Assembly: GCA_025363455.1 (NCBI GenBank)
Contig: JANYDW010000065.1
Location: 1 to 64,000 of the forward strand
DNA from: Oleiharenicola sp.
GTDB lineage: Bacteria; Verrucomicrobiota; Verrucomicrobiia; Opitutales; Opitutaceae
DNA: 64,000 bases
Direction of reading: 5' to 3'
The notes below the pieces were generated by a model. That model searched no databases. It saw only the letters and a program-made list of their open reading frames with translations, and had not been told where the DNA came from. Positions 1 to 64,000 of the stretch are shown piece by piece; position 1 is the stretch's first letter, and the number at the start of each line of letters is the position of its first letter. A program made the position numbers and the translations under genes.

Positions 1-2
1 CC

Positions 3-92
3 CAGCTGCTCGCCCACCTCGGCCTGCGCCTGCCGAAGGGTCCGCGCATAATCGCGAATGTAGTGCCGAAAATTACTCAGATATCCGCCTAA
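3..92 (+). CDS. 3' end of an unidentified gene (partial)
   Basis: An open frame enters from the left edge and stops at TAA 90-92, giving 29 residues that end in PKITQISA. The codon use looks coding. The tail (HLGLRLPKGP, then NVVPKI) vaguely recalls the C-termini of some DDE transposases, but I cannot place it in a family. It could also be a chance open frame. Confidence 0.3.
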   Translation, partial: QLLAHLGLRLPKGPRIIANVVPKITQISA

Positions 93-209
93 ATGGTTGA
101 TCCACAACAAAACCGTTCTGCGAACTGACGAACTCGGGTTAACCCGCCGTGCGCCCTAAGAAACGGCGGAACGGAACGTCTAAGCCCTCATCCAGTCACT
201 ACTCCCCCC

Positions 210-1913
210 ATGAAAACTCGCCGTTTCCTCCAGTCAATCCGTCGTCTGCCCCGCCTCGCCGTAGCCTTGTGCGTAGGCGGGTCCTCCGTCCTCTGCTTGC
301 GCGCAGCGCAAGTGGACTCCCGCATCTCCGCCGTCACGGTCTACCAAGACCGGGCCGTCGTCACCCGCTCCGCCACGGTGCAGCTCACGGGGGGCACGAC
401 CGAGTTGGTCTTCGCCAATCTGCCCCAGGCGCTTAATGAGCAATCGCTGCAGGTCAGTGGCAAGGGCACGGCGCAGGCCACGATCCTCGACGTGAGCGCC
501 AAGCAGACTTTCGTCGATTACACACCCAACGCCCGCGTGAAGGAACTCGAGGACCAGCTCCGTGCCCTCGGCAAACAGATGCGGGGCATCGACGACCGCG
601 CGACTCTGCTCAATGCCTCGTCCGCCACGCTCGACCGCATGGAGGCCGCGCTGTTCGCTCCGCCGACCAAGGACGTGCCCCGGCCCGACCTCAACCAGTT
701 CACCGCCTCGCTTGCCTATCTGTCCGAGCAGAAGGCCAAGCTCACAACCGACCGGGCCGCCCTCGACGAGCAGCGCGAGGACCTGCATAACAAGATCACC
801 ACGGTGCAGAACCAGCTCAACGAACTGCGCGGTGCCGGCGGCAAAGCCTTCAAGACCGTCACGGTCCGTGTCGCCGCCGCGCAGGCCGGCAGCCTCGATG
901 TTTCGCTCGCTTACACCGTCCCCGGCGCCTCGTGGGTGCCGAGCTACGATGCTCGCGTCGCGAGTGCCGAACGCACCGTGCAGCTGGATTACTTTGGCCT
1001 CGTCCGCCAAGGCACCGGCGAGGATTGGAAAGATGTCGCCCTCACCCTCTCCACCGCCCGGCCGTCGATGGGCGGGGCGGCGCCGGTACTGAGCGTGTGG
1101 AATTTGGATATCTGGGTCGCGCAGCCGATGCAGGCCCGCACCGACGATTTGAGAAAATACAAGGCCATGCGCGAGAATGCCCCGGCCTCCGCCGGAATGG
1201 TCAACATGCAGTCGCTCACGACCAATGCCACAGGTGGCGCCTTTGCGGATGAAGCCAAGGATGCCACCTTCGCCGCAGCCACGATCGAGGCGGGTGCCAC
1301 CAGCGCCGCGTTCAAGATCGCAGTCAGCTCGAGCGTGCCGAGCGACAACTCGCCGCAGAAAGTGCCGATCACTTCCGCCAGTCTCAAGGCCGTGCCCGAA
1401 TATCTCACCGTGCCCAAGCGCCAAGCCGCCGCTTTCCTGACCTCCAAGGTCGTCAACAGCTCCGACTTTCCTTTCCTCAGCGGCGCGATGAATGTCTTCC
1501 TCGACGGCACTTTCGTCGCCACCAGCGGCCTGCGCACCGTCATGAGCGGCGAGAAATTCGACCTCGCCCTCGGCGTGGACGACGGCATCGCGATCAAGCA
1601 CAAGCGCGTGAACAAATTCACCGAGGACACCGGCCTGACCAACTCCGGCAAGCGCATCACTTACGAGTACCTGATCACGGTCCAGAACAACAAGAAGACC
1701 GCCGAACGCGTGATTGTCGCCGACCAGGTGCCGCTCTCTCGCAACGAGAAGATCGTGGTGAAGCTCCTCTCGCCTGACGCCAAGGAAGTGAAGCCCACCG
1801 ACGAGGGCACGCTCAAGTGGACGCTCGACCTCAAGCCCGGCGAGAAGCGCGAACTGACCGTGAAGTTCACCGTCGAATACGACAACGGGGTTAATGTCGC
1901 GGGCTTGGAGTGA
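210..1913 (+). CDS. MuiA-like DUF4139 domain protein, exported
   Basis: This 567-residue protein has the architecture of the mucoidy inhibitor MuiA family: an N-terminal signal region (about 1-33, twin-Arg-rich then hydrophobic), a DUF4140-type N-terminal domain beginning around VDSRISAVTVYQDRAVVTR, a coiled-coil stretch (about 110-210, rich in Leu/Glu/Gln), and a C-terminal DUF4139 beta-rich region starting near VSLAYTVPGASWVPSYDARV. Members of this family are predicted to be periplasmic or surface-associated, and their biochemical role is not established. The start at 210 puts the signal sequence directly at the N-terminus. The gene stands alone, followed by a dispersed inverted repeat. Length is normal for the family. 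Confidence 0.85.
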   Translation: MKTRRFLQSIRRLPRLAVALCVGGSSVLCLRAAQVDSRISAVTVYQDRAVVTRSATVQLTGGTTELVFANLPQALNEQSLQVSGKGTAQATILDVSAKQTFVDYTPNARVKELEDQLRALGKQMRGIDDRATLLNASSATLDRMEAALFAPPTKDVPRPDLNQFTASLAYLSEQKAKLTTDRAALDEQREDLHNKITTVQNQLNELRGAGGKAFKTVTVRVAAAQAGSLDVSLAYTVPGASWVPSYDARVASAERTVQLDYFGLVRQGTGEDWKDVALTLSTARPSMGGAAPVLSVWNLDIWVAQPMQARTDDLRKYKAMRENAPASAGMVNMQSLTTNATGGAFADEAKDATFAAATIEAGATSAAFKIAVSSSVPSDNSPQKVPITSASLKAVPEYLTVPKRQAAAFLTSKVVNSSDFPFLSGAMNVFLDGTFVATSGLRTVMSGEKFDLALGVDDGIAIKHKRVNKFTEDTGLTNSGKRITYEYLITVQNNKKTAERVIVADQVPLSRNEKIVVKLLSPDAKEVKPTDEGTLKWTLDLKPGEKRELTVKFTVEYDNGVNVAGLE

Positions 1914-1990
1914 TTCAATTCCAAGGCACCGATCCATTTTGGCCACTAAGAGGCACAAAAGAACACGAAAACCAACCAACCCCGTTTCCC

Positions 1991-2073
1991 GTCATTCTGA
2001 GCGCAGCGAAGAATCCAAGTAATCGCACGTTGCTCCCGCCTCCTTGGATGCTTCGCTGCGCTCAGGATGACGG
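1991..2073. repeat. Dispersed inverted repeat, CATTCTGAG family
   Basis: The left arm starts GTCATTCTGAGCGCAGCGAA and the right arm (from about 2043) is its near reverse complement, ending GCGCTCAGGATGACG. The two arms enclose a short AT-richer centre. Other copies of the family are at 12154, 13985, 36634 and 40963 in this window. Confidence 0.9.
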
Positions 2074-2111
2074 ATGTTGTGTGTTTTGGTCAGGGCGCTA
2101 AATCAGCAACC

Positions 2112-3005
2112 ATGCCCGGCCCACTCACCATCCTGATGGACAACGGCTCGCTCGAGCCGGCCGCCACCCTCGCCCTGCGCGGTCTGGCGGCGGAACTCGG
2201 CGAACGCATCGGCCAACGCGTAGAACCGGTCTCGCTCCTTCACTCCAGCGGGGTGCCTGTTGAAAAACTCAACGGCATCCCGGCCGAAATTCTCGAGCCC
2301 GCCCTGGAGCGTCGGCTCAAGGCGGGGCAAAATGATTTTCTGGTTGTGCCTCTGTTCTTCGGCCCGAGCGGCGCGCTGATGGAGTATCTGCCGGCCCGGC
2401 TCGCTCACTTGCGCATCAAGCATCCGCAACTCAGCGTGAAACTTGCCGCCCCACTCTTTCAGTCTGGTGACGACCGGCTCGCCCGCATCCTCGCCGACCA
2501 GGTTCTCGTCGTACGGAAAGGTGGAACCCGGCCTTCCGCCGTCGCCAAGGCTATGGGGGACAAGCCGGACGGGTTCGAGGCGCGTCCGGAGGCCGCGCTC
2601 CACCCCCGTCGTGTGGCCCTCGTGGACCACGGCAGTCCGGCCCGGGCCGTCAACGACGTCCGTAACGAACTGGCAAAACATCTCGCCGCACAACTCGGCC
2701 CGCATTTCATCGTGGCGGCATCGAGCATGGAGCGACGGGAGGGCGCCGCCTATGATTTTTGCGATCCGCTATTGGCCGGCTTGCTGCGTCAGCCCGGCTG
2801 GAACACCGGCGAGGTGACGGTCGCGATGCAGTTCCTCCTGCCCGGACGTCATGCCGGCCCCGCCGGCGATGTCGCGACCATCTGTCACGAGGCCGAGGCG
2901 GACTGCGGCGGCCTGCGCACCACGATGACGGGCCTCGTCGGCGAGCACCCGCTGCTGGTGGATATCCTCGCGGATCGGTGGCGGGCTGTAGGGTGGGATC
3001 GCTGA
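2112..3005 (+). CDS. Sirohydrochlorin chelatase, two-domain CbiX/SirB family
   Basis: The 297-residue protein contains two CbiX-like halves, each opening with a version of the family signature (LMDNGS near the N-terminus and LVDHGSP near residue 177). CbiX/SirB enzymes insert iron or cobalt into sirohydrochlorin. With CobA encoded convergently and the sirohaem enzyme CysI just beyond, iron insertion to make sirohaem is the likely role. The first half has Asn where the usual metal-binding His stands (DNGS), so the halves may have diverged in function. The ATG at 2112 follows the upstream repeat and lacks a clear Shine-Dalgarno sequence. The last residues (VGWDR) and the stop codon are encoded by a REP palindrome. 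Confidence 0.72.
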   Translation: MPGPLTILMDNGSLEPAATLALRGLAAELGERIGQRVEPVSLLHSSGVPVEKLNGIPAEILEPALERRLKAGQNDFLVVPLFFGPSGALMEYLPARLAHLRIKHPQLSVKLAAPLFQSGDDRLARILADQVLVVRKGGTRPSAVAKAMGDKPDGFEARPEAALHPRRVALVDHGSPARAVNDVRNELAKHLAAQLGPHFIVAASSMERREGAAYDFCDPLLAGLLRQPGWNTGEVTVAMQFLLPGRHAGPAGDVATICHEAEADCGGLRTTMTGLVGEHPLLVDILADRWRAVGWDR

Positions 3006-3011
3006 TCCCGT
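2988..3011. repeat. REP palindrome, GGGATC-gct-GATCCC core (copy 1 of a pair)
   Basis: GTAGGGTGGGATC is followed by GCT and then GATCCCG, a perfect 6-bp inverted core. The TGA of the chelatase gene (3003-3005) lies inside it. Confidence 0.9.
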
Positions 3012-3022
3012 CTGCTTGGTCT

Positions 3023-3088
3023 GATGGAGGGCCCGAGTCTCTGCGGCCCGTCGATCATCAAACGGCTCGCAGGGACGCGAGCCCTCCA
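3023..3088. repeat. Inverted repeat TGGAGGGC between two REP copies
   Basis: TGGAGGGCCCGAGTCTCTGC on the left and GCAGGGACGCGAGCCCTCCA on the right are imperfect reverse complements, with a handful of mismatches. The pair is nested exactly between two oppositely placed REP palindromes, giving a composite cassette at the convergent 3' ends. Confidence 0.8.
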
Positions 3089-3090
3089 AA

Positions 3091-3115
3091 GGCGGGATCA
3101 GCGATCCCGCCCTAC
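3091..3115. repeat. REP palindrome, GGCGGGATC core (copy 2, inverted)
   Basis: GGCGGGATC-AGC-GATCCCGCC-CTAC is the mirror of the copy at 2988. It carries the TGA stop (3098-3100 on the reverse strand) and the final codons of the CobA gene. Confidence 0.92.
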
Positions 3116-3895
3116 AAACTCCGGCACCTGGGCTGCGAAATCCGCCAACCGCACCACCTCGCCAATGACCACCAGCGCGGGCTGGCTGATCTGGTCGGCG
3201 GATATCTTCTCCGCGGCGCCGAGCGTGGTAATGACGATCCGCTGCGTCGGCAGCGTGGCTTCGCAGATGAGCGCGAGTGGCAGGTCCGCCGGCATGCCAT
3301 GCGCGAGCAGGTTGTGCGCGATTTCTGGCAGCCGCCGCACGCCCATATAGAAGCACAAGGTCGCACGCAGCTTGGCGAGGGCGCCCCAATCGAGCGCGGA
3401 CGTGTTGGCGGCGCACTGATGGCCGGTGACAAAAACCACGGCCGAAGAAAAATCCCGATGGGTCAGCGGCAGGCACGCAACCGCAGCCGATGCCGTGGCG
3501 GCCGTGACGCCGGGCACAATCTCGAAGGGCAATCCGGCAGTCCGTAGTGCCTCGATCTCTTCGCCCGCCCGGCCAAAGATCAGCGGGTCGCCACCTTTGA
3601 GGCGAACTACCCGTTTACCGGCGCGGGCCAGCGAGACCAGGAGCGTGTTGATCTCGCCTTGAGTTGCGCTGTGCTGGCCTGCCCGCTTACCCACGGCGTG
3701 CAGTTCGCACCCGGCCGGGCAGTTCTTGAGCAGTTCATCGTTGGCCAGCTCGTCGTAGACGACCGCCTCGGCCGCTTGCAAAAGCTTTAATCCTCGCACC
3801 GTAATCAAGTCAGCCGCGCCCGGCCCGGCTCCTAGCAGCCAGACAAAACCCTTTGATTCAGTTGCTTTTACGCCTAACATGACTTCATTAGTCAA
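3098..3895 (-). CDS. cobA: Uroporphyrinogen-III C-methyltransferase (SUMT)
   Basis: This 265-residue protein has the SUMT signatures: the N-terminal glycine-rich loop VWLLGAGPGAADLITVRG, VVYDELANDELL, the RLKGGDPLIFGRAGEE block, and GVTAATASAA. It makes two SAM-dependent methylations of uroporphyrinogen III to give precorrin-2, the sirohaem precursor. It lacks the Met8/CysG dehydrogenase-chelatase domain, so oxidation and metal insertion must be separate; the facing chelatase fits the latter. I chose the TTG start at 3895 because AAAGGAG sits 5 bases upstream, whereas the in-frame ATG at 3880 has no ribosome site. It is divergent from cysI. The C-terminal VGRDR and the stop are REP-encoded. 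Confidence 0.9.
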   Translation of the reverse strand: MTNEVMLGVKATESKGFVWLLGAGPGAADLITVRGLKLLQAAEAVVYDELANDELLKNCPAGCELHAVGKRAGQHSATQGEINTLLVSLARAGKRVVRLKGGDPLIFGRAGEEIEALRTAGLPFEIVPGVTAATASAAVACLPLTHRDFSSAVVFVTGHQCAANTSALDWGALAKLRATLCFYMGVRRLPEIAHNLLAHGMPADLPLALICEATLPTQRIVITTLGAAEKISADQISQPALVVIGEVVRLADFAAQVPEFVGRDR

Positions 3896-3900
3896 TATGA

Positions 3901-3907
3901 CTCCTTT
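3901..3907 (-). promoter_or_regulatory. Ribosome binding site selecting a TTG start for cobA
   Basis: On the reverse strand AAAGGAG is followed by the five bases TCATA and then TTG. This strong Shine-Dalgarno sequence decides for the TTG start over the ATG five codons later. Confidence 0.7.
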
Positions 3908-3951
3908 TAACCTTTACCCTCTGGCTGTCAGGAGCAAGCATTCTCTCAGTC

Positions 3952-5664
3952 ATGTCCGATAAACCTCCCGCACCCGTTTCCAAGAACGAAGTCCTGAAGC
4001 AGCGCATCCCCACGCTGGCCGGCAACATCGCGGCCACTCTGGCTGATCCGGCAATGGAGAAGTTCTCCGAGGACGACGAGCAGTTCATCAAGTTTCACGG
4101 TATCTATCAACAGGACGACCGCGACCTCCGCAAGACCGGCAAGAAGTGGCTGGTCATGATCCGCGGCCGCATCCCGGGCGGCGTCATGACGCCGAAGCAG
4201 TGGATCACCTTCGACGATCTCGCCACCCAGTACGGCAACAACACCCTGCGCATCACCACGCGCCAGAGCATCCAGTTTCACGGCGTCGTGAAGGCCGGCC
4301 TCGGCCCGATCATCAAGCGGATCAATGAGTCCATGCTCTCCACCCTCGCCGCCTGCGGCGATGTCAACCGCAACATCACCGTCTCGCCCACGCCCGCGAC
4401 CACGAAGGCGCGCGCCGAGGTCTTCGCCGACAGCCTGCTGGTGGTGGACGCCCTCGCGCCGAAGACCCCGGCCTACCACTCCATCTGGGTCGACAACGTC
4501 CAGCTCAACCTCGACGCGCCGGAAAACACCACCTTCACCGATCCGCTCTACGGCCAGACCTACCTGCCGCGCAAGTTCAAGACCTCCTTCGTCATCCCGC
4601 CGTCGAACGACATGGACGTCTTCACCAACGATCTCGGTTACATCGCCGTGATCGAGGGCGGCAAGCTCGTCGGCTACAACCTCGCGGTCGGCGGCGGACT
4701 CGGCCGCAGCCACAGCAACGACCAGACCTACACGCGCCTCGCCGACGTGCTCGGTTTCCTCCCGCGCGAGAAGGTTGTCGACGTCGCCCGGGCCGTGCTG
4801 ACGATTCACCGCGATTTCGGTGACCGGACGAACCGCAAGCACGCCCGCCTCAAGTACGTCGTGCAGGAGCGCGGCCCGGTCTGGGTGCGCGAGGAGATCG
4901 ACCGGCGCACGGGCTTCACTCTTACCGCCGTCCGCTCCTTCCGCTTTACCAGCACAGGCGACACCTACGGCTGGAACCGGGCCGTCGACGGCTCGAATTT
5001 CCTCACTCTGTTCGTCCAGACGGGACGCATCAAGGATGTCGCGGGCCACGCGATGAAGACCGCACTCCGCGAAGTCGCGGAAAAATTTCCGCAACTTGAG
5101 TTCCGCCTCAGCGGCAACCAGAACGTCATTCTCGCCAACATCCCGGATACGGACCGTGACGCCCTCACGGCCCTGCTCGCCACCCACGGCGTGCAGACCG
5201 AGAACCAGGCCAGTGTGCTCCACGCCGCCTCGATGGCCTGCCCGTCGATGCCCACCTGCGGCCTCGGCCTCGCCGAGTCGGAGCGAGCCCTGCCCGGCTT
5301 GATCAACCGCATTGAAAAGCTCGCGATGGAAGTCGGCGTGGCGGGTGAGGAAATCATTATCCGTACCACCGGCTGCCCGAACGGCTGCGCCCGCCCCTAC
5401 ATGGCCGAGATCGGCTTCGTCGGCAAGGCGCCCGGCAAATACCAGCTCTGGCTCGGCGGCAACGCCAACGGCATGCGACTCAACCAGGTCTTCAAGGAAA
5501 CCATCAAGGAGGCCGATCTCGAAACCGAGTTGCGCCCGTTGCTCACCCGCTGGAAGGCCAAGCGCACCGCCGGCGAGCGCTTCGGCGACTTCGCCACGCG
5601 CGTGCTCCTGCCCGAGGCCTTTGCGGCCGCCGCGGCCGCAAAGGCTGAAGGCTCGAAGAGCTGA
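3952..5664 (+). CDS. cysI: Assimilatory sulfite reductase haemoprotein
   Basis: The 570-residue protein is the sirohaem/[4Fe-4S] sulfite reductase, reducing sulfite to sulfide in six-electron steps. Cysteines C430, C436, C475 and C479 (ACPSMPTC and TGCPNGC) are the cluster and sirohaem ligands. Their spacing and the total length match enterobacterial CysI almost exactly. The first nitrite/sulfite reductase half carries RITTRQSIQFHGV, the siroheme-contact region. No cysJ flavoprotein lies in the window, so the electron donor is unknown. The C-terminal residues AEGSKS and the stop come from a dispersed repeat beginning at 5641, so the native end was probably overwritten. The start at 3952 leaves 56 bases to the divergent cobA. 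Confidence 0.92.
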   Translation: MSDKPPAPVSKNEVLKQRIPTLAGNIAATLADPAMEKFSEDDEQFIKFHGIYQQDDRDLRKTGKKWLVMIRGRIPGGVMTPKQWITFDDLATQYGNNTLRITTRQSIQFHGVVKAGLGPIIKRINESMLSTLAACGDVNRNITVSPTPATTKARAEVFADSLLVVDALAPKTPAYHSIWVDNVQLNLDAPENTTFTDPLYGQTYLPRKFKTSFVIPPSNDMDVFTNDLGYIAVIEGGKLVGYNLAVGGGLGRSHSNDQTYTRLADVLGFLPREKVVDVARAVLTIHRDFGDRTNRKHARLKYVVQERGPVWVREEIDRRTGFTLTAVRSFRFTSTGDTYGWNRAVDGSNFLTLFVQTGRIKDVAGHAMKTALREVAEKFPQLEFRLSGNQNVILANIPDTDRDALTALLATHGVQTENQASVLHAASMACPSMPTCGLGLAESERALPGLINRIEKLAMEVGVAGEEIIIRTTGCPNGCARPYMAEIGFVGKAPGKYQLWLGGNANGMRLNQVFKETIKEADLETELRPLLTRWKAKRTAGERFGDFATRVLLPEAFAAAAAAKAEGSKS

Positions 5665-5721
5665 AAAGCTGAAGCCAAACAACCCATTCAGCCCTTCGTT
5701 TTTCAGTCCTTCAGCCCTTTC
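5641..5721. repeat. Inverted repeat of the GGCTGAAGAGCTGAAAG family
   Basis: AAGGCTGAAGGCTCGAAGAG with CTGAAAAGCTGAAG on the left and TTCAGTCCTTCAGCCCTTT on the right form loose inverted arms. A second copy is at 34077 in the hisG-hisD gap. The element begins inside the cysI coding sequence. Confidence 0.8.
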
Positions 5722-5725
5722 CACC

Positions 5726-6397
5726 ATGACTCCCGAACAAATCTCCCGCGCCAATGCCGAGCTCGCGAACAAGTCGCCGCTCGAGGTCGTCCGCTGGGCC
5801 CTCGCCCAGGCTGGCGGCCGCGCCATCGTCTCCACCAACTTCCGGCCCTTTGAGGCCGTCGTCCTCCACCTCGCCACGCAGGCGCAGGCCGACATCCCCG
5901 TCCTTTGGGTCGATCACGGCTACAACCGCCCGGCCACCTATAAGCACGCCGAACAGCTGCGCACGCAGCTCAAGCTGAACTTGAAACCCTTCCTGCCTAA
6001 GGTGACGCCCGCTCACCGCGATGCGGTCCATGGCCCGATTCCCTCGCTCGACGATGAGGCGGGCCTGAAGCAGTTCAGCGCCGTGATGAAACTCGAGCCC
6101 TTCCAGCGCGGCATGAAGGAGCTGGCTCCGACCGTCTGGATCACCGCCCTCCGCAAGGTGCAGAACCCGAACCGCGCCGGCCTCGACCTCGTGTCGCACG
6201 ACGCCAACTTTGGCGCCTTGAAGGTCAGCCCGGTGTTCCACTGGAGCGACGCGCAGATGGAGGCCTACCTCGCGCAGCACAAGCTGCCGAACGAGTGGGA
6301 CTATTTCGACCCGGCCAAAGCCGACGAGAAGCGTGAGTGCGGCCTGCACGCCGCCTGGGGCGGGAAAGCCGCCCAGACCGCCGCCGTTCAAGCCTGA
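5726..6397 (+). CDS. cysH: Phosphoadenylyl-sulfate reductase
   Basis: This 223-residue PAPS-reductase-family enzyme reduces activated sulfate to sulfite with thioredoxin. The catalytic ECGLH motif is at 204-208 with C205 near the C-terminus, preceded by the PP-loop fold (STNFRPFEAVVLHL, VDHGYNRP). The paired Cys-Cys and Cys-x2-Cys of the [4Fe-4S] APS reductases are absent, which points to PAPS as substrate. The ATG at 5726 opens directly after a dispersed repeat. Its order behind cysI and before cysD/cysN fits a sulfate assimilation operon, but no APS kinase (CysC) domain is visible in the window. If the enzyme is PAPS-specific, cysC must be elsewhere. Confidence 0.88.
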   Translation: MTPEQISRANAELANKSPLEVVRWALAQAGGRAIVSTNFRPFEAVVLHLATQAQADIPVLWVDHGYNRPATYKHAEQLRTQLKLNLKPFLPKVTPAHRDAVHGPIPSLDDEAGLKQFSAVMKLEPFQRGMKELAPTVWITALRKVQNPNRAGLDLVSHDANFGALKVSPVFHWSDAQMEAYLAQHKLPNEWDYFDPAKADEKRECGLHAAWGGKAAQTAAVQA

Positions 6398-6427
6398 GAC
6401 ACGAATTGCACCAATTGACACGAACCC
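6396..6427. repeat. Left arm of an inverted repeat flanking the GxxExxY gene
   Basis: GAGACACGAATT, CCAATT and ACACGAA motifs here are mirrored at 6800-6829, so the two sets bracket exactly one gene. Confidence 0.75.
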
Positions 6428-6802
6428 GTGAGCGATCTTCTCTACAAAGACGAATGCTACCAGCTTGTGGGCCTATGCATGGATGTTCACCGCGAACTCG
6501 GTCGCGGGCTCGATGAGGTTGTCTACAAGGACGCGTTGGTCATCGAGCTTCAGCGCGCTGACATCCCCGTCGTTCGGGAGAAAAAATACGAGGTTTCCTA
6601 CAAGGGGACCGTGCTTCCGCACTACTTTTTCGCCGACTTCGTTGTCTGGGACAAAATCATGTTTGAAGCGAAGGCGGTCGATCGACTGACCGAAGCTCAT
6701 ATCAAGCAAGTGCTGAACTATCTCGCGATTGCAAAGCTGCGGCTCGGACTGCTGGTCAACTTCGGTTCAGCCTCTCTCGAATGGAAGCGAGTCGTTCTGT
6801 AA
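6428..6802 (+). CDS. GxxExxY protein (PDDEXK nuclease-like fold)
   Basis: The 124-residue protein carries the family signature GLDEVVY, followed by ADFVVWDKIMFEAK, the Asp...Glu-x-Lys pattern of PDDEXK_3 nuclease-like folds, and the conserved QVLNYLAIAKLRLGLLVNFG block. GTG at 6428 is the only start that keeps the N-terminal helix containing CMDVHRELGRG. Family members are common in environmental genomes and often occur as strays; their function is not established. Here it splits the sulfate operon between cysH and cysD and is bracketed by mirrored ACGAATT motifs, its stop codon overlapping the right arm. The local GC content is lower than in the neighbouring genes, which suggests recent acquisition. 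Confidence 0.88.
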   Translation: MSDLLYKDECYQLVGLCMDVHRELGRGLDEVVYKDALVIELQRADIPVVREKKYEVSYKGTVLPHYFFADFVVWDKIMFEAKAVDRLTEAHIKQVLNYLAIAKLRLGLLVNFGSASLEWKRVVL

Positions 6803-6829
6803 TTCGTCCCATTCGTGAAATTCGTGTCT
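6800..6829. repeat. Right arm of the inverted repeat flanking the GxxExxY gene
   Basis: AATTCGTCCCATTCGTGAAA followed by TTCGTGTCTC is close to the reverse complement of 6396-6427. The TAA stop of the enclosed gene is its first three bases. Confidence 0.75.
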
Positions 6830-6846
6830 CTCTCTTTCCCTTTTTC

Positions 6847-7785
6847 ATGCCTTCCTATCATTTAGACCACCTCCAGCATCTCGAGACCGAGGCGATCCAC
6901 ATCATGCGCGAGGTCGCGGGCGAATTCGAACGCCCGGTCCTGCTCTTCTCGGGCGGCAAGGATTCCATCTGCCTCCTCCGCCTCGCGGAGAAGGCGTTCC
7001 GCCCGTCGGACCTCCCACTGCCTTTCCTCAACGTCGAGACCGGCCACGAGTTCCCCGAGCTCATTGAGTTCCGCGACCACCGCGCCAAACAACTCGGCGC
7101 CAAGTTGATTGTCCGCTCCGTGGACCAGGCAATCGCCAGTGGCACCGCCACCCAGGCCCCCGGCGAAGTCAGCCGCAACAAACTTCAGATTCCCGTCCTG
7201 CTCGGCGCGCTCGAGGAATTCCGTTTCGACTGCGCCATCGGCGGTGCCCGGCGCGACGAAGAAAAGGCGCGCGCCAAGGAGCGCTTCTTCAGCTTCCGCG
7301 ATTCCTTCGGCCAGTGGGACCCCAAGAACCAGCGCCCCGAGATCTGGAACCTCTACAACGGTCGACTCAACGCCGGGGAAAACATGCGCGTGTTCCCGCT
7401 GAGCAACTGGACTGAGATGGACGTCTGGGAATACATCAAGCGGGAGAAGCTGGAGGTGCCGAGCATCTACTTCAGCCACACCCGGGAATGCTTCCGCCGC
7501 GGCGGCCAGTGGCTGCCCGTGCCGCCGCCCCACACTGATCCCGCCAAACCCGACCTGTACGCCGGCGCGCGGCCCAAGCCGAACGAGCCCCTCAAGACCA
7601 TGGTCTGCCGCGTCCGCACCATCGCCGACATGATCAGCACCGGCATGATCGAGAGCCCGGCCGACACCGTGGATGATATCATCGCCGAGGTGGCCGCCGC
7701 CCGCGTGACCGAGCGCGGCTCCCGCGCCGATGACAGGGCCTCCGAGGCCGCCATGGAAGACCGCAAAAAAGCCGGCTACTTCTAA
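6847..7785 (+). CDS. cysD: Sulfate adenylyltransferase subunit 2
   Basis: The 312-residue protein is the catalytic ATP sulfurylase subunit, which makes APS from ATP and sulfate in complex with CysN. The PP-loop SGGKDS is at residues 35-40. Other family blocks are LPLPFLNVETGHEFPE, CAIGGARRDEEKARAKER, NYLNGRL-like WNLYNGRL, and WTEMDVWEYI. The C-terminus (RASEAAMEDRKKAGYF) is the typical CysD ending. I chose ATG 6847 (MPSYHLDHL) because that N-terminus is standard; the frame is open further upstream only through the flanking repeat. It precedes cysN by 25 bases, consistent with one operon. Confidence 0.95.
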   Translation: MPSYHLDHLQHLETEAIHIMREVAGEFERPVLLFSGGKDSICLLRLAEKAFRPSDLPLPFLNVETGHEFPELIEFRDHRAKQLGAKLIVRSVDQAIASGTATQAPGEVSRNKLQIPVLLGALEEFRFDCAIGGARRDEEKARAKERFFSFRDSFGQWDPKNQRPEIWNLYNGRLNAGENMRVFPLSNWTEMDVWEYIKREKLEVPSIYFSHTRECFRRGGQWLPVPPPHTDPAKPDLYAGARPKPNEPLKTMVCRVRTIADMISTGMIESPADTVDDIIAEVAAARVTERGSRADDRASEAAMEDRKKAGYF

Positions 7786-7810
7786 TCTCCCTATCTCCCG
7801 TTCATTTCTC

Positions 7811-9163
7811 ATGCCTGTGGTCGCCACTTCCTCCTCCCCCTCCTCTGCCCGTGCTCCTGTGCCGGTCGTCGACATTCTCCGCCTCAACACCTGCGGCAGC
7901 GTCGACGACGGCAAGTCCACGCTCATCGGCCGCCTGCTCTACGACTCGAAGTCCCTCATGGAAGACCAGATCGAGGCGCTCGAGCGTTCGGCCGACATCA
8001 CCGGCGGCGGTGCGATCAACCTCGCCAACCTCACCGATGGCCTCCGCGCCGAGCGCGAGCAGGGCATCACGATCGACGTCGCCTATCGCTACTTCGCGAC
8101 CCCACGCCGCAAGTTCATCGTCGCCGACACCCCGGGCCATGTGCAGTACACGCGTAACATGGTCACGGGGGCCTCGACGGCCAACCTCGCCATCGTGCTG
8201 GTCGACGCCCGCGCCGGTGTGATCGAGCAGAGCCGCCGCCACACCGCCATCGCCTCGCTGCTGCGCATCCCGCACCTCGTCGTCGCCGTAAATAAGATGG
8301 ACCTCGTCGGCTGGAGCGAGGCGCGCTTCAACGAGATCCGCGAACAGTTCGAGGAGTTCCTGCCGCGCCTCGACATCAAGGACGTCAAGTTCATCCCGCT
8401 CAGCGCGCTGAACGGTGATAATGTGGTGGAGCCCTCGGCGCACACGCCGTGGTATGTCGGCCCGACGCTGCTCGGCCACCTCGAGACCGTGCACATCGCC
8501 AGCGACTGGAACCTCAGCTCCTTCCGCCTGCCCGTCCAGTGGGTCAACCGCCCGAACAACCCGACCGATCCGCACTTGCACGACTTCCGCGGCTTCAGCG
8601 GGCAGATCGCTGGCGGCATCGTGAAAGTTGGCCAAAAAATCATGGCCCTGCCCGGCGGCGTGATCTCCACCGTGAAGGAAATCCACACCTACGACGGCCC
8701 GGTGGCCGAGGCCTTCTGCCCGCAGTCGGTCTCGCTCGTCCTTGAGCACGACGTGGACGTTAGCCGCGGCAGCATACTGGTCGGGGTCGATGCGCTCCCC
8801 GGCGGCGGGACCGAGCTGCAGGCCAAGATCTGCTGGATGCACCCGCGCCCGCTGCAGCGCGGCAAGAAATATTTCCTCAAGCACACCAGCAGCACCGTGC
8901 AGGCCGTGGTCACCGAGATTGAGAGCCGGCTGGAGATGGCAACGCTGGAATCCCAGCCCAATCCCGCCGAGCTCGCCATCAACGATCTGGGGGAAATCCG
9001 CATCCGCACCGCCAAGCCCCTCTACTACGACGGCTACGCGACCAACCGGCTGACAGGTTCCTTCATTTTAATCGAGCAGGGCACCAACGCCACCGTCGGC
9101 GCCGGCATGCTGCTCCCGCCGACCGAGGTGGTCCGGCCCGAGCACACCGACTACGCCATCTGA
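7811..9163 (+). CDS. cysN: Sulfate adenylyltransferase subunit 1 (GTPase)
   Basis: This 450-residue EF-Tu-like GTPase activates CysD. The G1 loop GSVDDGKS is at 29-36, G3 DTPGH at 106-110 and G4 NKMD at 161-164. Two beta-barrel domains follow (for example LPVQWVNRPNNP and GQIAGGIVKVGQKI). The protein ends at the size of stand-alone CysN and lacks the C-terminal CysC kinase fusion that many bacteria have. The frame is open upstream of 7811 into cysD, but the ATG at 7811 gives the usual short N-terminal tail. It is followed by a GTAGGAGCC inverted repeat. Confidence 0.94.
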   Translation: MPVVATSSSPSSARAPVPVVDILRLNTCGSVDDGKSTLIGRLLYDSKSLMEDQIEALERSADITGGGAINLANLTDGLRAEREQGITIDVAYRYFATPRRKFIVADTPGHVQYTRNMVTGASTANLAIVLVDARAGVIEQSRRHTAIASLLRIPHLVVAVNKMDLVGWSEARFNEIREQFEEFLPRLDIKDVKFIPLSALNGDNVVEPSAHTPWYVGPTLLGHLETVHIASDWNLSSFRLPVQWVNRPNNPTDPHLHDFRGFSGQIAGGIVKVGQKIMALPGGVISTVKEIHTYDGPVAEAFCPQSVSLVLEHDVDVSRGSILVGVDALPGGGTELQAKICWMHPRPLQRGKKYFLKHTSSTVQAVVTEIESRLEMATLESQPNPAELAINDLGEIRIRTAKPLYYDGYATNRLTGSFILIEQGTNATVGAGMLLPPTEVVRPEHTDYAI

Positions 9164-9180
9164 CCCACTCTCGCCTCCAT

Positions 9181-9253
9181 GTAGGAGCCTGCTTGCAGGC
9201 GACCCACGCCCACGCCGCCCACCCCACTCCATCGCCTGCAAGCAGGCTCCTAC
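9181..9253. repeat. Inverted repeat GTAGGAGCCTGCTTGCAGGC
   Basis: The outer arms GTAGGAGCCTGCTTGCAGGC and GCCTGCAAGCAGGCTCCTAC are exact reverse complements around a short C-rich spacer, and each arm contains an inner palindrome. A second copy is at 48438. It shares GTAGG...CCTAC ends with the GGGCGGGATC family. Confidence 0.95.
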
Positions 9254-9263
9254 AAATCAACCC

Positions 9264-9677
9264 GTGAAAATCTCCGTCAAGATCGACTATGCCTGCCGGG
9301 TGATGGCTGAGCTGGCCCGCTTGCACGGCTCGGGCAACCTGGCCCAGATCGAACACCTCGCCCGCACCGAGGCTGTGCCGGCCAACTTTCTGGCGCAGAT
9401 CCTCGGCAAATTGCGCGACCATGGCTTGATCTCCAGCCGCCGGGGCAACCTGGGCGGCTATAAGCTCAGCCGGCCACCGGAGGAAATTTCACTCTACGAT
9501 ATCATGATGGCCGCCGAGGGCGAGTGCCTCGGGCTGAGCGGCAACTTCCAAGGGCACAGCGGCCGGCGGCTGAAGGAAGTGTGGGGCGAGATCAGGGCCA
9601 ACCTGGTCGAGAAGACCAAGAGCTACACCCTCGACCGGCTCGCGACCAAGAATCCGTCGGAGATGTATTACATTTAA
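9264..9677 (+). CDS. Rrf2-family transcriptional regulator
   Basis: The 137-residue protein starts with the family hallmark MKISVKIDYACRVMAELA. A winged helix follows, with FLAQILGKLRDHGLISSRRGNLGGYKLSRPP as recognition helix and wing, and then a dimerisation helix. Only one Cys (EGEC, about residue 92) lies in the region where IscR has three cluster ligands, so an IscR-type Fe-S cluster is unlikely. The position just after cysN suggests control of sulfur assimilation in the manner of CymR. That role is inferred from context only. A GTAGG repeat separates it from cysN. Confidence 0.88.
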   Translation: MKISVKIDYACRVMAELARLHGSGNLAQIEHLARTEAVPANFLAQILGKLRDHGLISSRRGNLGGYKLSRPPEEISLYDIMMAAEGECLGLSGNFQGHSGRRLKEVWGEIRANLVEKTKSYTLDRLATKNPSEMYYI

Positions 9678-9711
9678 GTTGGTAAGTCGTCGCGGCACGG
9701 CTTCTCCGGCT

Positions 9712-9785
9712 GTAGGGCGGGATCGCTGATCCCGCCTGTTTTCTGGCTGTTTTCCGAACGGTGGGGTCAGTAACCCCCGCCGTAC
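9712..9785. repeat. REP pair upstream of the RAYT transposase
   Basis: GTAGGGCGGGATC-GCT-GATCCCGCC (9712-9736) is followed by a variant GGGGTCAGTAACCCC palindrome (9762-9776) ending in CGTAC. The transposase gene starts 10 bases further on. Confidence 0.92.
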
Positions 9786-9794
9786 TGTTCACGC

Positions 9795-10262
9795 ATGCAA
9801 ATGCGCGAACACCTGCGCCGGTTAGATCAAACATGGGATCGCCATCCCATTTACTTTCTGACCGTGTGCACCGCACGTCGGCAGAAGATTCTGGCCACGA
9901 CCGTTCCGGCCAAAATCCTGATCGAATCATGGACCGCGGCGCCAAAGGTTCACGGTTGGATTGTGGGTCGCTACGTCGTCATGCCCGATCATGTGCACTT
10001 CTTTGCCTCGCCCTTTTCGGATGCCAAACCACTGAGCGCCTTCATGCGCGACTGGAAGAAATGGACGACCCGCCAGCTTCGGGCCATCTGCATCGCCGCA
10101 CCGACCGTCTGGCAGGCGGAGTTCTTCGACCACGTCTTGCGCTCAGCTGACAGCTACGAGCAGAAGTGGAATTACGTCAGGGAAAACCCAGTTCGAGCTG
10201 GATTGGCTTCGTCGGCCGATGTGTGGCCTTATTCCGGCGAATGCGAGCAGCTGCATTTTTAG
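9795..10262 (+). CDS. REP-associated tyrosine transposase (RAYT)
   Basis: This 155-residue protein has the Y1 transposase fold of the RAYT group: PIYFLTVCTARR near the N-terminus, the metal-binding HUH-type motif MPDHVHFF, and the tail YEQKWNYVRENPVRAGL with the presumed catalytic Tyr. RAYTs process single-stranded REP hairpins and are thought to spread them. REP palindromes with the GGGATC/GATCCC core flank it on both sides (9712 and 10275), and about ten more are scattered through the window, so it is the best candidate for their mobiliser. The protein looks intact. The ATG at 9795 is preceded by GTACTGTTCACGC, with no clear ribosome site. Confidence 0.93.
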   Translation: MQMREHLRRLDQTWDRHPIYFLTVCTARRQKILATTVPAKILIESWTAAPKVHGWIVGRYVVMPDHVHFFASPFSDAKPLSAFMRDWKKWTTRQLRAICIAAPTVWQAEFFDHVLRSADSYEQKWNYVRENPVRAGLASSADVWPYSGECEQLHF

Positions 10263-10274
10263 CCTTCTTCTGTC

Positions 10275-10296
10275 GCGCGGGATCGCTGATCCCGCC
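10275..10296. repeat. REP palindrome downstream of RAYT
   Basis: GCGCGGGATC-GCT-GATCCCGCC has the same core as the upstream copy, completing the flanking pair around the transposase. Confidence 0.9.
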
Positions 10297-10583
10297 ATTT
10301 CGAGACTCACGATCCTTGCTCCTATTCACGAGCAACTGACAGAGAAGCGTAGAGAGTTCCTTCACTCCGAGCGGAATTTTTTCGCCAACCACTGCTACCA
10401 CCCACCCACTCAGCGCAAGCACCGGCAAAAGCCACCGATTACTTTTGGGGGTGAAGGGCATGGCACCAAGGAAAGCGGCTTCCCTCGTTCCTTAGGTATT
10501 CGTGGCCGTCGTCAAGTCACTGGCCCGACTTGTACCCGATTTGTCCCTATTTCGGCGCTACTTTGTCAGGGACGTGGCACATT

Positions 10584-10608
10584 GGCGGGATCAACGATCC
10601 CGCCCTAC
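10584..10608. repeat. REP palindrome
   Basis: GGCGGGATC-AAC-GATCCCGCC-CTAC; the loop is AAC instead of GCT/AGC. Confidence 0.9.
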
Positions 10609-10649
10609 AGCCCAGTTCCGAAAATCAAAAGGCGGCCCTTGGCGTTGCC

Positions 10650-10689
10650 AAAAAAAGAAGAGCCGCGACGCACCCCGGTGTCGCGGCTC
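10650..10689 (-). terminator. Rho-independent terminator of the barrel-protein gene
   Basis: On the reverse strand GAGCCGCGAC pairs with GTCGCGGCTC (10 bp), followed by TTCTTTTTTT. Confidence 0.9.
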
Positions 10690-10713
10690 ATGTCCATTTC
10701 CCGAGCGGAAAAC

Positions 10714-11364
10714 TCAGAAGCGGAAGTTGGTGCCGACCGTGAAGGCCGTGTTATGGCTGTCGTCCCGGGCCAGTCCGACCATGACCGCCCACTGCGCATC
10801 AATCCAGTAGCTGGCCTTGGCACCAAAGTTCCATTTGCTGCCACCGGCCAGGTCCGGGGCGTCGGTATATTGGATAAAGGGTGTCACGGTGGCGCGCGGC
10901 AGAACTTGGAACTCCACCCCGGCGGCGGTTTCCCAGACAAATGAGTTGTCCTTGGCGCCGGAAGCCCGGACCCAGGTGTAGCCCACCCCCGCTTCAACGT
11001 AAGGCTTGCCCCAATTGTACGAGGTACTGAAGGCACGGATCGCGCCACTCAGCGTATTTTGATTCACCCGGCCACCACTGCCCGCGCCCCACTGGGTGAA
11101 GTTATAGCCCAGTATGCCGTCGAGCCCGAAGGCAAGCGGTTGGTTGGACATCAGGGTATAGCTGTCGGCATGAGTAGCCGCTCCATCGAGATCGACATAG
11201 TCATAAGTCAGCGTGCCGTAAACCTGGCCGAGCAGGCCCTGACTGCCGGCAACCGGCCCGACCTTGTCGGCCAATGGCTCAACATCGGCGCGGGCTGTGG
11301 CGCCGAGCCCGAGGGCCAGCGCGGACGCAAGAAGCATGGATTTGAGGTGAAGGGAGGTGTTCAT
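10714..11364 (-). CDS. Outer-membrane beta-barrel protein
   Basis: The 216-residue protein has a cleavable signal (LLASALALGLGATARA, about 9-26) and alternating amphipathic strands such as LTYDYVDLDG, AFGLDGILGYNFTQWG, PYVEAGVGYTWVRA and FVWETAAGVEFQVLP. It ends in VGTNFRF, the aromatic C-terminus recognised by the BAM machinery. It resembles small 8-10-stranded barrel proteins; no specific function can be assigned. It is monocistronic, with a strong terminator 25 bases beyond its stop. Confidence 0.78.
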   Translation of the reverse strand: MNTSLHLKSMLLASALALGLGATARADVEPLADKVGPVAGSQGLLGQVYGTLTYDYVDLDGAATHADSYTLMSNQPLAFGLDGILGYNFTQWGAGSGGRVNQNTLSGAIRAFSTSYNWGKPYVEAGVGYTWVRASGAKDNSFVWETAAGVEFQVLPRATVTPFIQYTDAPDLAGGSKWNFGAKASYWIDAQWAVMVGLARDDSHNTAFTVGTNFRF

Positions 11365-11567
11365 ATTTAGTTGGTTTGTTGGTGCCGACCGCGCGGGTCA
11401 GCGCAGTGGGCGCCTCCCCTGTCACCGCGGCGGACCGGGTGTTCCGGTGTGGGAGATTTTCTGAAATTTTTAGCCACCCGGCGGGAACCCGGTGCGTCCT
11501 GCTGGGTCGGCCGGCGCTTTATCACGAAAATTTGCCAATTGGTTCGCCGTGGCTACGCTGCGCGTCC

Positions 11568-12083
11568 ATGAAACCCCTCCGCCTTCTCCTCATGTTCTCC
11601 TCCCTGCTCGGCCTTTTCAATTCACTGTTCGCCGAGTCACTCAAGGTCGGTGATCCCGCGCCGGTTGTCAGCGGCACGACCGACTCCGGCACCACGCTGG
11701 ATCTCGGCGCAGTCTACAAGGCCAACGTCTACACCGTTGTCTGGTTTTACCCGAAGGCCCTCACCGGAGGGTGCACCAAGCAGGGCTGCTCGCTGCGTGA
11801 TGCCAGCACCGAGCTCACCAAGCAGGGCGCCGCGGTCGTCGGTGTCAGCGTCGATCCGATAGAGAAGCAGAAGGAGTTCAAAGAGGTCAACCACTTCCCC
11901 TTCCCGCTGATCGCCGACACGGACAAGACGGTCGTGAAGGCTTTCGGCCAGGCCGGCACGATGATGGCGGCGCGCGAATGCTACGTGATCAAGGGCGGCA
12001 AGATTGTCTACAAGGACACGGGCGTGACCGACCAGCAGGCCGCCAACGTCCTCGCCTTTATCGCCAGCGACAAGAAGGGCTGA
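11568..12083 (+). CDS. Exported peroxiredoxin, Bcp/PrxQ type
   Basis: The 171-residue protein has a signal peptide (1-22, LLLMFSSLLGLFNSLFA) and a thioredoxin-fold peroxidase domain. The peroxidatic site is YPKALTGGCTKQGC with C69, and C74 lies at the five-residue spacing of the resolving Cys in atypical 2-Cys PrxQ enzymes. The usual TPGCT is changed to TGGCT. It should reduce peroxides with thioredoxin-like donors in the periplasm. The ATG at 11568 starts the signal sequence, and the frame upstream is open but not protein-like. A REP element followed by T6 forms an apparent terminator right after the gene. Confidence 0.88.
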   Translation: MKPLRLLLMFSSLLGLFNSLFAESLKVGDPAPVVSGTTDSGTTLDLGAVYKANVYTVVWFYPKALTGGCTKQGCSLRDASTELTKQGAAVVGVSVDPIEKQKEFKEVNHFPFPLIADTDKTVVKAFGQAGTMMAARECYVIKGGKIVYKDTGVTDQQAANVLAFIASDKKG

Positions 12084-12104
12084 GTGTTTGGTTATCGTTT
12101 TTCT

Positions 12105-12137
12105 GTAGGGCGGGGTCTCCGAACCCCGCCTTTTTTG
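12105..12137 (+). terminator. REP palindrome acting as a Rho-independent terminator
   Basis: GGCGGGGT and ACCCCGCC pair (8 bp, loop CTCCGA) and TTTTTT follows immediately. The element opens with GTAGGG, so it belongs to the REP family. The run of T makes it a plausible terminator for the peroxiredoxin gene. Confidence 0.75.
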
Positions 12138-12153
12138 TAGTTACCTATTTTCC

Positions 12154-12240
12154 GTCATCCTGAGCGCAGCGAAGGATCCACGAATTCCGATTGGCACGAC
12201 CGCACGCACGCTTGGATCCTTCGCTGCGCTCAGGATGACG
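12154..12240. repeat. Dispersed inverted repeat, CATCCTGAG family
   Basis: GTCATCCTGAGCGCAGCGAA on the left and TTCGCTGCGCTCAGGATGAC on the right are exact reverse complements, with GGATCC at the inner end of both arms. Confidence 0.95.
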
Positions 12241-12251
12241 ATACGGGAGGA

Positions 12252-13184
12252 TTACAACTCGTCATCGTTCACCGCAGCGAGCACCTCCGCCCTCGGATCG
12301 ATCCGCGCGCGCTCGATCCAGTCGCGGAACAGCGCCAGCTGGCCGAGCCAGTCCGGCGGCAGCGGTGCGGCCACGAGATCAATCACCCGCCAGGCCCCTG
12401 TTTCATCAACGACCACGTTGCGGTCGTGGGTGTCGGCTACCAACCATGGGACGCCGTCGAGAAAACCCAGGCGCGGATGATCGCGGTCAGCCCGCAGAAA
12501 GCGCGAGGGAATGGGAATGAGCCGATCCGGAGCTAGGCCAGAGACATCTGTCTTCTCCGGCAACATCCGCCCAAAGGTCTGTTTCGCCACTACGATGCCC
12601 TCCGGGGTGATGCCCGTGATTTCCGTCGGGATGCCAAATTGGTGCGTCAGCTCGAGTTTCTCGAAGAGCCGCCGGTAACTGCCGGGCACGGCGGTGGCTT
12701 GGAGCAGGTCGCCCTCTCCGCGGGCGAAGGCGAAGGTCGCTCCCACATCGCCACCCTCGCGAAAAAGAAAAAACTTATAGACCGAGTGCCGGGGATCGAC
12801 GAACGCGAGCGCCTCGACCCCCCCGCCGATCCGCCGCAAAAGGGGGCTGTCCACCTCAAAGGGATCCTCGACTTCCGAACTGAATCCGAAGGTCTCAAAA
12901 CGGATGAGCGGCAGGTGCCGGCGGAACTCCCGGATGGCGTCGCCAAAAGCCGCCCATTCCGGGCCGGTCGACTCCAGCAGGCTTACTTCGTCTTCCGCGA
13001 CGAGGATGAGATCGCGGTCCTGATCTGCTCGGATACCGCATTGGGCCGCTTTTTCGCCCAGCTGTTCGAGCGCCCGAAGTCGTTGCCGGTGACCGTCCAG
13101 AACAGCGGTCCACCCTTCCGGACCAGGGAGGCGGGCGCCTTCGAGGTAGGTGGGGTTTCCGGAGAACGGGTCGGTTGATGGCAT
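12252..13184 (-). CDS. Kinase-fold protein of unknown substrate
   Basis: The 310-residue protein is not one I can name. Its C-terminal half has a phosphotransferase-like catalytic loop, DTHDRN (251-256), followed by VIDL with D269, the spacing of the HxxxxN...D motif in protein-kinase and aminoglycoside-kinase folds. Upstream is a glycine-rich turn (RRIGGGVEALAF, about 118-128) and VYKFF with K137 in the place of the ATP-binding Lys. It resembles the polyvalent kinase-like proteins carried by mobile elements, which would fit this repeat-rich spot between the RAYT and rpmH. No signal peptide. Kinase activity is inference. Confidence 0.6.
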   Translation of the reverse strand: MPSTDPFSGNPTYLEGARLPGPEGWTAVLDGHRQRLRALEQLGEKAAQCGIRADQDRDLILVAEDEVSLLESTGPEWAAFGDAIREFRRHLPLIRFETFGFSSEVEDPFEVDSPLLRRIGGGVEALAFVDPRHSVYKFFLFREGGDVGATFAFARGEGDLLQATAVPGSYRRLFEKLELTHQFGIPTEITGITPEGIVVAKQTFGRMLPEKTDVSGLAPDRLIPIPSRFLRADRDHPRLGFLDGVPWLVADTHDRNVVVDETGAWRVIDLVAAPLPPDWLGQLALFRDWIERARIDPRAEVLAAVNDDEL

Positions 13185-13409
13185 GACTCGGCCATGAATC
13201 CAAGGTCACGCTGCCTGTGCCCGGACGCAAAGGATATTTATGCGCAGGCTGTTCACACCGGAAACGAGAGGCGAGAAAGTAACGGCCGGGAACGCCTGGT
13301 CGTGCTACCATATTGGAATGACAATCGAACGGGCCACGCTTGCGGACGCCGAGGCGAAGGAGACGCCCCGGGCTTGCGGAGGCCTGTTTTACAGGGCAAA
13401 ACCTCTCGC

Positions 13410-13439
13410 TTGACACCTCCCCGCCCGCCCGGCGAATCT
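13410..13439 (+). promoter_or_regulatory. Candidate promoter of rpmH
   Basis: TTGACA (13410-13415) stands 18 bases before GAATCT (13434-13439), about 25 bases upstream of the rpmH start. The -35 is a consensus match and the -10 is weak. The rest of the gap from 13185 shows no gene and no evident DnaA-box cluster. Confidence 0.45.
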
Positions 13440-13462
13440 GACCCTCTTTTTGCCATAAAACT

Positions 13463-13600
13463 ATGAAACCTACATTCCGCCCGCACCGCAAGAAACGCGC
13501 CCGCAAGATCGGTTTTCGCGCCCGCAAGGCCACCCGCGGCGGCCGCAAGGTCCTCGCCGCCCGCCGCCGCAAGGGTCGCAAGCGGCTCACCGTCGTTTGA
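13463..13600 (+). CDS. rpmH: 50S ribosomal protein L34
   Basis: This 45-residue, very basic protein begins [20 protein letters not shown] and ends GRKRLTVV. That is the standard L34 length and composition (normally MKRTFQPS...). Pro3 and Phe5 replace or shift the common KRTFQPS start, a mild divergence. It opens the classic rpmH-rnpA-yidD-yidC cluster, with rnpA starting two bases after its stop. Confidence 0.96.
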
Positions 13601-13602
13601 GC

Positions 13603-13971
13603 ATGCGACTCCGCGCCGGGCAGCGCCTGCGGCGCAATGATGACTTCCGCGCCGTCCGTGAGTTGGGCCGCCGCATTGACTGCGGGGCCTTTATGCTGAC
13701 GTGGTGCGTCCGTCCGCCAGATAGGCCAGCCGGTCCTGCTCGTGTGGGGGTTGTTGCCTCCCGGGCCTCCGTGGGCGATGCCGTCCATCGCAATCGCGCC
13801 AAACGGCGCCTTCGTACTCTCTACCGCCAGCACCAACACCTCGTGCCCCCCGGCCTCGACCTTGTGCTCACTGCGCGCGCTGCGCTCCTCCGGCTGGAAT
13901 TCGCCGAGGCCGCCCGGCGCTTCGTCTCGACGTGCAGCAAGCTGCCTCCTCTTTCCGCGAGCAATGCCTGA
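13603..13971 (+). CDS. rnpA: Ribonuclease P protein component
   Basis: The 122-residue basic protein assists the RNase P RNA in tRNA 5' maturation. The signature RNR motif is present (RNRAKRRLRTLYRQ), preceded by the beta-strand ARVGVVASRASVGDAV. The start LRAGQRLRRNDDFRAVRELG matches the family's N-terminal pattern. ATG 13603 follows the rpmH stop by two bases, so the pair is probably translationally coupled. Just after it lies a dispersed inverted repeat that separates rnpA from yidD; an ATG at 13964 overlaps its end and is in the yidD frame. Confidence 0.93.
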   Translation: MRLRAGQRLRRNDDFRAVRELGRRIDCGAFMLTWCVRPPDRPAGPARVGVVASRASVGDAVHRNRAKRRLRTLYRQHQHLVPPGLDLVLTARAALLRLEFAEAARRFVSTCSKLPPLSASNA

Positions 13972-13984
13972 TTCCCTCCAATCC

Positions 13985-14077
13985 GTCATCCTGAGCGGAG
14001 CGAAGGATCCAAGAAAAGGGATCCGCCCGCGCCTCCTGCTTGGATTCTTCTTCCGCGGCCGCGGGTTCAGAATGACG
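13985..14077. repeat. Dispersed inverted repeat (CATCCTGAG family) between rnpA and yidD
   Basis: GTCATCCTGAGCGGAGCGAA on the left; the right arm ends GGGTTCAGAATGACGG and is diverged in its middle (a GCGGCCGC insertion). The ATG proposed for yidD is formed by the last bases of the repeat. Confidence 0.88.
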
Positions 14078-14845
14078 GTAGCGAGGGTCGGGCGGCTTCC
14101 TGTTCGTTTGCTCGATGCGGCCATCTGGATTTATCAGCGCACCCTTTCTCCCGCGCTCGTCGTCATCAACCCCACCTGCGGCTGCCGCTTTGTTCCCACC
14201 TGCTCGCATTACGCGCGCGAGGCGCTGCAGGAGCATGGCTTCTTCGCGGGTCTCACCCTGACCGTCGTGCGCCTGGCCAAATGTGGCCCGTGGCATGCTG
14301 GCGGAGAGGATCCGGTCCCCGCCCGCAAGATTTCCTGCGCCGCCGTGCGGCCAAGCGCGTCACTCGTCACTCGTCACTTTCCTAATGGACAAAAAGAACA
14401 CGACAATCGGCGTGGTGCTCCTCATCGCCGCCATGGCGAGCTTTGTTTTCAGCGCCCGCTACGGCCCCAAGCCGGCCGCGCCCCTGCCCATCACGCCGCC
14501 CCCGGCTGGATCACCGGCGGTGGCGTCTGGCCCGACGGACTCGCTGGCTGCCGGGGCGCTCCCCGCCCTCACCGCGGTCAGCCATCCGGCGACCGGACTC
14601 GCCGAGACCGTCACCCTTTCGAACGACTTCATCATCGTCACGCTGACCAACCATGGCGGCGCCATCGACAACATTGCCCTGAAGAAGCATCTCGCCGTCC
14701 AGGGGGAGTCCGGTCTCTACACGCTCAACTCCATCAAGGCCGCGCCCGCACTCAGCCTCACCGACTTCCCCGGCGCCGACTTGAACACGGCCTATACGCG
14801 CATTTCCCGGACCGACACCGAGGTCGTCTACCGCACTACCAGTGA
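14072..14845 (+). CDS. yidD: Membrane protein insertion efficiency factor YidD with a long overlapping tail
   Basis: The first 90 or so residues are a clear YidD: LLDAAIWIYQRTLSP, CRFVPTCSHYAREALQEHG and CGPWHAGGEDPVP. YidD helps YidC insert inner-membrane proteins. A normal YidD stops soon after this block, but here the frame stays open to TGA 14843-14845 and overlaps yidC by 461 bases, adding about 160 low-complexity Arg/Pro/Gly residues. The tail is probably a non-functional by-product of GC-rich sequence or of a lost stop. The start at 14072 lies in a repeat; an alternative ATG at 13964, overlapping rnpA, would add 36 repeat-encoded residues. Confidence 0.8.
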   Translation: MTVARVGRLPVRLLDAAIWIYQRTLSPALVVINPTCGCRFVPTCSHYAREALQEHGFFAGLTLTVVRLAKCGPWHAGGEDPVPARKISCAAVRPSASLVTRHFPNGQKEHDNRRGAPHRRHGELCFQRPLRPQAGRAPAHHAAPGWITGGGVWPDGLAGCRGAPRPHRGQPSGDRTRRDRHPFERLHHRHADQPWRRHRQHCPEEASRRPGGVRSLHAQLHQGRARTQPHRLPRRRLEHGLYAHFPDRHRGRLPHYQ

Positions 14846-16193
14846 GAACCTTGAGGTCACCCGTCGCTACACCCTGGCGAAGGCCGAGGGCCGCGACGAT
14901 TACCAGATCCGTCACGAGACAACCTTCCGCAACCTCACCGACAAGCCCCTCGTCCTCCCCAAGGCCGTCTTCAATCTCGGCACCGCCACCCCGCTCAACG
15001 CCACCGACTACGGGATGTACCTGAATACCGGCTACTCCGATGGCAAGGACACCAGTTTTGTCGCCCGGGGTGAGCTCGAAGGCGGCGGATTCCTCGCCAT
15101 GGTCGGGGTGAAGAGCAGCGCCCCGCTGCCCTTCGTCGAACGCCCATCCTCCATCGCCTGGGCCTCGGTTAAAAACCAGTTTTTCTGCATGGTCCTGACG
15201 CCTGACCAACCGGGCAACGGCGTGCGGGTGGAGCGCGTGAAACTCGATCCCCATGCCCCGGTGGACGACAAGCGTCTCTACGGCGTCACCGGCTATGCCC
15301 AGTTCGACCTCAAGCCCCTCGCCGCCGGCGCTTCCACGACTTTCGGCGCGAACTACTTCGCCGGCCCCAAGGAGTACAAGCGCCTCTCGAATGCCGCCGT
15401 CTTCAAGCACGGCGAGGAGAAGGTCATGCAATTCGACTCCTTCTTCTTCAACAAAATCTTCTTCTCCGGATTCTTCGCCCCGCTGCTGCTGACCATCATG
15501 ACCTGGTTCCACTCGGTCGTCCCGAGCTGGGGTTGGGCCATCGTCATCACGACGCTGACGCTCAAGATCGTCTTTCTGCCGCTGACTCTCGCCGCCTCCC
15601 GCTCCGCCAAGCGCATGGCCAAGCTCCAGCCGCACATGGCCGCCATGCGCGAGAAGTACAAGGACAACCCCGCCAAGCTCCAGGCCGAGACCCTCCGCAT
15701 CTTCAAGGAGAACAAGGTCAACCCCGTTGGCGGCTGCATTCCCGTCCTGATCACGATCCCGTTCTTCGTCGGCATCTTCGCGATGCTGCAGAGCACCTCC
15801 GAGCTGCGGTTCGCGCCGTTCCTCTGGGCGCATGACCTGTCCGCTCCCGATACGGTAGGGCACCTGCCGTGGCTGGGTATTTCGATCAACATCATGCCGC
15901 TGCTCATGGGCGCCACGATGATCTTCCAGCAACGCCTCACGCCCACGCCGTCCGTCGATCCGGCGCAGCAGACGATGTTCAAGGTCATGCCGTGGATCTT
16001 CACGATGTTCTGTTATACTTTTCCCGCCGGCGTCGCCCTTTATTCGACGATCAACGGCCTGTTCACCATCGGACAGCAAATGATCATCAATCGCATGCCC
16101 GAGCCGGATCTCCCCATCAACCAAGGGGCCGCGGGCAAGCCCGGCACCACTGGCGGCATGAAGAACGTCACCCCGCCGAAAAAGAAAAAGTGA
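14385..16193 (+). CDS. yidC: Membrane protein insertase YidC
   Basis: The 602-residue protein is a Gram-negative-type YidC: TM1 (about 7-24, GVVLLIAAMASFVFSA), a large periplasmic beta-sandwich domain (about 60-340), and the conserved 60-kDa inner-membrane domain. The conserved domain begins FFNKIFFSGFFAPLLLTIMTWFHSVVPSWGWAIVI and contains the coiled-coil hairpin LAASRSAKRMAKLQPHMAAMREKYKDNPAKLQAET. The Lys-rich tail (TPPKKKK) is usual and may contact ribosomes. It inserts membrane proteins alone or with SecYEG. The ATG at 14385 gives the TM1 start MDKKNT, typical of the family. The upstream 100 bases lie inside the yidD frame. Confidence 0.97.
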   Translation: MDKKNTTIGVVLLIAAMASFVFSARYGPKPAAPLPITPPPAGSPAVASGPTDSLAAGALPALTAVSHPATGLAETVTLSNDFIIVTLTNHGGAIDNIALKKHLAVQGESGLYTLNSIKAAPALSLTDFPGADLNTAYTRISRTDTEVVYRTTSENLEVTRRYTLAKAEGRDDYQIRHETTFRNLTDKPLVLPKAVFNLGTATPLNATDYGMYLNTGYSDGKDTSFVARGELEGGGFLAMVGVKSSAPLPFVERPSSIAWASVKNQFFCMVLTPDQPGNGVRVERVKLDPHAPVDDKRLYGVTGYAQFDLKPLAAGASTTFGANYFAGPKEYKRLSNAAVFKHGEEKVMQFDSFFFNKIFFSGFFAPLLLTIMTWFHSVVPSWGWAIVITTLTLKIVFLPLTLAASRSAKRMAKLQPHMAAMREKYKDNPAKLQAETLRIFKENKVNPVGGCIPVLITIPFFVGIFAMLQSTSELRFAPFLWAHDLSAPDTVGHLPWLGISINIMPLLMGATMIFQQRLTPTPSVDPAQQTMFKVMPWIFTMFCYTFPAGVALYSTINGLFTIGQQMIINRMPEPDLPINQGAAGKPGTTGGMKNVTPPKKKK

Positions 16194-16286
16194 GGCGGAG
16201 CCCGGCCTCCGGACGGGCGTTCCTGCCAAGACATGTTTTCAACTTCCGCTAGGGCCAGACGGCTTGAGCGGGGCAAGGTCTTACCT

Positions 16287-16370
16287 GTCATTGCGAGGAG
16301 CCCGAGAGAGCGACGAAGCAATCCAGCCTCGATAAATCGCCACGGCCGGCAGGCGCCAGCCTGCGATGAC
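16287..16370. repeat. Dispersed inverted repeat, CATTGCGAGGAG family
   Basis: It starts GTCATTGCGAGGAG, then GCGACGAAGCAATCCAG, and ends in GCCTGCGATGAC. The second copy is at 38546 between hisH and hisA. Confidence 0.9.
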
Positions 16371-16396
16371 TAACCCAGAATCATTCGATTGAATTG

Positions 16397-16470
16397 GTGG
16401 AACGCGGCCTCTGGACGCGTTCTCTCCTCTGTGGATCCTGCGAACCCGTCCGGAGGCCGGGTTCCACCAT
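16397..16470. repeat. Dispersed inverted repeat GGTGGAACGCGGCCTC
   Basis: GGTGGAACGCGGCCTCTGGA on the left and TCCGGAGGCCGGGTTCCACC on the right are near-exact reverse complements. This is the only full copy seen here. Confidence 0.88.
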
Positions 16471-16550
16471 TTAGTCCGGGCACCTGCGAGTGATAACACT
16501 ACTTAACTGCATGAGTGGCTGAGACAAACGGTCCCCGTCAAAACGAAGGC

Positions 16551-16889
16551 TCAGTTGGCCGGATCAAAATGCGCGGCCTGGCGCGTGAGCGTCTTGCCCA
16601 GGCTGCCGCACACCAGTTCGCACAGGCGGGGGATCGTCGGATCGGCAATGCGGTAGAAAACCTGCAGCCCTTCCTTCCGCCGGGTCAGGATGTGCGCGCC
16701 GATAAGCGTCTGGAGGTGGCGGGAAATGTTGGCCTGCGTGCCCCCGGTGGCCCCGACCAGCTCGGTGACATTCCTCTCCCCTTCCATCAGGGTCTGGATG
16801 AGGCGCAGGCGCATCGGCTCGGCTAGCACGGCGAAGCGTTGGGCGACGAGCTGCAGCGCGTCCTCGGTCAGCGGGCGGTGTTTGGGCAT
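16551..16889 (-). CDS. ArsR/SmtB-family repressor
   Basis: The 112-residue winged-helix protein has the ArsR layout: RFAVLAEPMRLRLIQTLMEGERNVTELV, recognition helix TGGTQANISRHLQTLIGAHILTRRKEGLQVFYRI, and a C-terminal dimer helix. The alpha-3 metal motif CxCxxC of ArsR/SmtB is absent. The only cysteines are in the last helix, RLCELVCGS (Cys-x3-Cys), which could serve thiol or persulfide sensing in the style of BigR/SqrR; that is inference. It diverges from the DUF2892/RND operon across a near-perfect palindrome. ATG 16889 (MPKHRPLTED) is chosen; ATG 16904 is an alternative. Confidence 0.88.
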   Translation of the reverse strand: MPKHRPLTEDALQLVAQRFAVLAEPMRLRLIQTLMEGERNVTELVGATGGTQANISRHLQTLIGAHILTRRKEGLQVFYRIADPTIPRLCELVCGSLGKTLTRQAAHFDPAN

Positions 16890-16908
16890 GCCGCGAAGAA
16901 ACATTCCC

Positions 16909-16946
16909 TTGACATTATTGCAAGTATATACGCATATGCTCATATA
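16909..16946 (+). promoter_or_regulatory. Divergent promoter region with candidate ArsR operator
   Basis: TTGACA (16909-16914) is a good -35 for the rightward operon. Overlapping the expected -10 region is the 22-base palindrome at 16925-16946: TATAT, then AC, GCATATGC, TC and ATATA. It matches its own reverse complement at 18 of 22 positions and is the only strongly AT-rich spot in the area. Confidence 0.7.
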
Positions 16947-16962
16947 GTTTATTTCCACTCCC

Positions 16963-17184
16963 ATGACCACGCACAACCTCGTCCGCCTGCTCGCCGGTTC
17001 CGTCACCCTCCTCGGGGTCGCTCTCACCTACTGGGTTCATCCCTACTGGCTGCTCCTGCCCACTTTTGTCGGGCTGAACCTCGTCCAGTCCGTCTTCACC
17101 GGTTTTTGTCCGCCGACCCTCCTCCTGCGCAAGCTCGGTTGGGTTGACGACCAGGACGTGATCCACTGGGGCGGGCGTTCCTGA
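16963..17184 (+). CDS. DUF2892 inner-membrane protein
   Basis: The 73-residue protein has two hydrophobic segments (about 6-24 and 28-46) followed by FTGFCPPTLLLRKLG, the Cys-Pro motif of the YgaP transmembrane / DUF2892 family. In other bacteria such proteins are fused to or encoded near rhodaneses and sulfur-responsive ArsR repressors. The gene starts the operon just behind the operator, 7 bases before the MFP gene. A second DUF2892 gene closes the pump section (21546). Confidence 0.85.
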   Translation: MTTHNLVRLLAGSVTLLGVALTYWVHPYWLLLPTFVGLNLVQSVFTGFCPPTLLLRKLGWVDDQDVIHWGGRS

Positions 17185-17191
17185 TCAGCCC

Positions 17192-18211
17192 ATGCGCCTT
17201 CCTTTCCAGCTCCTGCTCCTGTCCGTGGTGTTGTCCGGCATGAGCTGCCGCCGGACTGAATCGGCCGGAACCATGGCCGATTCCAATCCCGTGACCGTGC
17301 ACACCACCGTGGTCGCTGCGGAATCCGTGCCCACCGTCATCGAGGTGCCGGCCACCGTGCGTCCCGCCCAACGTGCCGTGATCTCGGCCAAGCTCACCGG
17401 CACCATCGCGACCCTGCCTTGGGGCCTCGGGCAGGAAGTCCGCGAGGGCGACCTGCTCGTCACGCTCGCGGTGCCCGAAACCGAGGCACGCGTCCGTCAG
17501 GCCCAGGCCCAGCTCGCCGAGGCCAGCCGCGCCGCCGAGCGTGAACGCACCCTCGTCGCGAAAGGCGTGAATGCTCCCGACGCGCAGCGCGACGCCGAGG
17601 ACCGCCTCCGCTTCGCCCAGGCCCAACTCGCCGAGGCCGAAGCTCTCCTGGCTCATGCGAGCATTCACGCCCCGTTTGCCGGGGTGGTGACGGAAAAACA
17701 GGTGCTGCCCGGTGATCTGGCCACACCCGGCCTGCCTTTGCTGGCCCTTGAGTCGACCGCCCATCTCCGGGCCGAGGGCACCATCCCGGAACACCTCGCC
17801 ACCCGCCTCCACATCGGCGACACCCTGGCGGTTCTGGTGGACGAGCAGCCCGCGCCGGTCGCCGGCCGGATCGAGGAACTGTCCGCTTCGGCCGACAGCA
17901 TCAGCCGCTCCACGCTGGCCAAGATCGCGCTGCCCGCCGGCCGTGCCCGTTCCGGTCAGTTCGTCCGCCTGCAGATCCCGGCCGGGGAGCATCCCGCCCT
18001 CCTGGTTCCGGTGGAGGCGCTCAGCCGGTTCGGCCAGATGGAACGGATGTTTGTCGTCCGCGATGGCCGGGCTGTCCTGCGGCTGGTGAAGTCCGGCCGT
18101 GAAACCGCCGGCCGGATTGAAATTCTCGGCGGCTTGACCGCCGGCGAAACCGTGGTCCTGGCCCCTCCCGCCTCGCTGCGCGAAGGCGACCGCGTCACCG
18201 TCGCCCCATGA
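17192..18211 (+). CDS. RND periplasmic adaptor (membrane fusion protein)
   Basis: The 339-residue HlyD/AcrA-type adaptor has an N-terminal export signal ([13 protein letters not shown]; Cys19 could be lipidated although the lipobox is poor) and the lipoyl halves [30 protein letters not shown] and [21 protein letters not shown]. These are separated by a coiled-coil hairpin rich in QAQLAEA repeats, followed by the beta-barrel and membrane-proximal domains. It bridges the RND pump to an outer-membrane channel, but no TolC-like gene is visible here. Its stop overlaps the RND start by four bases (ATGA). Confidence 0.93.
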
Positions 18212-21200
18212 GCGGTTCCGCGCCCAATGGCCCGCGCGGCCTGGCCGGACGCCTGGCCGCCGGCTTTGCCGACTCGCGCCTGACCCCGCTCGCGGTGCTG
18301 GCCTCGCTGTTGCTCGGTGTCTTCGCCGTGCTCATGCTCCCGCGGGAGGAAGAGCCCCAGATCAAGGTCCCGATGATCGACGTGCTCGTGGCCATGCCGG
18401 GCGCCACCGCGGCCGAGGTCGAGAACCGCGTCACGCGGCCGATGGAGAAACTGCTCTGGGAAATCCCGGGCGTCGAATATCTCTACTCCACCTCCAGCCC
18501 GGGCTCTTCGCTGGTCATCGTGCGTTTCCAAGTCGGCCGCGACCCGGCCGACAGCCTCGTCCGGCTCAACCAGAAGCTGCAGGCCAACTATGACCGTATT
18601 CCCCCGGGCGTCAGCGCCCCGCTGGTCAAGCCGCGCACCATCGACGATGTGCCGGTGCTCGCCCTCACCCTGCACAGCGCCACGCAGGACCATCTCACCC
18701 TGCGGCGCCTGGCCGCCCAACTGGATGATGCCGTCAAGGCCCTGCCCGATGTCGCCGAGACCACGCTGATCGGCGGGGTGCGCCGTCAGCTCCGCGTGTT
18801 GCTGGACCCGGTGCGGCTCGCCTCGCGCCAGCTGACCCTCGACGACGTGGCCAACCGGCTGCGCGCCGCCAACCAGCGCACCCAGAGCGGCCGGCTGGAT
18901 AACATGAACCGTGAGCTGCTGATCGAGACCGGAGACTTCCTCCGCGATGCTGCTGATGCCGGATCGGTCGTGCTGGGCCAGTATCAGGGCAGCCCGATCT
19001 ACCTGCGCGATGTGGCCACGCTCGAGGACGGCCCGGCCGAGCCGGCCGACTACGTACTATACGGGGTGGGACGCGCTGACCTCAGCGCGTCTTTCACCAA
19101 GCGCGGTGAGGTCACCACGCTCCACCAGTCCGAAGAGGCCGCTGTCACGCTCAGCATTGCCAAGCGCCCCGGGGCCAACGCCGTCACGACCGTCGAGCGT
19201 GTCCTCGCCATGGTGGACCGCCTCAAGGGCCGGCTGTTGCCCGCCGATGTCGGCGTCGCCATCAGCCGCAATTACGGCGCCACAGCCAGCGAGAAGTCCA
19301 ACGACCTGCTCCTGCACATGGGCATCGCCGTGTTCGGGGTGACTCTCCTGATCCTGGTCTTCCTCGGCTGGCGCGAATCGCTCGTCGTCCTGCTCGCCAT
19401 CCCGGTGACCCTCGGCCTGACCCTGATGATTTTCCATCTGTATGGCTACACGCTGAACCGGATCACTCTGTTCGCCCTGATCTTCTCCATCGGCATCCTG
19501 GTGGACGACGCCATCGTCGTGGTGGAAAACATCGTCCGCCACCAGCACCTGCCCGGGGCGCACAATCGGAAACTCCTTGTTCTGGCCGTGGAGGCGGTCG
19601 ACGAGGTGGGCAACCCCACCCTGCTCGCCACCTGGGCGGTGATCGCCGCCGTGCTGCCGATGGCCTTTGTCGGCGGCCTCATGGGCCCCTACATGCGGCC
19701 CATTCCGGTCGGCGCCAGTGCGGCCATGCTCTTTTCGGTCGTCATCGCCTTTACCGTCACGCCTTGGGCCGCGTTGCGCGTGCTCGGCCGGCACGCCCCG
19801 AAACTTTCCTCCACCCACGACGCGGAACTACATAACCGCGAGGACCAGACTTTTTTCACCCGCCTCTACCACCGTATCATGGACCCGATGATCGCCCGGG
19901 CCCGCTGGCGCTGGACCTTCCTCGGCGGTGTCACCCTGCTCTTCGTCCTCGCCGTGGCTCTGGTGCTAGCGGGCGTGGTGAAGGTCAAGATGCTGCCCTT
20001 CGACAACAAATCGGAGTTTCAGATCGTAGTGAATATGCCCGAGGGCGCCACTCTCGAGGAAACGACTCGGGTGGCGCGTGAACTCGCCGCCGCCGTGCGG
20101 ACCGAGCCCGAGGTGAGCGACTATCAGGTCTATGCGGGTACCGCCGCGCCGTTCAACTTCAACGGCCTCGTGCGGCACTACTTCCTGCGCCGGGGCGCCA
20201 ACGTCGCCGACCTGCAGGTCAACCTGCGGCCGGGTCACGAGCGCTGGGCGCAGAGCCATGACATCGCTGTCCGCGTGCGGCCGCGCCTCGCGGCCATCGC
20301 AGCGAAATACGGAGCCGCACTCGCCGTCGCCGAGGTGCCACCCGGTCCGCCCGTGCTCCAGACCCTAGTCGCCGAGGTTTACGGCCCGACCGACGCCGCG
20401 CGCCTGGCCCTGGCCGGCCGGGTGAAAAAGATCTTCGAGACCACGCCCGGGGTCGTGGACATCGACTGGTATGTCGAGGAACTCCAGCCGACGGTCCACC
20501 TGCGCGTCGACCGCACCAAGGCCGCGTTGCACGGTATCAGCGTCGAAACCATCGCTCGCTCGATCCAGACCGCCGTGGGCGGCGCCAAGGCCGACCTTCT
20601 CCACCAGCCTGCCGACCGCGAGGACGTTGACATTGTCCTCCAGCTCCCCCGCGCCCTGCGCAGCCGGCCCGAGGACCTCCTCGCCCTGCCGGTGCGGTCC
20701 GACGAAGTCGTCCGCACCGGCGGGCGTCCGCTCGTGCCCCTCGGCGAACTGGTGACCCTTGAGCCCACGCCGGGCGAGCGAAACCTCTATCGCAAGAACC
20801 TGCACCCGGTGATCTACGTCACCGGCGATGTCGCCGGCGCCGTGGCCAGCCCGGCCTACGCCATCTTCACCATGAACCGGGCCCTCGCGGCGCTGGACGG
20901 CCACATGTTTGGCGGACGGACGAATCGCGTGGAGTTGTTCAACCTCACCATGCCCGACAGCGACCTCGAGCCCGCCATCAAGTGGGATGGCGAATGGCAG
21001 GTGACCCTGGAGGTTTTCCGCGACCTCGGCCTGGCCTTCGCCGCGGTGTGCGTCCTCATCTACATGCTGATGGTGGCGTGGTTCAAAAACTACGTGACCC
21101 CGTTCATCATCATGATGGTCATTCCGCTCTCCCTGATCGGCATCCTGCCCGCCCATGCGTTGCTGGGCGCGTTCTTCACCGCCACGTCCATGATCGGTTT

Positions 21201-21510
21201 CATGGCCGGCGCGGGCATCGTGGTACGAAACTCGATCATCCTCGTTGACTTCATCGAACTGCGCCGGGCGCAGGGCCTGCCGCTGGCGGCGGCGGTCGTC
21301 GAGGCCGGTGCCGTTCGTTTCCGGCCCATGCTGCTTACCGCGCTGGCGGTAATCGTTGGGGCCTCGGTCATTTTGTCGGACCCCATTTTCCAAGGCCTCG
21401 CACTTTCCCTGATGGCGGGCGAGGTCGCCTCACTCCTGATCAGCCGGTTTGCCGTGCCGGTGATTTACTTCATGATCCACCGGCGGGAGCATGCAACCGG
21501 CCCAACCTGA
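18208..21510 (+). CDS. Efflux RND transporter permease
   Basis: The 1100-residue inner-membrane pump has the RND repeat pattern: TM1 near 27-46, a first periplasmic domain beginning [25 protein letters not shown]2-6, a second periplasmic domain, and TM8-12. The TM4 proton-relay pair is D433-D434 in [13 protein letters not shown]. Sequence features ([37 protein letters not shown]) place it in the HAE-1-like group rather than the metal-exporting CusA group. The substrate is unknown. The position between two DUF2892 genes behind an ArsR operator suggests export of a sulfur-related or thiol-reactive compound. Confidence 0.93.
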
Positions 21511-21545
21511 ATTTCCGTCAGCGCAACCTCAACCCCCCTGATCCC

Positions 21546-21737
21546 ATGAAAGTCAATGTCGGCGGTCTCGACCGCATTCTTCGCCTCGTTGCCGGTCTCG
21601 CCATTCTCGGCGCGGGCTACTACTTCAAATCCTGGTGGGGCCTGATCGGGATCTTGCCGATCCTGACCGGGACTTTCCGCTTCTGCCCGGCCTACCTGCC
21701 GTTCGGCCTGAACACCTGCGGCAAAGATGAAAAGTAA
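21546..21737 (+). CDS. DUF2892 / YgaP-like transmembrane protein
   Basis: The 63-residue protein has two closely spaced hydrophobic segments (about 14-26 and 29-42) and the motif RFCPAYLPFGLNTCGKDEK, the family's conserved C-terminal CPAY...P.G.NTC. It has two cysteines. In YgaP this region anchors a rhodanese to the membrane; here a separate exported rhodanese lies 1.5 kb downstream. The gene is 35 bases after the RND gene, in the same operon. Confidence 0.85.
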   Translation: MKVNVGGLDRILRLVAGLAILGAGYYFKSWWGLIGILPILTGTFRFCPAYLPFGLNTCGKDEK

Positions 21738-21819
21738 GGTTCTCGGAGCAACTCAGAGCCTCTCCGCAAATTCTCCAGCCTTTCTTTGTCGAGAGCTTCG
21801 GCTATAACGCGCTCAACCC

Positions 21820-23238
21820 ATGAGTACTGATCCCCGCTATTCCCCGGTGCTGCAGGATACCGTGCGGCACGCCCTGGCCTACCTCGACGCCCTGCCCCGG
21901 TCTTCGGTCAGCGCCACTGCCACCCTGGAGCAACTGCGCGAACGCCTGGGCCGGCCGCTGCCCGCGGGACCGAGTGACGCGACCGCCGTGATCGACCAGC
22001 TCGTCCGCAACGTCGAGGGTGGCCTGACCGGCAATGCCGGGGGACGTTTTTATGCGTGGGTCATCGGCGGCAGCGTGCCCGCGGCCCTGGCTGCCGACTG
22101 GATGACCTCGGTGTGGGACCAGAATGCCGGCATGTATGCCGTGGCCCCCGCCGCCGCCGTGGTGGAGGAGGTCTGCGGCCGCTGGCTGCTGGAACTGCTC
22201 GGCCTGCCACCCTCGGCCAGCTTTGCCCTGGTCACCGGCTGCCAGATGGCGCACGTCACCTGTCTCGCGGCCGCCCGCAACGGCGTGCTGGCGAAACACG
22301 GCTGGGATGTCGAGCAGCGCGGTCTCATGGGTGCGCCGCGCATCCGGGTCATCACCGGCGACCAGCGCCATGGCACCATCGAGCGCGCCCTGCGCCTCCT
22401 GGGCCTGGGCCGGGATTGTGTCATCGACATCCCGGTGGCCGCGAACGGCCAGCTGACCGCCGCCGCGCTGGCCCCGGTGCTCGCCGCCGCGCCCTCACAG
22501 CCCACCATCATCCTCCTGCAGGCTGGGGATCTGAACACCGGTTCGTTCGATCCGTTCCCGGAGGTCATCCCGCTCGCTCACCAGGCCGGCGCCTGGGTCC
22601 ACGTGGACGGGGCCTTCGGGCTCTGGGCCGCGACCAGCCCGGCGCACCGCCATTTCTGCGCCGGCGTCGAACTGGCCGATTCCTGGGCCACCGACGGCCA
22701 CAAGTGGCTCAACGTCCCGTATGATTGCGGCTACGCCTTCGTGACTGATCGCGCGGCGCATTACCGCTCGATGGGGCATCATGCGAACTACCTCACCCAC
22801 TCCGAGGCCGCGCGCGACCAGGTGGACTGGAATCCGGAATATTCCCGGCGGGCCCGCGGCTTCGCCACCTATGCGGCCATCGCCAGCCTGGGCCGGGAAG
22901 GCGTCGCCCGCCTTGTCGCGGGCTGCTGTTCGCATGCCCACGCCCTCGTGACCCGGGCCGGCGCCCTGCCCGGCGTGGAGGTCCTGCATGTGCCCCACAT
23001 CAACCAAGGTCTGCTGCGCTTCCCCGATCCCGCGCCCGGCGCGACCGAGGCCGATCACGACAAGCATACGGAAGCTCTCGTGGCAAAGATCGTGGCCTCG
23101 GGCGAGGCGATGTTCGCCTGCACGACCTGGCAGGGCAAACGCTGCATGCGCGTCTCGGTCTGCGGTTGGGCCACCAGCGAGGCGGATATCGCTCACGCCG
23201 TCCAAGGCATCGCCAAGGCCCTGCGCCCATCGGCCTGA
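21820..23238 (+). CDS. PLP-dependent group II decarboxylase-like enzyme
   Basis: The 472-residue fold-type-I PLP enzyme has HVDGAFG with D263 (PLP-ring contact) and DGHKWLNVPYDCG with K295, the Schiff-base Lys, as in aromatic amino acid, glutamate and cysteine sulfinate decarboxylases. The substrate loop FYAWVIGGSVPAALAADWM resembles the FxGFxxGGxxP region of the group. The exact substrate cannot be read from sequence. Because it sits between DUF2892 and rhodanese genes, a sulfur amino acid is an attractive guess but unsupported. It is about 80 bases after the DUF2892 gene. Confidence 0.83.
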   Translation: MSTDPRYSPVLQDTVRHALAYLDALPRSSVSATATLEQLRERLGRPLPAGPSDATAVIDQLVRNVEGGLTGNAGGRFYAWVIGGSVPAALAADWMTSVWDQNAGMYAVAPAAAVVEEVCGRWLLELLGLPPSASFALVTGCQMAHVTCLAAARNGVLAKHGWDVEQRGLMGAPRIRVITGDQRHGTIERALRLLGLGRDCVIDIPVAANGQLTAAALAPVLAAAPSQPTIILLQAGDLNTGSFDPFPEVIPLAHQAGAWVHVDGAFGLWAATSPAHRHFCAGVELADSWATDGHKWLNVPYDCGYAFVTDRAAHYRSMGHHANYLTHSEAARDQVDWNPEYSRRARGFATYAAIASLGREGVARLVAGCCSHAHALVTRAGALPGVEVLHVPHINQGLLRFPDPAPGATEADHDKHTEALVAKIVASGEAMFACTTWQGKRCMRVSVCGWATSEADIAHAVQGIAKALRPSA

Positions 23239-23293
23239 AGCCGCTGACTTGCCCGCCCGGCAAATCCCGGTAAGAATGGTCCTTTCCACTCCC

Positions 23294-23695
23294 ATGAAAA
23301 AAGTCCTGTTCCTGCTCACCCTGCTTCTGCCCCTCCTTGCGTTCGCCGAGGTGGCGTCCATCTCCCCCGCCGAGGCCGCCAAGCTCGTTGCCGCCGGCAA
23401 GGCCGTCCTTGTGGATGTGCGCGAACCCTCCGAATGGGCCGAGTCGGGCGTGGCCGCGCCGGCCGTCCTCTTGCCCAAGAGCGAGTTTGACGCCGGCCTG
23501 ATCGGCGAATGGAAGAGCTTCCTCGCGATGACCGGTGACAAGGAGATCATCACCTACTGCCGTTCGGGCAAGCGCTCCGGGGTTGTGGCCGCCGAGCTCG
23601 CCAAGCAGGGGCATAAGGTCGCCAACGCCGGCGGCTTCAAGGACTGGCAGGCCGCGGGTCTCCCCGTTCGCAGTGGCGTGCCAGAAAAGAAGTAA
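23294..23695 (+). CDS. Exported rhodanese
   Basis: This 133-residue single-domain rhodanese follows a signal peptide (1-18, KVLFLLTLLLPLLAFA). The active-site loop is CRSGKRS with C89, and LVDVREPSEW is the conserved CH2-like block. It should transfer sulfane sulfur in the periplasm. ATG 23294 starts the signal directly; an ATG six codons upstream (23276) is an alternative. It closes the run that starts with ArsR and DUF2892, a combination reminiscent of persulfide-response operons. Confidence 0.9.
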   Translation: MKKVLFLLTLLLPLLAFAEVASISPAEAAKLVAAGKAVLVDVREPSEWAESGVAAPAVLLPKSEFDAGLIGEWKSFLAMTGDKEIITYCRSGKRSGVVAAELAKQGHKVANAGGFKDWQAAGLPVRSGVPEKK

Positions 23696-23751
23696 GCCGT
23701 GCTCGTGAGGCAGGCGACCGGCCGCTGATGATTTAGCCGAAATTGCGAAGC

Positions 23752-24720
23752 CTACCCGCGCCACTTCGCCAGCCGGGCAGCCGAAACGACGCACACGCAA
23801 TCCTCGCCGTCCTCGGTGTGCAGCCAGTGCAGATCGAGCTCGGGGAAGGCCCGGTCCATCGCCGCGCGCAGGCCACCCACCTCCAGCACGACGATGCCAT
23901 GCGGCTGGAGCCGTTCGCGGGACTGCGAGAAGATTTTGCGGATGATATCGAGTCCGTCGCGTCCGCCGTCGAGCGCCATGGCGGGTTCCTTCGTGAACTC
24001 CTCGGGCAGGCCGCGCAGCTCGCGCGTCGGCACATAGGGCGGGTTGGACAAAATCAAGTCGTAGCGTACCGGCTTGAGCGCGTCGAAGACGTCGGAGTGG
24101 TGCAGCTTGACCCGCGCCGCGAGGTGGTGGGCGGCGACGTTGAACTTCGCCACGGCCAGTGCCTCGGGTGACAGCTCGATAGCGTCCACTTTCGCCTCGG
24201 GGAACTGGTGCGCGAGCAGAATGGCCAGACAGCCCGAACCGGTGCACACGTCCACGGCGCGTTTCACCGGCTTGCGGGACTGTAGGGCGGGATTTCCAAA
24301 TCCCGCCTTTTTGGGGGTGCGCTTGGAAGCGGGGTTCGGAGACCCCGCCCTACATTCGACCAAGTCCGCGATCGCCGGCAGCAACTCGAGAAAATAACTG
24401 CGCGGAATGATCACGCGCTCGTCCACATAAAAGCGGTGCTCGCCGAGGAACGCCTCGCGGGTCAGATAGGCCGCCGGTGTGCGGTCTTTGATGCGGCGGC
24501 GGAGAACCTCCTCGACCCGGCCGGTCTCCTCCGCCGTCAGTTTCCGTTTCAGCACCGCCGGTTTGCTGTCGAGCGGCAGGCCGAGGGTGCGAAGCAAAAG
24601 GTAGAGCGCCTCGTCATGCGCCGTGGTCGCCACCTGACCGAGGGCGACGCCCCCGCGGGCGTAGGCCCGCTGCGCCCACTGCAACCACTCACCCAAGGTT
24701 GTGGGGGCACGGGCGGCCAT
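23752..24720 (-). CDS. prmB: Ribosomal protein L3 glutamine N5-methyltransferase
   Basis: The 322-residue protein has the PrmB N-terminal helical domain (LLRTLGLPL, PAAYLTREAFLGEHRFYVDERVIIPRS) and a Rossmann SAM domain (VDVCTGSGCLAILLA) with the catalytic NPPYVP. It methylates a Gln of ribosomal protein L3. Between the two domains it carries about 25 extra residues (CRAGSPNPASKRTPKKAGFG, then NPALQS) encoded by a pair of inserted REP palindromes in frame. ATG 24720 is two bases after the stop of the upstream gene, indicating an operon. The insert lies in the interdomain linker, so the enzyme may still work. Confidence 0.9.
   Translation of the reverse strand: MAARAPTTLGEWLQWAQRAYARGGVALGQVATTAHDEALYLLLRTLGLPLDSKPAVLKRKLTAEETGRVEEVLRRRIKDRTPAAYLTREAFLGEHRFYVDERVIIPRSYFLELLPAIADLVECRAGSPNPASKRTPKKAGFGNPALQSRKPVKRAVDVCTGSGCLAILLAHQFPEAKVDAIELSPEALAVAKFNVAAHHLAARVKLHHSDVFDALKPVRYDLILSNPPYVPTRELRGLPEEFTKEPAMALDGGRDGLDIIRKIFSQSRERLQPHGIVVLEVGGLRAAMDRAFPELDLHWLHTEDGEDCVCVVSAARLAKWRG
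24282..24353. repeat. REP pair inserted inside the prmB coding sequence
   Basis: GTAGGGCGGGATTTCCAAAT then CCCGCC (24282-24307), and CGGGGTTCGGAGACCCCGCC then CTAC (24330-24353), are two REP units in opposite orientation. Together they keep the prmB frame open. Confidence 0.95.
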
Positions 24721-24722
24721 GG

Positions 24723-25553
24723 TTATTTCTTCCCCGCTACCGACGCTGAAGTGTGCTCGTGGTTTGCTATGTGGTCGGTGCAATAGCACTCGTCGTTGGC
24801 GCACTTGGAACAGTAGCGGAAATCCGTCAAGGGGTCGGTCCGGTCCGTCTTGCCGCAGACGTGACAGCGGTGGCGCGGCTCGTCCTCTGTTTGTTGGAAG
24901 GCAGTCCGGCGAACCTGCTGCCGCATATGCCGGCGGCCGGTCTTGATGCGCTGGATTATCTCCGAGGCAAAGAAGACCAGGAAGTTGCCTGTGGCGGCCA
25001 GCACGCCGAGGCGGGTTTGCCACCCGCCGATCGCGAAGGTGTACGCAAACCCCAGCCACATCACGAGGGCGAACCACTTGATCTTCACCGGCAAGATGAA
25101 GAACAGGTAGAGCTCGAAGTCGGGGTTGAGGAAGGCGAAGGCCAGGAAGACCGAGACCGCGAAGAAGGCGTAGCCCGTCACCTCATTCGGCGTGAGAAAG
25201 GCGACCGCGACCGTCAGCACCCAGCCGAGCAGGAAAAACAGGTTGAAGCGGAACACTCCCCAGTAATTTTCCAAGGCCTGGCTGATCATGTGGAAGAAAT
25301 ACCAGCTGATCGCGAGGAATACGGCGGCAACCAGGTCCACCTTGCCCAGGACCGGTGGCACCAGGACAAACGTGAAGGGCCGCCAAAACTCGCCCTGCCG
25401 GACCAGGGCCGGCAGGAACATGATCTTCCGCACGTCAAACTGGGCGAGCAGGGCGAAACCGAGGAACATCACCTGCCCGCCGATCAGATAGAGCGCCAGA
25501 TTGGGGATGGCGAAGCGGCCGAACACGCGTTCGAGGCGGTGGAAGAATCGCAT
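24723..25553 (-). CDS. Rhomboid-like membrane protein with C-terminal zinc ribbon
   Basis: The 276-residue protein has about six hydrophobic segments in its first 205 residues, in a rhomboid-like pattern (GEFWRPFTFVLVP near the first loop, then ENYWGVFRFNLFF). The catalytic GxSG serine motif of active rhomboids is not visible, so it is probably a pseudoprotease. The C-terminal tail has CHVCGK...YCSKC followed by CYCTDH, a treble-clef or zinc-ribbon arrangement, and a His-rich end. It lies between a TPR gene (6-base gap) and prmB (2-base gap), all on the reverse strand. Function unknown. Confidence 0.72.
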   Translation of the reverse strand: MRFFHRLERVFGRFAIPNLALYLIGGQVMFLGFALLAQFDVRKIMFLPALVRQGEFWRPFTFVLVPPVLGKVDLVAAVFLAISWYFFHMISQALENYWGVFRFNLFFLLGWVLTVAVAFLTPNEVTGYAFFAVSVFLAFAFLNPDFELYLFFILPVKIKWFALVMWLGFAYTFAIGGWQTRLGVLAATGNFLVFFASEIIQRIKTGRRHMRQQVRRTAFQQTEDEPRHRCHVCGKTDRTDPLTDFRYCSKCANDECYCTDHIANHEHTSASVAGKK

Positions 25554-25559
25554 GACCCG

Positions 25560-26405
25560 CTATTTTGCCCCGGCGGTCGCCAGCGAGTCGAGCAAAGTCT
25601 GCTTCTGTTTCTGGAGCACCGGATCCGTGACCGTGATCATCAGGGCCTGGGCATGGTCGCGCCGGCCGAGCTTGATCAGCACGTTGGCCGCGTGCAGCCG
25701 GATGGTCTGCTGCTCGAGGCCCGGCTTCGCCCGCTCCTCGAGGGCGCTCCAGTGCTTCAGCGCCTCGTCCCATTGGGGGGTCTCCAGATCATAATAGGCT
25801 TCGGCGGCGCGATAGGCGTAGGCATAAGTATCGGGAGCGAGCTCGGCGGCCCGCTGGAACGCCTCAAGCATGGCCTTGTCCAGCTTGGCCCGGGTGAACT
25901 GGCCGGTGCTTATCAGGTCGTCCCGGCCTTCGGTGAGCAGCTTGCCGAGGTGGTAGTGGTAAAGCGGCTCCTTCGGCTCGAGCTCGATGGCGGCCGTGAG
26001 CCACGGGAGGGCGTCGGCGGGCTTGCCATCCTCCGCCAGCAACCGGGCCATTTCGTTTTTCACCAGCGGAATCGCGGGATCGAGCTTGTTGGCCGTGAGC
26101 AACATGGCGGCGGCCTCGCGGTTCATGCCGACCCGGCCGAGCAACAGTCCGTAGGCGACATAGGCCGCGGCAAAGTCGGGGCTTTTCTGGATGAGGACAT
26201 CGTAACTGTTGATGACGTTCTGGATCTCGCCGCGCAGCCAGGCTTGGTCGGGGTGATCCTTCTCGGCCTCGGCCCGGGAGAAGATGTTCTTTTGCCGGGA
26301 GACGATCTCCTTGAGGTTTCTCTCGGCGAGGGTTTCGGCGGCGACGGGACCGGCCGCCAGCAGGAGCACCAGAGCGGCGGCAAGGATTCTCAACGGGAAT
26401 GACAT
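25560..26405 (-). CDS. Exported TPR-repeat protein
   Basis: The 281-residue protein has a signal peptide (1-23, LRILAAALVLLLAAGPVAA) and several tetratricopeptide repeats, for example AAYVAYGLLLGRVGMNREAAAMLLTANKLDP, AALPWLTAAIELEPKEPLYHYHLGKLL-like, and AFQRAAELAPDTYAYAYRAAEAYYD. TPRs mediate protein-protein contacts, here presumably in the periplasm. It is the first gene of a three-gene reverse-strand operon with the rhomboid-like gene and prmB. No specific partner can be proposed. Confidence 0.85.
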   Translation of the reverse strand: MSFPLRILAAALVLLLAAGPVAAETLAERNLKEIVSRQKNIFSRAEAEKDHPDQAWLRGEIQNVINSYDVLIQKSPDFAAAYVAYGLLLGRVGMNREAAAMLLTANKLDPAIPLVKNEMARLLAEDGKPADALPWLTAAIELEPKEPLYHYHLGKLLTEGRDDLISTGQFTRAKLDKAMLEAFQRAAELAPDTYAYAYRAAEAYYDLETPQWDEALKHWSALEERAKPGLEQQTIRLHAANVLIKLGRRDHAQALMITVTDPVLQKQKQTLLDSLATAGAK

Positions 26406-26849
26406 GCCCCTACGACACGATCCCCATCGAATCGTTCAAGGCTTTACGGCACTTCTAATCCTGCGCCGCTGCAGCAGTGATAATGCTGGATTCGTAAAAA
26501 TTAACCTGATCGGCACGTGCCTCATGGCACCGGACGTGCTATCGTATGGGCAGTCGTAAGACTATTGCTTTCAAAGAACCCCCCAAATCGTGTTCTTTGA
26601 CTTTGGCGGGTTCCGGCGCGAGGTCGCCGGGACTGGCCAGGATCAGATCGTGTGCGGTTTTCTGTCGGGTACCAAGCCGTCCTTAACCGGGGCGGTTCGA
26701 TTGCCCCAAAGCAGACTTTTCCCGCTTTCGGCCCTTTATCCGGCCGGGAGTGGTGAAACGAGGCGCCCAACCTGCGGTCATTCCGACCGGTGGCGGCGCC
26801 TTGCCTGAACAAGAAAACCAACCTCCGCCTCACCGCGGAGATTACAGCC
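26406..26849. promoter_or_regulatory. Long gene-free leader before a TonB_C gene, with a strong hairpin
   Basis: I see no gene in this 444-base gap. A nested hairpin at 26762-26800 pairs GGCGCC with GGCGCC and CGGTC with GACCG, just 50 bases before the start at 26850, and may lie in the 5' UTR. No riboswitch class was recognised. Confidence 0.4.
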
Positions 26850-27248
26850 ATGAAAACGAAATCCAAACTAGTCCTCAGCCTCGGTCTGCTCGCGGCTCCC
26901 CTCGCCTTGCTGGCGTGGTCACCCGAGAAGGCCTATGTCGAGTCCTACCGTACGCATACCGGCAACACTCCGGTGCCGACCTCCGTCATCATGCCGGAAG
27001 TCAGCTCCAAGTTCACCGGCAAGCAGGTGGTGCTCGAGTTCGTCGTTGATCCGACGGGCAAGCCGACGTCCATCACGTCGGTCACGCCCGGCGCCGACGC
27101 CGGACTGGTGGCCACAGTCACCGAAGCCGTGTCGCAGTGGAAATTCTCCCCTGCGCTCGTCGACGGCAAACCGGTCGCCCGCAAGGTCGCGCTGCCCGTG
27201 AATATTGTCGCCTATAACGACAATACCTCCCGGTTCGCGGCCAACTAA
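26850..27248 (+). CDS. Small exported TonB_C-domain protein
   Basis: The 132-residue protein has an N-terminal hydrophobic signal (LVLSLGLLAAPLALLAW) and one TonB C-terminal-like domain (KQVVLEFVVDPTGKPTSITSVT, then AVSQWKFSPALVDGKPVARKVALPV). It lacks the Pro-rich linker and the ExbBD-interacting anchor context of true TonB. Proteins of this shape are frequent in this lineage, with three more at 53.7-57.5 kb. ATG 26850 follows GCGGAG by nine bases. A terminator lies right after the gene. Confidence 0.8.
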   Translation: MKTKSKLVLSLGLLAAPLALLAWSPEKAYVESYRTHTGNTPVPTSVIMPEVSSKFTGKQVVLEFVVDPTGKPTSITSVTPGADAGLVATVTEAVSQWKFSPALVDGKPVARKVALPVNIVAYNDNTSRFAAN

Positions 27249-27261
27249 ATAAGCCAACAAC

Positions 27262-27305
27262 CAGGGCCGTCCTCTGCTCACGCGGGGGGCGGCCCTGTCA
27301 TTTTC
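27262..27305 (+). terminator. Terminator after the TonB_C gene
   Basis: CAGGGCCG (27262-27269) pairs with CGGCCCTG (27290-27297); TCATTTTC follows. The U-run is imperfect. Confidence 0.65.
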
Positions 27306-27323
27306 GGACCCTTAAAATGCCAG

Positions 27324-27400
27324 TGTAGCCGCGTTGGAGCGCAGCGACAACGTGGCCTGTCCGGGGCCACGCTTCCGCCTTCGGCTCAAGCGCGGCCACA
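27324..27400. repeat. Inverted repeat TGTAGCCGCGTTGGAGCG
   Basis: TGTAGCCGCGTTGGAGCGCA with ACGTGGCC on the left and GGCCACGCTTCCGCCTTCGG, CTC and AAGCGCGGCCACA on the right are diverged reverse complements. It is probably another dispersed family with only one copy here. Confidence 0.55.
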
Positions 27401-27515
27401 GAAGCATCGAAGCCGCTCCACGGTCGCCGCACTTCGCGGCCGAAACCTGTCAGGAGTCTTGATCCTTTCCTGTTTTGCTTCTGGCGTTCTGCGTTCCCGC
27501 GTTAACGTGGAAGCC

Positions 27516-28610
27516 ATGACGCCGAACCCCGCTGCCAGTACCGCCCATCCCGGCCGCGGCGCAACGCTCAACCCCGCCAACCGTTTCGACCGTCTGACTG
27601 TCGAGGCCGACCCGGACTTCGCCGAGTTCGACGAACACGGCGTGCCCGTCGAGCGACCGCACCCGCGCACGCAGTTTTACTTCGACGCCACCGAGTCGGT
27701 CCTGACCCACAATGACAGCCCCGACATCCGTCACAGCTGGGGTCTCAATCCCTATCGGGGCTGCGAACATGGCTGCGCCTACTGCTTCGCCCGGCCCTAC
27801 CACGACTACCTCGGCTGGAGCAGCGGCTTGGATTTCGAAACCAAGATCCTGGTGAAAACCCGCGCACCGGATCTGCTGCGCGCCGAGCTGTCCTCGCCTA
27901 AATGGCGCGCCGAGTCGATCGGCCTGAGCGGCGTCACCGACTGCTATCAGCCCGCCGAGCGACACTTCAAGGTCACCCGCGGCTGTCTGGAGGTCCTGGC
28001 AGAGTTCCGCCAGCCAGTCGCCATCATCACCAAAAACTTCCTCGTCACGCGCGACCGCGATCTCCTCGCGCCGCTCGCCGCTTGCGGCGCCGCGGCCGTC
28101 TATGTCTCGCTTACGACCCTCGACGCCGAACTCGCCGGCAGGCTCGAACCGCGTGCGGCCCGGCCCGAACACCGGTTGCGCGCCATCCGGCTGCTGGCCG
28201 ACGCCGGCATCCCGGTCGGCGTGCTCACCGCCCCCGTCATCCCCGGCCTCACCGACCATGAGATTCCCGCTCTCCTTGATGCCGCGGCCCAGGCCGGGGC
28301 CCGGGCCGCGAGCTATGTCATCCTGCGGCTGCCACACGCGGTGAAGGACGTGTTTCTGGCGTGGCTCGACACCCACGCCCCCGGCAAGAAAGACCGGGTG
28401 CTCTCCCGGCTTCGCGATTTGCGCGGCGGAAAACTGTACGATGCCTCCTTCGGCGCCCGCTTGCGCGGCGAGGGCCTTTTCGCCGAGCAGATCAAGCGGC
28501 TCTTCGAAGTATCGGCCCGGCGCGCCGGCCTCAATGAAACCAGGCTGTCCCTCTCTTCGGCCCACTTCCGCCTTCCCGGCGGCGTGCAGCTGGACATGAA
28601 CCTGCTTTAG
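27516..28610 (+). CDS. Radical SAM protein, PA0069/Rv2578c-like family
   Basis: The 364-residue protein has the radical SAM cysteines C83-x3-C87-x2-C90 in NPYRGCEHGCAYCFARPYH, the characteristic form of the PA0069 subfamily, followed by SGVTDCYQPAERHFKVTRGCLEVL. It should bind one [4Fe-4S] cluster and cleave SAM; the substrate is not known for this family. ATG 27516 (MTPNPAAS) precedes the conserved RGATLNPANRFD block. The stop overlaps the stop of the convergent gene by four bases. Confidence 0.9.
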   Translation: MTPNPAASTAHPGRGATLNPANRFDRLTVEADPDFAEFDEHGVPVERPHPRTQFYFDATESVLTHNDSPDIRHSWGLNPYRGCEHGCAYCFARPYHDYLGWSSGLDFETKILVKTRAPDLLRAELSSPKWRAESIGLSGVTDCYQPAERHFKVTRGCLEVLAEFRQPVAIITKNFLVTRDRDLLAPLAACGAAAVYVSLTTLDAELAGRLEPRAARPEHRLRAIRLLADAGIPVGVLTAPVIPGLTDHEIPALLDAAAQAGARAASYVILRLPHAVKDVFLAWLDTHAPGKKDRVLSRLRDLRGGKLYDASFGARLRGEGLFAEQIKRLFEVSARRAGLNETRLSLSSAHFRLPGGVQLDMNLL

Positions 28611-29515
28611 GGTGTTGAGGTAGTTTTTTTCAGGCCGAGCAGTCGCTTGAAGTCAAAGTTGACGCGCAGCTTGGCGTTGACCCCGATGTCGTTCCCGTCG
28701 GGACCGTGCGAAAGCCGGAGGCCGAGGCCCAGCAGCCATTTGCCCTTCGCCCCAAAGGTGTACTTCGGCGGCAACGCCCAGACCAGGCTGGGCCGCACCG
28801 CGTAGACGTCGCGGTTAACCGAAGCCGTGAACCGGGTGGTGTAGTACGTGGCCTCGAACGCATACGTCACCGGTCCGCGCGCATACAGAAAACCGCCGGT
28901 GAGATTGATCGAGTCGTCGCCCAGTTCGTTTTTTTCCAGTGCGCCGCGCGTGGTGGTCTGGGTGACGGCGTCCCAACCGAAGCCGGTGAACACCCGCCAC
29001 CCCGGCGCTCCCGCCAGGTCGTGCGAGGCGGTGAGGAAGGGCGCGGTGTGCCGCAACCCGTCCGTCACGTCGAGGGGCGGGCTGCCGATCGGTTGCTGCC
29101 AATTGATGCCGATCGAGGTGTCCCACCCCAGTGCGAGGGGATCGCCGATCTGGTACTTGGTGCCGACACGCCACGTGGCGAAACCGCTGTCCGCAAAAAA
29201 GGCGCCGTGCTTCAGGCCGTGGGTGAAATAGGAGTCAGTCTCCGTGGAGGCCTCCCAGCGGGTGGTGATGCCATAGCGGAACCCCAGGACGGTGCGCAGA
29301 TGGTCTCGCTTGGTGAGATCACCCAGATGCGGATGCACGATGAACCGGAGGGCGTGCTTCCGTTCCGTCCGGGGCAGCACGCTGTTGAAGACGCCCTTGA
29401 TCTGCAGATCGTCATCCGAGGGTTTGGTCGCCGCCGCGGGCGCAGGGTCCGCGGCGGACAGCCAGGCGGCTTGGAGGAACAGGGCTGCGGCACAGGCGAG
29501 GGGATGGAGCTTCAT
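28607..29515 (-). CDS. Predicted outer-membrane barrel protein, function unknown
   Basis: The 302-residue protein has a signal peptide (1-22, LACAAALFLQAAWLSA) and then a series of amphipathic beta strands such as RFIVHPHLGDLTKRDHLRTVLGFRYGITTRWEAS, WRVGTKYQIGDPLALGWDTSIGINWQQP and YTFGAKGKWLLGLGLRLSHG. It ends LLGLKKTTSTP, without the classic terminal Phe. The strands look like a porin-like or DUF3187-type barrel, but I cannot name it. It is monocistronic. Confidence 0.65.
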   Translation of the reverse strand: MKLHPLACAAALFLQAAWLSAADPAPAAATKPSDDDLQIKGVFNSVLPRTERKHALRFIVHPHLGDLTKRDHLRTVLGFRYGITTRWEASTETDSYFTHGLKHGAFFADSGFATWRVGTKYQIGDPLALGWDTSIGINWQQPIGSPPLDVTDGLRHTAPFLTASHDLAGAPGWRVFTGFGWDAVTQTTTRGALEKNELGDDSINLTGGFLYARGPVTYAFEATYYTTRFTASVNRDVYAVRPSLVWALPPKYTFGAKGKWLLGLGLRLSHGPDGNDIGVNAKLRVNFDFKRLLGLKKTTSTP

Positions 29516-29578
29516 GGTGGCTGGTCTGATCCCCGCGGTGGCCCGCGTCTGGCGGGGCGTCGGGCCTCGGGGCAGAAA

Positions 29579-31573
29579 TCAGGGGTTGGTGGTGGCAGGT
29601 TGATTGTAGCGGGAAAACTCGTCCGGGCTCAACGCATGATAGAGATTATGCTCATATAGGTAGCTCGCCGCCTGGTAATAGCTGATGGCCTCGGCCCGGA
29701 ACGCCTCGTCGGTGGGGCGGGGCGTGAGCGAGAAGTCGTGGACATTATACACAAATTGAGCCGTCTGGCGAACGGGTTTGAGGACGATGAAGTCATCACC
29801 TTTACGCAGCCCGAGTTTCTGGTAATTGCCCAGCAGCGCATGCGCCGCCCCGGGGGCGATCCGGCGGACGTCATGGCCGAAGAAGCGCGACGCGTAGCTC
29901 CAGTGGAGCAGGCCGAGCAGCGTGGGCGCGTAGTCCATCTGGCTGGTCAGCGTCTTGATGTGGCCCGACGCGATGTGCCCGCCGGGTGAGTAGATGATGA
30001 GCGGGATATGGTAGTTCTGGATCGGCAGTTCGGTCCGGCCGGCACTCGAGGCGCAGTGGTCTGCCACAATGACGAACACCGTGTTTTTGAACCAGGGCTT
30101 TTTTTCGGCCTCGCGCAGGAATTCGCCGATGGCGAAATCGGTGTACTTCACGGCCCCGGCGCGGCCGGACACCTTGGACGGCAGGTCGATCCGACCGTCG
30201 GGGAAGGTGAAGGGCCGGTGGTTCGACGTCGTCATCACGAAATAGTGGAAGGGCCGGCCGGTGGCAGCGCCGGCGTCGGCCTCGCGCATCGTCCAGCGGA
30301 ACAGATCCTCGTCGCACACGCCCCAGACGTTGGCAAAGGTGATGTCCGGCTTCGGTACGCCGGTCCGGTCGATGACGCGGTAGCCGTTGTGCCCGAAAAA
30401 ATAGTTCATGTTGTCGAAGTACCCGAAGCCGCCGTAAATGAACGCGGTGTCGTAGCCCTTCGCCTGGAAGACGGAGCCGAGAGTGAAGAGGTTCTCGTTG
30501 CGTGGCCGCTTCACGAGCGAGCGCCCCGGCGTCGGCGGCACGGCGAGCGTCAGCGCCTCCATGCCACGGTCGGTGCGCGTGCCGGTGGCGTAGAAATTGT
30601 CGAACACGAGGCTTTTCCCGGCGATTTCCGCGAGGTGGGGCGTGAGATTGGAGGCGCGGTTGAAGATGCTGAGGAAGTCCGCGCTCAGGCTCTCGACCGT
30701 GATCTGGATCACATTGGGGCGGAGCTCCGGGCCGTCGTTGCGCACCAGGCGCAGCGTGTCGGCCTCACCGGGTTGCACCGGCACGGCGCCGTCGGCCGCG
30801 AGGCGCGCCGCGAGGACCTTGAACACCTCGTCGTCCGGCAGTGTCGGGTAGAACTGCGCGTATTTCAGGACGTTGTTCTTGAACGCCGAAAACAGCGACC
30901 ACAGGCCGTTCTTGCCGAGCTCGCGGTTGAAGTTGTTGTGGAAGTTCGGCTGCCAGTCGGACGACAGCACGCTGCCAAACGCCACGGCGCCCGTGAACCA
31001 CAACGCCCCGGCGGCATAACGGGTCTTCGCTTTCTCGTGCTCCCCGGCCAACCAGCGGGCCGGCCAACCGGTCCGGCCGATGACCCACAGCCCCAAGGCC
31101 GCACCGGCGGCCACGCCGGTCAGGATGGCGGGAAGGTTGTAGGATTCGCGGATATTGCCGATGACCTCCTGCGTGTAGACGAGGTAGTCCACGGCGATGA
31201 AGTTGAACCGCACGCCGAACTCGTCCCAAAAGGTCCATTCAGCCACCCCGCCGAAAATCAGCGCGAAGATGATCAGGAAGGCCGCCGCATACGCCACCCA
31301 GTGGGTCCAGCGCCCAGCAAAAAACCAGGCCGGCAGGACAGTCAGGAGCAAGGCCAAAGGCAAGGAGGCAAAGGCCGCCGCACCCAGGTCGTAGACCATG
31401 CCCCAGCCGAACGCCCCCACCAGGCTCAAGGTCCAGGTGACGTCGTGCGCGGCTTTGATCAACAGCGCAACTCGTGTGAGGAACGAGAGGCCGAGGAAGA
31501 CGGCAAAAAACAGCACGAGGCCGCCGTGCCGGCGCACCAGCAGCTTGGAGAGTATTCCGGTCGAAGTATTCAA
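29579..31573 (-). CDS. LTA-synthase/MdoB-like membrane sulfatase
   Basis: This protein of about 664 residues has five N-terminal transmembrane segments (LVLFFAVFLGLSFLTRVALLI and others within the first 190 residues) and a C-terminal alkaline-phosphatase-type sulfatase domain. The latter starts NVIQITVESLSADFL and includes NFYATGTRTDRGMEAL (the Thr of TGTRT is the usual nucleophile position) and FVIVADHCASS. Relatives transfer glycerol phosphate or phosphoethanolamine to glycans or lipids. The TTG at 31573 is the best start, since no ATG precedes the first TM; this is uncertain. It lies 82 bases after an MFS gene on the same strand. Confidence 0.82.
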   Translation of the reverse strand: MNTSTGILSKLLVRRHGGLVLFFAVFLGLSFLTRVALLIKAAHDVTWTLSLVGAFGWGMVYDLGAAAFASLPLALLLTVLPAWFFAGRWTHWVAYAAAFLIIFALIFGGVAEWTFWDEFGVRFNFIAVDYLVYTQEVIGNIRESYNLPAILTGVAAGAALGLWVIGRTGWPARWLAGEHEKAKTRYAAGALWFTGAVAFGSVLSSDWQPNFHNNFNRELGKNGLWSLFSAFKNNVLKYAQFYPTLPDDEVFKVLAARLAADGAVPVQPGEADTLRLVRNDGPELRPNVIQITVESLSADFLSIFNRASNLTPHLAEIAGKSLVFDNFYATGTRTDRGMEALTLAVPPTPGRSLVKRPRNENLFTLGSVFQAKGYDTAFIYGGFGYFDNMNYFFGHNGYRVIDRTGVPKPDITFANVWGVCDEDLFRWTMREADAGAATGRPFHYFVMTTSNHRPFTFPDGRIDLPSKVSGRAGAVKYTDFAIGEFLREAEKKPWFKNTVFVIVADHCASSAGRTELPIQNYHIPLIIYSPGGHIASGHIKTLTSQMDYAPTLLGLLHWSYASRFFGHDVRRIAPGAAHALLGNYQKLGLRKGDDFIVLKPVRQTAQFVYNVHDFSLTPRPTDEAFRAEAISYYQAASYLYEHNLYHALSPDEFSRYNQPATTNP

Positions 31574-31655
31574 GGTTAAGGGAGGAGCGGTGCCTGGCCA
31601 CCGCCCAAGGGAAACAGTGAAGTGCGTTTGAGGCCGCGCAAGCAAGCCGGAGAAA

Positions 31656-32885
31656 TCACAAACCACCGCCGTTTTTTTGAATGGGAATGTCCGGCCGGTG
31701 CTGGCCGAGGTGGCGGATGATGAACATCGCCGCAATCAATACCCCGCTGGCCGCGAGTAGCCTGAAGGGCACCCGGTGGAGTTCCTGCGCCAGGCCGATG
31801 CCGAGGGCCGATCCGGTCCAGCCGGCGACTGCGTAGACGAGCGCCGCCAGCCCCGGCCGGCCGGAACGTGCAGGATAAAACACGAGCGCCGCGGAATAGA
31901 TCGACACCGCTGCAGCATAAAGACCGGCCGCCAGCGAATAACGTCCCGCGCCTTGCTCGAGCAGGGCGCAGGCAGCGATCAGCAAGACCGCCGCGCCGCC
32001 CACTGCGCCGGCGATCCAGCGTCGGTCGAGCAGGAGTCCCGCCATCAACCCGGCGGCGAGATGCACGCCGGCGTTGAGGAACAGCTGCGGCCCGCCCGCC
32101 CACGTCGCCAGTTTCAATTCCGGCGAGTGCTGGATGATATAAAACGCCGCCGAGTCCAAGCCGACGAGCGCCAGAAAGATCAAGGTCCACACCGTCTTCC
32201 CTCGGGGACTGTAGTCATAACCGCCTGCGAGCTGCCGGGGGCCGCGTTGCTCGAACATCTGCACGGCAATCATCCCCGTGCACGCCGCCACAATACCCAG
32301 CATGGCCTGCGTGTGGGCGGCCCCGCTGAACACCGGCGGCAGATTGCAAAACGCATAGGCCAGCCCGGTCCCGATCCCGATGCACCGGCCCAGCCGCCCG
32401 CCGCCGATTTCCCGGCGAAGCAGGCCGCAGAGCCCGACGGTCACCATACCTGTGCCCGCGCCGGTCAGGGCGGCACAAAGAAAAAACACGGCCGGGGTCC
32501 GGGCTGCCCACGTGAGCCCGGCGGCCGCGGCCGCGACCACAAACCCCGACATCACCTGGCCCCGGCCATGGTTTTCGTGAAACCATCGCGCCATGAACAC
32601 CCCGCCCCCAATCCCCGCCACCCCCATCACCGCCAAGACCGGCCGCAACAGGGTGCTGTCTGTCCCCAGCGACTCCAAGGCTTTCAGAAAACCAAACTGG
32701 GCGAAGATCAGGAAATAGACATAGGTCGCCGCAATGGTGACCGTGGCCGCCACCTGACTGCGTTCCGAGGGGTAAAATTCCTCCTGCAGCACCTTTTCGC
32801 GATTGGTGGGAAGATTCAATGGCGGCGCGGCTGGGGTGGTTGAGGCAGACTTGGTTACGCTGTTCCCTGCCCCGCGGTGTCGCAA
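31656..32885 (-). CDS. MFS-type transporter
   Basis: The protein of about 409 residues has 11-12 hydrophobic segments, including AATVTIAATYVYFLIFAQFGFL at the first, PVLAVMGVAGIGGGVFMARWFHENHGRG carrying the loop 2-3 motif, and AVFFLCAALTGAGTGMVTVGLCGLL. It is a major-facilitator permease of unknown substrate. The first 45 residues (to NREKVLQEEFYPSERSQ) are cytoplasmic. The start is unclear: TTG at 32885 opens the frame without a good ribosome site, and a GTG at KVLQ is possible. It is upstream of the sulfatase gene and may share its transcript. Confidence 0.72.
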   Translation of the reverse strand: MRHRGAGNSVTKSASTTPAAPPLNLPTNREKVLQEEFYPSERSQVAATVTIAATYVYFLIFAQFGFLKALESLGTDSTLLRPVLAVMGVAGIGGGVFMARWFHENHGRGQVMSGFVVAAAAAGLTWAARTPAVFFLCAALTGAGTGMVTVGLCGLLRREIGGGRLGRCIGIGTGLAYAFCNLPPVFSGAAHTQAMLGIVAACTGMIAVQMFEQRGPRQLAGGYDYSPRGKTVWTLIFLALVGLDSAAFYIIQHSPELKLATWAGGPQLFLNAGVHLAAGLMAGLLLDRRWIAGAVGGAAVLLIAACALLEQGAGRYSLAAGLYAAAVSIYSAALVFYPARSGRPGLAALVYAVAGWTGSALGIGLAQELHRVPFRLLAASGVLIAAMFIIRHLGQHRPDIPIQKNGGGL

Positions 32886-32950
32886 CCGGAATGAAGAAAA
32901 TACTTGCCCCGGCCCGGTTTCCCGGCCTTCTTCGCCGCCTCGATCTACCC

Positions 32951-32983
32951 ATGATTCGCAACCACCATCATCACCACGGTTAA
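32951..32983 (+). CDS. hisL: Histidine operon leader peptide (five consecutive His)
   Basis: ATG ATT CGC AAC CAC CAT CAT CAC CAC GGT TAA encodes MIRNHHHHHG. Five consecutive His codons in a 10-residue peptide, followed by alternative hairpins, a terminator and hisG, are the hallmark of ribosome-mediated attenuation: charged tRNA-His lets the ribosome pass and the terminator forms, while shortage stalls it. It is too short to be found by ordinary gene callers. Confidence 0.93.
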   Translation: MIRNHHHHHG

Positions 32984-33041
32984 TGCCTTCCCGGCGCGGG
33001 AAGGCCTCGATGTGCCTTCCTGGGTGATGATCCGATTTTCC

Positions 33042-33079
33042 AAACCCCGGCTGGCATGTCCCGCCGGGGTTTTTTTATT
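33042..33079 (+). terminator. his attenuator terminator
   Basis: AAACCCCGGC (33042-33051) pairs with GCCGGGGTTT (33063-33072), running into TTTTTTATTTT. It stands about 80 bases upstream of hisG. Confidence 0.93.
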
Positions 33080-33160
33080 TTCCCGGCATAAGGCCGCCCC
33101 GCGCTTGGCTCCCGCCACCCGCCTCCCTTCACTTTCCCTTTCACTTTTTCCCTTCCTCCC

Positions 33161-34072
33161 ATGCCTCCCGCCAACCTCCCCAAGGACCGCCTCCGCCTCG
33201 CCATCCAGAAGAGCGGCCGTCTCTCCACGGACTCCCTCGACCTGCTCAACCGCTGCGGCATCAAGGTCAAGGCCCCCAAGGAAAAGCTCCTCCTCCACTC
33301 CGAGAACTTCCCGGTCGACATCCTCTTCGTCCGCGATGACGACATCCCGCAGCTCGTCATGGATGGCGTGTGCGACCTGGGCATCGTGGGCCAGAACGTC
33401 CTCGAAGAGTCCGCCCTCGAGCGTCGTAACGCCGGCTCCGGTCATGCCTATTCGACGGACCGCGTACTCGACTTCGGCGGCTGCCGCCTCGCGATTGCCG
33501 TGCCCGAGGAGCGCGCCTACTCCGGCCCGGCCGATCTCGCCGGCCTGCGCATCGCCACGACCTATCCCCGCATCACGGCGCGGTTCTTCGCGGAGAAGAA
33601 TATCCAGGCCGAAATCGTCACGCTCAGCGGTTCGGTCGAGGTCGCCCCGCGCCTCGGCCTGGCCGAAGCCATCTGCGACCTCGTCGCCACCGGTTCCACG
33701 CTCGAGGCCAACCGCCTGCGCGCCGTCGAGACCATCTTCAAGAGCAAGGCCGCCCTCATCCGCGGCGACTATAAGCTCACGCCCGAAAAGGCCCACGCCC
33801 TTGAGATCATGCTCCGCCGCATCGACGGCGTGCAGCTGGCCGCCGAGGCCAAGTACATCATGCTCCACGCGCCCAAAACCGCGCTGGCCGAGATCAAGAA
33901 ACTCCTGCCCGGCTCGGAGAACCCCACCGTCCTCCCGCTTGCCGGCGACGACACCAAGGTCGCCCTCCATGCCGTCTGCCAGGAAGCCGTCTTCTGGGAA
34001 ACTATGGAAACGCTCAAAAAGGCCGGCGCGAGCAGCATCCTTGTCCTCCCGATTGAGAAGATGATGCTTTGA
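33161..34072 (+). CDS. hisG: ATP phosphoribosyltransferase, long form
   Basis: The 303-residue HisG catalyses the first step of histidine synthesis, ATP plus PRPP to phosphoribosyl-ATP. RLRLAIQKSGRLSTDSLDLL is the N-terminal signature, and DLVATGSTLEANRLRAVETI the PRPP-binding block. The C-terminal regulatory domain (about 225-303, including LPLAGDDTKVALHAVC) is present, so it is the homohexameric, histidine-feedback-regulated form that needs no HisZ. It is the first structural gene after the attenuator. A dispersed repeat separates it from hisD. Confidence 0.97.
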   Translation: MPPANLPKDRLRLAIQKSGRLSTDSLDLLNRCGIKVKAPKEKLLLHSENFPVDILFVRDDDIPQLVMDGVCDLGIVGQNVLEESALERRNAGSGHAYSTDRVLDFGGCRLAIAVPEERAYSGPADLAGLRIATTYPRITARFFAEKNIQAEIVTLSGSVEVAPRLGLAEAICDLVATGSTLEANRLRAVETIFKSKAALIRGDYKLTPEKAHALEIMLRRIDGVQLAAEAKYIMLHAPKTALAEIKKLLPGSENPTVLPLAGDDTKVALHAVCQEAVFWETMETLKKAGASSILVLPIEKMML

Positions 34073-34076
34073 AACC

Positions 34077-34156
34077 AAAGGCTGAAGAGCTGAAAGGCTG
34101 AACTTTTCTTCGCTTCCCCTTCCTTCAGCTCTTCAGTCTTTCAGTCCTTCAGCCAT
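34077..34156. repeat. Inverted repeat GGCTGAAGAGCTGAAAGG between hisG and hisD
   Basis: AAAGGCTGAAGAGCTGAAAG and TTCAGCTCTTCAGTCTTTCA form the arms. Same family as the element at 5641. Confidence 0.85.
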
Positions 34157-34161
34157 TTCCC

Positions 34162-35505
34162 ATGTCCCCCCTCACCTGGAAATCCCTCTCCGCTTCCGCC
34201 CGTAACGCCGCGCTTCAGCGCCCGGCGCAAAAGGCGCAGAAGCGGACCGCCGTCATTGTGGCGGGGATCCTCGGGATCGTCCGGCGCGGGGGCGACCGAG
34301 CCTTGCGCCGTCTCACGGCGAAACTCGACGGCGTGAGGCTCACTTCGCTGCGTGTGAGTGCGGCCGAGTTCGCGGCGGCGGAACGGATGCTCAAGCCCGC
34401 GGACAAGGCGGCGTTGCGCGTCGCCTACCGCAACCTGCGCAAGTTTCACCTTGCCCAACGCCCGGCACCGATTCGCGTCGAGACCACCCCGGGCGTGGTG
34501 TGCGAAAAGGTTTCGCGCCCCATCGAGTGCGTCGGCCTTTACGTGCCGGGCGGCAGCGCGCCGTTGTTCTCCACTGCGCTGATGCTCGGCGTGCCATCGC
34601 AAATCAGCGGAAACTCCGTGCGCGTCCTCTGCACGCCGCCCGGGCGTAACGGCAAGGTCAGCCCGTGGATTCTCTTTGCCGCGCGGCTCTGCGGGATCAT
34701 GGAGGTCTTCAAGGTCGGCGGCGCGCAGGCGATCGCTGCCATGGCCTACGGCACCAAGAGTGTACCAAAGTGCGACAAGCTCTTCGGGCCGGGTAATTCG
34801 TTTGTCACTGAGGCGAAGCTCCAAGTCTCGCGTGATGCTGCCGGCGTCGCCATCGACCTGCCGGCCGGACCCTCCGAAGTGATGGTCATCGCCGACAATT
34901 CCGCCGAGCCCGCCTTTGTCGCCGCCGACTTGCTCTCCCAGGCCGAACATGGCCCGGACTCGCAGGTCGTGCTCGTGGCTTTCTCCGCCAAGTTAGCCGC
35001 CCGCGTGCAGGGCGAGGTGGACCGGCAACTCGCCCTCCTCCCGCGCGGTGCCATCGCTACCCGAGCCCTGGCCAACAGCCGCGTCATCCTCGCCGCTTCC
35101 CCCGCCGAGGCCGTCGAGATTGCCAACCGTTACGCGCCCGAGCACCTGATCCTGCAGGTGAAGAACCCGCGCGCGCTGCTGCCAAAAATCACTACCTCCG
35201 GCTCGGTCTTCCTCGGTGCCTGGACGCCCGAATCGCTCGGCGACTACGCCAGCGGCACCAACCACGTCCTCCCGACCTATGGCTGGGCGCGCGCCTGCTC
35301 CGGCCTGGGTCTCGCTGATTTCCTCCGCACGATGACCGTGCAAACGGCCAGCCCGCGCGGCCTGAAGAAACTCGGCCCCGTGGTCGAGCGCCTCGCACTG
35401 GCCGAAAACCTTGCCGCTCACCAGCGCGCCGTGCGCGTGCGCCTGGAGAAATTAACTGTAGCGGCGGTCCATGACCGCCGTAAAAACAACCGCCGGCGGT
35501 CATAG
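34162..35505 (+). CDS. hisD: Histidinol dehydrogenase
   Basis: The 447-residue enzyme catalyses the last two oxidations, histidinol to histidine. Family blocks include CVGLYVPGGSAPLFSTALM, VGGAQAIAAMAYGT, DLPAGPSEVMVIAD, LLSQAEHGPDSQVVLV and GSVFLGAWTPESLGDYASGTNHVLPT with Zn-binding residues. The last 15 residues (VAAVHDRRKNNRRRS) and the stop codon are supplied by an inverted repeat starting at 35458, so the native C-terminus has been replaced. hisC begins 14 bases after the stop. Confidence 0.96.
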   Translation: MSPLTWKSLSASARNAALQRPAQKAQKRTAVIVAGILGIVRRGGDRALRRLTAKLDGVRLTSLRVSAAEFAAAERMLKPADKAALRVAYRNLRKFHLAQRPAPIRVETTPGVVCEKVSRPIECVGLYVPGGSAPLFSTALMLGVPSQISGNSVRVLCTPPGRNGKVSPWILFAARLCGIMEVFKVGGAQAIAAMAYGTKSVPKCDKLFGPGNSFVTEAKLQVSRDAAGVAIDLPAGPSEVMVIADNSAEPAFVAADLLSQAEHGPDSQVVLVAFSAKLAARVQGEVDRQLALLPRGAIATRALANSRVILAASPAEAVEIANRYAPEHLILQVKNPRALLPKITTSGSVFLGAWTPESLGDYASGTNHVLPTYGWARACSGLGLADFLRTMTVQTASPRGLKKLGPVVERLALAENLAAHQRAVRVRLEKLTVAAVHDRRKNNRRRS

Positions 35506-35515
35506 ACCGCCGCTC
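35458..35515. repeat. Inverted repeat GTAGCGGCGGTC at the hisD end
   Basis: GTAGCGGCGGTCCATGACCG and CGGCGGTCATAGACCGCCGC are reverse-complementary arms with inner palindromes. It covers the hisD stop codon and ends just before the hisC ATG. Confidence 0.9.
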
Positions 35516-35519
35516 CCGC

Positions 35520-36584
35520 ATGACCCCCGTCGAACAAGTCCTTGCCCTGGTGCGCCCCGAGATTCTCGCACTCGCGCCCTACAGCTCGGCCCGCAAGGAG
35601 TCGAAGGGCGGCCGCGTGTGGCTCGACGCCAATGAGAACCCCGAGACCCCTTCGGTACACAAGCCGTTGCTCAATCGCTATCCCGATCCGCAGCCACCGG
35701 AACTCATCGCCAAGCTTGCCGCGCTTTACGGCATCGCGCCCGCGCAGGCGCTGGTGACGCGGGGCTCCGACGAGGGCATCGACCTGCTTCTGCGCACCTT
35801 CTGCCGCGCGGGGCAAGACGCCATCCTCATCACGCCCCCGACCTACGGCATGTATGTCGTCGCTGCCGGTATCCAGAACGCCCGCGTCGTGTCCGTGCCG
35901 CTAATCCGGGAGAAGAACTTCGCCCTCGATGCCGACGCCGTGCTCAAGTCCGTTTCATCCGAAGTGAAGCTCGTCTTCCTTTGTTCGCCTAACAATCCCA
36001 CCGGCAACCTGCTGGACCGCGCCGCGGTGCTCCGGATCGTGCGCTCGCTCGCCGGCAAGGCCGTCGTCGCCGTGGATGAAGCGTATGTGGATTTCTCCGG
36101 CGTCCCCAGCCTGGCGGCCGAAATCGCCGCCAACCCCAACCTTGTCGTGCTGCGCACGCTCTCCAAGGCCTTCGGCCTCGCCGGGGCCCGCGTCGGCACG
36201 ACCATCGCCGACCCGGCCGTCATCGCCGTCCTCCAGAAGGTAATCGCGCCCTACCCGGTGCCATCCCCCGTGCTGATCGCGGCGCTTGCTGCGTTGTCCG
36301 CCGACGGCCTGACCGCCGCGCAGGAATCGGTGCGCCAGCTCGTCGCCGAGCGGGCGCGCCTGTCTTCCGAGCTGCCGAAACTGGCCGCCGTGAAACGCGT
36401 GTGGCCGAGCGATTCCAACTATCTTCTGATCGAAGTCGCCGACTCCGCCCGCGCCATGGCCGCCGGCCGCGCCGCCGGCATCATCTGGCGCGACCGCAGC
36501 AAGGACGTCCCCAACACTGTCCGGATCACCGTCGGCACCGCCGAGGAAAACAATTCAACCCTGGAGGTTTTGTCCCGTGTGTGA
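35520..36584 (+). CDS. hisC: Histidinol-phosphate aminotransferase
   Basis: The 354-residue PLP aminotransferase converts imidazole acetol phosphate to histidinol phosphate. LDANENP (about 35-41) is the substrate-proximal start of the family. Others are CSPNNPTGN, VDEAYVDFSG, and TLSKAFGLAGARVG with the PLP Lys at 216. The ATG at 35520 follows the repeat at the end of hisD by four bases, so any native ribosome site lies within the repeat arm. Confidence 0.95.
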   Translation: MTPVEQVLALVRPEILALAPYSSARKESKGGRVWLDANENPETPSVHKPLLNRYPDPQPPELIAKLAALYGIAPAQALVTRGSDEGIDLLLRTFCRAGQDAILITPPTYGMYVVAAGIQNARVVSVPLIREKNFALDADAVLKSVSSEVKLVFLCSPNNPTGNLLDRAAVLRIVRSLAGKAVVAVDEAYVDFSGVPSLAAEIAANPNLVVLRTLSKAFGLAGARVGTTIADPAVIAVLQKVIAPYPVPSPVLIAALAALSADGLTAAQESVRQLVAERARLSSELPKLAAVKRVWPSDSNYLLIEVADSARAMAAGRAAGIIWRDRSKDVPNTVRITVGTAEENNSTLEVLSRV

Positions 36585-36633
36585 TGTTTGCCCCACCATG
36601 ATTCTCGACTTTCAAACCCCACTCCCGCGGCCC

Positions 36634-36716
36634 GTCATCCTGAGCGGAGCGAAGGATCCAAGGGAACGGACCGGCGCACGCCTCCCGCTTGGATCCTTCG
36701 CTCCGCTCAGGACGAC
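36634..36716. repeat. Dispersed inverted repeat (CATCCTGAG family) between hisC and hisB
   Basis: GTCATCCTGAGCGGAGCGAA and TTCGCTCCGCTCAGGACGAC are matching arms with GGATCC next to each. Confidence 0.95.
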
Positions 36717-36758
36717 GGTGGCGAATGTTTGGTTGGTTATCGGAAATCCTAACCGCCC

Positions 36759-37823
36759 ATGAAAAAAATTCTCTTCCTCGACCGCGACGGCACGCTCATC
36801 ACCGAGCCCGCCGACTATCAGATCGACCGCCTCGACAAGTTCGCGCTCGAGCCCGAGGTCGTGCCCGCCCTGCGCCGCCTGCGCGACGCCGGCTACACCT
36901 TCGTGATGGTCACCAATCAGGACGGACTCGGCACCCCGAGCTTCCGCGAGGCGGAATTTCGTCCGCTGCAGAACCTGCTGCTCGACATCCTCAAGTCCCA
37001 GGGCATCGCCTTCGAGGCCGTGCGCGTGTGCCCGCACACCACCGCCGACCGCTGCGACTGCCGCAAGCCCAAGGTTGGCTTGCTGCTCGACTACTTGAAG
37101 GACACCTCGTGGTCGCGCGAGAATTCCTATGTCATCGGCGACCGCGAGACTGATCTCCAACTCGCGACCGCGCTCGGCACGCAGGGCCTGCGCTACCACC
37201 CCAAGACGCTCGGCTGGACGGAAATCGCCCGCCAGATCGCCGAGGCCCTGCGCCGCGCCACCATCGCCCGCCAGACAAAGGAAACTAAAATCTCCGTAGC
37301 CGTGGACCTCGATGCCGTCGCGCCGGTCAAGTTCGCCACCGGCCTTGGTTTCTTCGACCACATGCTCGACCAGATCGCGCGCAACGCCGGCATCAGCCTC
37401 GTCATCGAGTGCACCGGCGACCTGCACATCGACGAGCACCATACGGTCGAAGACGTCGGTCTCGCGCTGGGCGCGGCCCTTAAGCAGGCCCTCGGTGACA
37501 AGCGCGGCATCGGTCGCTACGGCTTCACCATGCCCATGGACGAGGCCAAGGCCGAGGTCGCGATCGACCTGAGCGGCCGGCCGTTCTTTGTTTTCGAAGG
37601 CAAGTTCCCGCGCGAGAACGTCGGCCAGCTGCCGAGCGAACTCGTGCCGCACTTCTTCCAGTCGCTGGCCACCACGCTGGGCGCGACCCTCCACATGTCC
37701 GTCAAGGGCGACAACACCCATCACATGATCGAGGCCCTGTTCAAGGGCTTCGGCCGCGCCTTGCGACCCGCCCTCGCCCGGGGCGCCGGCAGCGACATCC
37801 CCAGCACGAAGGGTGTTCTCTGA
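36759..37823 (+). CDS. hisB: Bifunctional histidinol-phosphatase / imidazoleglycerol-phosphate dehydratase
   Basis: The 354-residue fusion joins an HAD phosphatase domain (DRDGT at 8-12; CPHTTADRCDCRKPK with zinc ligands) and the IGP dehydratase domain (about 165-354: GFFDHMLDQIARN, DEHHTVEDVG, SKGVL-like STKGVL end). The length equals that of the enterobacterial bifunctional HisB. The fusion is best known from Gammaproteobacteria and the Bacteroidetes group, so finding it here is informative about operon history. It carries out two non-consecutive steps of the pathway. Confidence 0.95.
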   Translation: MKKILFLDRDGTLITEPADYQIDRLDKFALEPEVVPALRRLRDAGYTFVMVTNQDGLGTPSFREAEFRPLQNLLLDILKSQGIAFEAVRVCPHTTADRCDCRKPKVGLLLDYLKDTSWSRENSYVIGDRETDLQLATALGTQGLRYHPKTLGWTEIARQIAEALRRATIARQTKETKISVAVDLDAVAPVKFATGLGFFDHMLDQIARNAGISLVIECTGDLHIDEHHTVEDVGLALGAALKQALGDKRGIGRYGFTMPMDEAKAEVAIDLSGRPFFVFEGKFPRENVGQLPSELVPHFFQSLATTLGATLHMSVKGDNTHHMIEALFKGFGRALRPALARGAGSDIPSTKGVL

Positions 37824-37858
37824 TGCGCGCTCGTTTTCAGCTTGGCGCGGCAGCGCCG

Positions 37859-37922
37859 GTAGGGGCGGACCGCCGGGCCGTCCGCGCATGTTCTTACGGC
37901 GCGCCCAGCGGTCGCGCCCTAC
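37859..37922. repeat. Inverted repeat GTAGGGGCGGACCGC between hisB and hisH
   Basis: GTAGGGGCGGACCGCCGGGC and GCGCCCAGCGGTCGCGCCCT-ACC are the arms. It is closely related to the element at 39388. Confidence 0.9.
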
Positions 37923-37935
37923 CTCTTTGCACCCC

Positions 37936-38529
37936 ATGCTAGCCATTGTCGACAGTGGTGGGGCCAACATTGCCTCGGTGCGTTTCGCGCTCGAGCGCCT
38001 CGGCGTGCAGAGCGAACTCACGGCTGATCCGGCAATCATCCGCGCGGCGGAGCGCGTCATCTTGCCCGGTGTCGGTTCGGCCCCGGAGGGCATGAAACGC
38101 CTGCAGGCGAAGGGCCTCGTCGAAGTCGTCCGTGGCCTGCAGCAGCCCGTGCTCGGCATCTGCCTGGGCATGCAGCTGCTCTTCGAGGCTTCCGAGGAGG
38201 GCAACACTCCGTCGCTCGGAATCATTCCCGGCCGCGTGGCTCTGCTGCCCGAGTCGCCCGGCATCACGGTGCCGCACATGGGCTGGAACACGCTCACGAG
38301 TCGCCCGGACACCCCGTTGCTGGAAGGCTTCGATGCCACCACCCGCTTCTATTTCGTCCACAGTTTCGCCGGCCCGGTGAATGCGTTCACCGTCGCCAGT
38401 TGCGAGCATGGCACGCCCTTCGCCGCCGTCGTGCAGCGCGGCAACTTCTCGGGCGTGCAATTCCACCCCGAGCGCTCCGGCCCGGCCGGGGCGCAGCTGC
38501 TTAAAAACTTTTTGGAGATGCCGGTATGA
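37936..38529 (+). CDS. hisH: Imidazole glycerol phosphate synthase, glutaminase subunit
   Basis: The 197-residue class I glutamine amidotransferase has the nucleophile C76 in LGICLGMQLLFEASEEG and H177/E179 in FHPERSG completing the triad. It supplies ammonia to HisF. The start MLAIVDSGGANIASV is the usual N-terminal strand (normally IVDYGxGN), with Ser replacing the common Tyr. The ATG at 37936 follows an inverted repeat by 13 bases. Confidence 0.95.
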   Translation: MLAIVDSGGANIASVRFALERLGVQSELTADPAIIRAAERVILPGVGSAPEGMKRLQAKGLVEVVRGLQQPVLGICLGMQLLFEASEEGNTPSLGIIPGRVALLPESPGITVPHMGWNTLTSRPDTPLLEGFDATTRFYFVHSFAGPVNAFTVASCEHGTPFAAVVQRGNFSGVQFHPERSGPAGAQLLKNFLEMPV

Positions 38530-38545
38530 ACCTTTTTCTTTTCCT

Positions 38546-38624
38546 GTCATTGCGAGGAGCACAGCGACGAAGCAATCCATCTGGCTGGATCGCCACGCCC
38601 GGCTTTGCCGGGCTCGCGATGACA
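38546..38624. repeat. Dispersed inverted repeat (CATTGCGAGGAG family) between hisH and hisA
   Basis: GTCATTGCGAGGAGCACAGC on the left and GCTCGCGATGAC on the right, with an inner CCCGGC/GCCGGG hairpin. Confidence 0.92.
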
Positions 38625-38638
38625 GAAGGGAGGATGGC

Positions 38639-39367
38639 ATGATCATCTATCCCGCCATCGACCTGCGCGGCGGTCGCGTCGTGCGCCTCACCGAGGGTAA
38701 GTTCGACCAGGAGAAATCCTACGGCGACGATCCGCTCGCGGTGGCCCGGGGCTTCAAGGCTGCTGGCGCTACCTGGCTGCATGTCGTCGATCTCGATGGC
38801 GCCAAGGATCCAGCCAAGCGCCAAACCCCGCTCGTCGAGAAACTCGCTCGCGAGAGCGGCCTGCGCGTCCAGACGGGAGGCGGGATCCGTGACGACGCCC
38901 AGGTGGCCGCGCTGCTCTCCGCCGGCGTGCAGCGCGTGATCGTCGGCAGCCTCGCGGTGCGTCAGCCCGACCTCGTGCGTGGCTGGCTCATTTCTTTTGG
39001 CCAGGAAAAAATTATCTTGTCGCCCGACGTGCGCATCGACGACGCCGGTATTCCTCGCATCGCCGCCGCTGGCTGGCAGGAGACGACCGGTGTGGCGCTC
39101 AATGATTTCCTCACCGGTTACCTCCCCGCAGGCCTCAAGCATATCCTCTGCACCGACATCAGCCGCGACGGCAAGCTGACCGGCCCCAACACCCCGCTTT
39201 ATGCCCAGCTCGTGAAACAGTTTCCCTCCCTCGAAATCCAGGCCTCGGGCGGCGTGTCGTCGCTCGACGATCTGCGCAAGACCAAGGTGACGGGTGTGGC
39301 AGGCGTCATAGTCGGCCGCGCGCTCTACGAGAACAAATTTACGCTGCAGGAGGCTTTGGCATGCTGA
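38639..39367 (+). CDS. hisA: ProFAR isomerase
   Basis: The 242-residue TIM barrel isomerises ProFAR to PRFAR. The first catalytic Asp is D8 (IYPAIDLRGG) and the second lies in the CTDISRDG strand; GGGIRDDAQV and VIVGSLAV are phosphate-binding loops. ATG 38639 has GAGG five bases upstream, a clear ribosome site that decides the start. A GTAGG-type repeat follows before hisF. Confidence 0.95.
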   Translation: MIIYPAIDLRGGRVVRLTEGKFDQEKSYGDDPLAVARGFKAAGATWLHVVDLDGAKDPAKRQTPLVEKLARESGLRVQTGGGIRDDAQVAALLSAGVQRVIVGSLAVRQPDLVRGWLISFGQEKIILSPDVRIDDAGIPRIAAAGWQETTGVALNDFLTGYLPAGLKHILCTDISRDGKLTGPNTPLYAQLVKQFPSLEIQASGGVSSLDDLRKTKVTGVAGVIVGRALYENKFTLQEALAC

Positions 39368-39387
39368 CCGCCGGCGCGATTGACTTG

Positions 39388-39451
39388 GTAGGGCGGGACC
39401 GCTGGGCCCGCCGCGAACGCCCTTTCGGCGCGCCCAGCGGTCGCGCCCTAC
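39388..39451. repeat. Inverted repeat GTAGGGCGGGACCGC between hisA and hisF
   Basis: GTAGGGCGGGACCGCTGGGC on the left and GCGCCCAGCGGTCGCGCCCT-AC on the right. Confidence 0.92.
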
Positions 39452-39464
39452 CCCCCCTCCCCCC

Positions 39465-40232
39465 ATGCTAGCCCGCCGCATCATTCCTTGCCTCGATGTG
39501 CGCGATGGCCGCGTCGTCAAAGGCGTCCAGTTCCGCAACCACGTGGACATGGGCGACATCATCGAGCTGGCTCAGCGCTACCGCGACGAGGGCGCCGACG
39601 AGCTGGTGTTCTACGACATCACCGCCAGCAGCGACGGGCGCACGGTTTCGACCGAGTGGGTCACGCGCGTCGCCAAGGTCATCGATATTCCCTTCTGTGT
39701 GGCCGGCGGCATTCGTTCACTCGACGACGCCCGCAAGCTGTTGCACAGCGGTGCGGACAAAATTTCGCTCAACTCTCCCGCGATTGAAAACCCGGAGCTG
39801 CTCGGCCACCTCGCCGCGGAGTTCGGCTCGCAGTGCGTGGTCGTGGGCATCGACAGCCGCGCGGAGAATGGCGACTACTTGGTGAAGCAATTCACCGGCG
39901 ATCCGACCAAAACCCGCGGCACCCGCTGGCGGACCGTGGACTGGGCCCGCGAGGCGCAGAAGCTCGGTGCCGGCGAGATTGTGCTCAACTGCATGAACCA
40001 GGACGGCGAACGCAAAGGCTACGACCTGGCGCAACTCAAGCTCGTGCGTGCCGTGCTCACCATCCCGCTCGTCGCCTCGGGTGGCGCGGGCGCGCCGGAG
40101 CACTTTCGCGACGTGTTCCGCGACGCCGGCGTCGACGCCGCACTGGCCGCCTCCGTGTTCCACAGCGGCGCGATTCCCATTCCGAAACTAAAGCAGTATC
40201 TCGCCACCGAGGGCGTGATCGTGCGCCCCTGA
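39465..40232 (+). CDS. hisF: Imidazole glycerol phosphate synthase, cyclase subunit
   Basis: The 255-residue TIM barrel cyclises PRFAR to IGP and AICAR using ammonia from HisH. Catalytic D11 ([14 protein letters not shown]) and D130 ([13 protein letters not shown]) are present, as are FCVAGGIRS and [11 protein letters not shown] phosphate loops. It begins with the standard [11 protein letters not shown]. Spacing to hisA is 97 bases, nearly all repeat. Confidence 0.97.
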
Positions 40233-40237
40233 TTTTG

Positions 40238-40325
40238 AACCGCTAATCGTCGCTAATCCGCGCTAATTTCAAACCCGCCCCTCCCTCCGCCTCAATTAGC
40301 GTTCATTAGCGCCAATTAGCGGTTT
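40238..40325. repeat. Inverted repeat AACCGCTAAT between hisF and hisIE
   Basis: AACCGCTAATCGTCGCTAAT on the left and CATTAGCGCCAATTAGCGGT on the right; CGCTAAT/ATTAGCG units recur in each arm. Confidence 0.9.
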
Positions 40326-40332
40326 CTTTCTC

Positions 40333-40944
40333 ATGAAACTCCCTAAAATCGACTGGAAGAAAACCGACGGCCTCGTGCCCGCCATTGTGCAGGACGCCCG
40401 CACCCAGCAGGTGCTCATGCTTGGCTACATGAACGCTGCCGCGCTAAGAAAAACCGTCCGCAGCAAGAGGGTCACTTTCTTCAGCCGCTCCAAGCAGCGG
40501 CTCTGGACCAAGGGTGAGTCCTCCGGTAATTTCCTCAAGCTCGTCAGCCTCGAAGTCGATTGCGACAACGACACGTTGCTGGTCCAGGCCAACGCAGCCG
40601 GCCCGACCTGCCACCGCGGCACAGTGAGTTGCTTCGGCGACAGCGGCGCGACCGGCATCGGCTTCCTTGCTCAGCTCGATCAGGTGGTGGCCGACCGCAT
40701 CAAAAGCGGCGACAAGTCCAGCTACACGGTCCGCCTCGTGCGGGAAGGTGTCGCCCGCGTCGCCCAGAAAGTCGGCGAGGAAGGCGTCGAAACCGCGCTC
40801 GCCGCGCTGCAAAAGAAATCCAAGGAATTCACCGGCGAGGCCGCCGACTTGCTCTATCATCTCATCGTGTTGCTCCGGGCCAAGAAACTCTCGCTCGCTG
40901 ACGCCATCGCCGTGCTGGAAAAGCGCCACGCGCCAAAGAAGTGA
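40333..40944 (+). CDS. hisIE: Bifunctional phosphoribosyl-AMP cyclohydrolase / phosphoribosyl-ATP pyrophosphatase
   Basis: The 203-residue fusion has the HisI domain (about 1-110: VLMLGYMNAAAL, FFSRSKQRLWTKGESSGN, VDCDNDTLLVQA, GPTCHRGTVSCF with zinc-binding residues) and the HisE domain (about 112-203: KVGEEGVETALAALQ, EAADLLYHLIVLL). It performs steps two and three of the pathway. It is the last his gene; a truncated repeat of the CATCCTGAG family follows. Confidence 0.95.
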   Translation: MKLPKIDWKKTDGLVPAIVQDARTQQVLMLGYMNAAALRKTVRSKRVTFFSRSKQRLWTKGESSGNFLKLVSLEVDCDNDTLLVQANAAGPTCHRGTVSCFGDSGATGIGFLAQLDQVVADRIKSGDKSSYTVRLVREGVARVAQKVGEEGVETALAALQKKSKEFTGEAADLLYHLIVLLRAKKLSLADAIAVLEKRHAPKK

Positions 40945-40962
40945 CGTCGGTTTTCACACCGG

Positions 40963-41000
40963 CGTCATCCTGAGCGCAGCGCTGCCGGCTCAGGATGACC
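40963..41000. repeat. Truncated CATCCTGAG-family repeat after hisIE
   Basis: GTCATCCTGAGCGCAGCGCT is fused directly to GCCGGCTCAGGATGAC, an internally deleted version whose short stem-loop could end transcription of the two convergent operons. Confidence 0.85.
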
Positions 41001-41017
41001 ATCCGGCAAGCGGATGG

Positions 41018-43258
41018 TCACTTGCGCGCGGGCGCGGATTTCACCTCGGCGGCCTGCAGGTGCAGGAGCTTTAACTCGCCGGTGTGATAGTTGTGGCACT
41101 GCTGGCAGCTGGCGCCGGCCATCGTCGGCTGGTGGCAAGCCACGCAGGAGTTTTTCGTGAGCGGGGCGAAGCTGCTGTGAAAGGTCGTGCTGTCACGGCT
41201 GTCGCCAAACGCCGACGCATAGTCAGCCTTGAGGTCCATGACATGGCACGTGCTGCAACCCTGCACTCCCATGAGGCTGAAGTGCGGCGCATGCTTGAAG
41301 GTGGTGAACGGACGGTTCTGCGGCTGCGGGCGGGAAGTCAGCCAGTTGACCTGGCTGGTGTTGCCGACGCGGTCGGTGGTGTGGCATTTCATGCAGACGC
41401 CCGGAGCCTTGGGTGAGGCCAGCTCGGCGTAAATGGCCCGGGCCGCTGGCATCGTGTCGCTCGCCGAGGTTTCCAGCCAGGCCGTGAGAAATTCATCCGC
41501 GTGGCCGCTGGGCCGGTAATAAAGCGTGTAGGTGTTGTCGCGGCGATACCATCCCCCTTCCGCCACCCGCGCTTCCGCATCATCATATTCGAGGGTCGTG
41601 GCGGCGGACGGAGCCGGGGCCTTGCCGGTCACCGGCGCCGGCTTCACCGCGGCGGGCTCGTCCGCCAGCAAGTCATCCTTGTCCGGCGCCTTTGCTGGCG
41701 CGGGTTCTGCGAGCAGATCGTCGGACTCCGCCGCCTTGGGCGCAGCCACCGGGCCCGGGGCGCCGGCTTGGGCCACCGCACCTCGCGGTCGCACCCGCCG
41801 GGGCGCAGGCTTGTCCCCATGGCGATAGGCGGCGACTTCCGTCAGCAAGCGAGGCAGCCAGACCTGCTGGGCCGCCTGGAGGCTGTCCGCGGAGAAATTA
41901 CCCGTGTGCCGCGTGGAGCCCCGCACCCCCGCATAGGGATCGAGGCGCCGCATCATCACCTGCTGGCCCTGCGTGATCAGGTCGGCCAGTAGTCCCTTCA
42001 CGCTCCACACCAGCCGGGCGGCGGCCTTTTTCTGCGCCGGGGTAGCTGAGCTGAGGTCGGCGAGTTTGGCGGCGCCGAGATCAGCCAGGGCCTTCTGCGC
42101 GGTGGCATCCCCCTCGAGCATCCAGAGCATGAAGGGTGTGATTTCCCCCTCACAAAAATCCGGCCATTCCCCGACCGGCTCACCCGCAGCCTCCAACGCG
42201 ACGAGATCGACCTCGGGCAGACGGAGGAAAACCAGGCCCTTGGCGCTGGCGCGGCCTTCGCCCTCAATCTGGCCGGCGTGACACTGGGCACAGGTCTGCT
42301 CAAAATCTTTCACCAGCATTTTCCGGCCGTCCGGGGCGGGTTCATGGCAGTGGGCGCAGGAGGTTGGCGCGGTGGATGCCAGGCGAGGATCCGCGAAATG
42401 TTTCTGCCAGTGGGCCACATGGTCAAATTGCAGCCGGGTGCGGCGCGTGGACGGGTAATCGGTGAATTCCGGGTGACCTGAAGTGAAGCTGGCAAAGGGC
42501 GCCTGATGACAGACCTGGCACTGCTGGTCGGTGAGGTGCTGGATGTTCGCCTCCCGGCCATGGTGCTCCTGATGGCAGGTAGCGCAGGCGAGTTCGCTCG
42601 GATGGCCCGAGGCCAGCGGGTGAGCCACCTGTTGGACCAGCGGTGGCGGCGGGGCCTCCCCGCTCGTCCGCTTCTTGCCCAGTTCAAGCAACTGGGCTGC
42701 CGTCACGCCGTGGGCCAGACGGCCGTGGGCACCAAGGTCATGGCATTTGAGGCAAAGTTGGTTGTGGTCCTGGGTGCGCTGGGCGCGCTCGGCTGAGGTG
42801 AGCATGATGTGGCCCGTCTCGACGTGGCAGTCGGCGCAGCGTTGGGCAGACATGGCATGCGGGGCGGTTACGGGTCCCGGACTGGACCAGGCCGTGCGGG
42901 CCCAGCCCCAGAGAGCCAGGACCACCAGGCCAGCCGCCGCACTGACAGCGAACCAGGTCAGCTGGCGCCGGTGGCCGCGCAAGCTGCGTTGGGGTGTGCA
43001 GGGCGGCACGGGGCAACCGCAGGCGCCGTCGGGTTGTGGGCCGTGCTTGCAAGGACCGCCGAGAGAAATGGCCCGCGTGCAGACCCACCGGTCACCCTTT
43101 TTGGCCGGGAGGCACTGGCTGGTGGCCCGGCATTCACCCTTGCGGTCGGGGCCGAAAACACACGGACAACCCTCGGCGGCGCGGCCGCAGACCCACTCGT
43201 CCTGCGGGCGATCGTAGAGTTTGCGGTTGTGAATGATGCTTTGCAGCAGGCGGCGCAT
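41018..43258 (-). CDS. Decahaem cytochrome c with Cys-rich N-terminus and membrane anchor
   Basis: The 746-residue protein has ten CxxCH motifs: six between residue 141 and about 330, four from about 630 to 722, with a haem-free Ala/Pro-rich linker of about 300 residues. Ahead of its single membrane anchor (about 102-119) lies an unusual 95-residue segment with ten cysteines (24, 31, 33, 43, 49, 60, 70, 80, 82, 87) and two repeats of the form WVCxR...GP...G.C. This part would be cytoplasmic and could hold a metal centre. The haem part would be periplasmic. It is the last gene of a four-gene operon and probably passes electrons between the membrane partners and periplasmic acceptors. Confidence 0.85.
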   Translation of the reverse strand: MRRLLQSIIHNRKLYDRPQDEWVCGRAAEGCPCVFGPDRKGECRATSQCLPAKKGDRWVCTRAISLGGPCKHGPQPDGACGCPVPPCTPQRSLRGHRRQLTWFAVSAAAGLVVLALWGWARTAWSSPGPVTAPHAMSAQRCADCHVETGHIMLTSAERAQRTQDHNQLCLKCHDLGAHGRLAHGVTAAQLLELGKKRTSGEAPPPPLVQQVAHPLASGHPSELACATCHQEHHGREANIQHLTDQQCQVCHQAPFASFTSGHPEFTDYPSTRRTRLQFDHVAHWQKHFADPRLASTAPTSCAHCHEPAPDGRKMLVKDFEQTCAQCHAGQIEGEGRASAKGLVFLRLPEVDLVALEAAGEPVGEWPDFCEGEITPFMLWMLEGDATAQKALADLGAAKLADLSSATPAQKKAAARLVWSVKGLLADLITQGQQVMMRRLDPYAGVRGSTRHTGNFSADSLQAAQQVWLPRLLTEVAAYRHGDKPAPRRVRPRGAVAQAGAPGPVAAPKAAESDDLLAEPAPAKAPDKDDLLADEPAAVKPAPVTGKAPAPSAATTLEYDDAEARVAEGGWYRRDNTYTLYYRPSGHADEFLTAWLETSASDTMPAARAIYAELASPKAPGVCMKCHTTDRVGNTSQVNWLTSRPQPQNRPFTTFKHAPHFSLMGVQGCSTCHVMDLKADYASAFGDSRDSTTFHSSFAPLTKNSCVACHQPTMAGASCQQCHNYHTGELKLLHLQAAEVKSAPARK

Positions 43259-43272
43259 GGGTCAGTTCCGGG

Positions 43273-44094
43273 TTACAGCCGGTGCGAATAATGCAGGGCG
43301 AGCCACACATGGGCGGCGGTCAGCACGAGCATGCCATAGGTCAGCGGGATGTGGACGAACAGCCAGAGCTTCAGCAGGCGCTGGCCCGCGAGCTGCAGGT
43401 CGAGATTACGCTTCGCCTCAATCAGGTCCGCCAGCTCGCCGGCGAGGCTCAGCTCGGCCGGGTTGAGGTAGCGGCGGGCCAGCTCGAGCTCCTGCCTGAC
43501 GCGGTGAAACTCGCGGTCATCTCCCGTGAGAGGCGCCAGCAACGGCGGCACGCGGAGGAAATAAGCATGCAGCACCCTCAAATACAAATCCGCGAGGGTG
43601 GATGATTGGGTTTCGATTTCCCCGCGGCGCACCAGTTCCCGCACCTCCTCCGCCAGCTGTTGGCGCAGCCCGGCGATCCGCTCGTAGACCAGGCTTTCGC
43701 CGGAACGCACCAGGCGGGGCGGCAGCCAGCGACTCAACCAGAGGCCGAGGGCCCCGCTGGCCGCGACCAAGGCAAAAACCGCGGAGAGGACCAGCTCCAG
43801 CCGTCCATCGGGCAGCCGGACCCCGGTGTGCAGCACGAAGACAAAGCAGCCGAGCCAGCCCAGGTAGATGTGGGCTTGCATCCACGCACTGGCGCTCAGC
43901 AGCGGTAGGAACGGCAGTTTTTTTCGCGCATTGAAAAATGTCAGGACCAGCACGAGGCCCAGCAACAGCCACCCGGAATAAACCGCCACGGGCAGCAGGG
44001 CGATCCGGGCGAGCTGCCAGGCCAGGACCAGACCCAGCGCCAGCATCAAGCTGATCAGGGCAAGGAGCCAGCGGCGTGCGCGGAAGGTTTTCAT
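43273..44094 (-). CDS. Membrane cytochrome b-like protein
   Basis: The 273-residue protein has about six hydrophobic segments. Two helices each carry a His pair spaced 14 residues apart: AHIYLGWLGCFVFVLHTG and VHIPLTYGMLVLTAAH. This is the pattern of two b-haems bound across the membrane, as in cytochrome b561 or NapH/NosR-like quinone modules. A soluble helical insert (about 150-240) separates them. The ATG overlaps the stop of the FeS gene by four bases, so the proteins are likely coupled partners. It probably exchanges electrons with quinones between the FeS protein and the cytochromes. Confidence 0.72.
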   Translation of the reverse strand: MKTFRARRWLLALISLMLALGLVLAWQLARIALLPVAVYSGWLLLGLVLVLTFFNARKKLPFLPLLSASAWMQAHIYLGWLGCFVFVLHTGVRLPDGRLELVLSAVFALVAASGALGLWLSRWLPPRLVRSGESLVYERIAGLRQQLAEEVRELVRRGEIETQSSTLADLYLRVLHAYFLRVPPLLAPLTGDDREFHRVRQELELARRYLNPAELSLAGELADLIEAKRNLDLQLAGQRLLKLWLFVHIPLTYGMLVLTAAHVWLALHYSHRL

Positions 44095-45821
44095 CGCTTC
44101 AGCCAGTCGGTCAATTTGTCCCCTGCCCGCATGTCCGCCCGCACGAGGGCGTCATGGGGGCAGGCGTTCACGCAAGCGGGACCTCCGGGCTGGTCGATGC
44201 ACAGATCGCACTTGGTCGCCCGGCGGATGGGCGCGCCCGTTTCCTCCGTCACGACCGGCAGGCCGTCCTCATCGTGCAGCGCCACCATCTGGATGGTGCC
44301 GTAGGGACAACTGTTGGCGCAAATGCTGCAGCCGATGCAGGTGTCCGCATCGATGCCGACCAGGCCCTCGATGTTTTCGCGGTAGATGGCGCCCGTGGGA
44401 CAGCCGATCATGCAGACCGGGTCGACGCAGTGCATGCAAGCGCTGGCCACCATCACCCCGCTGGCCTCGGGGCCCTGCCGGATGAAGCGCGGGTTGTTGT
44501 CATGGGTGGCGGCACATGCCCGGACGCAATCATCGCAACGGGTACAGCGATCCAGGTCGATCAGCATGGTCGCCCGACCGTTGATGAAGCGCTGGGCGAC
44601 CATGAACTCGACCAGCTCGTCCGCCCCGCCCGCCCCGCCGGGCGATTCGGCCGCGAGCGTAAGCGTGGCCAACTGGTCCGGCGACAAGGCGGGCAGCACA
44701 TGCTGCTCGATCACGGCCGTGGGAATGAACAGCAGGTCCACGTAGCCGAGGGCGCGCAGGCTGTGCCGCAGCGCCACGTGTTCGCCCCGCCAGCCCGTGA
44801 CGATCTCGTGCAGGCCGAACACCTGGCCCTTGCCAAGATAACTCTCGGTGCGTTCCCCGTGATTGTACCGACAGCTTACCCGCGCAAAGCCGCTGCGCAC
44901 CAAGAGCAATCCGTTGGGATAGTCGCCCTCGCGGGCGATCAGCGGCTCCTTTTCCATGAGCTCGCGAGCACTGGCCTCACGCATCCGCTGGTAGGAGCTG
45001 TGCCAGTCAAATTCGCCGAAGGTCTCGAAGCGGGTGGCGTCGGCGATCAACTGCAGGGAGGTATCGGAGAGGTTCCACATCAGCGGTGTTTCCGCCAAGT
45101 GGCGCTTGAGGCTGCGCTCGCGATACCGCCCGTCGATGCGCTCTTTCCAGGCGGGCGAGTATTTGCGGATCTCGCGCAGGCCCTGCCAGCGGATCTCGAG
45201 CAACAGCACCTCCCCTTCGGCCACCACGGTGGCGGTGCGCGGCGTGCGGCCCAGCGCGGCGATTTCGCCAAAGAGCTCGCCCTCGCGGAGGATGATGCTG
45301 CGGTCACTATCGAGCACCCCAGGCACGTCTTGCAGGAAGATGCGGGTTTCCCCGCTCCGGCCGACGTGCAGCCCCGGCGGTGCCCCTCGGCGGGTCGCCG
45401 TCTCGGCATATTGCGGCCGGCTCAGCCAGCGTTTGAAACTGCCCCAGACCGACGGGCGGACGGGCGGCTGGCGGCCGAGCAGCTCAGCCGGCGGTTCCTT
45501 GGCCAGGACCTTCACCGCGCCATCCATGATGATGAACGCCGAGTGCCCGTAGTCCCCCCGCCGGACGATGATTTCGCCCGACAGGTATTGATGAAGCTTG
45601 GTGTCGTTCCGCAGGATGCCGCGGAGCGGGATGGCAGCGGGAAATTTTTCGGGCGCGGTATTGTAGAAAATGGGGTGCGCCATCACCAGGTCCACGTCCA
45701 TCTCCTTCATGTCCGGACTGAAGGGCTTGTCCCATCGTTCCGGCCCCGCCTGCCGGGTCGCCTGGGTGTAGGGCGCGTGGGATCCGGGCTGGATCGCGGG
45801 GCGGGTGGAGGACTTGGCCAT
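44091..45821 (-). CDS. Fusion of two cNMP-binding-like domains with a four-cluster ferredoxin
   Basis: The 576-residue protein starts with two cyclic-nucleotide-binding-like domains. The first (about 60-235) has EIIVRRGDYGHSAFIIMDGAVKVL and LFGEIAALGRTPRTATVV, with a roughly 70-residue insert; the second (about 275-400) has REGDYPNGLLLVRSGFARV. A DmsB/NrfC-like ferredoxin domain (about 419-576) follows, with four cubane sets: CTRCDDCVRAC, CMHCVDPVCMIGC, CIGCSICANSC and CDLCIDQPGGPACVNAC. No signal peptide, so it is presumably cytoplasmic. No molybdo-catalytic subunit accompanies it. The cNMP domains suggest that electron flow is gated by a ligand. Second gene of the operon. Confidence 0.85.
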   Translation of the reverse strand: MAKSSTRPAIQPGSHAPYTQATRQAGPERWDKPFSPDMKEMDVDLVMAHPIFYNTAPEKFPAAIPLRGILRNDTKLHQYLSGEIIVRRGDYGHSAFIIMDGAVKVLAKEPPAELLGRQPPVRPSVWGSFKRWLSRPQYAETATRRGAPPGLHVGRSGETRIFLQDVPGVLDSDRSIILREGELFGEIAALGRTPRTATVVAEGEVLLLEIRWQGLREIRKYSPAWKERIDGRYRERSLKRHLAETPLMWNLSDTSLQLIADATRFETFGEFDWHSSYQRMREASARELMEKEPLIAREGDYPNGLLLVRSGFARVSCRYNHGERTESYLGKGQVFGLHEIVTGWRGEHVALRHSLRALGYVDLLFIPTAVIEQHVLPALSPDQLATLTLAAESPGGAGGADELVEFMVAQRFINGRATMLIDLDRCTRCDDCVRACAATHDNNPRFIRQGPEASGVMVASACMHCVDPVCMIGCPTGAIYRENIEGLVGIDADTCIGCSICANSCPYGTIQMVALHDEDGLPVVTEETGAPIRRATKCDLCIDQPGGPACVNACPHDALVRADMRAGDKLTDWLKR

Positions 45822-45838
45822 GAGTAGACGGACCCGGA

Positions 45839-46873
45839 CTAGGGTGCGCCGAGGTGGTAGGGCTTGCCCCGGTATTGCGTGGCATCCGGCACCAAGGCAT
45901 CGATGCCGGCGAGTTGTTCGCCGGTCACCCGGGCGGCAAAGCTGCGCCCAAGCGAGGCGAGTTTGTCGGCGGCCTGGTTGAGCTCGGCCGCGTTGTTCAG
46001 GCGGAGATTGGTCGCCTGGGCGGTGCTGACAATCGCGGCGAGTTCGGGCGAGGGAGCCAAGGCTTGGATTTTTTCCAGCAGCTTGCGCGCCGCGTCGGTC
46101 TGGCGGGCAAGGGTCACCCCGAATTTTGCCTTCTCGGTGGCATGCGCCACCGCGCGGAAACCGAACTCGGTCTCCAAGATTAGCCCCACGACAAAAAGCT
46201 GGCGGCGATGCGCGGGCGTAGCCTCGGGATTTGCCGTGTTGTTCGTGTGGAGCATCGTGTGGCGGACCTCGCCCTGGTACCACGTAAGCAGGTTGAAGCC
46301 CACGCTGGCGGGCGAGTGGCCCCCGACGTTGACGGTCTTCTCGTCATTCATCAGGTGGCAGCCGTAACAGGCCGAACCAAGGGCATAGATATTGGCGGGA
46401 ATGATCATCCCCGCGCCGAGTGCTTGGGCCACCCGGGCGGTGCGATGGGCGGCCGATTCGGTCAGCTTGGTGACGCCTTTGCCGTAGTCGCCGTGGGTCT
46501 GTGCCCAGTCCCGGCCCGCGCCATGGCACGATTCGCAGGCGATGCCCGACGCGGGCTCGAGTATGTTCCCGCTCTCGCGGTTCAGGTAATGGCATTCCAT
46601 GCACAGCGGCTCGTGCTTGATCCGGCCCAGACCGAGTTTTCCCAACATGACCGCGGTCTCCGGCCGCCCTTGCATGGCGTTGAAGGTCTTGAAATGCGCA
46701 CTCTGTTTCCACGCCTCGATCTCCTGGATGTGGCACTCGGCACAAGACTCGGGCCCGCCGACTTTTTCCGGGTCGGGCCCGGCAACGGCGGACCGGCCGG
46801 AAAGCAGCATCACCACCACCAGCAGGGCGGCGGGAAGGAGGCGGAAGCCCCATGGACAAGACCTGATGGGCAT
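45839..46873 (-). CDS. Tetrahaem cytochrome c, c554-like
   Basis: The 344-residue exported protein has a signal peptide (about 9-31, LLPAALLVVVMLLSGRSAVA) and four CxxCH motifs (CAECH, CMECH, CESCH, CYGCH) in the first 175 residues. The rest is a helical tail. The spacing and the first motif GPESCAECHIQEIEAWKQSAH match the cytochrome c554 family, which handles electrons for nitrogen or sulfur oxyanion chemistry. It is the first gene of the operon, 17 bases before the cNMP-FeS gene and divergent from the flavin reductase. Its redox partner is unknown. Confidence 0.88.
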   Translation of the reverse strand: MPIRSCPWGFRLLPAALLVVVMLLSGRSAVAGPDPEKVGGPESCAECHIQEIEAWKQSAHFKTFNAMQGRPETAVMLGKLGLGRIKHEPLCMECHYLNRESGNILEPASGIACESCHGAGRDWAQTHGDYGKGVTKLTESAAHRTARVAQALGAGMIIPANIYALGSACYGCHLMNDEKTVNVGGHSPASVGFNLLTWYQGEVRHTMLHTNNTANPEATPAHRRQLFVVGLILETEFGFRAVAHATEKAKFGVTLARQTDAARKLLEKIQALAPSPELAAIVSTAQATNLRLNNAAELNQAADKLASLGRSFAARVTGEQLAGIDALVPDATQYRGKPYHLGAP

Positions 46874-47133
46874 GAATTAGGCCGTGATATGGGATGATTT
46901 TTTCCGTCGCCTCAAGGCTAAGATTGTGTCACGAAAAGTCAGCGCAAGCTGAAACTCCAAGTTAATCCATCAGTCCCGCGGCGGCCAAACCGCCGGTTCG
47001 TTTTGTCCCCTGCATGGACAGCGGCGCTGGGCCAGACTTGGGGCGGCTGAGACGCCTACTCTCCTGTGATCACTCCTTTTTTATCCCGCCTGGCCGCGAG
47101 GCACTGAACCGGTCGCGCTTCTGTCTCCCCCTC

Positions 47134-48393
47134 ATGTTCTGGACCTATCTGGGCATCGCGATGATTCTGCTGGTTGTCGCCCAGCTCGTCGTCAGTTTGC
47201 TGACCAACCTCCGGCGGAGCCGGATCGCGGCGGAACGCTCGGCTCTCGAGATTGCCCGTTTTACCGAGGATCTGGCGGTGGTGCGCGATTCCCGCCGGAA
47301 AGTGGCGCAGGAGCCGGTGCCATGGAATGGCTTTCGCAAGTTTGTCGTCCGGCGCAAGGTGGAGGAAAGTCCGTTGGTCCGTTCGTTCTACCTGGAGCCG
47401 CATGACTCCAAGCCGTTGCCGGCCTTCAAACCCGGCCAATACCTGACCTTCCGTTTGCCCAGCCTGAACCGCTTTGGCCAACTCATCCGCTGCTACAGCC
47501 TGAGCGATCGCCCGCTCCCGGCGCACTACCGGGTCACGATCAAGCGCGCCCTGCCGCCCGCCGGAAATCCCTCGGTGGTCTCCGGGCTCGGCTCTGGAAT
47601 TTTCCATGACCAGATCGAGGTGAACGACATTCTGGACCTGCGCGCGCCGGCGGGGAACTTTTTCCTCGATCCCGGCGACCCTGAGGCCGTGGTGCTCATC
47701 GGTTGCGGCATCGGCCTGACTCCGATTTACAGCATGTTGGCCACCCTGGTGCATTCGAAAAGCCGGCGGACCGTGTGGTTTTACTACGGGGTGCGCAATG
47801 GCGCCGAACACCTCTTTCGGACGGAGCTGGCGGCCATCGCCCGCGACCATCCGCATGTTCAGCTCCGCATCTGCTATTCCCAACCCGGGCCGGATGACCG
47901 CTTGGGCGAGGATTACCAGGTCCACAGCCGGGTGACGATGGAACTGCTCAAGAGCGAGCTGCCCTCGAACAATTTTCATTTCTACTACTGCGGCCCGGGT
48001 TTGATGATGGAATCCATGACCAATGGCTTGAAGGACTGGGGCGTCCCCTCCTCCCATCTGCACTTCGAGACCTTCGGGCCTCTCAGCGTTCAAAAGGTCA
48101 GCAAAGCTGTCGCGGGCGCCCCGCCCTTCGTGGTCCAGCAGAAGTTTGTCACTTTCCGCAAGAGCGGCACGGCCGTGCCCTGGGACGGATCGCACGCCAC
48201 GCTGCTGGATCTGGCCGAGCAATCGGGGGTGGTCATCGCGTCCGGGTGTCGCGCGGGCAACTGTGGCACCTGCGTCGTGGCCCTGCAGGAAGGCGAGGTG
48301 ACCTATATCCAGCCGCCCGGTACACCCCCCGAGGCCCGGACCTGCCTTACCTGCATCGCGCAACCGAAGGGCGACCTCGTGCTCGACGCGTAA
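47134..48393 (+). CDS. Membrane-anchored NAD(P)H reductase with FAD and [2Fe-2S] domains
   Basis: The 419-residue protein has one N-terminal membrane helix (about 3-25, MFWTYLGIAMILLVVAQLVVSLL), an FAD domain (PGQYLTFRL, RCYSLSDRP), an NAD(P) domain (VVLIGCGIGLTPIYSML, YYCGPGLMM) and a C-terminal plant-type ferredoxin with C372, C377, C380 and C404 (SGCRAGNCGTC and ARTC). This order resembles NqrF and flavohaemoglobin-type reductases. It should take electrons from NAD(P)H to an acceptor. It is divergent from the cytochrome operon across 260 bases and is a plausible electron source for it. I chose the ATG at 47134, in front of the helix. Confidence 0.88.
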   Translation: MFWTYLGIAMILLVVAQLVVSLLTNLRRSRIAAERSALEIARFTEDLAVVRDSRRKVAQEPVPWNGFRKFVVRRKVEESPLVRSFYLEPHDSKPLPAFKPGQYLTFRLPSLNRFGQLIRCYSLSDRPLPAHYRVTIKRALPPAGNPSVVSGLGSGIFHDQIEVNDILDLRAPAGNFFLDPGDPEAVVLIGCGIGLTPIYSMLATLVHSKSRRTVWFYYGVRNGAEHLFRTELAAIARDHPHVQLRICYSQPGPDDRLGEDYQVHSRVTMELLKSELPSNNFHFYYCGPGLMMESMTNGLKDWGVPSSHLHFETFGPLSVQKVSKAVAGAPPFVVQQKFVTFRKSGTAVPWDGSHATLLDLAEQSGVVIASGCRAGNCGTCVVALQEGEVTYIQPPGTPPEARTCLTCIAQPKGDLVLDA

Positions 48394-48437
48394 GCGGATA
48401 GACCACGACAATAGATGCCCCGTTTCCTCCGGTTGTT

Positions 48438-48513
48438 GTAGGAGCCTGCTTGCAGGCGATTTCACGATTGATCGGTGGCGAACATTTCGAATCGCCTGCA
48501 AGCAGGCTCCTAC
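48438..48513. repeat. Inverted repeat GTAGGAGCCTGCTTGCAGGC, second copy
   Basis: The arms are identical to those at 9181-9253; only the spacer differs. Confidence 0.95.
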
Positions 48514-48537
48514 ATTCCGACCAAACCGAATCGATAA

Positions 48538-48567
48538 ACAAAAAAAGCGCACCAGGGTTGGCGCGCT
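48538..48567 (-). terminator. Terminator of the Tll0287-like gene
   Basis: On the reverse strand AGCGCGCCA pairs with TGGTGCGCT (one mismatch or wobble), followed by TTTTTTTG. Confidence 0.85.
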
Positions 48568-48596
48568 TCGCTTGGCAAGAACCGGGCTTGGCTGTC

Positions 48597-49316
48597 TTAT
48601 TTCGTCTCGGGCAGCGGCTCAAGCGTGACCCGGATAATCCCGCGCCAATCCTGGGCGGAATAATCCACCGCCTTGTCCTCAGGATAGAGGCGGTCCAGCG
48701 CTTCCTTCACCCCGGGACTGAATTTGGCGGGGTCGCCGTGGCAGGCCAGGCAGGACTTGGAGGCGGCAATGGGGCGATACACGCGCCATTCCAACGGCTT
48801 CCCGGGCATCTCGATTTTTTGCACGATGACCTTGTCGGGAGCGTCACCGGCAATCAATTGGGCGCGGATTCTCTTGAGGGCCGCCATATCGGCGCCGTCG
48901 GGAGCGTTCCGCGGATCGCGCAGCATCAGGCTGGTCCGCTTGACCGCCGTAACCTTGGGGCGACCGATCACCTGCTTGGGCAACTCCATGCCCTTGAGAT
49001 GCAGCTCACTGACCACCTGACGGGTCTCCTTCGTCGCCAGCTCCTTGGTCGTTTCGTTGACGAGCTTGCCCCCGATATCCTCGATGACCTTGGAACCATA
49101 GCGGCTCAAAAGAGAGACGGACGGATCAGCACTGTCCACGAAGGTGTAGATCGCGCCATCGGGGCGGGGGCCGGGGGGCAAGGAGTCATTGTCGAAATAC
49201 TCCAGGATCTTCATCGGGCCGACGGGGGTCGGTGTGGGCTCGGGCGCCGCCGGCAGGCTCGTGGCCAGCAAAACTATCGCAAGGGCAAGTCCGGCAGACT
49301 GTTTGGTTTCTCTCAT
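48597..49316 (-). CDS. Exported Tll0287-like (DUF3365) monohaem protein
   Basis: The 239-residue protein has a signal peptide (about 1-23, AGLALAIVLLATSLPAA) and one CLACH haem motif (C189, C192, H193) in YRPIAASKSCLACHGDPAKF, the signature of the Tll0287-like/DUF3365 haem fold. That fold often serves as a sensor or small carrier. The gene ends in a clear terminator. It lies beside the multihaem operon and the flavin reductase, so it may be part of the same electron-transfer network, but the strand arrangement shows it is a separate transcript. Confidence 0.87.
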   Translation of the reverse strand: MRETKQSAGLALAIVLLATSLPAAPEPTPTPVGPMKILEYFDNDSLPPGPRPDGAIYTFVDSADPSVSLLSRYGSKVIEDIGGKLVNETTKELATKETRQVVSELHLKGMELPKQVIGRPKVTAVKRTSLMLRDPRNAPDGADMAALKRIRAQLIAGDAPDKVIVQKIEMPGKPLEWRVYRPIAASKSCLACHGDPAKFSPGVKEALDRLYPEDKAVDYSAQDWRGIIRVTLEPLPETK

Positions 49317-49530
49317 TGGACGAACACCATTCCGGCGGGAATATTTTGCAAGCCTGCAAATGCCTCCCGGGGGCCGGATTTGGGCCGTGGTTCCGCCCTC
49401 ACTCCGGTATTTTTTCTTATACTTGGCTTGCAGGATTGAAGCCGAACTTCACCCCGTCTCACCCTCGTCCCCGGAAACGCAGGGTTGCGCCAACGCTGGA
49501 CACGCACACGTTCTGGTTTCTCCCCACCCC

Positions 49531-52395
49531 ATGCTACCCCTGTTTTGCCGCAAGTTATCCTTCTGCCTGCTTGCCTGTTTTGTTGTCACGGTAATTAACG
49601 CGGCGCCGACGCTGGCGGGACCACGATCCGGCCGCTGGGCGCACGAAGGAGTCGCCCTCAAGCCGGACAGCCGGGTTGTCTGGGGCCGGCTGGACAATGG
49701 CCTGCGCTACGCCCTCCTGCCTCATCAGGGCGTGCCCGGCCGCGTGGTGATGAAGCTGGCCGTGCTGGCCGGCTCGGTGGACGAAGCCGACGATGAGCAG
49801 GGTATCGCGCATTTCACCGAGCACATGGCCTTTCACGGCACCGCCGAGATGGACGAGGGGACGATGCTGTCATTGTTCCGCCGGTTGGGGGCGGAATACG
49901 GAAGCGATGTGAATGCATTCACGACCTTTGACACGACCACCTTCAGCCTCGAGTTCCGGGAAAACGACCCGCAGATGCTGGCCGATGGTTTCCGCATGTT
50001 CAAGGGCGTCGCGGGAAGCATCACCTTCGATCCCGCAGTGATCCAGCGCGAGCGCCGTGTCATCTTTGCGGAAAAACGCAACCGCAACAGCCTGTCCGAC
50101 CGGTCCATGCAGGCTTCCTATCCGGTGTATTTTCGGGGTGTCCCCTTCGCTCACCATTCCCCCATCGGTCTCGACGAAACCCTGAACTCGTTCCACCAAG
50201 AAAATTTCTTGAGATTCTACCGTCGCTGCTACCGCCCGGACTTCATGGTACTGGTGGTCGCCGGGGATTTCGAGCCGAAGGCGCTGGAAACCATGGTCCG
50301 CTCTACCTTCGGTGACCTACCCAAGCCGTCGACTCCGCCGCCGGCCCGCCCCGAGGGGCGGCCCGACATCCACGGTTTGCGCGCCGGCGTTTATCGCATC
50401 CCGGGCGTGGGCTCGGCGGAAACCGAGACCGCGTGCGTCGCCCCGGCCCCCACGCGGAGTGACCCGCGCGAGGCGATCATCCGCGCGCAACGCAGCGCCT
50501 TTGTCATGGAGTTGTTCCAGAACCGCCTCCGCCTGCTGATTCCCGGCGCGGGCGCACCCCAGGCCACTTTCGAATCGATCATGAACTACGAATTCGCGAC
50601 GGCGTCGATCCGGGTGCCCGGGGAGGCCTGGGCGCAGGGCACCCTGGCCGTGGACCAGGCGATACGCGACACCCTCAAGCGCGGTTTTGAGTCGTCGGAA
50701 ATTAACGAGCTGCGCGAGCGTTACCTGCGCAATCTCGGCTACCATGCCAGCCAGTTGCCGGTCATGGATCCCGGCGAGCTTTGCGAGAGCCTGACCAATT
50801 CCATCACGGCACACGAAGTCTTCATCGGCCCCGCCGCCGAGACCGCCTGGATGACCGATTGGATGTCCAAGCTGACCACCGACGACGTCAATCGGACCTT
50901 CCGCGCGCTGTGGACCCCCGACACGCTGGCTTTCCAGGTGAGTGGCGACGTGGACCTGCAGCTCAAGCCGGAGGACGTCATCAAAACGGTGCAGAAGCAT
51001 CGCCGCGGTGACTCCAGCTACCAATTGCCGCCCCCGCCCAAGGACGAGGTTTTCACCCTCAAGAAACCCGGCGTGGCCTCCACGGTGGCGGAGTCGCGGA
51101 CCGTGCCGTCCCTCGGCGTCGAGCTCATGCGTTTCGGCAACAACGTCCGCGTGAATTTCATTCCCACCCGTTATGAACCCGGGCTCGTGCACGCGCTTAT
51201 CCGCATCGGCGACGGGCTGCTCACCATGCCCGGCAAGCGACCCGCGCTGAAGGAATTCGGCCTGAACACGCTCACCGGCAGCGGCTCGGTGTTCTACCAG
51301 ACCGACCAGATCGCGCGGATCATCGACCAGCATTTCCTCGATTTCAGTTTCGATCTCTCCGACAACGACGCCTTCACCTTCCGCGGACTCGTGACCGCCC
51401 CCAACCTGGAGACCTACCTCGGCCTGGCGACCGAGATGATCCGCGCCCCGAAGTTCAACCCCTATGCTCATCGCGATGAGCGCATGCGTGCCGCCATGGG
51501 CCGCTCGGCCGGGGCGATGGGTTTCTCGGAAGGACAACGGGAATTGATGGACCATCTTTTCCAAGGCGACGCCCGGTTCACCTCGGGTACGCCGCTTGAT
51601 TACGTTTCCCTCAGCGTCAACGATGTCCGCTCGTGGATGGAAGGACCCCTGACCGCGGGCTATCTCGAGGTGACGATCGTCGGGGACATCACCCGCGAGG
51701 AGGTGGTGCGGGCCCTCGGTCGCACGCTGGGCACGCTGGGCACGCGTGCGGCGGAAAAACTCCACGCCAAGCCCCCGGCTCCGGTGAAAGTGGCGGCCAC
51801 CGCCGGCTTCAAACGCATCGAGTTTGTCGGGGAAATGAACATGGGCATGGTGCGGGGCAACTGGCCGGTCAATGCGCACCTGGACGCGCGGGCCAACGTC
51901 GCGCTGCAGACCCTGAGCAAGCTGCTCGAATTCCGGGTCCGCACCGAGGCCCGCGACCACCAAGGCTATGCCTATTCCCCCATGGCATCCTTCGATCCTT
52001 TCGGCGGTTTCGAAGACTTTGGCCTCATGCAGGCCACCGTGGACTGCACGCCGGCCGACGCGCAGGTCGTCGCCCAAATCGTGCAGGATACCGCCGCCAC
52101 CCTCGCGGTGGAGGGCGCTGGGACCGAGGAGTTCGAGGCCGGCCGCAATATCATCCGCAACCAGATCAAGCGCGGCTTCAACACCAACAGTTTCCTCGTG
52201 AACCTGTTCAAGCGGGTCCAGGAGAGGCCCGCCCGACTCGAGGAGATCCAGGCGTTGCACGACGGCTTGGTCGACCAAGTAACCCTGGAGGAGGTCAACG
52301 GCTGGGCGAAAAAACTATTACCCGCCGCCAATGCCCGCACGGCGATGATTGTGCCAAAGGCGTTTGTCGGCATCTTCGACGGGGCGAAACAGTAG
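49531..52395 (+). CDS. Exported M16-family zinc metallopeptidase
   Basis: The 954-residue pitrilysin-type protease has a signal peptide (about 7-29, LSFCLLACFVVTVINAAPTLA). The inverted zinc motif is HFTEH (H94, E97, H98), with the third ligand in the RERRVIFAEKRNR segment (E174). It has the two M16 halves, the second from about residue 530 without a zinc motif, as is usual in fused clamshell enzymes. It probably degrades peptides in the periplasm. The ATG at 49531 is placed before the signal; the frame is open further upstream but not protein-like. No partner gene adjoins it. Confidence 0.92.
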   Translation: MLPLFCRKLSFCLLACFVVTVINAAPTLAGPRSGRWAHEGVALKPDSRVVWGRLDNGLRYALLPHQGVPGRVVMKLAVLAGSVDEADDEQGIAHFTEHMAFHGTAEMDEGTMLSLFRRLGAEYGSDVNAFTTFDTTTFSLEFRENDPQMLADGFRMFKGVAGSITFDPAVIQRERRVIFAEKRNRNSLSDRSMQASYPVYFRGVPFAHHSPIGLDETLNSFHQENFLRFYRRCYRPDFMVLVVAGDFEPKALETMVRSTFGDLPKPSTPPPARPEGRPDIHGLRAGVYRIPGVGSAETETACVAPAPTRSDPREAIIRAQRSAFVMELFQNRLRLLIPGAGAPQATFESIMNYEFATASIRVPGEAWAQGTLAVDQAIRDTLKRGFESSEINELRERYLRNLGYHASQLPVMDPGELCESLTNSITAHEVFIGPAAETAWMTDWMSKLTTDDVNRTFRALWTPDTLAFQVSGDVDLQLKPEDVIKTVQKHRRGDSSYQLPPPPKDEVFTLKKPGVASTVAESRTVPSLGVELMRFGNNVRVNFIPTRYEPGLVHALIRIGDGLLTMPGKRPALKEFGLNTLTGSGSVFYQTDQIARIIDQHFLDFSFDLSDNDAFTFRGLVTAPNLETYLGLATEMIRAPKFNPYAHRDERMRAAMGRSAGAMGFSEGQRELMDHLFQGDARFTSGTPLDYVSLSVNDVRSWMEGPLTAGYLEVTIVGDITREEVVRALGRTLGTLGTRAAEKLHAKPPAPVKVAATAGFKRIEFVGEMNMGMVRGNWPVNAHLDARANVALQTLSKLLEFRVRTEARDHQGYAYSPMASFDPFGGFEDFGLMQATVDCTPADAQVVAQIVQDTAATLAVEGAGTEEFEAGRNIIRNQIKRGFNTNSFLVNLFKRVQERPARLEEIQALHDGLVDQVTLEEVNGWAKKLLPAANARTAMIVPKAFVGIFDGAKQ

Positions 52396-52416
52396 GCCGG
52401 GGGGCGTCTGTTACCC

Positions 52417-52536
52417 TGCAGTGCGGGATCGCTGATCCCGCCAAGGTGGTCGCCGATTTCCATATCGGCGACAAGCGTCGGGCTGGAAACCGACGCCCAC
52501 CCCATCAATCCAGCGGGATCAGCGGTCCCGCCCTGC
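52417..52536. repeat. Nested palindrome cluster with two REP copies
   Basis: GCGGGATC-GCT-GATCCCGCC (52422-52442) and GCGGGATC-AGC-GGTCCCGCC (52512-52531) enclose two further palindromes: GTCGCCGAT / ATCGGCGAC (52449-52472) and GCGTCGG / CCGACGC. Confidence 0.88.
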
Positions 52537-52539
52537 AGC

Positions 52540-53103
52540 CTACTTCGCCGCCACCGCCTCGATCACATCGCCGGTGAACTTGAAGCGGATTGTCACAAAC
52601 GGGTCGACCTTGAGCACGCCGAGGGTGCGGAACACCTTCAGTTTCCACGTGCGATAGTCGATGGTGACCTCGCCCTTGATGACTGCGCTGTCGGCGACCT
52701 TGCTGACATTGACGGGAAATTCGATCAGGTCCGTGACGCCATGGAAAACGAGGTTGCCGTTGGCCTGGCCTTGGCCGTCCGGCGTCAAGGCGAGGATGCC
52801 GAGTTCGAATTTGCCTGCGGGCTCGTCCCCCCCAAGCCACTCCAGCATCTTTTTGTCGCGTTCGGGTTTGCCCGTCTTCAAGTCGTCAAACTTGAACGTG
52901 AGCGTCGCGGTCTTGATCCGGCCCTTGTCGTCGACGGTGGCGCGGAGGGCGTAGGCGTCGAGGTGCGCCGTGAAGTTATCGATGGTGGATTTGACGTCCA
53001 CGTCCACGTAGGAACGGGCCGGATCGATCTTCAGGTTACGTTCCGCCGCGAACAGAGCGAGGGGCAGGAAGAGCAGGGGGACAAGGGCGCGGAGACTTTT
53101 CAT
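52540..53103 (-). CDS. YceI-like family protein, exported
   Basis: The 187-residue protein has a signal peptide (about 1-19, LVPLLFLPLALFA) and a lipocalin-like YceI fold: ARSYVDVDVKSTIDNFTAHLD, LTFKFDDLKTGKPERDKKMLEWLG and LVFHGVTDLIEFPVNVSKV. Members bind polyisoprenoid-type lipids or are stress-induced periplasmic proteins. It faces the M16 gene across a palindrome cluster that can serve both 3' ends. No operon partner. Confidence 0.87.
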   Translation of the reverse strand: MKSLRALVPLLFLPLALFAAERNLKIDPARSYVDVDVKSTIDNFTAHLDAYALRATVDDKGRIKTATLTFKFDDLKTGKPERDKKMLEWLGGDEPAGKFELGILALTPDGQGQANGNLVFHGVTDLIEFPVNVSKVADSAVIKGEVTIDYRTWKLKVFRTLGVLKVDPFVTIRFKFTGDVIEAVAAK

Positions 53104-53168
53104 GGGAAGGTATAATGTGGGCTCGCCTCGCAGACCGCAAATTCACATTTTGGTGCCTCCCCACCCCG

Positions 53169-53651
53169 ATGAGCGCCCCCCGGAAGACCGCCGACCAATG
53201 GTTCGCGGAGTATGGCGACAGCCACCAGGACGACACTAACGAGCTGATCCACTGGATCTGCGTGCCGGTCATCTTTTGCTGCGTGCTGGGCCTGATCTGG
53301 TCTGTCCCGGTACCCGCCCGGCTGGCCGGGCCGGCCCCGTGGTTCAACTGGACGTTGCCCGTCGCGCTCGCGGTCCTGCTGTTTTACCTGCGGCTCTCGG
53401 TGCCGCTCGCGGTGGGCATGTTCCTCTTCGTCGGCGTGTGCTACAGCTTGATCGAGTGGCATGCCGCCGCCTGTCCGTTCGCCGTCTGGAAAAGCAGCTT
53501 GATTCTTTTCGTGCTCGCCTGGATCGGGCAGTTCGTCGGCCACAAGATCGAGGGCAAGAAGCCGTCGTTCCTGCACGACGTGGTTTTTTTGCTGATCGGC
53601 CCGGCCTGGCTGCTGCACTTTTGGTACAAGAAACTCGGGCTGCGGTATTGA
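53169..53651 (+). CDS. Mpo1-like (DUF962) membrane protein
   Basis: The 160-residue protein opens with TADQWFAEYGDSHQDDTNELIHWICVP, which carries the His pattern of DUF962/Mpo1 iron-dependent 2-hydroxy fatty acid dioxygenases. It has about four hydrophobic segments and later GQFVGHKIEGKKPSF, the second His block. Yeast Mpo1 shortens 2-hydroxy fatty acids; bacterial roles are inferred. ATG 53169 fits the family start; the open frame before it is not conserved. Confidence 0.82.
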   Translation: MSAPRKTADQWFAEYGDSHQDDTNELIHWICVPVIFCCVLGLIWSVPVPARLAGPAPWFNWTLPVALAVLLFYLRLSVPLAVGMFLFVGVCYSLIEWHAAACPFAVWKSSLILFVLAWIGQFVGHKIEGKKPSFLHDVVFLLIGPAWLLHFWYKKLGLRY

Positions 53652-53747
53652 TCCGCCTTCGCTCCCGGAGCTGCGGCGAGACGGGGCGGTCCCTGAATTC
53701 TGTCCTCTGTCGTCTGTCCTCTGCCTCACCCCCGGCCAGACAATCGT

Positions 53748-55157
53748 TCAGTTCGTCGCGTCCGGCTTGAACTGCACCGGGACCACGACCCGCACGTCCA
53801 CGGGCTCTCCCCCTTTGCGCGGCGTTTCAAACAGCCACTGGCTGACGGCGGTCACGGCCGCCCAGCCGAAGTCCGGGTGGGTGGCCTTGCGAATGTACGG
53901 TGAACGCACCCGGCCGTCCCGGTCAATGATCACCTCGATTTGCGCCTCGCCGGCCTCCCGGGCCTCCAGCAGCCCGGCGGGATAGACCGGCATGCGCGTG
54001 AACAACAGGAAAAGCGGCCGGTCAAGCTGCTGCGCGCTGATTGCTGCCTGCTCGGTGCCGAGGTTGTCGAGCAGGCGTTGCTCGGCGCTGCCGGGGGCCG
54101 GCGCCTTGAACCGCCAGGTGATGCTGAGATCCGCGCCGCTCAGGCGGCCGTCGCGCTGCAACGGTTCGAACCGCCACGCCGCGATCGCCGCGGCCAGGGC
54201 CTCACCAAACTCCGGCGCCGTGGCCTCGGCGACGCGCACCCCGACCACCTGGCCTTCGAGATTGATGCTGAAGTCCACCCGGGCAGCGCCCCGGGTCCCC
54301 GCGCGCAGCAGGTCGCGCGGGTAAACGGGGTCCACCATCGCGGTGGCCACGGGGTTGCGGTCAAATTTCGCCGTCGTGCCAGACTCCGGTTCGTCTCGCA
54401 GGCTGATGCCGTTGCGCTCGAGCCACTCATCGCGCCGCGGCCGGCCTTCCTCGTCGGTGGGGAAAAAAGCCAGCACCACCCCTTTTTGCCCGGGGTGAAG
54501 CTCCTTGCCTTGGTGGGCCGGCGGCAGCTCCCAAGCCGCCACCGTCTCCAGCGCCGCGCTGATGAAATCCGGATGCGTGGCGCGCAGCACCTTGACGCCA
54601 TCCATGCGACCCTCGCGATTGACACTCATGAGCAGCTCCACCTCGCCGGAAAGCCGCCGGGGCAGCAACGCGGCCGGATAACGGGCGTCGCCATTGGCCG
54701 GCTCGCCCGGTGGCGTGAACTGCGGGTTTTCGACCTGGTAAGGGATCTTGAACTCGTCGCGCTGCGTCCTTTTCGGCGTGCCCTTGGGCGTGAAAGTCAC
54801 ACGCACCTCCTTGGAAACCAGCGCGACCTGGCCATCCACGACCGCGGGTTTGAATTTCCAACGGGAGACCGCGGCAACGGCGGCCGTCCCGTACTTGTCC
54901 ACGCCACCCAGGACCCGGGCATCCATCACCCGGCCTTCCGTGTCCACCTCGAAGGCCACTCGCACCGCCTGCTGGACCCAGGTGGCACCAGGCTCCGCGG
55001 GATATAGCGGGTCTTCCCAGTGGATGAGCTCGGCCCCCCGGTTCTTATTGAAGTATTCCAAGTCCTCGGGGCCGGGCTGATTTTTCAGGCGTTCCGCCGC
55101 GGCGAGGCCGACGGCAAGCCACAGGACCGGGACAATGCCGGCGAAAAATTTTCTCAT
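53748..55157 (-). CDS. Exported protein with four TonB_C-like domains
   Basis: The 469-residue protein has a signal peptide (about 2-20) and four tandem TonB C-terminal-like modules. Each ends in an AVxAVSRWKFKPA / ALETVAAWELPPA / ALAAAIAAWRFEPL / AVTAVSQWLFETP segment and opens with a strand such as VRVAFEVDTEGRVMDARVLGG. There is no Pro-rich linker or N-terminal TonB membrane motif, and no ExbB/ExbD or receptor gene nearby. It is probably an envelope scaffold rather than an energy transducer. It is the last of three like genes on this strand. Confidence 0.82.
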   Translation of the reverse strand: MRKFFAGIVPVLWLAVGLAAAERLKNQPGPEDLEYFNKNRGAELIHWEDPLYPAEPGATWVQQAVRVAFEVDTEGRVMDARVLGGVDKYGTAAVAAVSRWKFKPAVVDGQVALVSKEVRVTFTPKGTPKRTQRDEFKIPYQVENPQFTPPGEPANGDARYPAALLPRRLSGEVELLMSVNREGRMDGVKVLRATHPDFISAALETVAAWELPPAHQGKELHPGQKGVVLAFFPTDEEGRPRRDEWLERNGISLRDEPESGTTAKFDRNPVATAMVDPVYPRDLLRAGTRGAARVDFSINLEGQVVGVRVAEATAPEFGEALAAAIAAWRFEPLQRDGRLSGADLSITWRFKAPAPGSAEQRLLDNLGTEQAAISAQQLDRPLFLLFTRMPVYPAGLLEAREAGEAQIEVIIDRDGRVRSPYIRKATHPDFGWAAVTAVSQWLFETPRKGGEPVDVRVVVPVQFKPDATN

Positions 55158-55199
55158 GGGGAACGCCGCCGGGCCCACGGCGGGTGCCCTTTGAATGAA

Positions 55200-55664
55200 T
55201 CACCCCCGGCCGCCGCGCAAGACGACAAGGTGCGCGAGGTCGTTTTTCTCGAAATCCTTCCAGTAGCGATCCTCGATTTTTTTCAGCTGCTCATCGCGGG
55301 ATGGGGGCGGCTCGACCCCGGGCGTTTCCATGGTGCGCTTCGCCTGCTGGCCGGCGAAGTCCCGGTCGGCCAGCCGGGCGACGAGCTCATGCCAGAAGAC
55401 ATCGTTCTGGAATTCGCTCTGCAGGTCCCGCACCCGGTCGTCCTCCGCCAGCTTTACGGCGGGCTGAAGCGAACCGTCATCGCGCTCCTCGACCAGGTCC
55501 GCGCAACCGAGGTCGGTCGCCAGCCCGAGCAGGCGCTGGTCGAGGGCGAAGTAGCGCTTGGCCGCGGCCGTCTCTTCCCCTTGATAACCGGTGACGGTCC
55601 ACATGCCCAAGTGCACCAGCTCGAGGAGCTGGCGGTATTCCTTTGCGGTGAACGAAACTTTCAT
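55200..55664 (-). CDS. Hypothetical protein
   Basis: The 154-residue acidic-to-neutral protein (MKVSFTAKEYRQLLELVHLG start) is unknown to me. It has no signal or membrane segment and is rich in charged helices; the C-terminal part (about 115-154) is a helix with DRYWKDFEKNDLAHLVVLRGG. ATG 55664 is preferred over a GTG three codons upstream. It lies between two TonB_C genes on the same strand but has no evident relation to them. Confidence 0.7.
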   Translation of the reverse strand: MKVSFTAKEYRQLLELVHLGMWTVTGYQGEETAAAKRYFALDQRLLGLATDLGCADLVEERDDGSLQPAVKLAEDDRVRDLQSEFQNDVFWHELVARLADRDFAGQQAKRTMETPGVEPPPSRDEQLKKIEDRYWKDFEKNDLAHLVVLRGGRG

Positions 55665-55800
55665 GGCCGCCACCCTTGCCCCGCCCGGCCACCCCGCAAG
55701 CGCGAAGTGGGCGGGCTGACCTCAGCACGCTGGTTTGGCCACCGAGGCAACAAATCACGACGAGGGCAACATGTTCCACCGGCCACGACGTGGCTTTATC

Positions 55801-56526
55801 CTACTTCTTGTCCGCCGGGACCGCCGGCGCAGCAGGAGGGGCCGCGGCGGCTGGCGCCGCCAGGGCCGGCGGAAGGTGGCCGACGACGAAGCCCCCGATG
55901 CTGGGCCGGGGCGCGAGGCGCCATTTCAAATCGAGGCCGCTGCCATTGGCGACGAAGCCGACGGCGGCGTTCCAGTGCGTCTCGGCCGGGGCGCCGATCC
56001 GCGTGTCCGGGTTGAAGGTCCATTGGCCCAGCGCGGCTTCGGCTGCCCGGGCGAACTCCGGATGCGAAGCGCGTAGCGTGCGAACCGATTTCACCAGACC
56101 GTCGGCCCGGATGGTCAGCTCGACGATCGCGCCGCCAGTCTCGCCCTTGCCCTTGAGACTGTCGGGATACTTCGGGATGGCATGATCTCCCGCACTTAAC
56201 TTGGGGCGGTTGGCGTTGGCGGCGAGACCCTGGTCGCCCTCCACGGGAAAATGGAAGGGGCGGCGCGCCTTGAACTTCACTGGCTTGCCGTCCTTCAGGC
56301 GCGGCGCTTGCTTTTCCTCCTCCTTCGCCGACAGGTTGGTCACCATCTGCTCCAGGTAATGGTCGCCCGTCGGATCATCGCTCTCGACGATCACGGCGGA
56401 CTCGGGCGCACCTTGTTCGTCGAAAGTAATTTCGGTCACGACGGTATAGCCGGGCGTAACGGCCTGGGCCAGACCGGTGGCGGCGCCGAGCAGCAAAAGA
56501 GACAGGAGACGGGCGGGGTTCTTCAT
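55801..56526 (-). CDS. Exported TonB_C-domain protein
   Basis: The 241-residue protein has a signal peptide (about 1-20, LLSLLLLGAATGLAQA) and two TonB_C-like modules: a diverged one (YTVVTEITFDEQGAPESAVIVESDDP) and a clear one (GAIVELTIRADGLVKSVRTL, then AAEAALGQWTFNPD). The Pro/Ala-rich tail APAAAAPPAAPAVPADKK is unusual at this end. It sits in a cluster with two other TonB_C proteins. Function in the envelope is presumed. Confidence 0.8.
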   Translation of the reverse strand: MKNPARLLSLLLLGAATGLAQAVTPGYTVVTEITFDEQGAPESAVIVESDDPTGDHYLEQMVTNLSAKEEEKQAPRLKDGKPVKFKARRPFHFPVEGDQGLAANANRPKLSAGDHAIPKYPDSLKGKGETGGAIVELTIRADGLVKSVRTLRASHPEFARAAEAALGQWTFNPDTRIGAPAETHWNAAVGFVANGSGLDLKWRLAPRPSIGGFVVGHLPPALAAPAAAAPPAAPAVPADKK

Positions 56527-56601
56527 GGGAATGGGCTTAGACTCGTGAACACCCCGCCGGTTGCTGGCAAACCGATTGTATGGGCCCAAATCCGGCCCGG
56601 C

Positions 56602-57477
56602 TCATGGTTTTTGTGCTGCGGCCGCCGGCCGGCCCTCGAACCCGACCGGAACCTCGGCCCGCACCACGACCACCTTGCCCCCCTTCCTGGGCACCTCAAA
56701 CCGCCAGGCCGCCACGGCCTGAACCGCGGCATAACCGAACTCCGGTGCGCTGCTCGATTTGATGTGCGGCAACTGGACGTTGCCATTTACATCCACGAAA
56801 AACTCCACCACGGCGTCGCCAGCTGGCATCGTTTTTAGCAGCGCGATCGGATAGGTGGGCGGCTGACGCAACCGGGGTTTCAGCGGCTCGTCCAGGTCCT
56901 GAAAGCTGAGAATGCTCTCCGGCTTCTTTTCCAGATCGCGCAAAATCAACCTTCCTTCCGGCGCCACCGGTGCATCACTCCGGCCCTTGGGTTCGAAGGC
57001 ATATTCGACGCCGACATTGGCGTAGGCGGGCGTGCCATCTTTCTTCTTGGCGGGATTGAAACGGCAGCCGTCGAGCATGGCACGCACCGCCAGACCGAAT
57101 TTGGGCGTGGCGGCTTCGTCCAGCTCCACTTTCACCACCCGCCCAGCCGGTCCGATGATGAAGTAGGCCCGGATCTTGCCCGCGACCCCGGTTCGCAACA
57201 GCTGATAGGGATAGACCGGATAAGGGGTGTTGACCGGTGAGGGCGGGGTGTCCCATTGGAATTCCGGGGGCAGCTTGTCGTGGTCCTTGCCTTTGGGAAA
57301 CCGCCACGGCTGCTGAGCCTGGCCCTGTTCCGTCCCTCCCGTCATTTTGCCCACGACACTGCTCGGATCGACGGCCTTTTGTAGGTCCGACGTCGGCTGG
57401 AAGGTCACGCCCATTTGAGCCCGGACAAGGGTCGAACTGACCAAAATCGCAATCGCGAGCGTGGCTTTGGGTGGCAT
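56602..57477 (-). CDS. Exported protein with two TonB_C-like domains
   Basis: The 291-residue protein has a short signal (about 4-20, ATLAIAILVSSTLVRA) and two TonB_C-like modules (GKIRAYFIIGPAGRVVKVELDE, AVRAMLDGCRFNPAKK; and DAVVEFFVDVNGNVQLPHIKSS, AVQAVAAWRFEVP). With its neighbours it makes up an array of eight such modules in three adjacent genes. It is the first of the three on this strand, divergent from glyS. Confidence 0.8.
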   Translation of the reverse strand: MPPKATLAIAILVSSTLVRAQMGVTFQPTSDLQKAVDPSSVVGKMTGGTEQGQAQQPWRFPKGKDHDKLPPEFQWDTPPSPVNTPYPVYPYQLLRTGVAGKIRAYFIIGPAGRVVKVELDEAATPKFGLAVRAMLDGCRFNPAKKKDGTPAYANVGVEYAFEPKGRSDAPVAPEGRLILRDLEKKPESILSFQDLDEPLKPRLRQPPTYPIALLKTMPAGDAVVEFFVDVNGNVQLPHIKSSSAPEFGYAAVQAVAAWRFEVPRKGGKVVVVRAEVPVGFEGRPAAAAQKP

Positions 57478-57669
57478 GATCGGAGGGGGGTTATGGACGA
57501 CCTGTCCATACTCCGGCTAGGTTGTCGGAAGCGGCACCCCTTGGCAAGCCGGCCCGCCCGGCCGAGACGAGGCCTTGACCCACTTCGAGGGCCTCCTTTC
57601 ACTCGACGGCCCGGTTTTACACAACAACCTTCCGCGCCCACTCCCTTTCCCTTCCTCACTCGTCCCGCC

Positions 57670-59241
57670 ATGTCCGACTCCGCCGAAACCCCCAACCTCA
57701 TGGAAGCCCTCGTGTCGCTCGCGAAGCGCCGCGGCTTCATCTATGCGTCGTCCGAAATCTACGGCGGGCTCAACGGCTTCTTCGACTACGGCCCGCTCGG
57801 CACCGAGCTCAAGCGCAACATCCGTGACTGCTGGTGGCGCGACATGGTGCAGCGCCGCGATGACGTCGTCGGCATCGAGACCTCCATCATCATGCACCCG
57901 AAGGTCTGGGAGGCGTCGGGCCATGTCGCCGGGTTCTCCGATCCGCTGGTGGACTGCAAGGTGAGCAAACAGCGGTATCGAGCGGACCAGCTGTTCTTCG
58001 CGCCGGTTTGGATCTCGGGCGTCGAACTGACCGCTACGTTTGCACAGCTAAATAATATTCCGCCGAATTTTTATGTTTCTGCGCTGGAAAGCGAACAAAC
58101 CGCCGTCGAGTTAAAAGCTTCGGCTGACAATATTAAGCGAAAGAAAGCGATGCCGGGATTTTTGGTCATGGGCGATCTACGCGACATGAGCGATCCCACA
58201 CTGACGATGGAGGTAATCTCCCTCATCCCCTCCCCCGCCACCGGCGAGGCCGGCAGCCTGACCGCCCCGCGCGCGTTCAACATGATGTTCCAAACCAATG
58301 TCGGCGCGATGAGCGACGCGTCGTCGGTCGCCTACCTGCGGCCCGAGACGGCGCAGGGCATGTTCGTGGATTTCAAGAACGTCGTGGACACCACGCGCGT
58401 GAAGCTCCCCTTCGGCATCGCCCAGATCGGGAAATCGTTTCGCAACGAGATCACGCCGCGCAACTTCATCTTCCGCTCCCGCGAGTTCGAGCAGATGGAG
58501 ATGGAGTATTTCATCCATGAGGACGCCGACTGGGCCAAGTGCCACGAGGAGTGGATCACCTGGTGCGAGAACTGGCTGAAGAGCATCGGCCTGCCCGCCA
58601 GCCACCTCTCACGCTACACCCACCCGAAGGAAAAGCTCGCGTTCTACTCGCGCGGCACGGTGGACATCATGTTCAAGTATCCGTTCGGCGTGCAGGAGCT
58701 CTGGGGCATCGCCGCCCGCGGCAGCTACGACCTCACGCAGCACGCCAACGCCAGCGGCAAGCCGCAGGAGCTGTTCGACGAGGCGAGCAAGAAGAAGTTC
58801 GTCCCGCACGTCATCGAGCCCGCCGTCGGCGTCGACCGCATCTTCCTCGCCGTGCTCGCTGCCGCCTACGCGGTGGAGGACGTGAAGGACGAGAAGGGCA
58901 ACGTCGAGCAGCGCACCGTGCTCCGGCTCTCGCCCCGCCTCGCGCCCGTCAAGGTCGCCATTCTCCCCCTGCTCAAGAACAAAGAGCAGCTCACGAACCG
59001 CGCCCGCGCCCTCCACGCGAAACTGCAGAAGCGCTACGCCGTGCAATACGACGACGGCGGCGCCATCGGCAAACGCTACCGCCGCCAGGACGAGGCCGGC
59101 ACGCCCTGGTGCGTGACCATCGACTTCGACACGATCGAGGAGCCGGGCGACACTTTCACGCTCCGCGAGCGTGATTCGATGGCCCAGCGCCGGATAACGG
59201 AAGCCGAGCTGTTCGCTTTGCTCGACGAACACGTTTACTGA
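57670..59241 (+). CDS. glyS: Glycyl-tRNA synthetase (single-chain, dimeric type)
   Basis: The 523-residue class II synthetase charges tRNA-Gly. Motif 1-like start SLAKRRGFIYASSEIYGG...DYGPLG is followed by WEASGHVAGFSDPLVDCK, motif 2 FRNEITPRNFIFRSREFEQMEMEYF, motif 3 EPAVGVDRIFLA and the anticodon-binding domain (about 435-523, LAPVKVAILPLLKN). A stretch of about 55 codons (about 58021-58190) between the RADQL and FNMMFQT blocks uses AT-rich codons quite unlike the rest, possibly a transferred or recombined segment. ATG 57670 is the family start. Confidence 0.95.
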   Translation: MSDSAETPNLMEALVSLAKRRGFIYASSEIYGGLNGFFDYGPLGTELKRNIRDCWWRDMVQRRDDVVGIETSIIMHPKVWEASGHVAGFSDPLVDCKVSKQRYRADQLFFAPVWISGVELTATFAQLNNIPPNFYVSALESEQTAVELKASADNIKRKKAMPGFLVMGDLRDMSDPTLTMEVISLIPSPATGEAGSLTAPRAFNMMFQTNVGAMSDASSVAYLRPETAQGMFVDFKNVVDTTRVKLPFGIAQIGKSFRNEITPRNFIFRSREFEQMEMEYFIHEDADWAKCHEEWITWCENWLKSIGLPASHLSRYTHPKEKLAFYSRGTVDIMFKYPFGVQELWGIAARGSYDLTQHANASGKPQELFDEASKKKFVPHVIEPAVGVDRIFLAVLAAAYAVEDVKDEKGNVEQRTVLRLSPRLAPVKVAILPLLKNKEQLTNRARALHAKLQKRYAVQYDDGGAIGKRYRRQDEAGTPWCVTIDFDTIEEPGDTFTLRERDSMAQRRITEAELFALLDEHVY

Positions 59242-59281
59242 GCGCTCAGCCCAAGCGGCTGGTGGCTTGCCTGGATTGGCT

Positions 59282-59349
59282 GTAGGAGGGGCTTTACGAC
59301 CCGATGAGGCATGCGCCGCACTTGGATCGGGGCGTAAAGCCCCTCCTAC
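59282..59349. repeat. Inverted repeat GTAGGAGGGGCTTTACG
   Basis: GTAGGAGGGGCTTTACGACC and CGGGGCGTAAAGCCCCTCCT-AC are the arms. It shares the GTAGG...CCTAC ends. Confidence 0.93.
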
Positions 59350-59447
59350 ATTCCGGCCAAGTTTCGGCCGATTGTGCCGATGACGGGGTTAGTCCGCCCG
59401 GGACAACGTTCCCGGTGCATCCGTCTTAACCTTCATCGCCCCCCGCC

Positions 59448-60086
59448 ATGTCCGCCTCCGCCCTCCTCGAGCCCGTCTCGGCCGACCACGAGAAGTCCAA
59501 ATACGAGGAGATGTGGCGGTGCGACGACTACCGGAAGTTTTCCCCGGGCCTGCACGCCCTCGAAAAACTCGATCTCGCCAGGCTGTTCCGCGCGCTCGGG
59601 GTGCGCTCCATCCTCGACGCCGGTTGTGGCTCGGGCAAGTTCATGCGACGCATCATCGAGCGGCATGCCGACGAATTCACCATCCGCGGCTTCGACATCG
59701 CGGACAACTGCCTCGACCCGTGGTTTGCCGGCCGCGAGGCGGAACTGCTGACCACCGGCAACCTCTGGGAACCCGGCGCCCTGCCCGCCCCAAATGACGC
59801 CGTGGTCTGCACCGACGTCATGGAACATATCCCGACCGACCGCGTGCCGGCGGTCCTGGGCAATCTCCGGTCCGCCGCCACGCGCTGTGTTTTCCTGGGC
59901 ATCGCGCTTTTCCCCGACGCTTTCGGGCCGAAAGTCCTGGGCGCCCCGCTTCACCTCACCGTGCAACCGGTTGACTGGTGGCGCGAGCAGATCGCCGCCG
60001 CCGGGCTCAAAATGATTTCCGGCGCCGTTCAGCGCAATCCCGACGAAACGCCGATGTGGTTGTACCTGCTCTGCCGCGCCGGTTGA
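59448..60086 (+). CDS. Class I SAM-dependent methyltransferase
   Basis: The 212-residue Rossmann protein has motif I LDAGCGSGKFMRR (about 56-68), the acidic loop FDIADN, and VVCTDVMEHIP as post-motif II. The N-terminal KYEEMWRCDDYRKFSPG and the end VDWWREQIAAAGL are typical of small-molecule or sugar methyltransferases in polysaccharide gene clusters. The substrate is unknown and there is no biosynthetic context. Confidence 0.83.
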   Translation: MSASALLEPVSADHEKSKYEEMWRCDDYRKFSPGLHALEKLDLARLFRALGVRSILDAGCGSGKFMRRIIERHADEFTIRGFDIADNCLDPWFAGREAELLTTGNLWEPGALPAPNDAVVCTDVMEHIPTDRVPAVLGNLRSAATRCVFLGIALFPDAFGPKVLGAPLHLTVQPVDWWREQIAAAGLKMISGAVQRNPDETPMWLYLLCRAG

Positions 60087-60179
60087 TTTTGCCACGGTAT
60101 CCGGACCGGTGGCTGCTTATCCGTCCCCGGCACCGGCTTTGCGCTTTCGATTCAGGCCAGCCATGCCATTCTGTTGGAC

Positions 60180-61133
60180 ATGAAGTTTACCCCCCTGTCC
60201 CGTTGCCCCGCCTGGTGCTGCGCACTTGCGGTCCTGTTCCTCGCCACATCGGCCCGCGCGGCGGAACCCATCTCGGTCCTCTTCGACACGGATATCGGCA
60301 CCGATATCGATGACGCTTACGCGCTGGTGCAGATTCTCCACAGCCCCGAGCTGAAACTGCTCGGCGTCACGACGGTGTCAGGCGACGCGGTCGCCCGTGC
60401 CCACCTGGCGGCCAAACTGCTGACGGTCGCCGGCCGGCCTGAAATTCCGGTTTACGCCGGCACCTCCACCGCGACGCAATACATGGCGCAGACCGAATGG
60501 GCGAAGGGCTTCACCTCGCCCGCCCTGCACGAGAACGGCGGCGTGGCGTTCCTGCGCGAACAGATCAAGGCCCATCCGGGCGAGATCACGATTATCGCCG
60601 TCGGCGAGCTGACCAATGTCGCGGCGTTGCTCGAGTCGGAGCCCGGCCTCGGCGCGAAGATCAAGGCCATCGCGCTAATGGGTGGCGCGGTGCTGCGGGG
60701 CTATGCGCCCGGTTCGAAACCCGAGCCGGAGTGGAACATCAAGTCCAATGCCAAAGCCGCCCAGATCGTTTTCGGTTCGGGCGTGCCCCTGCTCGTCGCC
60801 CCGCTCGATTCCACCGCCGACCTGAAGCTGACGCCGGAAGGACGGGTGAAGATATTCTCCTCCGGCACACCGCTGAACGATGCCCTCGCCGCGCTGAATT
60901 CAATCTGGCGTCACACCAACACCTGGAAAGGGGAGAATCCCACCCTCTTCGACAACCTCGCGGTCGCGCTTGTCGCCACGCCGGGCATCGCCCCGCTTAC
61001 CGCCCTGCATCTCGAGGTCGAGGCCAACGGCCTCACCCGCTCCATCGAGGGCCGGCCAGCCAACGCCCACGTCGCCCTGACCTGCGATTCTGCCCCGTTC
61101 CTGCAGTATTTCACGATTCGGCTGACGAAGTAG
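60180..61133 (+). CDS. Exported inosine-uridine-type nucleoside hydrolase
   Basis: The 317-residue protein has a signal peptide (about 11-28, WCCALAVLFLATSARA) and the calcium-binding IU-NH signature DTDIGTDIDDA (D36-D45). Others are AVGELTNVAALLE, IALMGGAV, EWNIKSNAKAAQIVF and the late Asp in LFDNLAVALVATP. It should cleave the N-glycosidic bond of nucleosides in the periplasm. ATG 60180 was chosen; a TTG two codons upstream is also in frame. A REP palindrome follows the stop. Confidence 0.9.
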   Translation: MKFTPLSRCPAWCCALAVLFLATSARAAEPISVLFDTDIGTDIDDAYALVQILHSPELKLLGVTTVSGDAVARAHLAAKLLTVAGRPEIPVYAGTSTATQYMAQTEWAKGFTSPALHENGGVAFLREQIKAHPGEITIIAVGELTNVAALLESEPGLGAKIKAIALMGGAVLRGYAPGSKPEPEWNIKSNAKAAQIVFGSGVPLLVAPLDSTADLKLTPEGRVKIFSSGTPLNDALAALNSIWRHTNTWKGENPTLFDNLAVALVATPGIAPLTALHLEVEANGLTRSIEGRPANAHVALTCDSAPFLQYFTIRLTK

Positions 61134-61163
61134 ACTCGGTATCCGTTTTTCTGTAGGCTGGCT

Positions 61164-61192
61164 GTAGGGCGGGATCACTGATCCCGCCCTAC
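61164..61192. repeat. REP palindrome with both GTAGG and CCTAC ends
   Basis: GTAGGGCGGGATC-ACT-GATCCCGCCCTAC, 29 bases, is the most symmetrical copy in the window and probably the closest to the family's consensus. Confidence 0.95.
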
Positions 61193-61368
61193 AGTTTCGG
61201 ACTTCATTTGGCCCGGCCCGCGTTCCTGCCCGGCGACGCCGACCGACCGACCGAATTTTTCTCCCAGTTGCCTGCAGACGAAACTGGCGGTTTGGCTCAA
61301 TTCTGTCATAGGCCTCACCTCTTGCCTCCTCACCCACATTTTTTCGCCCGCCCGGTCGGGCCGTCGCC

Positions 61369-64000
61369 ATGAACACCGAGCCCGGCCCGGCTTCGGCCGA
61401 GGCGTTGTCCGCCCTTGCCGTCTACCTTGACCGCTTCGACCCCGGTACGAGGGAGCGGGGGCGCGCCTATTTCAAAGCGCGCCGCGTGCATGGGCTCAAG
61501 TCGGACGGCCACCGGGTGCAGGCCCGGGTGGAGGGAACCGGCCTTTACGAGACCAGCCTGTATTGGGAACGCGACGGTTGGGGCTCCGAATGTTCCTGTC
61601 CGATGGAAACGGACTGCAAGCATGCCTATGCAACTGGCCTCGCTTGGATGCGGACTTCCGATCGCTCGACCGGGGCGGGCCTAGCCGCCAAGGTTCTTTT
61701 GCCGCCGGTGATACATCCCGGCGAGCAGGCGCTGGTGGCCGAGTTCATCGCGGCCACCGGCCAGCCCCCCGATCGCCGGCAGCTCGCTTTCCTCCGCAAC
61801 GTGCAGGCGGTGCATCGCTCCCTGCATCTCGGCAACCACGCCTGGTTTGATCGCATGGCCCTGGCCAGCCTCGCGCCAGCCGTCGACCGCCACCGGCTCC
61901 CGCAGGAATACATCAATCCTTTCCAAGGCTGGTGGGCCCGGCTGCCCGCCACGCCGCTCCAACTCTGGCCATTCATCGCGTTGCTGTTCACGGAGTGCGG
62001 CATTCCCCTGCCCGGGTTCACCCAGCCCTTCGACCAACTCGACCGCGCCCGTGAATCCCGCGACACCGTCGGACGCGAGGCCGAGCTGCGCCTGTGGCGC
62101 GACCGCTTCGCCCAGCTCGACACCCTCGCGGCCGCTCCCGCCGCGCCCGCCAACGCGCAGGCGGTCCGCCTCCGCCTGGGGATGAAGAGACTCACGTGGG
62201 AAATCGCCTCCGGCGGGGCCGCGAGCCCCTTTGCCCCGCTCTCCGCGAATGACCTTCGCGCCCTGCTCCAGGATGAGATTTATTGCGCGGAGGTGATGGA
62301 CGAGGCCAGCAATGTCCTCCTCACCTTCCTCCGCGCCAACCACCGCCAGCGCGGCCGCACTGCGCTCACGCTGACCGACCCGGAGGATCGCGTCCTCCTC
62401 GGCCGCCTGCTCACCCACCCGCTGGCCCGCACGCGCGTCGCCGGGCCCTCGGGCGAACCGGTCACAAACGAACCCGTCGCGCTCACCTGGCGGATTGAGG
62501 ACCACGCCACCGACCCGCAGCGCGTGATCGTACGACTTGCCTTTCCCGACGGCACCCCGCCCCCGGCCCCGTTGCATTATCTGCCCGGCCAGCCCGCGCA
62601 CTATCTCCATGGTGCCCGCCTCTATCACGGACTCGCACCGCTCGTGGACTTGCCGCAGAAAAACACCCCCGACTTCGCTGTCGAGGTGCCGCGCAAGGTC
62701 CTGGCCCTCCCCGAGGCGGGCCGTTTCGCCATCCGTGCCGGCCTGACGCTACCCGGGGAATCAATGGATCGATTCCGCGCCGAAACGTTGCGCGCCCGCC
62801 TGCGCGCCACCACCGTTGCCCGTCGGACCAAAGCAGATGACGAGGTGCTCGTCGTCGAACTCCACGCGATTGCCCCCGACGGCGCTCCCCGCGCCCGCCG
62901 CCAACCCGAAGGCTGGAGCACCGAGGCCCCGGGACTCGACCGTCCCGGTGACGCCGCTTTCCTGCTGCACGATTTCGCCCCGCTCAACCCCGCCGGCGAG
63001 CATCTGGCGCGCCTCCCAGGCCTGACTTGGGACCCGTGGGCGCCGGGCGGCGGCCGTTACGCCGGCGAGCTCGCCGCCCCCGCCTTTCCCGAACACTTCT
63101 CCGCCTGGCTCGCCGCGATGCCGCCCGGCACCGTCGTCGAACTCGGGCCCGAGCTGGCGGCTTTTGCCGCCGCTCCCACCCGCGCCCACTTCACCCTCGA
63201 TATTGCCGAGAGTAGTGGAATCGACTGGTTCGATGTGAATGTGAAGCTCCACGTCGAGGACACCACGCTCACCGCCGCCGAGATCAAACTGCTCCGCTCA
63301 GCCAACGGCCGCTTCATCCGGCTCAAAGGCAAGGGCTGGCGCCGGTTGGAGCTGACCGTCTCGGCCGAGGACCGGGCTCGTTTCGAGCGCCTCGGTCTCG
63401 ATCCCGCCGCTCCCAGCGAGTCCGCGCGCGAGCAGCCGCGCTTCCATGCCCTCCAACTCGCCGACGAAGCCCTCGGCGATGCCCTGCCCGAAAAACTCTG
63501 GCGGCAGATCCGTGATCGGGCCGCTTCCATCCGCGCCTTTCCGGCCCCGGCCCTGCCCGCCGGACTGCGCGCCGAGCTGCGCCCTTATCAGGTGGAAGGT
63601 TTCCACTTTCTCGCGCACCTCGGGGAAAACCGTTTTGGCGGCGTACTCGCCGACGACATGGGCCTCGGCAAAACCTTGCAGACCCTCGCCTGGCTACTCT
63701 GGCTCGCTGAGCGCGGCACCGACCGGACTCAGAAGAAAAAGCTCCGCGCGCTCGTCGTCTGCCCAAAATCCGTGGTCGTCAACTGGCAGCTCGAGACCGA
63801 GCGCTTCGCCCCCGCGCTCCTGACCGGCCGCCTCGCGCCCCGCGCCGCCCAACCCGTGCCGCCCGGGGTCCATCTTGTCGTCGTCAACTACGCGCAACTC
63901 CGCCTGAATGCCGGGCTGCTCGCCGCCGAAAGCTGGGACGTCGTCGTCCTCGACGAAGGCCAGAACATCAAGAATCCCGCCAGCGCCACGGCCCAGGCCG
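61369..64000 (+). CDS. SWIM zinc-finger SNF2-family helicase (5' part, runs off the end)
   Basis: At least 877 residues are visible and the frame runs past the window edge. A SWIM zinc finger C75-S-C77 ... C83-K-H85 (ECSCPMETDCKHA) lies near the start, followed by a long variable region. The SNF2 ATPase domain starts about residue 735 (LRPYQVEGFHFLAHLGENRF) with Walker A DDMGLGKT (762-769) and Walker B-type DEGQ (862-865). Bacterial HepA/RapA-like proteins of this shape act on RNA polymerase or DNA-protein complexes. The C-terminal helicase half is not in view. Confidence 0.92.
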   Translation, partial: MNTEPGPASAEALSALAVYLDRFDPGTRERGRAYFKARRVHGLKSDGHRVQARVEGTGLYETSLYWERDGWGSECSCPMETDCKHAYATGLAWMRTSDRSTGAGLAAKVLLPPVIHPGEQALVAEFIAATGQPPDRRQLAFLRNVQAVHRSLHLGNHAWFDRMALASLAPAVDRHRLPQEYINPFQGWWARLPATPLQLWPFIALLFTECGIPLPGFTQPFDQLDRARESRDTVGREAELRLWRDRFAQLDTLAAAPAAPANAQAVRLRLGMKRLTWEIASGGAASPFAPLSANDLRALLQDEIYCAEVMDEASNVLLTFLRANHRQRGRTALTLTDPEDRVLLGRLLTHPLARTRVAGPSGEPVTNEPVALTWRIEDHATDPQRVIVRLAFPDGTPPPAPLHYLPGQPAHYLHGARLYHGLAPLVDLPQKNTPDFAVEVPRKVLALPEAGRFAIRAGLTLPGESMDRFRAETLRARLRATTVARRTKADDEVLVVELHAIAPDGAPRARRQPEGWSTEAPGLDRPGDAAFLLHDFAPLNPAGEHLARLPGLTWDPWAPGGGRYAGELAAPAFPEHFSAWLAAMPPGTVVELGPELAAFAAAPTRAHFTLDIAESSGIDWFDVNVKLHVEDTTLTAAEIKLLRSANGRFIRLKGKGWRRLELTVSAEDRARFERLGLDPAAPSESAREQPRFHALQLADEALGDALPEKLWRQIRDRAASIRAFPAPALPAGLRAELRPYQVEGFHFLAHLGENRFGGVLADDMGLGKTLQTLAWLLWLAERGTDRTQKKKLRALVVCPKSVVVNWQLETERFAPALLTGRLAPRAAQPVPPGVHLVVVNYAQLRLNAGLLAAESWDVVVLDEGQNIKNPASATAQA

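Follow-up and report, generated by a model that had tools for sequence, protein, structure and literature searches.

The window, the 64,000-nucleotide stretch of Oleiharenicola sp. DNA analysed here, carries four linked genes that, together with a divergent gene beside them, probably specify an inner-membrane, NAD(P)H-driven electron export complex, possibly tuned by cyclic nucleotides; reading from sequence, we put the probability of this at a little under 0.6. In the proposed path, the membrane-anchored flavoprotein FNR would oxidise NAD(P)H and pass electrons, by way of a [2Fe-2S] cluster of its own, to FES with its four [4Fe-4S] clusters, from which they would reach two b haems in CYTB, cross the membrane, and enter the putative decahaem wire DECA; TETRA and further multihaem proteins of the periplasm or outer membrane would take them up from there. 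A barrel-like protein, an additional multihaem cytochrome or both would prolong the chain in many relatives. Electron entry would probably be switched or tuned by a cyclic nucleotide binding to cNMP domain 1 of FES. The sequence itself shows which parts are there, how well they are conserved and that they are linked; from these we infer the direction of flow, the haem ligation, the formation of a complex, the acceptor and the gating. Outward conduits described so far are generally taken to be quinol-fed and regulated through gene expression. The module, by its gene content, begins at NAD(P)H and places a nucleotide sensor within the path of the electrons, which, if true, would amount to a direct post-translational switch on respiration.

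The original prediction described four linked minus-strand genes with 14 haem motifs, and re-reading of the ORFs reproduced the coordinates, composition and intergenic gaps exactly (Table 1; gaps of 17, -4 and 14 bases along TETRA/FES/CYTB/DECA in the ORF list), with four CxxCH motifs in TETRA and ten in DECA. Its description of an electron-transfer-like set without a catalytic subunit fits the gene content, and the block is kept together across phyla. Absent from it were the divergent FNR gene, the Cys-rich N-terminus of DECA, the Tll0287-like gene, and the cassette genes found in relatives.

Table 1. Features of the gene block and its neighbours, by position in the window
Feature	Positions	Strand	Description	Basis
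TETRA	45839..46873	-	344 aa, 4 CxxCH	PF13435
FES	44091..45821	-	576 aa, two cNMP-type domains and four [4Fe-4S] motifs	
cNMP domain 1 phosphate-binding cassette of FES	45225..45272	-	FGEIAALGRTPRTATV	conserved residues in alignment
Four CxxC-type [4Fe-4S] motifs of FES	44160..44546	-	Cys 426-554	alignment A1
CYTB	43273..44094	-	273 aa, predicted membrane cytochrome b	
DECA	41018..43258	-	746 aa, 10 CxxCH, membrane-anchored decahaem cytochrome	
DECA N-terminal Cys-rich domain	42998..43189	-	Cys 24, 33, 43, 49, 60, 70, 80, 87	
DECA single TM segment	42896..42967	-	residues 98-121	hydropathy
FNR	47134..48393	+	membrane-anchored NAD(P)H/FAD/[2Fe-2S] reductase, divergent	PF00175, PF00111 over cut-off
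TLL	48597..49316	-	Tll0287-like monohaem protein, candidate member of the system	PF11845, 55.1 bits
Element between TETRA and FNR	46940..46954	-	TTTCAGCTTGCGCTG	conservation in relatives

A synteny search, the check proposed with the original prediction, found the four-gene order in several phyla, so that the arrangement is not a local one. Among the best 80 loci from a scan of species genomes in several phyla, FES-CYTB-DECA is kept in 63 of the 65 loci whose downstream sequence reaches 3.5 kb or more, and TETRA or a relative lies near FES in 65 of the 68 with 2.5 kb or more upstream. Because the same gene order was found again across phyla, its recurrence is far beyond chance. In Bythopirellula polymerisocia (L070), one of the two exceptions to FES-CYTB-DECA, a CYTB-DECA pair lies about 52 kb off on the same contig; the partners thus remain in the genome despite the broken operon. 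The module is patchily distributed, being present in 23 of 150 family genomes, and is also found in some cultured strains; megablast gave no plasmid match for the region. Correlations of pairwise distances are 0.71 (rho) for DECA-CYTB, 0.69 for DECA-TETRA and 0.41 for TETRA-CYTB, and for FNR they are 0.56 with FES and 0.22-0.30 with CYTB, DECA and TETRA.

The electron source had been given in the original prediction as quinone or NAD(P)H. FNR suggests the source: it is present in 51 of the 53 loci longer than 15 kb (65 of the best 80 overall), and because it accompanies the block so regularly, NAD(P)H is favoured over quinone. The FNR ORF opens at 47014, and the Met at 47134 is at the ATG position of relatives L036-L039; the 2Fe-2S cysteines 412, 417, 420 and 447 are conserved in 64 sequences (63 of 74 cluster members after length filtering, plus the window). 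That CYTB is instead coupled to the quinone pool, or that periplasmic donors reduce NAD(P)+ inward, we regard as unlikely: di-haem b subunits frequently react with quinones, electron wires are in principle reversible, and one locus (L049) carries the label Mariprofundus, whose members oxidise iron, but FNR would be needless for a quinol-driven outward wire, and the uphill reduction of NAD+ needs an ion-pumping subunit, of which none was seen in the twelve recurring neighbour clusters whose sequences were read.

In CYTB, His75, His89, His248 and His262 are invariant and the pattern HX13H...HX13H is kept in 67 sequences (66 of 79 cluster members after length filtering, plus the window). An AlphaFold2 model (pLDDT 94) puts His75 and His89 in helix 68-90, and His248 and His262 in the last helix, 212-270. 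Model and hydropathy also give a helical insert at 137-212, which, because the loops are positive, would lie in the cytoplasm, and together they are read here as five TM helices. We infer that CYTB binds two b haems, one His pair in each of two helices; the haem number is taken from the His spacing because no solved relative was found by sequence or by fold, the seven matches among PDB sequences being all at chance level and none of 146 Foldseek matches of the model to the PDB having E <0.001.

Ferric reductases and NADPH oxidases combine an NAD(P)H-FAD domain with a membrane part containing two His pairs 13 apart, and the module resembles them in the NAD(P)H-FAD reductase FNR and the two His pairs 13 residues apart of CYTB. 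It differs from them in being split into several proteins, with one 2Fe-2S and four 4Fe-4S clusters between, in having a decahaem outlet, and in lacking a Pfam match for the membrane domain; CYTB gave only DUF4405, at 16 bits against a cut-off of 26.7. A reductase of Fe(III) that draws on NAD(P)H and serves iron uptake rather than respiration would account for these ferric-reductase/NOX-like halves, and the hosts are largely not known as metal respirers, but the missing Pfam ferric-reductase domain in CYTB, and the lack of any recognised siderophore or TonB-receptor gene in the twelve recurring neighbour clusters that were read, make this very improbable.

The analysis brings out an undescribed Cys-rich domain at the N-terminus of DECA, whose eight cysteines are nearly invariant (0.97-1.00), with the 10 CxxCH motifs likewise conserved, in 73 of 86 cluster members filtered for length and at least 10 CxxCH, plus the window. 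Because it is N-terminal to the single TM helix, the domain is predicted to be cytoplasmic, and the haem part is predicted to be periplasmic. No Pfam family was found for the domain; metallothionein, at a Pfam E of 0.71, was rejected. The DECA model is of low confidence (pLDDT 63), so no inference about the haem parts was drawn from it, and none of its 29 fold matches had E <0.001.

TETRA has a signal-like N-terminus and, in 73 sequences (72 of 79 cluster members after length filtering, plus the window), four invariant His beyond its CxxCH motifs. It scores 50.4 bits against a cut-off of 20.8 for PF13435, the cytochrome c554 family, and in a PDB sequence comparison aligns with the Nitrosomonas cytochrome c554 structure 1bvb (E 7e-8), from which it differs in that further invariant His are available for all four haems; with the NCBIfam c554 equivalog it stays below the cut-off (41.6 vs 400 bits). 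The NapC/NirT domain of CymA and NapC-NirT (PF03264) gave 13.0 bits against 24.1 for TETRA, and none for DECA among the matches listed. Invariant non-motif His number four for four haems in TETRA, nine for ten in DECA, and five for five in c6, a pentahaem protein of relatives similar to the solved cytochrome c552 5ze8 (E 2e-13), and this near match of numbers would be as expected of wires rather than enzymes. The matches to c554 and c552 might nevertheless mean that TETRA or c6 is a terminal reductase acting on something soluble, for instance a nitrogen oxide, with the remainder of the module feeding it. We think this quite improbable, since the His count argues against an evident open haem in either protein, and TETRA is absent at the locus of the same-genus relative L022, and in 14 loci a weakly similar protein, mostly with three CxxCH, takes its place.

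FES, predicted to be cytoplasmic, matches Fer4 families in Pfam as well as cNMP_binding (PF00027), the latter with 85.7 bits against a cut-off of 27.5, and its 16 cluster cysteines are invariant in the 13 sequences of alignment A1. The four-cluster ferredoxin pattern of its C-terminus is common to subunits of the NrfC/DsrO/HycB type, from which FES differs in its fusion to two cNMP-type domains, and the window block lacks a molybdoenzyme or NrfD partner. Against NCBIfam equivalogs of named four-cluster subunits FES scores far too low (DsrO, 66.4 vs 200; DmsB, 65 vs 214), and none of the best 25 of 63 scores reached its cut-off.

A phosphate-binding cassette with Glu and Arg is the motif expected of cNMP-binding domains. 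In domain 1 the cassette residues F184, G185, E186, P194, R195 and T198 are invariant in 13 FES sequences; 68 of 86 FES proteins have the strict pattern and 84 retain Glu and Arg, two residues that are also kept in relatives at about 30% identity. In the close family (13 aligned sequences) domain 2 is degenerate and without the cassette. A class III cyclase is encoded at some loci, and adjoins FNR in seven loci that form a single planctomycete clade. Near the module 17 cyclases were counted in 67 loci against 2.6 expected, a figure that includes two weak matches (L080, L094), leaves out 13 of the 80 loci, all shorter than about 9 kb, combines Pfam detection for genomes with a home-made profile for loci, and draws on a first 20 genomes chosen partly after cyclases had been seen. 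The Poisson value of this comparison does not count as a true probability, and the comparison also carries the weight of the one planctomycete clade and of a SAR324 genome with 88 cyclases. Only planctomycete and verrucomicrobial loci show the excess; in those labelled Proteobacteria there are two cyclases against 1.5 expected. The window's genome has eight cyclases, none adjoining the operon.

The cNMP domains might be structural or dimerisation modules, with electron flow not gated by a nucleotide. This reading, to which we give somewhat less than an even chance, agrees with the loss of the domain 2 cassette in the close family, with the FES proteins that lack the cassette Arg (L067) or yielded no match (L059), with the 51 of 67 counted loci without a linked cyclase, and with the absence of enrichment in Proteobacteria. 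Against it are the retention of Glu and Arg in domain 1, even in distant relatives, and the cyclase enrichment in the two other groups. The possible ligand-gated flow of the original prediction has support from the canonical cassette in one domain and, in some clades, from linked cyclase genes; the other domain is degenerate in the close family. In its fullest form, the export complex would be a cyclic-nucleotide-gated respiratory chain, in which a second messenger bound directly to the ferredoxin subunit switches NAD(P)H-driven flow across the membrane to acceptors outside, and the Cys-rich end of DECA, as a new metal or Fe-S domain, takes part in transfer or docking; this we offer only tentatively.

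As to the acceptor, which had been predicted to be periplasmic or extracellular, relatives with a barrel-like and multihaem cassette point to the outside of the cell. At 49 of 89 loci (the best 80 and nine further ones, with one double counted, L025 being the same contig as L088) the module is joined by a barrel-like protein, an additional multihaem cytochrome or both, and in this many relatives resemble porin-cytochrome conduits such as MtrCAB, OmbB-OmaB-OmcB and the Verrucomicrobia porin-MHC systems. The window differs from those conduits, having none of the known cassette genes, c10 included, and so no known barrel gene beside its cytochromes; c5 and c6 were not found in its genome or in three same-genus genomes, though three control genomes match, nor was c11 in its genome, other genomes being positive in the same search. 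In the Verrucomicrobia, the clusters reported by He et al. 2017 (PMC5615132) have an octahaem protein and a porin with at least 20 TM motifs, a gene set different from that of the module. CbcL/MtoC/MtrH, an inner-membrane multihaem quinol oxidase type (PMC6295460), is a single fused protein, mostly with six TM segments, for which quinol use is proposed. It is similar to the module in joining a multihaem c part to a di-haem b membrane part, leading from the membrane to periplasmic carriers. The module as predicted differs from this description in having its multihaem and b-type parts in separate genes, in adding a ferredoxin-cNMP protein and an NAD(P)H reductase, and in having five TM helices by model and hydropathy.

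A literature search of open-licence full texts found no description of the module, in keeping with its having been proposed as undescribed. A likely role is thereby offered for cytochromes of a so far unnamed family, and the switch, if real, could be tested in isolates, e.g., Hwanghaeella grinnelliae and Bythopirellula polymerisocia. Several hosts are cultured marine bacteria for which extracellular respiration is not known.

TLL neighbours the block in near relatives only, at 5/5 loci (L022, L036-L039). In the intergenic region between TETRA and FNR, where three patterns tried gave no FNR or CRP boxes nearby, the short conserved element of Table 1 is a possible operator or promoter element. 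Its core, TC(A/G)GCTTGCGC, is present in the window and in 5/5 aligned relatives, with all 15 bases also in L037, and with up to one mismatch allowed the element occurs only once in the genome of 4.2 Mb.

The original prediction was of a four-gene, ligand-gated electron-transfer complex with 14 haems c. The four minus-strand genes were borne out: they are spaced by 17, -4 and 14 bases, and TETRA and DECA have four and ten CxxCH motifs, respectively; overlooked was the partner gene FNR, encoded divergently from TETRA, whose product is a membrane-anchored NAD(P)H/FAD/[2Fe-2S] reductase. The FNR start is likely at 47134, because the ATG of four homologous loci in near relatives (L036-L039) falls at the same place. 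TETRA is a cytochrome of the c554 type whose N-terminus is signal-like; in FES, four [4Fe-4S] motifs accompany two cNMP-type regions. A Pfam search with CYTB gave no family above the cut-off.

Features of the window and of homologous loci (L numbers)
Feature	Location	Coordinates	Strand	Remark
TETRA	window	45839-46873	-	
FES	window	44091-45821	-	
CYTB	window	43273-44094	-	
DECA	window	41018-43258	-	
FNR	window	47134-48393	+	
Tll0287-like monohaem protein gene	window	48597-49316	-	beside FNR in near relatives only (also L022, L036-L039)
Intergenic element TTTCAGCTTGCGCTG	window	46940-46954		core retained in 5/5 aligned relatives
Gene run just before the module	window	34162-40944	+	presumably histidine biosynthesis, from sequence features: hisC, hisB, hisH, hisA, hisF, hisIE
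c6 N-terminus with DD(L/I)(L/I) repeats	L045	3355-5724		example
c6 N-terminus with DD(L/I)(L/I) repeats	L094	3894-5894		example
cNMP-ferredoxin fusion, 837 aa	L035	9204-11717		

FES matches at E ≤1e-20 were found in 14 of 288 phylum-sample genomes, the window's own counted and three distant relatives (L033-L035) among them. CYTB matched in 23 of 150 family genomes and in four of seven listed same-genus genomes, including the window's; three of the seven lacked it. A named-genome scan confirmed at least 483 relatives, and the best 80 of these were retained, with loci labelled Verrucomicrobiota, Planctomycetota, Alphaproteobacteria, Nitrospinota, SAR324, Mariprofundus, Poribacteria, Chloroflexi and others. 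In the FES tree the loci nearest to the window are labelled Lacunisphaera, Opitutaceae and Verrucomicrobia, and the Chloroflexi-labelled row branches beside a proteobacterial row; the Chloroflexi label may be mistaken. The linkage held across phyla: among these best 80, 65 loci extend 3.5 kb or more downstream, and FES, CYTB and DECA were consecutive in 63 of them. Of the 68 loci that extend 2.5 kb or more upstream, 51 have an upstream TETRA match in the same orientation and another 14 have a divergent one, the divergent group being mostly a longer three-CxxCH relative (about 370-420 aa, 23-32% identity); TETRA is missing at L022. FNR was present in 65 of the 80 loci, and in 51 of the 53 longer than 15 kb. 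The two downstream exceptions were L112, with FES alone on an 8 kb contig, and L070 (Bythopirellula polymerisocia), where a CYTB-DECA pair, its DECA having ten CxxCH, lies about 52 kb off on the same 442 kb contig. The broken operon therefore retains its parts, and the separated pair strengthens the case for a functional tie of the core. Genome G121 has two module copies, both fragmented across reading frames: in L031 the matches to FES and CYTB are split, in L028 those to FNR and DECA. The cause may be assembly errors or decay. FES is nearly identical in L101 and L108, a MAG labelled Minwuia thermotolerans and Kordiimonadales IMCC3096; the Minwuia label is probably wrong.

FES has 16 invariant Cys (13 sequences), and in CYTB Trp71, His75, His89, Lys242, Trp244, His248 and His262 are conserved at 1.00 in 67 sequences. 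An AlphaFold2 model of CYTB (pLDDT 94) places His75 and His89 on helix 68-90 and His248 and His262 on the last helix, and has a helical insert, 137-212, which is probably cytoplasmic, judged from positive loops, and would offer FES a natural docking site. Sequence and fold searches of solved structures gave no significant match to CYTB. Beyond their CxxCH motifs, TETRA (four motifs, 73 sequences) has four further invariant His, DECA (ten, 74 sequences) nine, and the neighbouring cytochrome cluster c6 (five, 10 sequences) five. Because these extra His nearly equal the CxxCH motifs in number, we read all three as wires of six-coordinate haems, whose ligation we infer. We propose that electrons would pass from NAD(P)H through FAD to [2Fe-2S], on to the four [4Fe-4S], the two haem b and the ten haem c, and through TETRA to an outlet. 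The parts of the module and their co-conservation are established; the putative gating by cNMP is the most daring and least certain part of the mechanism. In the open-licence literature we found no paper describing this gene set. The nearest published system is the Verrucomicrobia porin-multihaem clusters, which differ in haem number and porin as far as the description in PMC5615132 goes. It is possible that the module embodies a new regulatory principle.

The phosphate-binding cassette of FES domain 1 is FGEIAALGRTPRTATV. The strict cassette pattern matched 68 of 86 FES proteins, and Glu and Arg are kept in 16 of the other 18; Gln replaces the Arg in L067, and L059 has no match to the pattern. 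A Thr following the cassette Arg is a feature of cGMP-preferring cNMP domains, and the best solved cNMP matches of FES are cGMP-dependent kinases; a preference of domain 1 for cGMP is weakly suggested. Of the 67 loci included in the count, 16 have class III cyclase genes, 17 in all vs 2.6 expected: seven vs 0.14 at 12 planctomycete loci, eight vs 0.9 at the remaining 34, and two vs 1.5, no enrichment, at 21 Proteobacteria-labelled loci. At seven planctomycete loci, which form one clade, the cyclase gene adjoins FNR divergently, with at most small ORFs of 60-72 aa in between; at five verrucomicrobial loci (L073, L078, L086, L097, L102) it lies downstream, and one verrucomicrobial cyclase scanned has a CHASE2 domain. 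Given this clade-bound grouping, the informative linkage events number about two rather than seventeen. Of the eight cyclases in the window genome, none is closer to the operon than about 49 kb. On predicted domains, cNMP-ferredoxin fusions occur in other settings, the L035 protein combining cNMP-binding domains with Fer2 and two sets of Fer4 domains.

Ahead of its single TM segment (residues 98-121), DECA has eight Cys (24, 33, 43, 49, 60, 70, 80, 87), 0.97-1.00 conserved in 74 sequences and arranged in two similar halves. Pfam had no domain matching this end, and a profile of it gave exactly one match per genome in 11 of 11, at coordinates fitting DECA (L070 checked). Haem domains must be periplasmic and, with one TM segment, the Cys-rich domain is therefore predicted to be cytoplasmic; it could be a Zn or Fe-S holder, or a dock. 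DECA linkers, including that of the window DECA, and c6 N-termini contain short acidic DD(L/I)(L/I) repeats. At least two copies were found in 12 of 86 DECA, 9 of 32 c6 (L025 and L088, on one contig, both counted) and 0 of 736 other ORFs; the repeat is possibly a docking motif common to DECA and c6.

Putative outlet genes were counted in 89 loci, one double included: c5 (about 495 aa) in 34, c6 (pentahaem, related to 5ze8) in 32, and both in 29. Since c5 and c6 distances agree mutually (rho 0.87) and weakly with the core (0.15-0.31), the two look like an exchangeable cassette. Twelve loci have instead c10, c11 or both, with proteins of about 790 aa and about 1280 aa, respectively; c11 has ten haems, and LVIVD repeats in the one member scanned. 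In total, 49 of 89 have c5, c6, c10 and/or c11. Our reading of c5 and c10 is as putative outer-membrane barrels; Pfam gave a sub-threshold PF13372 match for c10, none for c5 of L053 and one sub-threshold match for c5 of L107. In L026, L103, L105, L111 and L115 a ten-haem protein of c11 size adjoins a 790 aa barrel-like protein; five aligned ten-haem proteins of ~1280 aa share 72-78% identity. Neither c5, c6 nor c11 was found in the window genome (95% complete) or three same-genus genomes, with positive genomes matching alongside, and c10 was not found within the 64-kb window; the genome searches strengthened the case for the absence of a cassette in the window genome.

The intergenic element has one genome copy at ≤1 mismatch, and its core is retained even in L022, without TETRA there; the 13-base core occurs nine times in the window at ≤2 mismatches vs 2.9 expected. 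Protein cluster c8 is represented close to the module at 13 loci (L029, L030, L032, L076 and others); HbpS-like haem-degrading domains were found in the one member scanned.
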